Source of the DNA: Anaerobaca lacustris | GTDB lineage: Bacteria > Planctomycetota > Phycisphaerae > Sedimentisphaerales > Anaerobacaceae | Direction: 5' to 3' | Length of the DNA stretch: 33,107 nucleotides | NCBI RefSeq assembly: GCF_030012215.1 | Contig: NZ_JASCXX010000038.1 | Span: 1 to 33,107 of the forward strand | In this document: positions 1 through 33,107 of the stretch, piece after piece | Layout: every line of letters starts with the position of its first letter | Position numbering within the stretch: the stretch's first letter is position 1 | Notes under the pieces: generated by a model | The model's input: only the letters and a program-made list of their open reading frames with translations | What the model was told of the DNA's origin: nothing | Database searches by the model: none | Program-made: the position numbers and the translations under genes

Positions 1-38
1 TAAGACGTCACCTGCGAACAAGTCGAGGAGAAGATCGA

Positions 39-1721
39 ATGAATCACCCATTGCGTGTCGTGATTGTAGGTGGTGTAGCGGCCGGTCCCAAGGTTGCCTC
101 CAAGGTCATCCGTCTCTGCCCGGAGGCGGAAGTAACCATCGTAGAGAAAGGCAAACTTCTGTCCTACGCCGGCTGTGGCCTGCCGTACTACGTCTCCGGC
201 GTGGTTAAGGACCAGAAGGAACTGATGTGTACGCCGGTCGGCGCGGTACGTGATTCGGTCTTCTTCCAACATGTCAAGAATGTCAAGGTCCTCAACGAAA
301 CGGAGGCGATGGAGGTCGACCGTGCGAGCAGGCGCGTTCGAGTGCGCGATCTGCTGCGCGGGCAGGAATCATGGCTGAACTACGACAAGCTGGTACTCGC
401 CACCGGCGCCAAACCAGTCGTTCCGCCCATTCCAGGCACGGATCTGTGCAATGTGTTCACCCTTCAGGGTGTGCACGATGCCGAGGGCATCCGGGCGGCA
501 GTGGCTCAAGATACGGCGCGAGACGTGGTCATTGTCGGCGGCGGCTTGATTGGCGTGGAGATCACCGAGGCCCTCGTGCAGCGGGGCTGCCGGGTGACTA
601 TTGTGGAGATGATGCCTCAGATCCTGCGTATTCTGGACCCCGACATCGTTCGCCTGGTGGGGCAACATATGGAGTCACACGGCGTCCGCGTGCTGACCAA
701 CACCAAGCTCGAGAGGATTGAAGGCGAGGAGTCAGTCAAGGCGGTCCAGACCAGCGGCGGTCGGATTGCGGCGGACATGGTGGTTTTGGCCATCGGCGTG
801 CGTCCGAACGTGGCGTTGGCGGAGGCTGCCAACCTGGAGATCGGTCCCACGCGGGCCATCAAGGTCAATGACCGCATGCAAACCAGCGACCCAAACATCT
901 ATGCCGCGGGCGATTGCGTCGAGTGCAACGACCTGATGACCGGCAAGCCTTGTTTTGTGCCTCTCGATTCCACGGCCAACAAACAGGGCCGGGTCGCCGC
1001 GGTTAATCTCTGCGGCGGAGAGGACCACTTTCCAGGTGTTTTGGGTAGCACGGTATGCAAGGTGTTCGATTTCTGCGTGGCCCGGACCGGTTTGGGCGAA
1101 TCGGCGGCGAAAGACCAGGGCTATGACGTCGTCACGGCCTGGGCGCCGGCCCCGGACAAGGCGCATTTCATGCCCGAGGCCAAGCTGCTGATGTTGAAGC
1201 TGATCGCCGATCGGAAGACCAGGAAACTGTTGGGTGTACAGGCCGTTGGGCCTGGGGCCGGCGACAAGCGCATCGACGTTGTGGCAATGGCCTTGATGGC
1301 GGGTATGACCGTCGATCAACTGGCCAACGCCGATTTGTGCTATGCCCCTCCGTTCGCTCCGGCCATGGACAACATTATCACAGCCGCCAACATCGTGCGA
1401 AACAAGATCGACGGTTACATGGATGGAATTACCCCAGCCGAGGTGCATCAGATGCTGGAAGAGAAACGGGATTTCACGTTTCTGGATGTCCGTTCGCCCC
1501 AGGAATACGAGCAAGTGCGCTTGCCGGGTTCGATGTTGATTCCCCTGGGCTCCCTGCGGGGACGACTTGGGGAGTTGCTCAAGGAGAAGGAGGTCGTCAC
1601 GTTTTGTAAGATCTCGCTGCGTGGATACGAAGCGGCGTTGATTCTCAAGGCGGCGGGTTTCAATAGCGTCCGCGTCATGGATGGCGGTGTGGCCATGTGG
1701 CCGTTCCCAAAACTCGTGTAG
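39..1721 (+). CDS. FAD-dependent CoA-disulfide/persulfide reductase with C-terminal rhodanese domain
   Basis: Predicted flavoprotein of 560 aa that reduces CoA disulfide, CoA persulfide or polysulfide with NAD(P)H (CoADR/Npsr family). Seen: an N-terminal FAD Rossmann motif (VVIVGGVAAGPK, residues 7-18), the single redox cysteine C46 in SYAGCGLPYY that is diagnostic for this branch, a second NAD(P)H Rossmann motif (VVIVGGGLIGVE, about residue 165), an FAD-contacting AAGDC motif, and a rhodanese domain over the last 100 residues. The rhodanese active-site cysteine is C523 in a CX4R loop (CKISLR). Start chosen at ATG 39 behind GAGGAG; the frame is open to the window edge, but nothing upstream looks conserved. 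It sits 18 nt upstream of the OsmC gene, so the two are probably co-transcribed in thiol/persulfide handling. The exact substrate cannot be told from sequence. Confidence 0.9.
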   Translation: MNHPLRVVIVGGVAAGPKVASKVIRLCPEAEVTIVEKGKLLSYAGCGLPYYVSGVVKDQKELMCTPVGAVRDSVFFQHVKNVKVLNETEAMEVDRASRRVRVRDLLRGQESWLNYDKLVLATGAKPVVPPIPGTDLCNVFTLQGVHDAEGIRAAVAQDTARDVVIVGGGLIGVEITEALVQRGCRVTIVEMMPQILRILDPDIVRLVGQHMESHGVRVLTNTKLERIEGEESVKAVQTSGGRIAADMVVLAIGVRPNVALAEAANLEIGPTRAIKVNDRMQTSDPNIYAAGDCVECNDLMTGKPCFVPLDSTANKQGRVAAVNLCGGEDHFPGVLGSTVCKVFDFCVARTGLGESAAKDQGYDVVTAWAPAPDKAHFMPEAKLLMLKLIADRKTRKLLGVQAVGPGAGDKRIDVVAMALMAGMTVDQLANADLCYAPPFAPAMDNIITAANIVRNKIDGYMDGITPAEVHQMLEEKRDFTFLDVRSPQEYEQVRLPGSMLIPLGSLRGRLGELLKEKEVVTFCKISLRGYEAALILKAAGFNSVRVMDGGVAMWPFPKLV

Positions 1722-1739
1722 AAATGGAGATTTGCTGCA

Positions 1740-2156
1740 ATGACAGTATTCAAGAACGCCATACGTTGCATGGCAGGAAACCCAGCCGTTACGACGATGA
1801 GTGGTGCCAAAGAAGCAGAAATCGGACCGCCGGTAGAATATGGCGGTCGGCCTGACACCCTCAATCCGGAGGAATTGTTCGTTGCGTCGATCAACAGTTG
1901 TCTGATGCTGGTGTTTTACCATTTCGCTCACAAGTCCGGGGTTGCCATTGAATCCTATGAGGCGGACGCGAAAGGAACCGTCGAGAAGACCCGAAACGGT
2001 CTGCGTTTCACGAAGGTAAGCGTCCAAGCCCAGGTTAAGACCCAGGCAACAGACGGTACCGGCACCCTGCAGGAGCTCGCAGAGCTCGCGGAGAAATTCT
2101 GCCTGGTCTCCAACTCGGTGAGTTGTCCCGTGAGCTATACCGTTGGTACCGCTTAG
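1740..2156 (+). CDS. OsmC/Ohr family protein
   Basis: 138 aa, the usual length for the OsmC/Ohr fold, whose members are thiol-dependent peroxidases or related cytosolic proteins. Seen: the first conserved cysteine in the NSCLMLVF helix (about residue 58) and a second cysteine pair near the C terminus (CLVSNSVSCPV), plus the LNPEELFVAS motif that precedes the first cysteine in the family. ATG 1740 follows a GGAG site. The flanking persulfide reductase suggests the pair manages peroxide or sulfur stress; this is inferred from proximity. Confidence 0.88.
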   Translation: MTVFKNAIRCMAGNPAVTTMSGAKEAEIGPPVEYGGRPDTLNPEELFVASINSCLMLVFYHFAHKSGVAIESYEADAKGTVEKTRNGLRFTKVSVQAQVKTQATDGTGTLQELAELAEKFCLVSNSVSCPVSYTVGTA

Positions 2157-2213
2157 TCTGGTACCCGGGTAGCGGAAGACCTACTGCCACGGAAGGGATC
2201 TGAGAGAAGTTCC

Positions 2214-2900
2214 ATGTCGTCGGTCATGAACAGGATTCTGGATCTGAGCGCTGCCCTTGGCCTCTATGACTGGTGGGCCAAGGGCAATCTGGGGGAAGTC
2301 TATGACACACTTGTCGAGTTGGTCGAACTGCACGGGGACGAGGAAATCCTCGATGTTGGCTGCGGCACCGGGATCCTTGGTTCCCGCTTAGCTCAGACAT
2401 CAGATGGAATCAAGGTCTGCGGCCTGGACACCGGCCCGCACATGATCAAGGACGCCGCGAAGAGAGTGCAAGGGCATCGTCATCAGGCGGAATACCGAGT
2501 CGGAACCGTAACGCGCTTGCCTTATGCCGATGGGCGGTTCGATGTGGTTGTGTCCTGTCTGCTGTTTCACCTCCTGCACGGGCCTGAGAAGGAGTTGGCG
2601 TTGCGCGAGATCTTCCGAATCCTCAAGCCCGGCGGCAGGTACGTCTGCGCCGAATTTGAAACCGTTCCCGTCGGACTCTTGCGAAGAGGTCGGTCGGTCT
2701 ATCCGAGCGATTTGATTGAGACCGTAGGGTTCAACGTCGATGCGCAGTTGGCAGGTCCGTCCATTACGAAACATCGTCCCGTTGTCTATCGGGCGCTTGC
2801 CAGGCCGCACATCGATTGCCCGAGGAGCAGAAGTCTGCCTGAACGCAGGCATCCACATCTTGGGCAGCCAGGCACGGATGAACGAGAAAGTCCACAATAA
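2214..2900 (+). CDS. Class I SAM-dependent methyltransferase
   Basis: 228 aa with a Rossmann-type methyltransferase core. Motif I is ILDVGCGTGILG (about residues 44-55), an acidic residue follows in GLDTG, and the motif IV/VI regions read FDVVVSCLLFHLL and RILKPGGRYVCAEF. Family context: UbiE/Methyltransf_11-like small-molecule methyltransferases; the substrate is unknown. ATG 2214 follows GAGAG. The last 35-40 residues (after VVYRALARP) are Arg/Pro/His-rich and unlike a family tail, so the reading frame may have been extended by a 3' mutation. The gene lies between the OsmC gene and the sigma-54 activator. Confidence 0.82.
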   Translation: MSSVMNRILDLSAALGLYDWWAKGNLGEVYDTLVELVELHGDEEILDVGCGTGILGSRLAQTSDGIKVCGLDTGPHMIKDAAKRVQGHRHQAEYRVGTVTRLPYADGRFDVVVSCLLFHLLHGPEKELALREIFRILKPGGRYVCAEFETVPVGLLRRGRSVYPSDLIETVGFNVDAQLAGPSITKHRPVVYRALARPHIDCPRSRSLPERRHPHLGQPGTDERESPQ

Positions 2901-3032
2901 CGTAGAGAAACAGAGTATAATAACGGTTTTCGTTCCAATGGTCGCCAGGGACTTCTTGACCGGGTACGATTGCCCCTCTGGGTATGCACCTTTTTCGCAA
3001 GACGCCTGCGTCGATGGCATGAGGTGGTTTTG

Positions 3033-4364
3033 ATGGACTTTCTTTCATACGATGGCCGGGATATCATTCTGGATAGCGTCGCCGACGGCGTTTTCACGGT
3101 GGACCAGGACTGGCGCGTGACGTCCTTCAATCGCGCCGCGGAAGATATTACGGGCATCACGCGGGAGAAGGCCCTCGGGCAGCGCTGCAAGGACATCCTC
3201 AAGGCGGATGTCTGTGAGAGCGATTGTGCGCTGCGCCAGACGATGCAGACCGGGCGACCTGTGATTAATAAGCCGGTCCACATCGTCGATGCCCAAGGCC
3301 GGCGGAAATCGATCACGATTTCCAGTGCCCTGCTCAAGAATCGCGAGGGAGAGGTCATCGGAGGTGTGGAAACCTTTCGAGATATGACCGTCGTGGAAGA
3401 ACTGCGAAAGCAGTTGCAGAAACAGTATTGCTGCGAGGACATCATCAGTCAGAGCCACCGAGTGCAGGAGCTTTTCGACGTTTTGCCGCGGGTCGCAGAG
3501 AGCGACTGTACGGTTTTGATCGAGGGGGAGACGGGAACCGGGAAGGAACTTTTCGCTCGTGCACTTCATAGTCTCAGCCCACGACGGAAGAAACCATTCG
3601 TTGCGGTCAATTGCAGCGCGCTGCCCGACACGTTACTGGAATCGGAGCTGTTCGGTTACAAGGCCGGGGCTTTCACGGACGCGAAGAAGGACAAGCCGGG
3701 CCGGTTTGCACTGGCTCAGGGCGGGATCCTGTTCCTCGACGAAATCGGCGATATCTCTCCGGCGGTCCAGGTGAGACTGCTGCGCGTGCTCCAGGACAAG
3801 ACGTACGAACCGGTGGGTGGGGTCGGCACCGTCAAAGCCGACGTGCGCGTGGTCACCGCCACCAATAAGAACCTGTCCAGCCTGGTGGACGACGGCCGTT
3901 TTCGCAGGGACTTGTTCTACCGCATCAACGTCGTTCACTTTGAGCTTCCGCCGCTGCGCGAGCGCAAGGAAGACATTCGCCTGCTCGTCGATCACTTCAT
4001 CGCTCGATTCAATGCGCTCTATGGCAAGGACGTCTGTTGCGTGAGCAACGACGTCATGGCGGCACTCCTGGCCCATGATTTTCCCGGCAACATTCGCGAA
4101 CTCGAGAATATCATCGAGCACTGTTTCGTGTTGTGCCACGGCGAACTCATAGAGAGCCGTGACCTGCCTGATTCCCTTGGCAAGGACGGACAAAGGACCG
4201 GGGAGAGTCTGCAAGGGATCACCACGCTGAGGCAAATGGAGAAACTCATGATTGAGCAGGCGCTGCGGCGTCACCAAGGCAACCGTGCGGCGGCTGCCAA
4301 AGAGCTGGGCATCAATCCCAGCACACTCTTTCGCAAGCTCAAGACCCTGCAAATCGACCTCTGA
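3033..4364 (+). CDS. Sigma-54-dependent transcriptional activator (PAS-AAA+-Fis)
   Basis: 443 aa bacterial enhancer-binding protein. Domains in order: PAS sensor (about 8-125), AAA+ (about 135-370) and C-terminal Fis-type helix-turn-helix (GNRAAAAKELGINPSTLFRKL). Seen: Walker A GETGTGKE (165-172), Walker B LDEIGD (235-240) and arginine-finger region RFRRDLFYR. The sigma-54 contact loop reads GAFTDA (212-217) instead of GAFTGA. The PAS domain carries three closely spaced cysteines, C52, C61 and C65, which could bind a metal, Fe-S cluster or redox signal (inference). Start chosen at ATG 3033 behind GAGGTGG; an in-frame start at 2970 would add 21 residues without domain value. The gene lies immediately before a perfect -24/-12 promoter and is its most likely activator, as with the sigma-54 regulator of the Desulfovibrio orp genes. 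Confidence 0.92.
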   Translation: MDFLSYDGRDIILDSVADGVFTVDQDWRVTSFNRAAEDITGITREKALGQRCKDILKADVCESDCALRQTMQTGRPVINKPVHIVDAQGRRKSITISSALLKNREGEVIGGVETFRDMTVVEELRKQLQKQYCCEDIISQSHRVQELFDVLPRVAESDCTVLIEGETGTGKELFARALHSLSPRRKKPFVAVNCSALPDTLLESELFGYKAGAFTDAKKDKPGRFALAQGGILFLDEIGDISPAVQVRLLRVLQDKTYEPVGGVGTVKADVRVVTATNKNLSSLVDDGRFRRDLFYRINVVHFELPPLRERKEDIRLLVDHFIARFNALYGKDVCCVSNDVMAALLAHDFPGNIRELENIIEHCFVLCHGELIESRDLPDSLGKDGQRTGESLQGITTLRQMEKLMIEQALRRHQGNRAAAAKELGINPSTLFRKLKTLQIDL

Positions 4365-4439
4365 TCACCGCACCAGGAGGCGCACCCCAATCCTGCAGAC
4401 AGAGAGCCGTTGCATATTGCATCGCTGGGCCCAGATGCG

Positions 4440-4463
4440 ACAAGCGCATAAAGCAACGCTTGT
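4440..4463. promoter_or_regulatory. Candidate enhancer (UAS) palindrome for the sigma-54 activator
   Basis: Perfect inverted repeat ACAAGCG-N10-CGCTTGT. Its centre lies about 130 bp upstream of the start site implied by the -24/-12 promoter, the usual distance for an enhancer-binding protein site. A second palindrome with the same ACAAG half-site core lies at 4528-4545, with centres 85 bp apart (about eight helical turns). A small overlapping hairpin ATGCG-ACAAG-CGCAT is also present at 4435-4449. The role is inferred from position and symmetry. Confidence 0.5.
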
Positions 4464-4527
4464 TGTTCTGATTTCCCCGATCTGTAGCCCGTCATATTTC
4501 TCTTAACTCGGTCCCTTAAAGACGCTT

Positions 4528-4545
4528 ACAAGGATGTCTCCTTGT
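4528..4545. promoter_or_regulatory. Second palindrome upstream of the sigma-54 promoter
   Basis: Perfect inverted repeat ACAAGGA-TGTC-TCCTTGT, 14 bp upstream of the -24 element. It shares ACAAG/CTTGT ends with the palindrome at 4440-4463. It may be a second activator or repressor site. It could alternatively be a weak terminator hairpin for the activator gene, but only a short T-rich tail follows (TTT in TTGTTTGCC). Confidence 0.4.
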
Positions 4546-4558
4546 TTGCCGTGCCTAT

Positions 4559-4574
4559 TGGCACGCTCCTTGCA
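4559..4574 (+). promoter_or_regulatory. Sigma-54 (-24/-12) promoter of the ORP-like operon
   Basis: TGGCACGCTCCTTGCA matches the sigma-54 consensus TGGCACG-N4-TTGCW at every position, with exactly 10 nt between the invariant GG (4560-4561) and GC (4572-4573). Transcription should start near 4585, giving a short leader before the AGGAGG site (4592-4597) and ATG 4607. The -24 box also forms half of a palindrome, CGTGCC-TATT-GGCACG (4550-4565). Together with the activator gene just upstream, this strongly suggests inducible, activator-dependent expression of the long operon that follows. Confidence 0.9.
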
Positions 4575-4606
4575 CATATGCATAGATAGTCAGGAGGTCG
4601 CTCGTA

Positions 4607-5014
4607 ATGAAACTGGCGATACCAAACTGGGAAGGTCGGGTCTCTAACGTGTTTGATTTTGCCCGTAAGGCGGTCATCGTGGAGATGAGCGATGCCAGGG
4701 AATTGGCCCGTTCGGAGGTGGCCCTTTCGCGGCAAGGTCCGGCCAACGTTGTCAAGCTCAGGCAACTGGGCGTAGACACGTTGATTTGCGGTGCGATCTC
4801 GCGCGTATCGGCCTCGTGGGCCTCGGTCTGCGGTATCCGATTGTTTTCTTATGTCACCGGCGGCATCGACGAAGTGATCGAAGCGTTCAAGAATGAGCAA
4901 CTTGGCTCGGAACGGTTTGTCTTGCCTGGGTGCTGGCCAAGCGTACAGAGGCCCCTTCGGCATCGCGCAGGTTGCCATGGCCGTCGATATGGTCACAGGG
5001 GCATGAAAAGATAA
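4607..5014 (+). CDS. NifX/NifB-like dinitrogenase iron-molybdenum cofactor domain protein (first gene of operon)
   Basis: 135 aa protein of the dinitrogenase Fe-Mo cofactor biosynthesis domain family (NifX, NifY, NifB C-terminus, ORP/MTH1175). Family members bind Fe-, Mo- or Cu-containing clusters. Seen: N-terminal MKLAIP strand, VDTLICGAIS and a C-terminal arm with LPGC and GCHGRRYGHRG, typical of the subfamily that ends in a Cys/Gly/Arg-rich tail. AGGAGG sits 9 nt before ATG 4607. As the first gene after the sigma-54 promoter, it should be strongly induced with it. The ligand is unknown. Confidence 0.8.
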   Translation: MKLAIPNWEGRVSNVFDFARKAVIVEMSDARELARSEVALSRQGPANVVKLRQLGVDTLICGAISRVSASWASVCGIRLFSYVTGGIDEVIEAFKNEQLGSERFVLPGCWPSVQRPLRHRAGCHGRRYGHRGMKR

Positions 5015-5072
5015 TCGTGTTTTCGATCCGGGCGGCGTGCACCGACCGGGACGGAGTCTGGAGACAGTACGT

Positions 5073-5435
5073 ATGAAGATCGCGATAACCGCGCAAGGAC
5101 CGGAACGGACGAGCGATGTGGACACGCGATTCGGCAGGGCCAAGTGGATCGTTGTAGTGGACACGGATACGGGCGAATCGCAATCGCACGACAACAAAGT
5201 GAACCTGACCCTTGCTCAGGGCGCCGGGATTCAAACCGGGCAGAACGTGGCCAACTTGGGCGTCGATGCGGTTATCACCGGCAACGTCGGTCCCAACGCG
5301 TACAAGACACTGGCTGCCGGCGAGGTCCGGATCTTTCTTGTTTCCGGTGGCTCCGTGGAACAGGCGGTCACCGCGTTCAAACAAGGCCAGTTGGAAGAGG
5401 TGCAGCAAGCCAATGTGGAGGGTCACTGGATATGA
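5073..5435 (+). CDS. NifX/ORP-like dinitrogenase cofactor domain protein
   Basis: 120 aa, a single domain of the same family as the preceding gene. It has MKIAIT at the N terminus, the FGRAKW strand, GAGIQTGQNV and the VITGNVGPNAYKTL segment that lines the cofactor site in NifX-like proteins. It lacks the Cys-rich tail of its neighbour and has no cysteine in the domain core. ATG 5073 is chosen because conserved sequence begins there; an upstream in-frame start at 5037 would add 12 poorly conserved residues. It is most similar in layout to the N-terminal domain of the fusion at 8116. Confidence 0.85.
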   Translation: MKIAITAQGPERTSDVDTRFGRAKWIVVVDTDTGESQSHDNKVNLTLAQGAGIQTGQNVANLGVDAVITGNVGPNAYKTLAAGEVRIFLVSGGSVEQAVTAFKQGQLEEVQQANVEGHWI

Positions 5436-5506
5436 GCCCTCCCGGCGCGACCGTGTCATGGTGTTTTGCTGTTGCGCAGGATTGATTCTGCAGGAAGACA
5501 AGTTCC

Positions 5507-6415
5507 ATGCAAACCTATTTGGATTGCTTTCCTTGTTTCGTGCGGCAGGCGTTGGACGCGGCGCGATTCGCCACGGACGACGAGCAAGTCCACGTGCGCG
5601 TGGTCCAGGAGGTCCTTCACCTGGCTGCTCGGATGGATACGCATCAGCCACCGCCGGTTATCGGGCAGCATGTCCATCGCCTGATCCGCAACATTACCGA
5701 GAAGGAAGACCCGTATTACGAGCAGAAGCACCGGTCGAATGAACTGGCCCTGAGGCTCTATGGCGAACTGGAACAGGACGTGGCAGGGGCAGCGGATCCG
5801 TTGGAGGCGGCGGTCCGGCTGGCGATCGCCGGCAACATCCTGGATTTCGGGGTCAACAGTGCGCTGGACTATGCCCAGGCCGAACAGATCATCAACGCAG
5901 CACTGGACGCGGAATTTGACGGCAGCGAATTGTCCGCTTTCTCCGACGCTGTGGCACAGGCCCGGGATATCCTCTATCTGGGTGACAACGCCGGGGAAGT
6001 CGTCTTCGACCGGGTCCTGCTCGAAAGACTACCTTACGACAAAGTGACCTTCGTGGTGAAGGGGTCGCCCGTCATCAATGATGCGACGATGGCGGACGCC
6101 GAGGCCGCCGGACTGACCGATCTGGTGGAGGTGATCACAAACGGCTCCGATGGACCAGGGACGATTCTGGAAACTTGCTCGCCCCAGTTTCGCGAACGCT
6201 TTGGCCAGGCCGACTTGATCATCGCCAAAGGTCAGGGCAATTATGAATCTCTCAGCGAGGTCCAGAAGTCCATATTTTTCATTCTGAAGGCCAAATGCCC
6301 GGTGATCGCAAGAGATCTTGGTTGCACCATCGGTGAGATGATTCTGCGTCGAAACGCAAAGTTTGGGATCGGATTCATTGCCGAAGATGAGGAGACAACC
6401 CATGCCAGGTTTTGA
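5507..6415 (+). CDS. DUF89 (ARMT1-like) metal-dependent phosphatase family protein
   Basis: 302 aa, full length for the DUF89 family of metal-dependent damage-control phosphatases. Seen: N-terminal DCFPCFVRQALDAAR with a CxxC pair characteristic of the prokaryotic subfamily, ILYLGDNAGEVVFDR (the metal-binding Asp-Asn region), VVKGSPVINDAT and IAKGQGNYES. It would hydrolyse phosphorylated metabolites in the cytosol; the substrate is not predictable. ATG 5507 follows AGGAAGA. The 3' end overlaps the next gene by 14 nt, indicating translational coupling within the operon. Confidence 0.87.
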   Translation: MQTYLDCFPCFVRQALDAARFATDDEQVHVRVVQEVLHLAARMDTHQPPPVIGQHVHRLIRNITEKEDPYYEQKHRSNELALRLYGELEQDVAGAADPLEAAVRLAIAGNILDFGVNSALDYAQAEQIINAALDAEFDGSELSAFSDAVAQARDILYLGDNAGEVVFDRVLLERLPYDKVTFVVKGSPVINDATMADAEAAGLTDLVEVITNGSDGPGTILETCSPQFRERFGQADLIIAKGQGNYESLSEVQKSIFFILKAKCPVIARDLGCTIGEMILRRNAKFGIGFIAEDEETTHARF

Positions 6416-6887
6416 TGGAACGGGACCTCAGGGAAAAGGCCCGCTGACGGGACGAGGTCTTGGGTACTGCGTGCTGCGGGAATCCGTCGGCCACCCGGCT
6501 GAGATCGAGGGCTGGACCGGCATTGACGGCGTCCCTGTGGCCAATCCGAATATCGACACAGAGGAACGAAGAAAGGACGTGATCCAGATGCCTTTCGGAG
6601 ATGGAAGAGGCCCCGGCGGCAGGGGACCCATGACAGGTCGAGCGGCTGGTTTCGGTGTGGGACTCCCCGTGGGCGGCTACAGGAATCCAAACGGTGCCCG
6701 GGGATATATGGCTCCGTATAACACGCCTGTCTCCAGCTACGGTCCGGGATACGGACTTCTGTATACCGGCTGGCTGGGCCGGTGGTTTCGGAGAGGCCTG
6801 GGCTTTGCCGGGGGTTTTGGCTTCAGGCGAGGCTTTGGTTTCGGTCGAGGTCGGCGCGGCGGTCGGGCCCGGTTCGGTTGCCGATAG
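6402..6887 (+). CDS. DUF5320-family Gly/Arg-rich protein, tandem domain
   Basis: 161 aa protein beginning MPGFDGTGPQGKGPLTGRG, the signature of DUF5320 proteins, which commonly neighbour ORP/NifX genes in anaerobes. A second copy of the signature (MPFGDGRGPGGRGPMTGRA) starts at residue 63. Its ATG at 6588 is preceded by GAAAGGA, so it could also be translated as a separate 99-residue protein. The C-terminal third is Gly/Phe/Arg-rich low complexity. Function is unknown; the context points to metal or cluster handling. Confidence 0.72.
   Translation: MPGFDGTGPQGKGPLTGRGLGYCVLRESVGHPAEIEGWTGIDGVPVANPNIDTEERRKDVIQMPFGDGRGPGGRGPMTGRAAGFGVGLPVGGYRNPNGARGYMAPYNTPVSSYGPGYGLLYTGWLGRWFRRGLGFAGGFGFRRGFGFGRGRRGGRARFGCR
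6623..6652 (+). repeat. 30-bp direct repeat, copy 1
   Basis: These 30 bases, encoding GPMTGRAAG, are identical to 7215-7244 in the third DUF5320-type gene, 592 nt downstream. Identity at DNA level, including third codon positions, in otherwise diverged genes suggests recent duplication or gene conversion. Confidence 0.85.
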
Positions 6888-6926
6888 GGAGTATTTCAGC
6901 ACAAACGCTTGGAAAGGATGCATGTC

Positions 6927-7154
6927 ATGCCAAGAGGAGACGGTACAGGCCCAATAGGGCAGGGTCCCGGCACGGGGCGCGGATTGGGGCGAGGCCAGGG
7001 TCAAGGGCGAGGTCGCATGGGCGGTCCGCTGGCCGCCGGGCCGACGGGAATCTGCATCTGTCCGAAATGTGGATATCAGATGGCGCACGTGCGAGGAGAA
7101 CCCTGCACGCAGAGAAGTTGTCCTCACTGCGGCGTATCCATGACACGACGGTAA
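6927..7154 (+). CDS. Small DUF5320-like protein with C-terminal zinc ribbon
   Basis: 75 aa. The N-terminal half has the DUF5320-like signature (MPRGDGTGPIGQGPGTGRG) and Gly/Arg/Gln repeats. The C-terminal half has CPKCGYQMAH and a second CPHCG pair, forming a probable zinc- or iron-binding ribbon. GGAAAGG lies 9 nt before ATG 6927, which favours it over the in-frame ATG at 6918. The gene lies between two DUF5320 genes and shares their N-terminal module. Confidence 0.72.
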   Translation: MPRGDGTGPIGQGPGTGRGLGRGQGQGRGRMGGPLAAGPTGICICPKCGYQMAHVRGEPCTQRSCPHCGVSMTRR

Positions 7155-7179
7155 GCATTCAGGTGAAAGGAGATTGATT

Positions 7180-7518
7180 ATGCCAGGTGGTGATGGAACC
7201 GGTCCCGCCGGGATGGGACCCATGACAGGTCGAGCGGCTGGTTTTTGCGCGGGTTATCCCACAGCAGGTTATATGAATTCGGTCGGTGGCAGAGGCTACT
7301 GGGGTTGGGGCCGCGGCCGAGGCGGTGGCTGGGGTCGGCGCAACTGGTACCATGCGACCGGCTTGCCGTTCTGGGCACGAGGCCTGCAAGGTTTTGTCGG
7401 TGCGGCGAGCCCCGACCAAGAACGCGAGTCGCTGAGGCAGCAGTCACAATACCTCCAGGATTCGCTGGACGCGATCAATCGGCGCATCGAAGACCTGGAA
7501 AAAGAGAAGGCCCGATAG
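7180..7518 (+). CDS. DUF5320 family protein with C-terminal coiled coil
   Basis: 112 aa: the N-terminal signature MPGGDGTGPAGMGPMTGRAAG, a Gly/Trp/Arg-rich middle, and a C-terminal predicted coiled coil (residues about 80-112, ending in INRRIEDLEKEKAR). This is the canonical DUF5320 architecture. AGGAG lies just before ATG 7180. It contains the second copy of the 30-bp identical repeat. Function is unknown. Confidence 0.8.
   Translation: MPGGDGTGPAGMGPMTGRAAGFCAGYPTAGYMNSVGGRGYWGWGRGRGGGWGRRNWYHATGLPFWARGLQGFVGAASPDQERESLRQQSQYLQDSLDAINRRIEDLEKEKAR
7215..7244 (+). repeat. 30-bp direct repeat, copy 2
   Basis: Identical to 6623-6652; see that entry. It lies within the coding sequence of the coiled-coil DUF5320 protein. 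Confidence 0.85.
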
Positions 7519-7538
7519 CGGAACTTCGGGCGGACTGC

Positions 7539-7569
7539 GCCGGGAAGGCGGAAAGCCTGCCTTCCCGGC
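7539..7569 (+). other. Strong intra-operon stem-loop
   Basis: Perfect 11-bp inverted repeat GCCGGGAAGGC / GCCTTCCCGGC with a 9-nt loop, in the 94-nt gap between the coiled-coil DUF5320 gene and the membrane zinc-ribbon gene. No T-run follows, so it is not a classical intrinsic terminator. It may stabilise or process the mRNA and so set different levels for upstream and downstream genes (inference). Confidence 0.6.
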
Positions 7570-7612
7570 CTGCCCGTCGAGCGATCGGGGACGTTGCTGA
7601 TGGAGGCCCCAA

Positions 7613-7816
7613 ATGGACAAGCCGCTTCTTACGAGTTGTCAAGCGTGTGGAACCGAGATCAGCCGGTACAGTCCTTTTTGCCGCCACTGCGGTCATCCGC
7701 AGGGCTCCAATCTGATTATTGGCCTGCTGATCTTGTTTCTGGTCGCTCTGCTGAGTTCTTACGTCGCTTTCATGATCTACTGTGCCTGTCACGCGGAGAG
7801 ATTTGCAGCGCCGTAA
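7613..7816 (+). CDS. Small membrane-anchored zinc-ribbon protein
   Basis: 67 aa. The N terminus carries CQACG and CRHCG pairs spaced as a double-CxxC zinc ribbon (residues about 9-26), followed by one hydrophobic segment (LIIGLLILFLVALLSSYVAF, about 34-53) and a short tail with CAC. This predicts a cytosolic zinc ribbon tethered to the membrane. GGAGG precedes ATG 7613. No specific family is recognised; such proteins are often annotated only as zinc-ribbon domain proteins. Confidence 0.72.
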   Translation: MDKPLLTSCQACGTEISRYSPFCRHCGHPQGSNLIIGLLILFLVALLSSYVAFMIYCACHAERFAAP

Positions 7817-7899
7817 GAGCTGGGCTCCTCGCCCACCGATCGTTCGTCGGCCGCGAAACGAACCAAAAGACGATCCATAGTGATCGAGGGGGTTTGACG

Positions 7900-8103
7900 A
7901 TGCCGTTGTATGAGTACAAGTGCAAGAAATGTGGTCGGACGACCGAGTTCCTCGAGAGAGGCTCCGGTCGCGACCGTCACGTATGCCCCGAGTGTGGAGG
8001 CACGGACCTGCAAAAGCTCTTCTCGACGTTCGCGGCGGGACGAAGCGATTCGAAAGCCGGCGGCGTCAGTTCCTGTCCCACGGGGACGTGTCCGCTGAGT
8101 TAA
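7900..8103 (+). CDS. FmdB-type zinc ribbon protein
   Basis: 67 aa starting MPLYEYKCKKCG, the signature of FmdB/CxxC_CxxC regulatory-type zinc ribbons. A second pair, CPECGG, lies about 25 residues later, and a Cys-containing tail (SSCPTGTCPLS) follows. GAGGGGG precedes ATG 7900. FmdB proteins were named from formamidase/formylmethanofuran operons as putative regulators; their biochemical role is unclear. Similar proteins occur at 11012 and 17066. Confidence 0.85.
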   Translation: MPLYEYKCKKCGRTTEFLERGSGRDRHVCPECGGTDLQKLFSTFAAGRSDSKAGGVSSCPTGTCPLS

Positions 8104-8115
8104 GAGGGAAAGACT

Positions 8116-9021
8116 ATGAAAGTCGCAGTGACCTGTACAGGCCCAACGCTGGACGACCAGGTGGAAGTGCGTTTTGGACGATGTCCGTATTTCCTCATCG
8201 TCGATACGGAGTCGATGGATTTCGAAGTCGTGGAGAATCCCAACACCGCTCTCGGGGGTGGAGCCGGGATTCAGTCGGCGCAGATGATGGCCGAAAAAGG
8301 CGTCAGTCACGTCCTGACGGGCAATTGCGGTCCCAATGCGTTCAGCGTTTTCGGGCAAGCAGGTATTGACGTGATCGTGGGCGTCAGCGGCCGGGCGCGC
8401 GACGCCGTGGAGCGGTTCAAGGCCGGCGAATTCTCGTCGGCCAGCGCCGCAAACGTGCAAAGCCACTTCGGCATGGCAGCGGGTGCTCCACCGGAGCCGA
8501 TCACGAACACCGGTTTCGCCGATCCTCCGATGGGCATGACCGGCATGGGTATGGGCCGAGGCGGTGGTCGTGGTATGGGCGGTGGCCGGGGCATGGGCGG
8601 CGGTCGTGGTATGGGTGGCGGTGGTGGCATGGGTGGCGGTCGCGGCATGGGCGGTAGTCGTGGCATGGGTGGCGGTGGTGGCATGGGACGAGGCAAAGGC
8701 ATGGGGTTTGGAATTGGCTGGAACCCCTGGATCGGGCCAGGGGAATCGACCACGCTCCCGTCCGGTACAGGAGGGGGCTCTCAGGCCAATCCGTCGGTAC
8801 GTGGCGGTGGGTCACACAGCGTTCGAAAGGCGGTGGCGCTGGTCCGGTCCGAACGATGTGGAGGCTGCGGCATTTGTGTCGATGTCTGTCCGGTCGGTGC
8901 AATCCGGATCGAAGGCGATCGCGCCGTGGTCGACCCACTTCGATGCACGGCGTGCGCCGCCTGCGTCGCGGAATGTCCCAACGAGGCCGTGATCATCGTA
9001 CAGCAGAGAATTGAATCCTGA
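8116..9021 (+). CDS. NifX/ORP-like domain fused via Gly-Met repeats to a 2[4Fe-4S] ferredoxin
   Basis: 301 aa with three parts. Residues 1-115 are a dinitrogenase-cofactor domain (MKVAVT, VEVRFGRCPYF, VLTGNCGPNAFSVF). Residues about 139-200 are a low-complexity linker built of GMGGGRGMGG-type repeats. Residues 246-301 form a bacterial ferredoxin with two complete CX2CX2CX3C motifs (C248/C251/C254/C258 and C277/C280/C283/C287). The architecture suggests a cofactor-carrying domain with its own electron-transfer or cluster-donor module. ATG 8116 follows GAGGGAAAG. The repeat region could vary in length by slippage. Confidence 0.87.
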   Translation: MKVAVTCTGPTLDDQVEVRFGRCPYFLIVDTESMDFEVVENPNTALGGGAGIQSAQMMAEKGVSHVLTGNCGPNAFSVFGQAGIDVIVGVSGRARDAVERFKAGEFSSASAANVQSHFGMAAGAPPEPITNTGFADPPMGMTGMGMGRGGGRGMGGGRGMGGGRGMGGGGGMGGGRGMGGSRGMGGGGGMGRGKGMGFGIGWNPWIGPGESTTLPSGTGGGSQANPSVRGGGSHSVRKAVALVRSERCGGCGICVDVCPVGAIRIEGDRAVVDPLRCTACAACVAECPNEAVIIVQQRIES

Positions 9022-9036
9022 AGGGAGTTCTTGCAT

Positions 9037-9549
9037 ATGGCTGCCGGCGATTGCGGAGAGACACCGCGAATATCTTCATCGCGTCCGATCGCTCCACCGC
9101 CCTTGAGTCTGCGGCTCTACCCCGATTCTGTCTTACGAAGCGTCTGTCATCCGGTCGAACATTTCGACGAGTGGCTTACGGATGTTGTGGAGGAGATGTT
9201 GGCGTTGATGCGACTCCACGGTGGCATCGGTCTGGCCGCTCCACAGGTGGGGATCGCGCGGAGACTGTTCGTCGCGCAAGTCAACAGGCGATCCCTCTGC
9301 CTGATCAATCCCGTTCTGGTCGGCCGTGATGGATCCGATCGGATGACGGAAGGCTGTTTAAGCCTGCCGCATGTGGAAGTGAATGTAGAAAGGAACTTGC
9401 AGATTGAGGTACAGGGCTTCAATACAAGGGGCCAAGGGCAGCGGCAGAAATTCAGCGGGCTCTGGGCGCGCGTGGTACAGCACGAGATGGACCATCTGGA
9501 CGGCATCCTGATCTACGACTACGAAAAGCAACCGGGCAATACACCCTGA
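9037..9549 (+). CDS. def: Peptide deformylase
   Basis: 170 aa with all three catalytic motifs: GIGLAAPQVG (motif I), EGCLSLP (motif II, metal-ligand Cys) and QHEMDHLDG (motif III, HExxH with catalytic Glu). It removes N-formyl groups from nascent proteins. An N-terminal extension of about 25 residues precedes the PLSLRLYPDSVLR region. AGGGAG precedes ATG 9037. Its place inside a metallocluster-type operon is unusual for def, which normally sits with fmt; it may be a secondary, condition-specific copy. Confidence 0.92.
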   Translation: MAAGDCGETPRISSSRPIAPPPLSLRLYPDSVLRSVCHPVEHFDEWLTDVVEEMLALMRLHGGIGLAAPQVGIARRLFVAQVNRRSLCLINPVLVGRDGSDRMTEGCLSLPHVEVNVERNLQIEVQGFNTRGQGQRQKFSGLWARVVQHEMDHLDGILIYDYEKQPGNTP

Positions 9550-9567
9550 CGAGATGGAGAGTTGGCA

Positions 9568-9798
9568 ATGCCGACAACGCAATACAAGGCGACGGAGATT
9601 GAAGTGGGATTTCATCCCGACGGCTATCGGATCGACAAGACAGCTTCGCCGATGAATCGTTACACCAGGTGGGAGATCGATTCAGGGGATCGGTGGACCC
9701 ATCCGACGCCGGTCTGTTTCGACTCCCTGCCGGTCAGCGGGTGGCTCAAGAGCGATGGATTCGACTGGGACCGGGCGGACGGAGGCCAAGGCGCATGA
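9568..9798 (+). CDS. Small hypothetical protein
   Basis: 76 aa, family not recognised. It is rich in Asp, Trp and aromatic residues (RYTRWEIDSGDRWTHPTP and WLKSDGFDWDRADGG), with a single cysteine and no membrane segment. GGAGAG precedes ATG 9568, and the stop overlaps the next start by ATGA, so it is almost certainly translated and coupled to the MinD-type ATPase. It may be an accessory or partner subunit of that ATPase (inference). Confidence 0.62.
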   Translation: MPTTQYKATEIEVGFHPDGYRIDKTASPMNRYTRWEIDSGDRWTHPTPVCFDSLPVSGWLKSDGFDWDRADGGQGA

Positions 9799-10646
9799 AG
9801 ATTGTGATCGCCAGCGGCAAAGGAGGAACGGGCAAGACGACGATCGCGACGAATCTGGCGGTCGCGCTGGCCCGAGCGGGCCGGAAGGTGCAATATCTCG
9901 ATTGTGACGTCGAAGAACCGAACGGCCATATCTTTCTGAAGCCACATATTGAGACGACCCAAGACGTCACGGTGGGGGTTCCCGAAGTCGATGCAGCCAA
10001 ATGCACTGGATGTGGTCGTTGCGGTGAGCTCTGCCAGTACAGTGCCATCGTCTGCATCAAGGGGAAGGTGATGACCTTCGAACAGCTCTGCCACTCCTGT
10101 GGCGGCTGCATGGCGATCTGCCCAGAGTCCGCCATTGCAGAAAAGCAGCGGAAGATCGGCGTGGCCGAATACGGCGCTGCGGACGGTTTGGCCTTCGGCC
10201 ATGGCACATTGGACATCGGCGTCATCCAGACGCCTGCCCTGATTCGTCGTGTGAAACAACATGCGCAGAACGGTGCGATCACCATCCTGGATGCTCCGCC
10301 CGGGACGTCCTGCCCGGTCATCCAGGCAGTCAAGGGCGCGGATTTCGTCCTGCTGGTCACAGAGCCGACGCCCTTCGGATTGAACGATCTGGAACTGGCC
10401 GTGGGGATGATCCGAGAGTTAGAACTCCCCTTTGCCGTGGCCATCAATCGTTCGGACATGGGAGACGACGGCGTCGCGCAGTATTGTCGCCGGGAGGGTA
10501 TCGAGATCGCGATTGAGATTCCGAACGATCGCAGGATCGCCGAGGCCTACTCGCGCGGCGAGGTGGTGGTCGATGTTCTGCCGGAGTACCTGACGGAATT
10601 CAGTGGGCTTTTTGGACGAATGGAACAGTGGATGTCTGCCCGATGA
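9795..10646 (+). CDS. MinD/ParA-family ATPase with inserted 2[4Fe-4S] domain (ORP-associated), copy 1
   Basis: 283 aa. Deviant Walker A GKGGTGKT at residues 8-15, Asp-rich switch DCDVEEPN, a ferredoxin insertion with C70/C73/C76/C80 and C99/C102/C105/C109, then the second half of the ATPase (ILDAPPGTSCPV, LLVTEPTPFGLNDL). This matches the cobyrinate-diamide-synthase-like/MinD ATPases with ferredoxin inserts that accompany ORP in Desulfovibrio. It probably couples ATP hydrolysis to cluster or cofactor transfer. It starts at ATG 9795, overlapping the upstream stop (ATGA), and ends overlapping the J-domain gene in the same way. Confidence 0.9.
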   Translation: MKIVIASGKGGTGKTTIATNLAVALARAGRKVQYLDCDVEEPNGHIFLKPHIETTQDVTVGVPEVDAAKCTGCGRCGELCQYSAIVCIKGKVMTFEQLCHSCGGCMAICPESAIAEKQRKIGVAEYGAADGLAFGHGTLDIGVIQTPALIRRVKQHAQNGAITILDAPPGTSCPVIQAVKGADFVLLVTEPTPFGLNDLELAVGMIRELELPFAVAINRSDMGDDGVAQYCRREGIEIAIEIPNDRRIAEAYSRGEVVVDVLPEYLTEFSGLFGRMEQWMSAR

Positions 10647-10990
10647 AGCATGACCCCGATTTCATGCGGGAGATCGACCTGGATCTGGCTGCCCGAAGGG
10701 CTGCCCGCAAGATCCTTGCCATCGACGAGGATGCGGATGCAGAGAGCATCAAGCGGGCCTATCGAAACGCGGCGGTGCGATACCATCCCGACCATAACGG
10801 CAATACCACGGAGGCCAACCGAAGGTTCGCTTTGATCAAGTGTGCGTACGAGCTGCTGGCGTTCGACAGGCCGTGTGAGGCCTTGCTCGCGGAGGTGAAC
10901 TCCTGGCAGGACGTCCCGAAGGACGACGACTACAACCTGGACAATTCCTGGGGACACTTCTGTTGGTGGAAAGAGAAGTTCTTCGAATAG
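10643..10990 (+). CDS. J-domain (DnaJ-like) protein
   Basis: 115 aa. The J domain covers about residues 18-75 with the essential HPD tripeptide in YHPDHNG and the helix IV signature ANRRFALIKCAYELL. The remaining 40 residues are acidic and end in WGHFCWWKEKFFE. No zinc-finger or C-terminal substrate domain is present, so it is a minimal J protein that would recruit Hsp70 to a specific client. HscB is a familiar parallel in Fe-S assembly, though HscB homology is not claimed. It is ATGA-coupled to the ATPase upstream. Confidence 0.85.
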   Translation: MKHDPDFMREIDLDLAARRAARKILAIDEDADAESIKRAYRNAAVRYHPDHNGNTTEANRRFALIKCAYELLAFDRPCEALLAEVNSWQDVPKDDDYNLDNSWGHFCWWKEKFFE

Positions 10991-11011
10991 GACTCGGGGG
11001 TGGCATCATCC

Positions 11012-11263
11012 ATGCCGGTATACCTCTACAAGGCAAAAGACAAAGAGTGCGATTGCGACTGCTGTAAGCAGGGCATCGAGGTCATCCAACGGTTGGACGA
11101 AGCCGCTTTTGAGAAGTGTCCGAAATGTGGAAGGCCGGTAACGAAAGCGGTCGTGCCTTTTTCGCCGGGCCTGTCTCGAACCAGTTTGGATGATCGGGCC
11201 AAAGAAAAGGGAATGCACAAGTTCAAACGATTGTGTCAGGGCGAATACGAGAAAATGTTCTGA
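11012..11263 (+). CDS. FmdB-like zinc ribbon protein
   Basis: 83 aa beginning MPVYLYKAKDKECDCDCCKQG, a variant of the FmdB N-terminal ribbon with clustered cysteines, followed by CPKCGRPV. The first metal site has extra cysteines (CDCDCC), unlike its FmdB relatives at 7900 and 17066. ATG 11012 is preferred over GTG 11000 because GGGGGTGG lies 9 nt upstream and homology begins there. It lies between the J protein and the second Fd-ATPase. Confidence 0.75.
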   Translation: MPVYLYKAKDKECDCDCCKQGIEVIQRLDEAAFEKCPKCGRPVTKAVVPFSPGLSRTSLDDRAKEKGMHKFKRLCQGEYEKMF

Positions 11264-11275
11264 CGAAATGTGCCC

Positions 11276-11293
11276 CTTCGGCCACTGCCGAAG
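11276..11293 (+). other. Short stem-loop ahead of the second Fd-ATPase
   Basis: Perfect 7-bp stem CTTCGGC-cact-GCCGAAG in the 57-nt intergenic gap. No T-run follows. It is likely an mRNA structural or stability element rather than a terminator; the function is inferred. Confidence 0.45.
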
Positions 11294-11320
11294 CGTCGAA
11301 ACTGGTGAGGAAGAAGATTG

Positions 11321-12211
11321 ATGAAGGAACTCGTGGTCATCAGCGGTAAAGGGGGAACGGGCAAGACGAGCATCACGGCGGCGTTTGCGTCCCTGGCGCA
11401 GAACGCCGTTCTGGCGGATTGCGATGTGGATGCCGCGGACCTGCACCTGGTATTGGAACCGAACGTCAGAGAGATATCGGATTTTTCCGGCGGCAAGCAG
11501 GCGGCGATCGACACTCAGAAGTGCATCGGGTGCGGGCGCTGTGAGGATCTGTGCCGGTTCGATGCCATCCGGCCTAATGGACCAGGTAACACCATCGCCG
11601 TCAAGACCTATACCGTTGACCCTGTTTCCTGCGAAGGGTGCAAGGTCTGCGTCGAGTTCTGTCCTGTCGACGCGATCGCGTTTAATGATGCGATCAACGG
11701 TCAGTGGTTCATCTCGGACACGCGCTTCGGATCGATGGTCCATGCGAAACTGGGGATCGCCGAGGAGAACAGCGGTAAACTGGTGACGCTGATCCGCCAA
11801 AAGGCCAAGGAAGTTGCGGTCGAGCATGGGGCCAACCTGATTATCGCCGACGGGTCGCCGGGAATCGGCTGTCCCGTGATCGCATCCATCACCGGCGCGG
11901 ATTTGGTGTTGATCGTCACGGAGCCGACCTTGTCGGGCCGGCACGATCTCGGTCGTGTGGCCGATCTGACCGCCAGTTTCGGGATCCGGACCCTGCTGTG
12001 TATCAACAAGGCCGACATCAATCCTCAGATGACGGCCCGGATCACGGAAGAGGCTCACAAGCGGGGCATCAAGATGGTTGGGGAGATCCCCTACGATGAC
12101 GCCTTCACCAAGGCCCAGATTATGAAGGCAACCGTTCCGGAATACACCGGCGGAGAAGTTACGGAGCGAATCAAGGCCCTCTGGCGGCAGGTCACCTATG
12201 CTCTCGGATAA
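11321..12211 (+). CDS. MinD/ParA-family ATPase with inserted 2[4Fe-4S] domain (ORP-associated), copy 2
   Basis: 296 aa, paralogue of the ATPase at 9795. Walker A GKGGTGKT (9-16), DCDVDAADLH switch region, ferredoxin insert with C68/C71/C74/C78 and C104/C107/C110/C114, and IIADGSPGIGCPV followed by LIVTEPTLSGRHDL. Paired Fd-MinD ATPases are the hallmark of ORP clusters, where they probably form a hetero-complex. ATG 11321 follows GAGGAAGAA. The 3' end overlaps the following methyltransferase by 14 nt. Confidence 0.9.
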   Translation: MKELVVISGKGGTGKTSITAAFASLAQNAVLADCDVDAADLHLVLEPNVREISDFSGGKQAAIDTQKCIGCGRCEDLCRFDAIRPNGPGNTIAVKTYTVDPVSCEGCKVCVEFCPVDAIAFNDAINGQWFISDTRFGSMVHAKLGIAEENSGKLVTLIRQKAKEVAVEHGANLIIADGSPGIGCPVIASITGADLVLIVTEPTLSGRHDLGRVADLTASFGIRTLLCINKADINPQMTARITEEAHKRGIKMVGEIPYDDAFTKAQIMKATVPEYTGGEVTERIKALWRQVTYALG

Positions 12212-12914
12212 GGACGGGACGCTTGTGAACGAAGGCGCGACAAGTCATTTTGACTTCGGCAGAATTGCGTCTCGCTACGACGCGTGGTACTGGACGCCGC
12301 GCGGCGCGATGTACGATCGGTTGGAGAAGAGAGCGATAGACAGTCTGCTGCCCTCCAGTTCTGACGGCGGCAAGCTCCTGGAGATCGGCTGTGGCACCGG
12401 ACACTTCAGCGAACATTTCGCCAACAAGGGATTTGACGTGACCGGAGTAGATATTGCAGAACCGATGGTCGCCATGGCGCGGCAGAAGAACATCACAGAC
12501 AGCAGATTTGAAGTGGCCAATGCGGAACACCTGCCGTTTGAGGACGAGACCTTCGATGTGGCGGCCTCCATCACTGTGCTGGAGTTCGTGTCCAATCCCG
12601 TTCGTGTGGTCTCGGAAATGATCCGATGCACAAGGAAGCCCGGCGGCATGCTGATCCTGGGAGTCCTGAACCGCTGGTCTGCCTACAACCAGCGGAGGAA
12701 GCAGCGGACCACCAGCTTACATGCTTCAGCGAACCTGTTTTCTCCCGACGAGCTGCGGGATCTGCTCGAGCCGTTTGGCGCTGTGACGGTCCGAGTCGCC
12801 GGCTTCGTTCCCCAAAAATATGCGCTTATCGGGTTGTCGCCGCTATTGGAGTGGATCGGCCGCCTGGTGCGCAACCAGCACGGCGCCTTTCTTGCCGCCA
12901 GGGTGGTATTATGA
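12198..12914 (+). CDS. Class I SAM-dependent methyltransferase
   Basis: 238 aa, Methyltransf_11 type: motif I LLEIGCGTGHFSEHF (about 55-69), GVDIAEPM, the AEHLPFEDETFDV region and RKPGGMLILGVLNRWSAY. The substrate is unknown. The start lies inside the preceding ATPase gene and the stop overlaps the next ATG by 4 nt, so it is firmly embedded in the operon. A role in modifying a cofactor or protein of this system is possible but inferred only from position. Confidence 0.87.
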   Translation: MLSDKDGTLVNEGATSHFDFGRIASRYDAWYWTPRGAMYDRLEKRAIDSLLPSSSDGGKLLEIGCGTGHFSEHFANKGFDVTGVDIAEPMVAMARQKNITDSRFEVANAEHLPFEDETFDVAASITVLEFVSNPVRVVSEMIRCTRKPGGMLILGVLNRWSAYNQRRKQRTTSLHASANLFSPDELRDLLEPFGAVTVRVAGFVPQKYALIGLSPLLEWIGRLVRNQHGAFLAARVVL

Positions 12915-13189
12915 AGATCCAAGCGGAAGTGAGCCTTTATCCCTTGCGGATCAGGGAGCTCTCCGATCCCATTGTCCGATTCTGCGAAATATTGCGGTCG
13001 CACGGGCTCGACGTTCAGACCCGATCCATGAGCACCCTTGCCGCAGGCGAATCCAACGATCTGTTTGGCGCATTACAGGATGGTTTCGAGCGTCTGGCTC
13101 AGGAGAACCAGCTCGTAATGGATGTCAAAATCTCCAACGCCTGTCCCGACACGGCAAAACAGAACGCGGAAATCGAAAGGATGGACTGA
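12911..13189 (+). CDS. YkoF/MTH1187-family thiamine-binding-like protein
   Basis: 92 aa with the MTH1187/YkoF fold signature: an N-terminal strand VSLYPLR, ILRSHGLDVQTRSMSTLAAGESNDLFGALQDGF, and a C-terminal strand MDVKISNACP. Family members are small dimeric or tetrameric ferredoxin-fold proteins, some of which bind thiamine derivatives. The ATGA overlap with the methyltransferase argues for coupled translation. The ligand in this context is unknown. Confidence 0.75.
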   Translation: MKIQAEVSLYPLRIRELSDPIVRFCEILRSHGLDVQTRSMSTLAAGESNDLFGALQDGFERLAQENQLVMDVKISNACPDTAKQNAEIERMD

Positions 13190-13191
13190 GT

Positions 13192-14076
13192 ATGGCCGGC
13201 AGCACGGTTTCAAGTCAGCAGAATGCGGAGTACCAGAAGCAGATGCAGATCGAGCAGGCTCAAATCCGGCAGCGGATGGCCCGGATCGGCCGCAAGATTC
13301 TCGTTCTTTCCGGCAAAGGCGGGGTGGGCAAGAGCACGGTCGCCGTCAATCTCGCCATCTCGCTGTCCCTGGCGGGCAAACGAACCGGACTGCTCGACAT
13401 CGATATCCATGGACCGAGCGTCCCCAAGATTCTGAATCTGGAAGGCAAGATGGTGGGCGGCATGCCCGATGCGATTCTGCCGGTGGAACTGAACGCAAAC
13501 CTCAAGGTCATGTCGATCGGGTTCCTCCTGTCATCGGCTACCGATGCGGTGATTTGGCGCGGCCCCCGAAAGTACCACATGATCAAACAGTTCCTCAAGG
13601 ATGTGGAATGGGGCGAACTCGATTACCTAATTATCGATTCACCGCCGGGCACAGGTGACGAACCGTTGGCGATTATCCAACTTCTGGAGACCGCCGACGG
13701 CGCCGTCGTGGTGACCACGCCGCAAGAGGTGGCCCTGTCGGATGTCCGCCGCGGGATCACTTTCTGCCGCAGCCTGGATCTACCCGTGCTGGGCGTTCTG
13801 GAGAACATGAGCGGATTCGTCTGCCCAACGTGCGGCCAGCGAACCGACATCTTCAAATCGGGCGGTGGCGAGAGTATGGCTGCATCGATGGACGTACCGT
13901 TTCTGGGGCGGATTCCCATCGATCCGCAGATCGTCGAGGCCTGCGATTCAGGACAGCCCTACGTGGACAAATATCGACAGAGCCAGGCTGCACAGGCGTT
14001 CAGCGAGGCGGTGATACGCCTGGTGGGAACCCATAGCGAGTCGGTGATGACAACAGGTCAGAAAGGAGATCAATAG
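13192..14076 (+). CDS. Mrp/ApbC/NBP35-family Fe-S carrier ATPase
   Basis: 294 aa P-loop ATPase. Deviant Walker A GKGGVGKS at 41-48, DIDIHGPSVPK switch, DYLIIDSPPGTGDEPL (Walker B) and the FVCPTCG motif with the bridging-cluster cysteines C211 and C214. Family members bind a [4Fe-4S] cluster between subunits and deliver it to apo-targets. The N terminus has about 30 Gln/Glu-rich residues instead of a DUF59 domain. It starts at ATG 13192, 2 nt after the previous stop, and is followed after 1 nt by the ORP-like gene, as in the Mrp-ORP pairing of sulfate reducers. Confidence 0.92.
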   Translation: MAGSTVSSQQNAEYQKQMQIEQAQIRQRMARIGRKILVLSGKGGVGKSTVAVNLAISLSLAGKRTGLLDIDIHGPSVPKILNLEGKMVGGMPDAILPVELNANLKVMSIGFLLSSATDAVIWRGPRKYHMIKQFLKDVEWGELDYLIIDSPPGTGDEPLAIIQLLETADGAVVVTTPQEVALSDVRRGITFCRSLDLPVLGVLENMSGFVCPTCGQRTDIFKSGGGESMAASMDVPFLGRIPIDPQIVEACDSGQPYVDKYRQSQAAQAFSEAVIRLVGTHSESVMTTGQKGDQ

Positions 14077-14077
14077 C

Positions 14078-14416
14078 ATGCGCATAGCGATTCCCATGGC
14101 ACAGGGCCAATTAAGCCTCCACTTCGGGCATTGTGATGAATTCGCAATCGTGGACGTGAATACCGAAGAGCAACGTGTTTCAGGAACACACACGATGGTG
14201 CCGCCGTCACACGCGCCCGGTGTGTTGCCTCAGTGGCTTCGGCAGCAGGATGTCAACGTGGTCATCGCCGTCGGGATGGGCAGCCGGGCCCAGATGCTCT
14301 TTGCCCAGAATGGGATCGACGTGATCATTGGCGCCTCCGCCGGCGGTCCGCAGGCGATCGCCACTGCATACCTGGATGGCTCGCTCCAGACCGGGGCCAA
14401 CATCTGCGATCACTAG
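14078..14416 (+). CDS. ORP/NifX-like dinitrogenase cofactor domain protein (last gene of operon)
   Basis: 112 aa single domain: MRIAIPMAQG, SLHFGHCDEF, VVIAVGMGSRAQMLFAQNGIDVIIGA. It resembles orange protein and MTH1175-type proteins; ORP itself carries a mixed Mo-Cu-S cluster. ATG 14078 lies 1 nt after the Mrp stop, with AAAGGAGAT upstream. The tight link to Mrp suggests Mrp loads or unloads its cluster (inference from conserved neighbourhood). This is the fourth copy of this domain in the operon. Confidence 0.85.
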   Translation: MRIAIPMAQGQLSLHFGHCDEFAIVDVNTEEQRVSGTHTMVPPSHAPGVLPQWLRQQDVNVVIAVGMGSRAQMLFAQNGIDVIIGASAGGPQAIATAYLDGSLQTGANICDH

Positions 14417-14449
14417 ACGCAACGTGTAGCTGTCTGTAATGGCTCTAAC

Positions 14450-14932
14450 ATGAAAAGGTCGATGATGGATCGATGTCCAGAGACAATCACCGAAGAATCC
14501 AGGACCCAATCCGGCACCCAACTCTGTGCTCGGCTGCATCCGCATTGCATCGTCTGTAGTCCGGACAATCCGTGCGGGCTGTGCCTGCACTTTGAAGCGA
14601 GGGAAGATGACACGGTGACCGCTGAATTCGAGTTGGATCAGAGCGTGGAGGGGTACATCGGGTGGCCTCATGGCGGCATCACGTCGGCGATTCTCGACGG
14701 GGCCATGACCAACTGGCTCTTTGCCCACGGGCTGACGGGAGTCACGGCCCAGTTGAACGTTCGGTTCAGACACCCGGTGAAGCTGAATGAGCCGACGAGG
14801 GTAACAGCGCGTCTGCAAAGGGCCTCGCATCCACTCTATATACTCGAAGCGCTTATCACTCAAGACAGCCAACTCAAAGTTCGTGCAGTAGGCTGGTTCT
14901 TGCACAAGGAACATCACACGGAAAGGCCATAG
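14450..14932 (+). CDS. Hotdog-fold thioesterase (PaaI-like)
   Basis: 160 aa with a PaaI/4HBT-type hotdog core: GYIGWPHGGITSAILDGAMT (the active-site HGG turn), LNVRFRHPVKLNEP. The N-terminal CIVCSPDNPCGLCL is typical of this thioesterase subgroup. It would hydrolyse acyl-CoA-type thioesters. The true start may be ATG 14462 or 14465, which have AAAAGG upstream; 14450 has no visible ribosome site. It follows the ORP operon after 33 nt and may be read through from it. Confidence 0.83.
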   Translation: MKRSMMDRCPETITEESRTQSGTQLCARLHPHCIVCSPDNPCGLCLHFEAREDDTVTAEFELDQSVEGYIGWPHGGITSAILDGAMTNWLFAHGLTGVTAQLNVRFRHPVKLNEPTRVTARLQRASHPLYILEALITQDSQLKVRAVGWFLHKEHHTERP

Positions 14933-14941
14933 GTTTACACG

Positions 14942-15514
14942 ATGAATCGAAGCATGATCCCCACCAAGGCGTTCTTGACCCGAGGCGTTGGCCGCCATCG
15001 CTATCGGTTGAAGTCCTTTGAAGAGGCGTTGCGCAGCGCCGGCGTCGCGCAGCAGAACCTGGTGCAGGTTTCCTCCATCGTACCACCCAAGTGCCGTTTC
15101 ATTGGCCAGAAGGAGGGTCTGGAGAAACTGTCGCCCGGCCAGATCTGCTATTGCGTCATGGCCCGGACCGATACGAACGAACACGGCCGACTGATCGCCT
15201 CGGCCATTGGCGTCGCCATTCCCAAAGAGAGCTCGCAGTGGGGCTACCTCAGCGAGGTCCACGAATACGGCATGAACCGGCAGCAGGCCTCGGAGATGGC
15301 GGAAGATCTCGCCGCCGATATGCTCGGCACGACGCTCGGTCTGGAGGTCGATCCCGATCAGGCCTGGTCGGAAAAGGAGCAAGTCTACAAGGCCAGCGGG
15401 CTGATCATCCGCGCCTCGAGCATGACGCAGACTGCCCGGGGCCAGCGGGGACATTGGACGACAGCCGTCGCCTTGGCCGTGTTTCTGTTCGAGGGGGATG
15501 AATCGCTTCTATGA
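14942..15514 (+). CDS. pdaD: Pyruvoyl-dependent arginine decarboxylase
   Basis: 190 aa, family PvlArgDC. The self-cleavage site is visible at S44-S45 in LVQVSSIVPPKC, which would yield a short beta chain and an alpha chain beginning with a pyruvoyl group. GVAIPKESSQWGYLSEVHEYG and the C-terminal WTTAVALAVFLF are also family-typical. It converts arginine to agmatine and CO2 for polyamine synthesis. The stop overlaps the next start (ATGA). Confidence 0.92.
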   Translation: MNRSMIPTKAFLTRGVGRHRYRLKSFEEALRSAGVAQQNLVQVSSIVPPKCRFIGQKEGLEKLSPGQICYCVMARTDTNEHGRLIASAIGVAIPKESSQWGYLSEVHEYGMNRQQASEMAEDLAADMLGTTLGLEVDPDQAWSEKEQVYKASGLIIRASSMTQTARGQRGHWTTAVALAVFLFEGDESLL

Positions 15515-16347
15515 CGACCGTACACTTGACCATCCTGGCGGAGAATACAGTGTATCGAGGCGGCTTGCGGGCCGAACACGGGTTCTCCGTTTGGGTTGAA
15601 GCATACGAGAAGAAGATCCTCTTTGACAGCGGTCAAAGCGATCTGCTCTTGCAGAACGCCGAGGCCCTCGGAATCGATCTCGCCCAGGCCTATGCGGTCG
15701 TCTTGAGCCACGGACATTACGATCATGTCGGTGGTCTCGACCGCGTATTGGACCTGGCGCCTCGGGCGAACGTTTATCTCCATCCCTTGGCTATCGAACC
15801 CAAATTCAGCGCCTCGAACGGCACGACGCACGAAATCGGCGTCACATCTGCACTGCGCGACAGGCTGGCCGGCCGGATCGCAAGCGGTCGGGGTGTGTAC
15901 ACAGAGACAGTGACCCCGATCTTTCCCGGCGTGATGGTAACCGGCCCGATTCCACGCATCAGCGAGTTCGAAGATGTCGGTGGACGATTCTTCCTGGATT
16001 CCGAGGGCCGCCAGCCAGATCTGCTTATGGACGATCAAGCCATGTTCCTGGAGACCCCACGAGGTCTGGTCGTCGTACTCGGGTGCGCTCATGCCGGCGT
16101 GGTCAACACGCTGGAGCACATCCGGCACCTGGCTCTCAATCAAAGGATTCATGCGGTCCTGGGAGGCATGCATCTGGTCCACGCAAGCGACGTTCGGATC
16201 CAAAGGACCTTGGATGCGTTTCGTCGGCTGGGCATCGAGAGAATCGGGCCTGCCCACTGCACGGGCTGGCATGCCGCAAGACAGATTTGGAATGCATTCG
16301 ACAAACAGTGTTTCCTGTGCTGCGTCGGAACCCAGATGTCGTTTTAG
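15511..16347 (+). CDS. MBL-fold metallo-hydrolase
   Basis: 278 aa metallo-beta-lactamase fold with the di-metal motif SHGHYDHVGG (about residues 69-78), GCAHAGVVNTLEHIR (third His ligand) and GGMHLVHAS. Closest in pattern to the group annotated as 7,8-dihydropterin-6-methyl-4-(ribofuranosyl)aminobenzene-phosphate synthase, a name of uncertain biochemical value. Substrate unknown. Overlaps the arginine decarboxylase by 4 nt. Confidence 0.87.
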   Translation: MTTVHLTILAENTVYRGGLRAEHGFSVWVEAYEKKILFDSGQSDLLLQNAEALGIDLAQAYAVVLSHGHYDHVGGLDRVLDLAPRANVYLHPLAIEPKFSASNGTTHEIGVTSALRDRLAGRIASGRGVYTETVTPIFPGVMVTGPIPRISEFEDVGGRFFLDSEGRQPDLLMDDQAMFLETPRGLVVVLGCAHAGVVNTLEHIRHLALNQRIHAVLGGMHLVHASDVRIQRTLDAFRRLGIERIGPAHCTGWHAARQIWNAFDKQCFLCCVGTQMSF

Positions 16348-16384
16348 GCGACGCACACTGTCGCAGGAGACGGGGACACAAGAA

Positions 16385-17032
16385 ATGAGTCATGTACAAC
16401 AACGCGATGTGCCTGTCGCACAAGCACTCACGTGGACGAGCGTCAAGTTTCTCCAGCACATGCCTGGCGATCTAACCCTGATGCCCACGGAGAAGGTACG
16501 GTTCTGTGAGGCCGTTTCACGGGCAGCCGAAGGCGAATGGATCCTGACTCCAGAAACGGTTTGCTGTGCGGGAGCGCAGCGATGCTTCGGTTGGCTCAAA
16601 GGCGCTGATCGGGACTTGGCCTGGAACCTGGCGGACAAGTTACAGGTGAGCGCAACCACTGCCGGGACAGCCATTGCCGATGTTCCCATCCTGCCGGAAC
16701 GATTCGAGGCGGTCTGGGTCGGCACCGATACTGCGCCTGATGTATACGTTGCTTACGTGCTGCCTGAGACGGCCATGCGAATTGCAAGATCCTGGCAGCG
16801 AATCTACGGCACGAGTCTGCCAGTCAGAGTCTCCGGCATTATGTCGGTGTGCGGCAGTGGGGTCGTCAACAGCTATGTGAACCATACGATCAGTCTGAAC
16901 TTCGGTTGTCCCGATTCGCGCCGGTACGGTGGCATCGGGTGCGAACAGTTGGTTGTCGCGATGCCCGCCGATCTTCTGACAAAGATGAGAAGAACGAGTG
17001 AGGATTCCGACGTCTTGTTTTCCGGAGGTTGA
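16385..17032 (+). CDS. DUF169 family protein
   Basis: 215 aa. Conserved DUF169 features: VRFCEAVSRA, TPETVCCAGAQRCFGW and the GCEQLVVAMPADLL region near the C terminus; cysteines cluster in the middle and C-terminal parts. Members are common in anaerobic bacteria and archaea and have no established biochemical function. AGGAGA precedes ATG 16385. Confidence 0.8.
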   Translation: MSHVQQRDVPVAQALTWTSVKFLQHMPGDLTLMPTEKVRFCEAVSRAAEGEWILTPETVCCAGAQRCFGWLKGADRDLAWNLADKLQVSATTAGTAIADVPILPERFEAVWVGTDTAPDVYVAYVLPETAMRIARSWQRIYGTSLPVRVSGIMSVCGSGVVNSYVNHTISLNFGCPDSRRYGGIGCEQLVVAMPADLLTKMRRTSEDSDVLFSGG

Positions 17033-17065
17033 TAGTACCTGTTGCTCTTGGTGGAGATGCGTTTC

Positions 17066-17320
17066 ATGCCGACATATGAGTACAAATGCAGCGTTTGTGG
17101 AAATACCTTTGAGCGGTTTCATAGCATGACGGCTGATCCCGTTAAGACGTGTCCCGACTGCGGCGGCGAAGTCCGACGGCTCATCAGTGGCGGTGTCGGT
17201 ATTGTACTGAAGGGATCGAACCCTGACGCAGGAGCGGCAGGCGGGCGTCCTGCCTGCGGACGCGCGCAGACCTGCTGTGGACGCGATACCCCGTGTGACC
17301 ACCGTCCCTGCGAATCCTGA
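17066..17320 (+). CDS. FmdB-type zinc ribbon protein
   Basis: 84 aa starting MPTYEYKCSVCG with a second pair CPDCGGEVRRLISGG, the classic FmdB ribbon of about 45 residues. The C-terminal tail is unusually Cys-rich (CGRAQTCCGRDTPCDHRPC), with seven cysteines in its last 24 residues, and may bind additional metal. ATG 17066 follows GGTGGAG. It is the third FmdB-type protein in the window. Confidence 0.85.
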   Translation: MPTYEYKCSVCGNTFERFHSMTADPVKTCPDCGGEVRRLISGGVGIVLKGSNPDAGAAGGRPACGRAQTCCGRDTPCDHRPCES

Positions 17321-17375
17321 ACAACGTAACGACCATTGCCTGAAGCGAAATAAGGGCCAAAGGCCACAGACTGAT

Positions 17376-18110
17376 ATGCAGATTGCTGCGAACTATATCC
17401 GGCTGCGAGAGGAGATATCCGACCACGTGACGGTCATCGTGGCGGCCAAGACCCGGTCGGTCGAAGAGGTGATGGAAGTCCTCGATGCAGGCGCCACCGA
17501 CATCGGCGAGAACTACGTTCAGGAAGCCGAGCAGATGCGGAGTCGCCTGGCAGAGAAGGCAAACCGGGTGAGGTGGCATATGATCGGCCATCTGCAAACG
17601 AACAAGATCAACAAAGCGATCGGCGTTTTTGATACCGTGCAGACCGTCGATTCGCTGAAGAAGGCGGTCGCCCTCGACCGACGGTTGGAAGGGGCCCAGG
17701 AGGAAGCTCTGGCCGTCCTGATCGAAATCAACATCGGCAGCGAGTTTGCCAAGGCCGGCATTCGACCCGATGAGCACGAGCCCTTCGAGCCCTACATGGA
17801 GCGACTCGTCACCGACATGTCCGAACTCGATCACCTCCGGATCGAGGGTTTGATGACCATGGGCCCGCGCCTAGGCGATCCCGAGCGGAGCCGGCCGTAT
17901 TTCAGGAGAATGAGGAGGTTGTTTGAGCGACTCGGGACCCTGAGCTTTCCGAATGTTGCGATGCGTCATCTCTCGATGGGTATGACCAATTCATACAAGG
18001 TGGCGATCGAAGAAGGGTCGAACATGGTCCGACTCGGAACCGCCATCTTTGGGCCCCGCGCGTGCAGTCGAACTCATCGGGCGCTGCCAAGGCAGGATGA
18101 GTCCCGATGA
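17376..18110 (+). CDS. YggS/PROSC-type PLP-binding homeostasis protein
   Basis: 244 aa. The PLP lysine is K25 in VIVAAKTR; IGENYVQEA, WHMIGHLQTNK, GLMTMGP and MRHLSMGMTNSY are all family signatures, ending in VRLGTAIFGPR. These single-domain alanine-racemase-fold proteins buffer PLP. The in-frame sequence upstream of ATG 17376 overlaps the FmdB gene and is not family-like, so the shorter start is preferred, although its ribosome site is weak. Confidence 0.9.
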   Translation: MQIAANYIRLREEISDHVTVIVAAKTRSVEEVMEVLDAGATDIGENYVQEAEQMRSRLAEKANRVRWHMIGHLQTNKINKAIGVFDTVQTVDSLKKAVALDRRLEGAQEEALAVLIEINIGSEFAKAGIRPDEHEPFEPYMERLVTDMSELDHLRIEGLMTMGPRLGDPERSRPYFRRMRRLFERLGTLSFPNVAMRHLSMGMTNSYKVAIEEGSNMVRLGTAIFGPRACSRTHRALPRQDESR

Positions 18111-18197
18111 TGATCTGCTCGATGGGTATGTATGACATTTCCGAAAACGCTCGGTGAGACGACTGATGAAAAGTACTGTGTTGTTGGAGATATCAGG

Positions 18198-18554
18198 ATG
18201 TTCTTGTTAGACCGATTGAAACGACACGGCGCCATCGACGAAGTCCAGTCCGATGGTCTCTCGGCCGCGATCGGAGCAGTCAAACAATTCGACCAACGAA
18301 CCTTCCGAGTCAGAGGGAGGGGAATACGGGCTTCTCAGGTATCTTATGAGGAGGTCTCGCGTTTTCTCGATGAGGAATTCCCCGGTTACTACACCTACAC
18401 GACGAAGGTGCAGACCTATGAAGACCGGCACAATGTCCCGCACGCCCGGATCGACATCAAAGGCTGGAGTGGGCTCAGCCAGCGCATGAATCGCTATAAT
18501 CCGTTCGATATGACCATCACGATAAGAACAGAACCTCCCGCCTCGAAGGAATAG
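18198..18554 (+). CDS. Hypothetical protein
   Basis: 118 aa from ATG 18198 (GGAG 8 nt upstream), or 140 aa from ATG 18132, which has no clear ribosome site. No family recognised. Sequence is soluble, mixed charge, with no cysteine in the short form and no membrane segment. Notable are RTFRVRGRGIRASQVSYEEVSRFL and the aromatic FPGYYTYTTKV segment. Placed 6 nt before the radical SAM gene and probably co-translated with it. Confidence 0.55.
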   Translation: MFLLDRLKRHGAIDEVQSDGLSAAIGAVKQFDQRTFRVRGRGIRASQVSYEEVSRFLDEEFPGYYTYTTKVQTYEDRHNVPHARIDIKGWSGLSQRMNRYNPFDMTITIRTEPPASKE

Positions 18555-18560
18555 ACGGTT

Positions 18561-19493
18561 ATGACAACGAAAAGGACTCGATATGTCTATGGACCGGTTC
18601 CCTCACGACGGCTCGGCCGGTCGCTGGGCGTCGATCTGGTGCCGTACAAGGTTTGCTCCTACGACTGCATCTATTGCCAGTTGGGCCGAACCACGAACAA
18701 GACCGTTGAACGAAGAGAATGGGTCCCGACCGATGAAGTTCTGGTTCAGGTCAAAGACGCGCTGCAGTTGGAGCCGGACTATATCACAATCTCCGGCTCG
18801 GGCGAGCCAACCCTTCACATCGAGACCGCTCGACTGATCCGTGCCATCAAGAGTATGACGGACATTCCGGTGGCAGTAATTACCAACGGTTCGCTCCTGT
18901 GGCAGCGCGACGTCCAGGATGCGTTGCTTGAAGCCGATCTCGTCGTGCCTTCGCTCGATGCGGAGAGCGAGGAGGTCTTCCGGTATGTCAATCGACCCCA
19001 TGCAACGATCCACTTCGACCAAATGGCCGCTGGACTCAAGGAATTTCGACAGCGCTTCCGAGGCCAATATTGGCTGGAAGTCTTTCTGCTCGATGGCGTG
19101 ACCACCGTCAAAAAGAGAATCGAGTCGCTGGCGGAATGGATCAAGCAGATCGCTCCGGACAAGGTCCAGCTCAACACAGTCACCCGCCCACCTGCGGAAG
19201 AGTACGCCGACGCCGTCGGCCGTGAGCGACTCGCGCAAATCGCCCGCGAATTGAATGGACACGCCGAAGTGATCGCCGCCTATCCTCATGGAAAGGGAAC
19301 CGACGGGTTCCAATCGGATGCCGAAGCCATCATGAACCTGTTAACGCGAAGACCCTGCTCAGTGAAAGACATTGCCAGCGGTCTCGGCCTTGCCCCCAAC
19401 GAAGCCGCCAAAGAGGTCGACCGTCTTATATCCGAAGGCACAGTCAGGACCACACGACAGGGTGGAATACTGTATTGCGAACCGACACCCTGA
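18561..19493 (+). CDS. Radical SAM protein with C-terminal winged-helix domain
   Basis: 310 aa. The radical SAM [4Fe-4S] motif is C32-X3-C36-X2-C39 (CSYDCIYC), preceded by YGPVPSRRLGRSLGVD, typical of the COG0731-like family. The SAM-binding GSGEPT follows. Residues about 245-310 look like a winged helix (LLTRRPCSVKDIASGLG, GTVRTTRQGGILY). The family is often associated with tRNA or protein modification, but this subgroup has no assigned reaction. ATG 18561 has AAGGA 11 nt upstream. Confidence 0.88.
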   Translation: MTTKRTRYVYGPVPSRRLGRSLGVDLVPYKVCSYDCIYCQLGRTTNKTVERREWVPTDEVLVQVKDALQLEPDYITISGSGEPTLHIETARLIRAIKSMTDIPVAVITNGSLLWQRDVQDALLEADLVVPSLDAESEEVFRYVNRPHATIHFDQMAAGLKEFRQRFRGQYWLEVFLLDGVTTVKKRIESLAEWIKQIAPDKVQLNTVTRPPAEEYADAVGRERLAQIARELNGHAEVIAAYPHGKGTDGFQSDAEAIMNLLTRRPCSVKDIASGLGLAPNEAAKEVDRLISEGTVRTTRQGGILYCEPTP

Positions 19494-19514
19494 TTTCTTC
19501 GCAGCCTGGCCAGC

Positions 19515-19531
19515 CTGCTCCCTGCGAGCAG
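19515..19531 (+). terminator. Possible terminator hairpin after the radical SAM gene
   Basis: Stem CTGCTC-CCTGC-GAGCAG, 21 nt after the stop, followed by a short pyrimidine stretch CCTTTCT. The stem is short and the tail weak, so termination would be partial at best. Confidence 0.3.
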
Positions 19532-19665
19532 CCTTTCTACACTGGAGTCCGGCTGTTTCGGTACGTCCCAGAGAAGCGGATGGAAACTATGCACCTCTTA
19601 AAGGGCACGTTCTTCTGAGCACCTGGACGTCCCTTTTTCACATCATGATGGCTCGGGGAGAGGCC

Positions 19666-19782
19666 ATGAGCCTGTTCTCGTACGTAGCCATCTTCTTGTT
19701 CCTGTTTCTGGCCGTTTGGATTCCCTGTTGTTTGAGTGACATTGCATTTCCGCTCCTGTTCGTCAAACCGCGCCAACAGTGA
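19666..19782 (+). CDS. 38-residue single-pass membrane peptide
   Basis: 38 aa starting MSLFSYVAIFLFLFLAVW. One long hydrophobic segment covers about residues 4-33, interrupted by CCLSD; the tail is basic (VKPRQQ). A strong GGGGAGAGG site 2-10 nt upstream of ATG 19666 supports translation. No family recognised; it could be a small membrane subunit or regulator. It lies 86 nt before the HypE-like gene. Confidence 0.55.
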   Translation: MSLFSYVAIFLFLFLAVWIPCCLSDIAFPLLFVKPRQQ

Positions 19783-19868
19783 CATCGTTAAACGTGGCAG
19801 GATCGAAGATCCGGTGGTGGCCGAATACCTTGAAGGTGGGTTGTGGCCCAATGCCAAGAGAGGTTCTC

Positions 19869-20906
19869 ATGTCCAAGTTCTCGTTTGATGTTCTGAAGCA
19901 ACGGGTCTTTCCCGTCACGGCGACCAAGGACCCGGACGTTCTTCTTGGAGCGGCTTTCGGCCAGGATGTGGCGCTGACGAACGTCGGCGGTGATATTCTT
20001 GCGTCACACGTCGATCCCATTGTCGGGGCCGTTGGCAACATCGGCTGGCTTGCGGTGCACGTGGCATGCAACGACATTGCAGCCAGTGGCATTGCTCCGC
20101 GTTGGATCCTGTTGCTTGTATTGGTGCCAAGGGCCGACGACGAAGAGCTGCTGGGGGAGATCATGACGGATGCCGCACGTGCAGCCCAGGAGGCGAACGT
20201 ATCGATCATTGGCGGGCACACAGGGTACTCGGCCGGTTTGTCGCGGCCCCTGGTCGCCGTAACAGCCCTGGGGACGGCGTCAGGCCGTAAGCCCGTCCGA
20301 ACGGACGGCGCAAGAGTGGGCGACCACGTGCTCGTTACCAAGGGAATCGCATTGGAGGGAACGGCAATTCTGGCGCAAGACTTTGTGAATGTCGCGCACG
20401 ATCTTGGTCTCAGCGACGAGGAACTGGCGGAGGGTCGCGAGGTGATGAAAAGCGTCAGCGTCATGCCTGAAGCGTTGTTGTTGGCCGCCAACGGGGTCTC
20501 CGCCATGCACGACGTCACCCGAGGCGGGTTGCTGGAAACGGTGTTGGAGATCGCGTATTTGTCCGGCGTCGGAATCGAGATCGATAGCGCGCGACTCCCG
20601 ATTCCGCCGATCGTGGCCCGGTTTGCACAAGCATTTCACTTTGACCCGTTGCGCATGATTTCCTCAGGCACGCTGGTTGCGACCGTTCCTGACCACTGTC
20701 TTGTGCCAGTGCAAAATGCGCTGAACGAAACGAAAACGCCTTTTGCTATCGTCGGGCGAGTCACTGCCGAACGCAGCGTCTCCGTGATCGAAGACGGTAA
20801 CGTCAAACAGTATAGTAATCTCCAGGCCGAGCAAGATGAACTGGCCCGTCTGTGGAGTCTCTACCCCCGTGCCCATCCTGGCAAGGAACGAACCAATAGA
20901 ACGTAA
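19869..20906 (+). CDS. AIR-synthase-family (HypE-like) protein
   Basis: 345 aa of the AIR synthase/HypE/SelD superfamily: N-terminal domain with GQDVALTN, HVACNDIAASGIAPRW and IIGGHTGYS, and C-terminal domain with MHDVTRGGLLETVLEIA and RMISSGTLVATV. The C-terminal thiocarbamoylated Cys of true HypE is absent (the protein ends in PGKERTNRT), so it is a HypE-like paralogue, not hydrogenase maturase HypE itself. ATG 19869 follows AGAGAGG. It may act on an ATP-dependent step in cofactor chemistry (inference). Confidence 0.85.
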   Translation: MSKFSFDVLKQRVFPVTATKDPDVLLGAAFGQDVALTNVGGDILASHVDPIVGAVGNIGWLAVHVACNDIAASGIAPRWILLLVLVPRADDEELLGEIMTDAARAAQEANVSIIGGHTGYSAGLSRPLVAVTALGTASGRKPVRTDGARVGDHVLVTKGIALEGTAILAQDFVNVAHDLGLSDEELAEGREVMKSVSVMPEALLLAANGVSAMHDVTRGGLLETVLEIAYLSGVGIEIDSARLPIPPIVARFAQAFHFDPLRMISSGTLVATVPDHCLVPVQNALNETKTPFAIVGRVTAERSVSVIEDGNVKQYSNLQAEQDELARLWSLYPRAHPGKERTNRT

Positions 20907-20933
20907 TGAAAGGTCGCACGCTGGTACGCAAGA

Positions 20934-22007
20934 TCAACTATCCCTTCTTCTCTCAATCAGCTCATCCAGTTCCGTCAGAAGACTCTTTCTTTCTATCGGG
21001 AAGCCGTAGCGCACCGCCGTAAAAACATCGTTTTTGTCCTGACCATGCTCGACGAGCCTCTTCGCCCCTTCCCGGACGACATTCCAGATACGCCCTCCCA
21101 CCGCTTCGTCTGCTGATCCCGGATACAGTTCCGAGAATTCCCTGGCTGTCTTATGGAAACCCTCCAGGTCAGGGCGGTCGTACTCGAAGAATCCCTTGCC
21201 TGATTTGAGGCCCCAGTTTTCTTTCCGGTTCATCTCGGCGATAACCTCGGGCACCGGTATGCCCATAGTTTCTTCCACGCGTCCAAAGATCTGGTACAGG
21301 GTATCATAGCCGATCAGGTCCATGGCCATGACACCACCGTAAGGCATATCGAAATAGTCGCGACACGAATACTCGATCGTCACCGGAGAATATGTCTTCA
21401 TAAGATCAAACATCGTGAACATCACATTGTGCCAGATCTGGTTGAAGATATACCCAGGGCTCTCACCATTGACGATCGCTGCAGCAAACCCCCTCTCTTT
21501 GAAGGCATGCGCCATGGCTTCAAGGCGTTCTCTCTCTGTGTACTGGCCGGGACCTTGCAGCTCGACAAGCTTCCTGGTACGAAGATCCGGAAGGATGTGC
21601 GCGTTCATGAGCCTTTCAGGATGGGAGACCCGATTTGCATATGTGCTGCAGGGAATGGTAGAAGAGATCGTCGCCAAATAAGTGTCGTCGCTTACATGGT
21701 TGCTCAACTGCTCCAGAATGGAGCCCTTCAGCGAAAGATCCTCCGGAACCGCCTCGATGACAGTGCCCAGGCTTACCGGGAGGTTATCGATACGCGCATA
21801 AATGCCACGCAGGCCTTGCTTTGCGGCACGTTGCCTTGACTTCGAAGCGATATCGACACCATACACGTGGCTTCCTCGCCCAGCCAGATAGGCCGCTATT
21901 TCGCCTCCCATGGTACCCAAGCCTATCACCCCAACATCGCCGAGCGGACTGTAACGGCCTATTGGGAACGACTTACAACTAAGGACTGATGCTCCCAGGA
22001 ACATCAT
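20934..22007 (-). CDS. 3-hydroxyacyl-CoA dehydrogenase-like protein
   Basis: Rossmann motif GVIGLGTMGGEIAAYLAGRG followed by EAVPEDLSLK and NAHILPD, then a 3HCDH C-terminal domain (MPYGGVMAMDLIGYDTLYQIF, WGLKSGKGFFEYDRPD). It would oxidise a 3-hydroxyacyl-CoA or a related hydroxy acid with NAD; the catalytic His-Glu pair cannot be assigned with certainty by eye. Start uncertain: ATG 22007 (357 aa) has AGAGAGG upstream, while TTG 22034 extends the frame by nine residues. The N terminus before the Rossmann fold is about 20 residues longer than usual, with a hydrophobic stretch MMFLGASVLSC. Base composition looks less GC-rich than its neighbours, hinting at separate origin. It is convergent with the HypE-like gene, 27 nt apart. 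Confidence 0.8.
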   Translation of the reverse strand: MMFLGASVLSCKSFPIGRYSPLGDVGVIGLGTMGGEIAAYLAGRGSHVYGVDIASKSRQRAAKQGLRGIYARIDNLPVSLGTVIEAVPEDLSLKGSILEQLSNHVSDDTYLATISSTIPCSTYANRVSHPERLMNAHILPDLRTRKLVELQGPGQYTERERLEAMAHAFKERGFAAAIVNGESPGYIFNQIWHNVMFTMFDLMKTYSPVTIEYSCRDYFDMPYGGVMAMDLIGYDTLYQIFGRVEETMGIPVPEVIAEMNRKENWGLKSGKGFFEYDRPDLEGFHKTAREFSELYPGSADEAVGGRIWNVVREGAKRLVEHGQDKNDVFTAVRYGFPIERKSLLTELDELIERRRDS

Positions 22008-22117
22008 CGCCTCTCTTCTTTTCAAGTATCTCAACGACCATCTCCTTTTATCGGCATGCGGTTGATTGTCGCCGGTCTGCGGCGCCCTTCCAACGTTTCA
22101 GATTGGAGCAACTGCTG

Positions 22118-25100
22118 TCAGCCCAAGATTTCTGCCATGTCGCGGCGGGCATGAGTGAAGAGCACGTACAGGCAAGGCATCAGGAACAGGGCCACCAGAA
22201 TCTCCATCCCCAGACCGCCGATGGCGGCGACCGCCATGGGTTGGAGCATGTCGCCGCCCTCCTCCAGATTCAGCGCCAGCGGCAGGAATCCGATCATGGT
22301 GGTCACGGTTGTCATGATGCGTGGTCGCAGGCGTGTTTTCGCGGCGGCGACGATGGCCTCGCATGGCGTCCGGTTCTTCCGGTCCTGAAGTTCGCCCGCG
22401 TAGGTCAGCAACAGGACGCCGTCGTTAACGGTGGCGGCCACGACGACCAGCACGCCAATGATGACCGTGGCGCCCAGAGGCAGATGCGTTACGTACAGAA
22501 GAAATACGACGCCCGACAGACAGACCGGCACGCTGCCCAGAATCAATCCCGGCAAACGAAGACTGTTGAACTGCACGGTCAGCACGATGAAAGAGAAGAA
22601 TAGGGCAAAGGCCAGGACCGCCAGCACGGCATCCCTCATGTCGGCCATCATCCGGGCCCGCCCCCCGAAGTCGAATTCGTAGCCCGTCGGCCGATCGATC
22701 TCGGCCAGTACGGCCTGCAACGACCGAACCGCACCGGCCAGATCACCTTCGGCCATGTCCGCCTCGACGGTGATCTGCTTGATCTGGTTCTCCCGAATGA
22801 TCTCCACCGGCCCCGACGCCGGCGTGACGGTGGCGATGTCCCGCAAACGCAACGGCTCGCCCTGACCACGAGACAGCGGCAAGTTTTCCACATCCTGGCG
22901 CGTTGTGATGCATTGGGGCCGAACCAGAACGCGAATATCGTGATACTCCGTGCCATCCCGGAACCGGCTGGCGATCACGCCGGTAATCAACGACCGCAGG
23001 GTCGTCGCCACCTCGGAGACCGACACGCCAAGCTCGGCGGCCTTGATCCGATCCACCTTGACCTGGTACTCCGGCTTCGACAGATCCATAGAGAGCGAGA
23101 CGTTCACGAACGGTCCGGCCTCGCGGATTTGCTGCGCGGTACGGTTCGCCAGACCGGCAAGCGTCTCCATTTCCTGGCCGCGAACCTGCACGACGATGTC
23201 CGAGCCCCGTATGCCCGGAATGCCGCGGATGGGCATTTGTCGAGCCATGGCCCGGCCGCCAGGCGGCTGGAGCTTGCCGACAACCTGACGGAGCCGTCGG
23301 ACGTAGTCTTCGGTGCTGACGCCGCGCCGGGCGCGGCCAATGAGTTGAAGGTTTAGCTCGCCTTCATTGGCGATTTCGTGGGTGGTCAACCCCATGACCT
23401 TTCCACCGGCGAGGGTGAACATGCTTTCGATCAGCGGATCGCCTTGAAGCTGTTCTTCGATGGCCCGAAGGGCCCGGTCGGTCTCATGGACGCTCGTCCC
23501 AGTGGCCATCCTGACTTTGACCATGATCCGCCCGTCATCGATCAGAGGCAAGAACTCGCCGCCAAGCCGACCCAACAGAGCACCGGCGGCGATAAGAGCC
23601 AGAGCGAACAACGGCATGGCGATCCATCGCCATCCAACGATGCGTTCGAGAAGCCACCCATAGCCATCGGTGAATCGGCCGAAGAACCGTGCGAACCAGC
23701 CCGCCTGCCGCTTCGGTCCCCGGCTGCCGAAGAGAGTGGCCGTAACCATCGGGGTCAACGATACAGCCACGGCCAGACTGATCAGGACAATGCCTGCGAT
23801 GACCAGGATCAGCTCACGAAAGAGCAGGCTGGTCAGGCCCGGGACGATCAGGAACGGCACAAACAGGGCCAGAAACGACAACGTCGCCGCCACAAGGGCC
23901 GGCCCGACCTCGCTGGTTGCGTCCACCGCGTGCCCGGCCGCATCCTGATCGGGACGTTCTCGCCGCAGGCGGGAGATGTTCTCCACGACGACAATGGAAT
24001 TGTCCAGCACGATGCCGATGGCGACAACCAGCCCACCGAGAGAGAAAAGGTTGAGAGAGAAGCCGGCGAGCTTCATCAGCCCGAAATTGAGCACCAGGGT
24101 CAGAGGCAGGGCAATAACCATCACCAGCACCTGCCGTACACTGCCCAGGAAGAGATAGACCACAACGATCAGTAGCACTGCAGCCGCCAGAGCGGCATTG
24201 CGGACGCCCGCCAGGGCCTGTTTGACGTAGACCGCCTGATCCTCCACGTAATCGAGCTGAACGCCTTCAGGCAACGTTGGACGCAACTCCTGCAGAAGCC
24301 GGTTCACCCTTTCGGCCACCTGAACCGTGTTGGCCTCGGCCTCCTTCAGCACCGAGAGCGTGACACACTCACGGCTGTTGAAGCGGGTCATCATCCGCAC
24401 ATCCTCATGGCCGTCGACCACTTCGGCGATGTCACGCAGATACACTTTCCGGTGTCCGTCGGACGCAATGACAACGGCGCGCATGTCCTCGATGTCAGCG
24501 AACTCGCCCAGCGTCCGCGCGATGATTTCCCTGGTGCCGACCGTCACCCGCCCGCCGGCCCGTTCGACGTTCTCGGCGGCAACGCGCCGAATCACCGTAT
24601 CGAGGGACAGCTTGTGCTTTTCCATAGCCGCCGGGTCGAGCAGGATGCGGATCTCGCGCACAAGTCCGCCGACGATCTCGGTGCCCGCCACGCCGGCCAT
24701 CGCCAGGATGCGATCCTGCAACCAGTTGTCCGCCCAATCCCGCAACGTCACCGGATCCCACCGGTCGGAGCTGACTGCCAATCGCATTACCGGAAGTTGC
24801 GACGGGTCGGCCTTGAAGACATAGGGCGCTTCGATATCGGAAGGCAGTTGCCTCTGCGCGCGGGTCAGGGCAGCCAGAACATCCTGGAACGCGACGTCGA
24901 TGTCGGCGCCGTACTCAAAATGCACATCCAACGCATAGAGTCCCTCGATGCACGAGGATTCGAGGTAGTCCAGGCGGTCGACCGTAGCGACCAGCCGCTC
25001 CACCGGATCGGCGATTTCCGTGTCGATTTCCTCGGGCGTGGCCCCAGCCCATCGGATCTCCACTTTGATGAGGGGGTAGGTGACGTTCGGCAGGTAATCG

Positions 25101-25201
25101 ACGGGAAGATGCCGGAGGCCATAGACGCCAAGGGCCACAAGCGATACGGCGATGGCCCCGGTGGCCAGTCGACGGTGAACGGCGTAGTGTGTCAGCTTCA
25201 T
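22118..25201 (-). CDS. RND-family efflux pump, inner-membrane transporter
   Basis: 1027 aa, full length for a COG0841 (AcrB/MdtB/SwrC-like) transporter: TM1 near residues 12-30, large periplasmic loop, TM2-6 (about 335-470) including GLVVAIGIVLDNSIVVVENI in TM4, a second periplasmic loop and TM8-12 at the C terminus ending in FLMPCLYVLF. TM4 has a single Asp followed by Asn (LDN) where many drug pumps have two Asp. Substrates may be drugs, lipophiles or metal; not decidable by eye. It overlaps the fusion protein gene by 4 nt. Confidence 0.93.
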   Translation of the reverse strand: MKLTHYAVHRRLATGAIAVSLVALGVYGLRHLPVDYLPNVTYPLIKVEIRWAGATPEEIDTEIADPVERLVATVDRLDYLESSCIEGLYALDVHFEYGADIDVAFQDVLAALTRAQRQLPSDIEAPYVFKADPSQLPVMRLAVSSDRWDPVTLRDWADNWLQDRILAMAGVAGTEIVGGLVREIRILLDPAAMEKHKLSLDTVIRRVAAENVERAGGRVTVGTREIIARTLGEFADIEDMRAVVIASDGHRKVYLRDIAEVVDGHEDVRMMTRFNSRECVTLSVLKEAEANTVQVAERVNRLLQELRPTLPEGVQLDYVEDQAVYVKQALAGVRNAALAAAVLLIVVVYLFLGSVRQVLVMVIALPLTLVLNFGLMKLAGFSLNLFSLGGLVVAIGIVLDNSIVVVENISRLRRERPDQDAAGHAVDATSEVGPALVAATLSFLALFVPFLIVPGLTSLLFRELILVIAGIVLISLAVAVSLTPMVTATLFGSRGPKRQAGWFARFFGRFTDGYGWLLERIVGWRWIAMPLFALALIAAGALLGRLGGEFLPLIDDGRIMVKVRMATGTSVHETDRALRAIEEQLQGDPLIESMFTLAGGKVMGLTTHEIANEGELNLQLIGRARRGVSTEDYVRRLRQVVGKLQPPGGRAMARQMPIRGIPGIRGSDIVVQVRGQEMETLAGLANRTAQQIREAGPFVNVSLSMDLSKPEYQVKVDRIKAAELGVSVSEVATTLRSLITGVIASRFRDGTEYHDIRVLVRPQCITTRQDVENLPLSRGQGEPLRLRDIATVTPASGPVEIIRENQIKQITVEADMAEGDLAGAVRSLQAVLAEIDRPTGYEFDFGGRARMMADMRDAVLAVLAFALFFSFIVLTVQFNSLRLPGLILGSVPVCLSGVVFLLYVTHLPLGATVIIGVLVVVAATVNDGVLLLTYAGELQDRKNRTPCEAIVAAAKTRLRPRIMTTVTTMIGFLPLALNLEEGGDMLQPMAVAAIGGLGMEILVALFLMPCLYVLFTHARRDMAEILG

Positions 25202-26340
25202 CGGGGCTCATCCTGTCGCTGGGGCTTCTGCTGGCCGGAGTGCGACGCGGTATCCGGATTGTGTGCATCGCCGGCTTTCTTCTCGCCCGAGAGACTGACG
25301 GCGACTCCATCCCTGAGATTCTCATTGCCGGCGACGATGATCTGGTCGCCGGGGCGGACACCTGCAACAATCTGAATGCGGTTGCCGTCCTCAATGCCGG
25401 TCTGGACCGGACGTCGGACGGCCTTGCCTTCCTCGACAACATAGACCGCTTTGCCGCCCGGCGTCGCCACGATCGCCTCCAGCGGCACCACCACCGCTTC
25501 GTCAGCGGTTTCCAGCAACACCCTCAATCGGGCAAACATGCCGGGCAGAAGATCGACGGACTCGTCTAACGCAATCTCCATCGTCCTCGTGCGTGAGGCA
25601 AGATCCAGATAGGGATATACCCGATCAATGCGACCGGACATTGTCTCAGTCGGGTAGGCATCCAGCCGGACCTCGACGCGCATGCCGCGCCGTACCTCGG
25701 CGGCGTGTCTCTCAGGAACGGCCGCCTGAATCACCAGGCTGGATGGGTCGTACATTTCCAGCAACGGCATGCGAGGCGCTACGAATTCGCCTTCCTTGAC
25801 AAGCACGTGGGACACCACCCCGTTCCACGGCGCGGCGATGGCATAATCCTGCGCTCGTTCCTCAGCTTGGACCAGTTGCGCCCGAACTCGTTCGACAGCC
25901 ACCGTGGCCTGATCGAGTTGTTCGGCCGGTACGGCCTCGCGTACGACGAGCTGTCGGGTCCTGCGAAGGTTGTCCTGCTCTTTCTTGAGTTCCTCTTGAA
26001 GCGAGACGATCAGCGCGTCGACGCCGGTTCGTCGTCCGATGGAGAGCAATGGGTCGCCGGTGCGGACCCGGTCGCCTTCGCGCACGCGGAGATCCGTCAC
26101 CGGGCCCTCGGCCGGGCCGGCCAATCGCGCCAGGCGATAGGGCTCCACCGAGCCGGTCAACTCCAGTACGACCGACAAGGCCTCCCTCACCGCAGGCTGT
26201 GTCCGGACAGTCGGTGGCCTCTGCTGGCCCGATGGTTGGCTCGCCTCCGGTCGGCTGGAGGCACTGCTGCGAATCAGCAACACTGCGGCCACAGCCAGTG
26301 CCGCGACAACCAGCGGTATCAAAACCGTTCGCTTTTTCAT
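25198..26340 (-). CDS. RND periplasmic adaptor (membrane fusion protein)
   Basis: 380 aa. N-terminal signal/anchor segment (VLIPLVVAALAVAAVLLI), barrel-sandwich halves (GPVTDLRVREGDRVRTGDPLL and AIAAPWNGVVSHVLVKEGEFVAP) flanking an alpha-hairpin, then beta-barrel and MP domains (VRPGDQIIVAGNENLRDGVAV). It bridges the RND pump and outer-membrane channel. ATGA overlaps on both sides show one translational unit. Confidence 0.92.
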   Translation of the reverse strand: MKKRTVLIPLVVAALAVAAVLLIRSSASSRPEASQPSGQQRPPTVRTQPAVREALSVVLELTGSVEPYRLARLAGPAEGPVTDLRVREGDRVRTGDPLLSIGRRTGVDALIVSLQEELKKEQDNLRRTRQLVVREAVPAEQLDQATVAVERVRAQLVQAEERAQDYAIAAPWNGVVSHVLVKEGEFVAPRMPLLEMYDPSSLVIQAAVPERHAAEVRRGMRVEVRLDAYPTETMSGRIDRVYPYLDLASRTRTMEIALDESVDLLPGMFARLRVLLETADEAVVVPLEAIVATPGGKAVYVVEEGKAVRRPVQTGIEDGNRIQIVAGVRPGDQIIVAGNENLRDGVAVSLSGEKKAGDAHNPDTASHSGQQKPQRQDEPR

Positions 26341-27728
26341 GGGTGCCCCATCGCCAGTTTCAGTTGGGCCAGAGCTGTCTGAAACTCGGCCAGGATTCTA
26401 TAATACGTGGTCTCCGTCTCCAGGAGAGCGGCCTGGGCGTCGAGCACGTCTACAATCGCCCCCGTGCCCAGATCATATTTCTGCTGCTCGATCCGCAGAC
26501 CTTCACGGGCCTGAACAATCGATGCCCGGACGGCCTCGATACGCTTTCGTGACGAGGTGACGCTAAGCAGCGCCGTTTCGATCTCCAATCGGATCTGGAG
26601 TTCCAGTTTGCGAAGACGCTCTCGGGCGGCGGCGAGATGAGCCCGCTGCTCCTGGACGGTGGCATTGATCTGCCCGCCTTCAAAGATCGGGATTTCCATC
26701 GCCAGCCCGATTCGACCGATGTCGTCCAGCTTGTCGCCCGTGCCCGTGGTCGAGCCGGCGGCCCAGCGGCCACCGTAGGAACCCTGGAGAACGACCGTCG
26801 GCGACCGTCCGGCCCGGGCGGCATCAACGTTATGAGCCTGCGCCTCCAAAGCCGACTGCGCCGCCAGGTAATCGGCCCGATCCGAGCAGGCCGTTGCCAA
26901 GGCCGTTTCGAGCTCCGGAACCGATGTCTCTTCAGCCGTCTCCAGATTTCCCTGGACCAATCGGGTCGCATCCGCCTGCTCCCAACCAAGGAGTGAAGCC
27001 AGGACGCGGTGCTGGACGGCCAGGACGTTGCCTTCCTGTACGAGTTGCTGTCGGACATTTGCCAGGCGCACCTCGGTGCGCAGGCGATCGACATTGGCGG
27101 CCTTCCGAGCCGCAACCAGTGCATCGACGCGATCGAGGTGCTCTTGCAGAGTCCGTACCGAGAATTCAAGCGACTGGATCACTCGCCGCTGGGCAAGAAT
27201 ATTGAAGAACACGCTGGAAACGTTGAAGACCAGCTCCTCCCGGTTCCGGGCCAATCGATGCTCGGCCGCCTCTTCCAGCAGTTCGGCCGCCTGGATCTGG
27301 TGGATCAGCCGTCCGCCCGTGAAGATCGGCATCGTGACCACCAGGTCGCCGGAGACGATATCCTGGCTCAGAATCGCGGGATCCCCCGGCTGACGAACTG
27401 GAAGCAGTCGTTGCTCGTCGAGGTGGCGCATATAGCTGCCGACCACACCGAGCCGGGGCCATCGCGATCCCGCGATATGGTCGTGCCGCGCCTGGGCCGC
27501 CTGATGGTCCCAGTGGGCGGCCGCCACGTCCGGGTTGTTGGCCAGCGCAATGTCAATGGCCTGGGCCAATGTGAGCGAGGCCTCCGGGCGCTCCACCTCC
27601 GGTTGAACCGCCCGTTCAGCAGACGCCTCGGACGGCGATGCCGGCACAGGTTGAACCGGAGGGGTCGGAGACGGTCCCGTGCAGCCGGCAAGGACAAGCA
27701 GGGCAATGAATGCGAAGAGTTTCGTCAT
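26337..27728 (-). CDS. TolC-family outer-membrane efflux lipoprotein
   Basis: 463 aa starting MTKLFAFIALLVLAGC, a lipoprotein signal peptide with lipobox LAGC. Two OEP repeats follow (LTLAQAIDIALANNPDVAAA and the second half with LEIETALLSVTSSRKRIEAV and YDLGTGAIVDVLDAQAALL). It forms the outer-membrane channel of the tripartite pump. Start at ATG 27728 overlaps the upstream gene by 4 nt; a longer in-frame reading to 27785 overlaps it without reason. Confidence 0.92.
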   Translation of the reverse strand: MTKLFAFIALLVLAGCTGPSPTPPVQPVPASPSEASAERAVQPEVERPEASLTLAQAIDIALANNPDVAAAHWDHQAAQARHDHIAGSRWPRLGVVGSYMRHLDEQRLLPVRQPGDPAILSQDIVSGDLVVTMPIFTGGRLIHQIQAAELLEEAAEHRLARNREELVFNVSSVFFNILAQRRVIQSLEFSVRTLQEHLDRVDALVAARKAANVDRLRTEVRLANVRQQLVQEGNVLAVQHRVLASLLGWEQADATRLVQGNLETAEETSVPELETALATACSDRADYLAAQSALEAQAHNVDAARAGRSPTVVLQGSYGGRWAAGSTTGTGDKLDDIGRIGLAMEIPIFEGGQINATVQEQRAHLAAARERLRKLELQIRLEIETALLSVTSSRKRIEAVRASIVQAREGLRIEQQKYDLGTGAIVDVLDAQAALLETETTYYRILAEFQTALAQLKLAMGHP

Positions 27729-28225
27729 GGTTCCTCTTGGCTCGTTTCTCCAGCATTGCCCCACATCAGAGCGGGCCCCTGGCACCCGCTGCGCCGGCGG
27801 ATCATGTCAAACAACTCCCGCTGCTGTTCGGCGGTCAGGGTTTCCTTCTCCGCCAATAAATGCTCGACCACAAGTTCCTGCATCCGACGCTGGCGGGCGC
27901 GGATTTCCTCCTGCGTGGCGGTAATGGTCTCGTGATCCGGCCGGTCACCGGCGATCAGATCGACCAACTGGGCTCGCAGAAGGTTCATCTCTGCACGGAG
28001 AGCTTGCGACTCGCGCCGGAACGCGTCGAGTTGAGGCTCGATCCGACGCCATTGTTCGGGGCTCACTCCGAGCCTGCGATGCAGCGGGCACCACACCTCG
28101 CCAGCATAGGCTTCGTCGCTCGCGTGTTGTACGCGAGCGGCCCGAGCCGCCCAAGTGCCGATGAGCGCGATATTCAAGGCCACCGAGAAGACAACCACCA
28201 AAGGTGCGATTTTCTTCCACACCAT
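27725..28225 (-). CDS. Spy/CpxP/CnrX-like periplasmic heavy-metal resistance protein
   Basis: 166 aa. One N-terminal membrane anchor or signal (LVVVFSVALNIALIG), then a helical, charged domain with EVWCPLHRRLGVSPEQWRRIEPQLDAFRRE and AEKETLTAEQQRELFDMIRR, the pattern of the LTXXQ/metal_resist family. Such proteins sense or buffer periplasmic metal and, in the cnr system, hold the anti-sigma factor. Its place between anti-sigma gene and efflux genes mirrors that arrangement. Confidence 0.8.
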   Translation of the reverse strand: MVWKKIAPLVVVFSVALNIALIGTWAARAARVQHASDEAYAGEVWCPLHRRLGVSPEQWRRIEPQLDAFRRESQALRAEMNLLRAQLVDLIAGDRPDHETITATQEEIRARQRRMQELVVEHLLAEKETLTAEQQRELFDMIRRRSGCQGPALMWGNAGETSQEEP

Positions 28226-28722
28226 CAGTATCCTCCTTCGTTCGTTGCAGAAACAAGGGTCAGATAGGTGCCGGCCAGCGATTCTTCCGGCGCATCGCCC
28301 AAATAGTCAAGCCGATAGGCGCCGAGGGGGTCTCCCCCTGTGGCGGCCGACGTCCGTGGGGCCGACGGCGCCGCGGTCCAGCCCATGGTCAACCCAACGG
28401 TCAATCCCATGACGAGCACCGCCGCTGCCGCTGCATGCATGGGAGCCGATGTCAACCGCCACCAGCGCAGCAGGCTCCACGCTCCGATGCGCTCTGCCTC
28501 TTGCCGCTGTCGAGCGGTTGCCAGCACACGCGCCGTAAAGCCCGACGGAACGGGTGGCGTGCGCGCCGCCGACAGGATGCCAGCCAGGCTATCAACGCGT
28601 CCCAGAGCCGCTCGGCAAGCGGCACAGCCGGCCAGATGGGCCTGCACCGCCTGATGAACCTCTGTCGGCAGCTTGCCGCTCGCAAAGGCCTGTAATTGTT
28701 TGAGCACATCGTCGCAGTGCAT
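28225..28722 (-). CDS. Zinc-finger anti-sigma factor
   Basis: 165 aa. Cytosolic zinc-binding anti-sigma domain with H29-X3-C33-X2-C36 (HLAGCAACR), one transmembrane segment (about residues 95-120, AAAAAVLVMGLTVGLTMG), and a short periplasmic C-terminal domain. GAGGAG lies 7 nt upstream of ATG 28722; an in-frame TTG at 28737 is less likely. It should inhibit the ECF sigma factor encoded upstream until an envelope signal is received. Its stop overlaps the Spy-like start by 1 nt. Confidence 0.85.
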   Translation of the reverse strand: MHCDDVLKQLQAFASGKLPTEVHQAVQAHLAGCAACRAALGRVDSLAGILSAARTPPVPSGFTARVLATARQRQEAERIGAWSLLRWWRLTSAPMHAAAAAVLVMGLTVGLTMGWTAAPSAPRTSAATGGDPLGAYRLDYLGDAPEESLAGTYLTLVSATNEGGY

Positions 28723-28872
28723 CCGTTGTCTCCTCAATGGGACTTGTGCGAGACTCTTGCCCTTACCTGAACAAACGACCGGCCCCGGGAAATCCCCCTC
28801 AAAAAAACAGTCGTCTCGAGAAATGACCTTGAAAACGGTTGTACATTCGTGGAAATACCCGCAGAAAGGCCA
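28723..28872 (-). promoter_or_regulatory. Gap between ECF sigma and anti-sigma genes, possible promoter region
   Basis: 150 nt without a gene, unusual in an operon otherwise joined by 1-4 nt overlaps. On the minus strand it contains a T7 run, a G-rich GAGGGGGATTTCCCGGGG block and CGGTCGTTTG. This could hold an ECF-dependent promoter for the efflux genes, or a T-tract terminator/attenuator, but no standard -35/-10 pair can be assigned by eye. Confidence 0.35.
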
Positions 28873-29409
28873 TCAGTCCTCAAGGAGCCCCCTCAAACGC
28901 GGCTCAAGGATCGCCTTGGCCCGTGCGCCGAGGTGCTCGACGGCCTTGACACTTCGTCCCATCACATGGGCTGTTTCGTTTGCGCTGAGGCCTTCGAAGT
29001 ACCGCAGCACAATCACCATGCGATAATCGGCCGGCAAGGCGTCGAGGGCGGCCTGGATTCGGGCATCGCGCTCTGCCCGGCCTGCCTGCTGAGGCGGGGA
29101 CGGTTCGTCATCGGTTGCGTTCGACGGAAGTTCGCCACAGATGGGCCGCTTCTTGCGCCGGTGGTCCAGACAAAGGTGCGTCAGAACGCGAACCAGGTAG
29201 GTGCGGAACGTTGCGTCCACCCTGTATCGGCGCGCCGCATCGAGGATCTTCAAGAAGGCCTCCTGGGCGAGGTCCTCGGCCTCGGCCGCGTCCCCGATGA
29301 ACCAGTAGGCCACACGCCATGCCTCTCCCTGATGCCGCAGGACAAGGGCTTCGAAGGCATCGAGGTTGCCATCTCTGACGGCCAGCATGAGATCTTCATC
29401 GCTTCGCAC
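28873..29409 (-). CDS. ECF-family RNA polymerase sigma factor
   Basis: 178 aa from GTG 29409. Region 2 includes EAEDLAQEAFLKILDAARRYR (2.2-2.3) and TFRTYLVRVLTHLCLDHRRKK (2.4); region 4 is LPADYRMVIVLRYFEGLSANETAHVMGRSVKAVEHLGARAK. The GTG has GAGG 6 nt upstream; other in-frame starts up to 29454 lie inside the glycosidase gene, whose end it overlaps by 14 nt. It would direct transcription of the downstream anti-sigma/efflux genes. Confidence 0.88.
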   Translation of the reverse strand: MRSDEDLMLAVRDGNLDAFEALVLRHQGEAWRVAYWFIGDAAEAEDLAQEAFLKILDAARRYRVDATFRTYLVRVLTHLCLDHRRKKRPICGELPSNATDDEPSPPQQAGRAERDARIQAALDALPADYRMVIVLRYFEGLSANETAHVMGRSVKAVEHLGARAKAILEPRLRGLLED

Positions 29410-30741
29410 AGACGGCCTCGATCCGCAGTATCCAGTCCTTCTCCTGCCGGACACCCGGGAAATCCTCCGGGGCGTTGATCACGTGAATGGTGCCTCCCTT
29501 GAGTTCTCTGGCCGGGTGCTCCTGTTCCGTGACGAGGTCGATCCACCGTCGTGTGAAGGTGACGCCTTCATATTCAGTCAGGTCCATCTTCACCGCGCCG
29601 CCCCAGCGCAAGAACAGGAGGTAGACTTCGCCGGGAACGGCCACACAGTACCGGGAGGGATTCTCGACCACCAGTTCGGGATGCGGCTCGAGCCGCCACC
29701 ACTCGATGTTTCGCAAGATGCGTGCCATGTAGGCGATCCCTTGCGCTCCCGGGTAGTCCATTGTGTTGGTTTCAAAGGCGGGATCGATGGGCCATGATCC
29801 ATCACCGGCGCCTCGGCGTTGCGAAACCTCCGGCAGGTAGCCAAGCCAGACATGGCCGCCGCCATAGCTGTGTCCTGCGGCGCCGCACATGATCGCCGAC
29901 CAGGCACAGAAGCGAATCTCCCTGGCGGCAGGCGCATCGAGTGCGAACTCATACCAGGGCTCCGTGATGACGATAGGCTTTCGTGGGCTCATCGCATAGG
30001 CCTGCGAGACGACGATGGGTGCGTACTCGTTCCGCCAGCGCGCGTGGGCCGTCTGGCTCTGGTTATAGTCCAGCCATGGCTCGTTGTGGAGTACCTCTGC
30101 GGTAGACCACTGGGGCGCCTCGGCACCGCCCGACCAGGCGGGCGGAGTGGGATGTGTGCCGAGAATATGACCGAATGGGTCTTCTGCTGCGACCATTGCG
30201 CCGAGGTCCTTCCAGAACGCCAACCCGAGTCCGCCGTAGTCGTTCATGTTGTACTCTCCCGCGAGCGTCCAGATGACGTTATACGCGCCCAGTCGATGGA
30301 CGACGTAGCGCCACCACCGGCGAATTTTCTCCGCTCCGGCAGTTTCATTCAGCTTCGCGCGACTCCACCACGGATGGATCCACACCGTGATGCCCCGCTC
30401 GTTCGCATAGGCAATGCACCGTTCTACGAATCGGATGTGCTCGATGTCGGGCTCACTATACTTCTCGTCGAGCAGCGAGCTGCGGCGGCTCCAGCCATTG
30501 GCCGCGAAGAAGAGTTGCCCCACGTTGAACCCCTTCTCCACACGATCGTCGACCAGGGCTTTGAACGTTTCGAAACGGATTCCCCGCTGCGTCCAGTTCC
30601 ACCAGGTGTCTCCGATCCAAAGAAACGGCGTGCCGTCGGCATACTCGAAAGGCGCATTAACACGCGAAGCGCAACACGGCCGTTCGGAGTCATAGCGAGC
30701 GATCCGGCGGGACAGTGAGCTTCTCGAGACTGGGGGCTCTG
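29396..30741 (-). CDS. DUF4038 glycoside hydrolase-like protein, 5' truncated
   Basis: About 448 codons without a credible start. It is recognised by FEYADGTPFLWIGDTWWNW, the N-terminal signature of DUF4038/apiosidase-like (beta/alpha)8 proteins, followed by ITVWIHPWW, YNVIWTLAGEYN, PIVITEPWYE and a C-terminal beta domain (ENPSRYCVAVPGEVYLLFLRWGG). The first roughly 30 residues before the signature do not look native, and the signal peptide expected of a secreted glycosidase is missing. The open frame continues into the adjacent group II intron, whose 3' boundary lies near 30742, so intron insertion has cut the gene. The downstream ECF gene overlaps its 3' end. Confidence 0.75.
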
Positions 30742-30793
30742 GTAGAGTAGAACACAGGCGCGTTGCCAAGCACGTTTCCTGCATCCCCTCATC

Positions 30794-30826
30794 GAACCGG
30801 ACGTGCGGTTTTCCCGCATCCGGCTC
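30794..30826 (-). ncRNA. Group II intron domain V
   Basis: On the minus strand the element starts GAGCCGGATGCGG, has a GAAA-type tetraloop and ends ACGTCCGGTTC: a 33-nt hairpin with GAGCC/GGTTC closing stem, the catalytic domain V fold. It lies 28 nt downstream of the maturase stop, the usual position. Confidence 0.85.
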
Positions 30827-30854
30827 TCCGACCACCTTCTTTCGGCGGCATGCA

Positions 30855-32126
30855 TCACAAACCCTCCAAGTGACTGACTTTCCCTACCATCCGATACAAG
30901 CGACAAGATGCGTGGAGGACATGGTAATTCCAGCATGTCTGCGCATGGCGCCACGAGCAACGATGCTTGCGGCGTAGCCAAAGCTGGATCTCCTGGCGGA
31001 CAGCCCAGTCGATCTTGTGGAAGGTGCGGTTGCTGTGGCCGATACGAAAGTACGTGCACCACCCCCAAAGAACGGGGTTCAGGGCCCGGATCACCACAGC
31101 AAGCGGCTCCGAGCTGCGAAACGAGCGAACCTTCTGGCGGACACGCCCCATGATACTCTTGCGTGCCTTCATCCGGGGCCACAGATAGATACGGCCTCGG
31201 CGACGACGGAACTCAAAGCCGAGGAAGGCGAAGCCGTCATCTAGCGTCGTCACCCGACTCTTCTCCTCGTTGACTACCAGTCGCAACTGGGCAAACTGCT
31301 GTTGCAGTCTCTCCCAAGCCTGCTGGGCAGCGTCCGCCGTATTCGCCAGGAGCACCATATCATCCGCATAACGCACGAGATGCGCCGGGGGGTTGGCTTG
31401 TCCGTCCCGCGTACACCACTGTCGATCTACCTCATGCAGAACGATGTTCGAGAGTACGGGGGAAATCACACCCCCTTGGGGTGATCCGCGATTCGGATGA
31501 CGCACCTTGCCCTCTTCCATCACGCCCGCCTTGAGCCAGGCGCGAATCAGACGAAGAATCCGCACGTCACCCACACGGCGGCCCACAAGATCCATCAAGA
31601 GATCATGGTCAATCGTGTCAAAGTAGGACTTGAGATCAACGTCCACCACGTAGGTCGAACCAGCCTGGAGGCGCTTGGTGATGGCACCCAGAGCCATACG
31701 CGGAGTTCGCTTCGGGCGAAAGCCGTAGGAACAGGGGCAGAAATCGGCTTCGAACAGAGGTTCGATCACGAATTTCACCGCCATCTGCACCACGCGGTCT
31801 TTTACCGTCGGAATTCCGAGAGGACGAGTTCGACCTGGTTGCCCTGACTTAGGAATGTACACCCGACGAGCAGGACTGACGCGATAGGATTCGGCGCGTA
31901 ATTCCTGCTGGAGTTCCTGCAAGAATCGCTCTTCACCATAGTCACGCACGGCCTCGATGCTCATGCAGTCGATGCCCGCTGCCCCGCCGTTGGATCGGAC
32001 GCCACGCCAGGCTTCCTCCAAAATGTCTATACGGCATATCTTGTCGTAGAGTAGGGTCAGCCTCCTTTCTGGTTGTGACTTGGCCACTCGATATAGCGTC
32101 CTCTGCAATTTGCGGGCCTTGTCCAT
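30855..32126 (-). CDS. ltrA: Group II intron reverse transcriptase/maturase
   Basis: 423 aa from ATG 32126 (MDKARKLQRTLYRVAK). RT domains 0-7 are present: GVRSNGGAAGID, VYIPKSGQPGRTRPLGIPTVKDRVVQ, the DVDLKSYFDTIDH palm motif, GSPQGGVISPVLSNI and the catalytic box RYADDMVLL. The maturase (GIIM) domain follows (PVLWGWCTYFRIGHSNRTFHKID). No HNH endonuclease domain is visible at the C terminus. The frame is open upstream to ATG 32726 (623 aa), but the extra 200 residues are Arg/Gly-rich and domainless, probably intron RNA sequence. Confidence 0.9.
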   Translation of the reverse strand: MDKARKLQRTLYRVAKSQPERRLTLLYDKICRIDILEEAWRGVRSNGGAAGIDCMSIEAVRDYGEERFLQELQQELRAESYRVSPARRVYIPKSGQPGRTRPLGIPTVKDRVVQMAVKFVIEPLFEADFCPCSYGFRPKRTPRMALGAITKRLQAGSTYVVDVDLKSYFDTIDHDLLMDLVGRRVGDVRILRLIRAWLKAGVMEEGKVRHPNRGSPQGGVISPVLSNIVLHEVDRQWCTRDGQANPPAHLVRYADDMVLLANTADAAQQAWERLQQQFAQLRLVVNEEKSRVTTLDDGFAFLGFEFRRRRGRIYLWPRMKARKSIMGRVRQKVRSFRSSEPLAVVIRALNPVLWGWCTYFRIGHSNRTFHKIDWAVRQEIQLWLRRKHRCSWRHAQTCWNYHVLHASCRLYRMVGKVSHLEGL

Positions 32127-32900
32127 ACGCTGGGGCGGTCTCCGCCTTCGCGTCTTCGACCGGGATGGAGCCTTCCCTCGCGGGGGCAGTCCGGTGGCCT
32201 TTCCTCGCTTTGCACGCCTGGTGGAAGCGGCGGTCCTTCCCTCCACTCGGTTGTCCCGAGTTTCATCGGTACTATGACCACCTCCGACTCCCTGTTTGGC
32301 CTCGGTCCTGCGATTTCGGGGACTCCCCTTATACGCTTCCCTACCGACGGACGCGGTTGCGAAGAACTCTTCCGTCGGACCGAACAGGGTCTCTCCGGTT
32401 ATCTTGCTGTGCTGTCTGCGCGTGCCACCGCCCTCTACACCGTCCCGGCGAGTCGAACGAATTCTCGCTGCGTTGCGACTCGTAGCAGGCTTCACCTTCA
32501 GGGGACAGGCTCGCCCCGGGAAAAGTTCCAGCTGAGTCAGGTTACTAACTGGTGGGGTTAACGATGCTGAAACGGCGTTCACTTGTGTTGCGGCCCGCGC
32601 ATTCGCCTCACCTCCCGCCTGACCTGCGGAGGCTTTGTCATCCCACTTCTCAACCGACGATTGCCCTTCGGCCGAGGGGATCAGGCTATCGGACGAGCGA
32701 GTCATTTCCGAACTGAAACCTTTCATTCAGTAAGTACAGCAAAACATCTCGGACGTACCCCCCAGACCCCTGGGATTTTTCGCTTTGGGCCAGGAACATG
32801 GTGAAGGGAAGGCGACGCTGGGTACCCACAACGTCGCCCATGTCCCCGGGTCGCGACGGCGCTCGGGTTGCTTCCCAGCAGAGCCCTATCCTTCGCCACG
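32127..32900 (-). other. 5' part of the group II intron (RNA domains I-IV), no separate gene
   Basis: 774 nt between the maturase start and the proposed intron 5' end. It contains an open frame continuous with the maturase (to 32726), whose translation has no recognisable domain. It most likely encodes the structured intron RNA. No other gene is supported here. Confidence 0.6.
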
Positions 32901-32940
32901 ACGGATTCAGTGTATCCGATAGAATGAGTCGCCTCAAGAG

Positions 32941-33107
32941 CTATCCCGGCGGTTTGGCGTGGAAGACCTCGAAGGGGCTCTGGAAGTCGAGACATTTGCG
33001 CGGCCGATGGTTCAGGGCGTGGACAATGGAACGCAGTTGCTTGGGGGGCACTTGGGTGAGGTCCGTGGCCTTGGGCAGGTACTGGCGCAGGAGGCCGTTG
33101 GTGTTCT
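32941..33107 (-). CDS. IS30-family transposase, C-terminal fragment (runs off window)
   Basis: 55 codons of the 3' end of a transposase: NTNGLLRQYLPKATDLTQV and HALNHRPRKCLDFQSPFEVF are the strongly conserved end of IS30-family DDE transposases, with stop TAG at 32941-32943. The 5' part lies beyond the window edge. The 40 nt between its stop and the proposed intron start probably include the element's terminal repeat. Confidence 0.88.
   Translation of the reverse strand, partial: NTNGLLRQYLPKATDLTQVPPKQLRSIVHALNHRPRKCLDFQSPFEVFHAKPPG

Follow-up and report, generated by a model that had tools for sequence, protein, structure and literature searches.

A predicted NifX-ferredoxin fusion protein with a glycine- and methionine-rich arm in Anaerobaca lacustris and related loci

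A NifX domain and a ferredoxin in one chain

The window (the whole stretch of 33,107 nucleotides that was analysed) carries on its forward strand, at positions 8116-9021, an open reading frame which starts with ATG, contains no internal stop and encodes 301 amino acids. According to the ORF list, the translation and the Pfam scan, the gene joins a NifX domain, a Gly/Met/Arg arm and a dicluster ferredoxin. The NifX/ORP-fold domain (residues 1-118; 8116-8469, +), delimited by Pfam, the structure model and alignment, matches Nitro_FeMo-Co PF02579 (NifX family) over residues 13-102 with an E-value of 9.6e-25. The 2[4Fe-4S]-type ferredoxin domain (residues 236-299; 8821-9012, +), delimited in the same way, matches the Fer4 and dicluster Fer4 models over approximately residues 242-291 and also polyferredoxins, RnfB and similar chains. 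Its eight cysteines (C248, C251, C254, C258, C277, C280, C283 and C287) are each kept in all 32 fused proteins of the alignment, i.e. that of the window and those of 31 other loci. Between the two domains lies a linker (residues 119-235; 8470-8820, +) which is predicted to be disordered from block pLDDT values of 37 to 65 and from its composition, and within which DNA repeat analysis recognised an 18-bp tandem repeat encoding GMGGGR units (8560-8687, +). The original prediction of a NifX-like domain, a Gly-Met linker and an eight-cysteine ferredoxin in one chain was thus correct.

The AlphaFold model of the fusion (32 sequences) consists of two well-folded heads, residues 1-118 and 236-299, with pLDDT values mostly above 90 in the NifX domain, and of an unstructured linker of low confidence. 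The closest solved structure is the ORP of D. gigas (2WFB; E-value 8.4e-12, rmsd 1.4, 42% identity), and the TM-score of 0.87 by target length places the model in the ORP fold, a relationship to which sequence comparison of the NifX domain likewise points. There is however a difference in two cysteines. Among 79 aligned sequences, a set drawn from the best 80 of 532 loci, Cys71 occurs in all 79 and Cys23 in 69, whereas both are absent from 2WFB, 1EO1 and 1RDU (ORP and MTH1175), the D. gigas ORP chain having Val in place of Cys71 and Ala in place of Cys23 in the alignment. No Mrp domain was found by the Pfam scan within 8116-9021, so that the fusion is not a one-chain MrpORP.

We considered whether a frameshift or accidental readthrough has merged two genes, and rejected this because no stop interrupts the frame and a fusion with two intact cluster motifs is seen again at 32 of the best 80 of 532 loci. 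A proline-rich antisense frame (8307-8753, -) runs across the repeat and is most likely a by-product of this GC-rich sequence.

Gene cluster and promoter

All genes of the window that are given with coordinates in this section lie on the forward strand. A CoA-disulfide-reductase-like flavoprotein with a C-terminal rhodanese domain (39-1721), whose scores against the reductase models stay under the equivalog cut-offs, and a sigma54-dependent activator with a PAS domain (2970-4364; domain scans) precede a sigma54 -24/-12 consensus site without any mismatch (4559-4574), approximately 33 bp before the ATG at 4607. This ATG starts a NifX-like protein (4607-5014; a weak match of 23.3 bits, below cut-off), followed by a single-domain NifX/ORP-like protein without cysteine (5073-5435; ORF list and Pfam), a DUF89/ARMT1-like damage-control phosphatase (5507-6415; domain scans), a DUF5320 protein with an aromatic/Gly/Arg tail (6402-6887; domain scan and composition), a DUF5320-like protein (6909-7154; 27.5 bits at a cut-off of 27), a DUF5320 protein with a Trp/Gly/Arg stretch, the end of which weakly matches a short coiled-coil family (7180-7518), and an FmdB-type zinc ribbon protein (7900-8103; domain scans). 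Behind the fusion gene, domain scans recognised a MinD/ParA-like ATPase with inserted ferredoxin motifs resembling Orp3/Orp4 (9795-10646) and a second one with an inserted ferredoxin domain (11318-12211). An Mrp/NBP35 ATPase, the true start of which lies inside the ORF (12820-14076), and a NifX/ORP domain protein (14078-14416) are adjacent to each other. The former aligns with positions 1-256 of the MrpORP model NF041136 and the latter with 265-365, so that MrpORP is split into two adjacent genes in the window; the former scores 398 bits against this model, the whole-protein cut-off being 450. At other loci, Mrp and a NifX domain are found in a single frame. A DnaJ-domain protein also belongs to the cluster, as does a frame which we take, by its motifs, to be a peptide deformylase.

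Many of these genes recur. Of the best 80 of 532 loci, 62 have a MinD-type gene, 54 have DUF5320, 32 Mrp, 28 FmdB, 25 the sigma54 activator and 11 a gene of the CoA-disulfide-reductase/rhodanese type, all of which are lower bounds since short contigs are included; MinD-type is here a label for any frame of at least 180 amino acids that best matches one of the two MinD-ferredoxin genes of the window, its ferredoxin motif being unchecked. At 21 related loci the activator lies on the + strand with 600 bases behind it. There, the activator gene is followed by a sigma54 site with no more than one mismatch in 12 of 21 cases compared with 3 of 395 control stretches, and by one with no more than two mismatches in 16 of 21 compared with 25 of 395, leaving 9 of the 21 loci with no site at the stricter limit. 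Across the window, sigma54-like sites with up to two mismatches are not in excess (16 versus a chance mean of 15.0), and only the exact site at 4559 was used. Judging from sequence, the neighbourhood of the fusion gene is an expanded ORP-type cluster of the sigma54 type.

The orp operons of D. vulgaris are reported to be under control of sigma54 and the activator DVU2106 (PMC3897727), and the ORP complex to include MrpORP, Orp8 as well as Orp3 and Orp4 with their ferredoxin motifs (PMC6345978). The gene cluster of the window shares with the Desulfovibrio ORP system the ORP fold, MinD-like ATPases with ferredoxin inserts, the parts of MrpORP, and a sigma54 activator and site. It differs in the split of MrpORP, and the DUF5320, FmdB and DUF89 partners and the NifX-ferredoxin fusion are not among the features described in the accessible parts of these two papers (PMC6345978, PMC3897727). 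MrpORP (NF041136) resembles our protein in being a fusion with an ORP/Di-Nase domain, in its Fe-S relation and in the kind of gene cluster, but its partner domain is the Mrp ATPase instead of a ferredoxin and a Gly-Met arm is not among its features in the accessible descriptions.

One could imagine that the fusion is an ORP homologue with a Mo-Cu sulfide cluster, in which thiomolybdate bound to the NifX domain would receive Cu(I) from the arm, methionine being a ligand of this ion, and the ferredoxin would be accessory. This would agree with ORP as the closest solved relative and with the reported homology of Orp8 to proteins that hold the S2MoS2CuS2MoS2 cluster (PMC6345978). The site must differ, however, since 2WFB lacks both conserved cysteines, and no Mo or Cu gene was recognised among the recurrent neighbours in a search that covered the gene families of the window. 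We consider such a function improbable.

Genome context

The family name of PF02579 is all that would speak for a NifX involved in nitrogenase cofactor synthesis. The nitrogenase-component family PF00148 has no match in the genome, which is 97.9% complete, whereas the same search was positive in 4 of 14 control genomes, and this role has so little probability left that we regard it as ruled out by the missing match. The haem-copper oxidase family PF00115 has no match in the 97.9% complete genome either. PF02579 is reported among the families that predict an anaerobic life, with 64.9% of anaerobes and 7.6% of aerobes possessing it (PMC13386939), and the host bacterium is probably anaerobic. In addition, the genome contains four ferritin-family matches, so that another iron store may exist.

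Distribution of the fusion and of its modules

The fusion with two intact cluster motifs is found at 32 of the best 80 of 532 genome loci, a selection from which all fractions lean towards query-like sequences. L044 (2491-3315) is fused as well, with Phe replacing a cluster cysteine in the first ferredoxin motif, and one cluster may be missing there. Counting L044, the 33 fused loci among the best 80 of 532 carry eight different phylum labels in their record titles: 20 are Planctomycetota, 6 are labelled Myxococcota (a doubtful label, as the titles say Deltaproteobacteria), 2 are Krumholzibacteriota, and Fermentibacterota, Zixiibacteriota, Lentisphaerota, Pseudomonadota and Thermodesulfobacteriota are represented by one locus each. 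When counted by genome the fusion appears to be rare. It is present in at least 7 of 61 genomes (that of the window and 60 relatives; the positive ones are the window's own, G019, G023, G026, G039, G043 and G060), a number which rests on nine loci read. Among 392 genomes of the same phylum (at least 80% complete, with at most six candidates scored per genome), 24 have profile matches at E ≤ 1e-30, NifX-only ones included, and in G039 and G098 a single match runs through to the ferredoxin; the window's own profile match ends at position 169 although the frame continues. The term "uncommon" in the original prediction therefore seems to hold for the frequency per genome, but less so for the recurrence under eight phylum labels. 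A characterised example was not found in the literature searched, which included few subscription journals. The architecture thus appears to be shared by several groups of bacteria and to be uncharacterised so far.

The modules are evidently shuffled. Among the best 80 of 532 loci, the NifX domain with its arm occurs without a ferredoxin at 47 and with one at 33, L044 being counted as fused here, in the neighbour counts and in the tree, and as non-fused in the averages of arm composition. Ferredoxins with a cationic Gly/Arg-rich C-terminal tail are found near ORP-type genes (L088:1912-2469, L075:10390-10881 and L070:8757-9284), at L110 a DUF5320-like start is joined to a ferredoxin, and small free ferredoxin frames lie directly behind the NifX gene at L110, L098 and L040. 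In a tree of the NifX domains, the ferredoxin label has to change 10 times, just 2 of these changes being imposed by well-supported branches, and a single origin of the fusion does not emerge from it; the tree was built from 119 columns, 43 of its 82 inner branches are weak, MTH1175 sits on a long branch and IssA is absent. In detail, L085 (which has a masked stretch) was left out of alignments A2, consisting of the window and 31 fused loci, and A3, L044 was left out of A2, A3 and A4, and the window protein, L056, L058 and L109 were left out of A3.

Two further NifX-family genes are located on another contig of the same genome (G000:C9:163564-163926 and G000:C9:159622-159891), the first of which is 51% identical to the fused NifX domain and has neither arm nor ferredoxin.

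Composition and conservation of the arm

The 117 residues of the low-confidence linker include 51 Gly, 13 Met, 9 Lys or Arg and 3 Asp or Glu, resulting in a net charge of +6. The Gly-Met stretch within it, with a Gly/Met/Arg core at approximately residues 138-196, is about 60 residues long and encoded by 7.1 copies of the 18-bp repeat. It contains 12 Met in 62 residues (P of about 4e-8 against an assumed Met content of 2.5%, for a stretch picked after the fact), and the claim of a Met-rich linker of this length has thus held. The original prediction had named the loss of Met in orthologues as grounds to abandon it; Met is kept in 33 of 33 fused sequences (the window and 32 loci of the best 80 of 532), with 2 to 19 Met in each core. 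Both the P value and this conservation argue that the Met richness is not due to chance.

On average the fused cores consist of 58% Gly, 23% Met, 15% Arg/Lys and 0.3% acidic residues, with a median pI of 12 (n = 33), and the remaining 48 of 81 arm cores of 61% Gly, 20% Met and 15% Arg/Lys. As the cores were picked by a score for G, M, R and K, the summed share of these residues is inflated by design, but the share of Met relative to other hydrophobic residues is unaffected. In the 81 tails, i.e. those of the window and the best 80 of 532 loci, Met occupies the middle of a GxG triplet 480 times, as compared with 335 for Gly, 316 for Arg and 37 for Ile, Leu, Val and Phe taken together. Aromatic residues make up approximately 2% of 80 NifX tails as against 18% for Met. 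Pure repeat slippage as the source of Met is unlikely, because the Gly codons are mixed: the median of the 81 tails uses all four, the commonest at 50%, which argues that Met does not simply reflect fresh slippage. The short cores of L095, L099, L100 and L113 hold one or two Met each, and in the non-fused relative L111 the arm is free of Arg and Lys (pI 5.5).

The same kind of arm, with cores of 11 to 52 residues, forms the end of the ferredoxin-less NifX homologues at 47 of the best 80 of 532 loci. This has a bearing on the suggestion that the fusion is a member of the ORP-type cluster whose arm is a mere tether, which would be consistent with the resemblance of the gene cluster to the orp gene set, with the conservation of Cys71 and Cys23 and with the disorder of the arm in the AlphaFold model. 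A tether would however have no need for Met in place of Ile, Leu, Val or Phe, and at these 47 loci the arm is C-terminal and has no ferredoxin behind it to be held. We therefore regard the suggestion as worth keeping in mind, yet somewhat unlikely.

Binding of Cu(I) by the Met arm, as proposed originally, is possible. That the linker as such serves as a Cu(I)-binding or copper-buffering arm seems quite improbable to us, even though Met occurs in every fused sequence (33 of 33, best 80 of 532 loci) and the arm of the window starts with an MxMxxM-like motif. The Met residues are regularly spaced with Arg, His and Cys are absent from the Gly/Met core of the window protein, a secretion signal is not seen by eye, and the genes that recur nearby are those for MinD, Mrp and DUF5320. 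In addition, IssA, the closest experimental precedent, pairs a cationic Gly-rich tail with an anionic iron-sulfide (PMC5524996).

DUF5320 and a coiled coil in most fused relatives

In most fused relatives the arm seems to be more than a linker, as it matches DUF5320, coiled coil included, and an arm of similar kind also ends ferredoxin-less NifX homologues. DUF5320 matches 26 of 32 members of the larger fused alignment at E ≤ 0.001, and 6 of the 7 sequences in the first alignment at E ≤ 0.1. When relatives were scanned individually, all seven fused proteins exceeded the curated cut-off and all three non-fused ones stayed below it, and in these seven the match spans the Gly-rich part together with the coiled coil. 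Among the ferredoxin-less homologues, 27 of 47 (from the best 80 of 532 loci) match at E ≤ 0.001. Matches of this kind can be inflated by low complexity, yet they include the coil, and in the AlphaFold model of the relative L041 a helix of 31 residues (198-228) separates the arm from the ferredoxin. The window protein itself has no match to DUF5320 (PF17253) in the Pfam scan and the alignment searches, and no comparable helix in its AlphaFold model; by eye the coil is seemingly absent also from its nearest relative, L040, with 80% identity in the NifX domain.

The standalone DUF5320-type proteins of these loci are of a different kind than the Met-rich fusion arm, being rich in aromatic residues, Gly and Arg: in 81 proteins the stretches, which were chosen to maximise these letters, contain on average 37% Gly, 16% Arg/Lys and 21% aromatic residues. 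In the window, the proteins encoded at 6402-6887 and 7180-7518 have Trp/Phe/Gly/Arg stretches which resemble the published make-up of the IssA tail. DUF5320, a term that occurs once each in just two of the 5.39 million papers searched, thereby gains a proposed context.

Relationship to IssA and IssX

IssA of Pyrococcus furiosus (PF2025) is described as an IPR003731 domain with a Gly-rich, cationic tail which is predicted to be unstructured, has a pI of 10.7 and contains 15 Gly, 7 cationic and 14 aromatic residues out of 70, a role having been proposed for the aromatic ones (PMC5524996). The protein binds and stores thioferrate, forms nanoparticles and, together with DTT, reconstitutes [4Fe-4S] ferredoxin in vitro by giving iron and sulfide to the apo-ferredoxin; this transfer needs a thiol, dithionite or TCEP being ineffective (PMC5524996). 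The same source refers to a non-thermophilic clade with high pI and Gly-rich tails as IssX and calls it uncharacterised (PMC5524996); among the matches listed, no further literature on IssX was evident by title. Methanococcus voltae is reported to up-express two distant IssA homologues when growing on pyrite (PMC8516115).

Insofar as the accessible parts of these reports allow a comparison, the fusion is like IssA and IssX in its N-terminal NifX/IPR003731 domain with few cysteines and in its unstructured, Gly-rich, cationic C-terminal arm, and the link of these proteins to ferredoxin cluster assembly in vitro has a parallel in the ferredoxin of the fusion. It differs from IssA in having a ferredoxin in cis, two conserved domain cysteines and, in most fused relatives, a coiled coil of the DUF5320 type, as well as in being encoded within an ORP-type cluster that carries a sigma54 site. 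The arm, too, is different, being rich in Met whereas that of IssA is rich in aromatic residues and Pro. The fusion hence does not have the IssA type of arm, in which Trp or other aromatic residues accompany Gly and Arg; this aromatic type is found on the neighbouring DUF5320 proteins. In its layout, the fusion resembles known IssA-like and ORP-like proteins, the Met arm with a ferredoxin in cis being what sets it apart.

A possible role in iron-sulfide storage and cluster assembly

We propose, with a probability of roughly 40%, that the fusion is a metal-sulfide scaffold similar to IssA/IssX within an ORP-type cluster, with the ferredoxin as acceptor or electron donor in cis. The domains, the predicted disorder, the conservation, the gene cluster and the promoter sequence described above are observations; every metal step below, as well as the direction of electron or cluster flow, we infer. 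The NifX/ORP-fold domain would nucleate or hold an iron-sulfide cluster or chain, aided by Cys71 and Cys23. The flexible and nearly acid-free Gly/Met/Arg arm might wrap the anionic, thioferrate-like sulfide by means of Arg and Lys, and the thioethers of Met could take the role that has been proposed for the aromatic residues of IssA. The tethered dicluster ferredoxin would either be the first to receive clusters as they leave the store or serve as the reductant that converts ferric sulfide into [4Fe-4S] units, and the MinD-ferredoxin ATPases, Mrp and the DUF5320 proteins of the cluster may be its partners.

This scaffold is suggested by the ORP fold, the IssA-like chemistry of the tail, the precedent of IssA itself, the shuffling of the modules and the ORP-type cluster with sigma54, and it is also supported by the fact that neither nitrogenase nor haem-copper oxidase was found in the 97.9% complete genome. 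It is weakened by the lack of the IssA aromatics in the arm (approximately 2%), by the modest net charge of the window linker, by the ferritin-family matches of the genome, which may stand for another iron store, and by the arm of L111 with its pI of 5.5. The ferredoxin as reductant is the branch weakened by the finding that IssA required a thiol and that dithionite or TCEP failed (PMC5524996). Because the two conserved cysteines are absent from ORP and MTH1175, the NifX domain is as likely to hold a discrete cluster as a mineral.

More speculatively, and rather unlikely as a whole, anaerobes may possess a sigma54-controlled compartment for the storage and delivery of iron-sulfide, in which cationic Gly/Arg arms of the Met type (NifX) and of the aromatic type (DUF5320) would co-assemble around anionic metal sulfide and the fusion would be the port from stored iron-sulfide to [4Fe-4S] clusters.

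Little is known about the storage and delivery of iron-sulfur material in strict anaerobes, and IssA is the sole thioferrate protein studied biochemically in the literature consulted here. The fusion hints at how such cells may hold this material and build iron-sulfur clusters, and its combination of arm and dicluster ferredoxin within an ORP-type cluster means that a single construct could test how storage, cluster assembly and the ORP complex are connected.

Other genes in the window

Farther downstream, on the reverse strand, the region 22118-28225 contains genes which by eye resemble those for an RND efflux pump, a membrane fusion protein, a TolC-like protein and a heavy-metal-sensor-like protein, and a large frame at 30855-32726 (-), likewise named by eye, resembles a group II intron reverse transcriptase.
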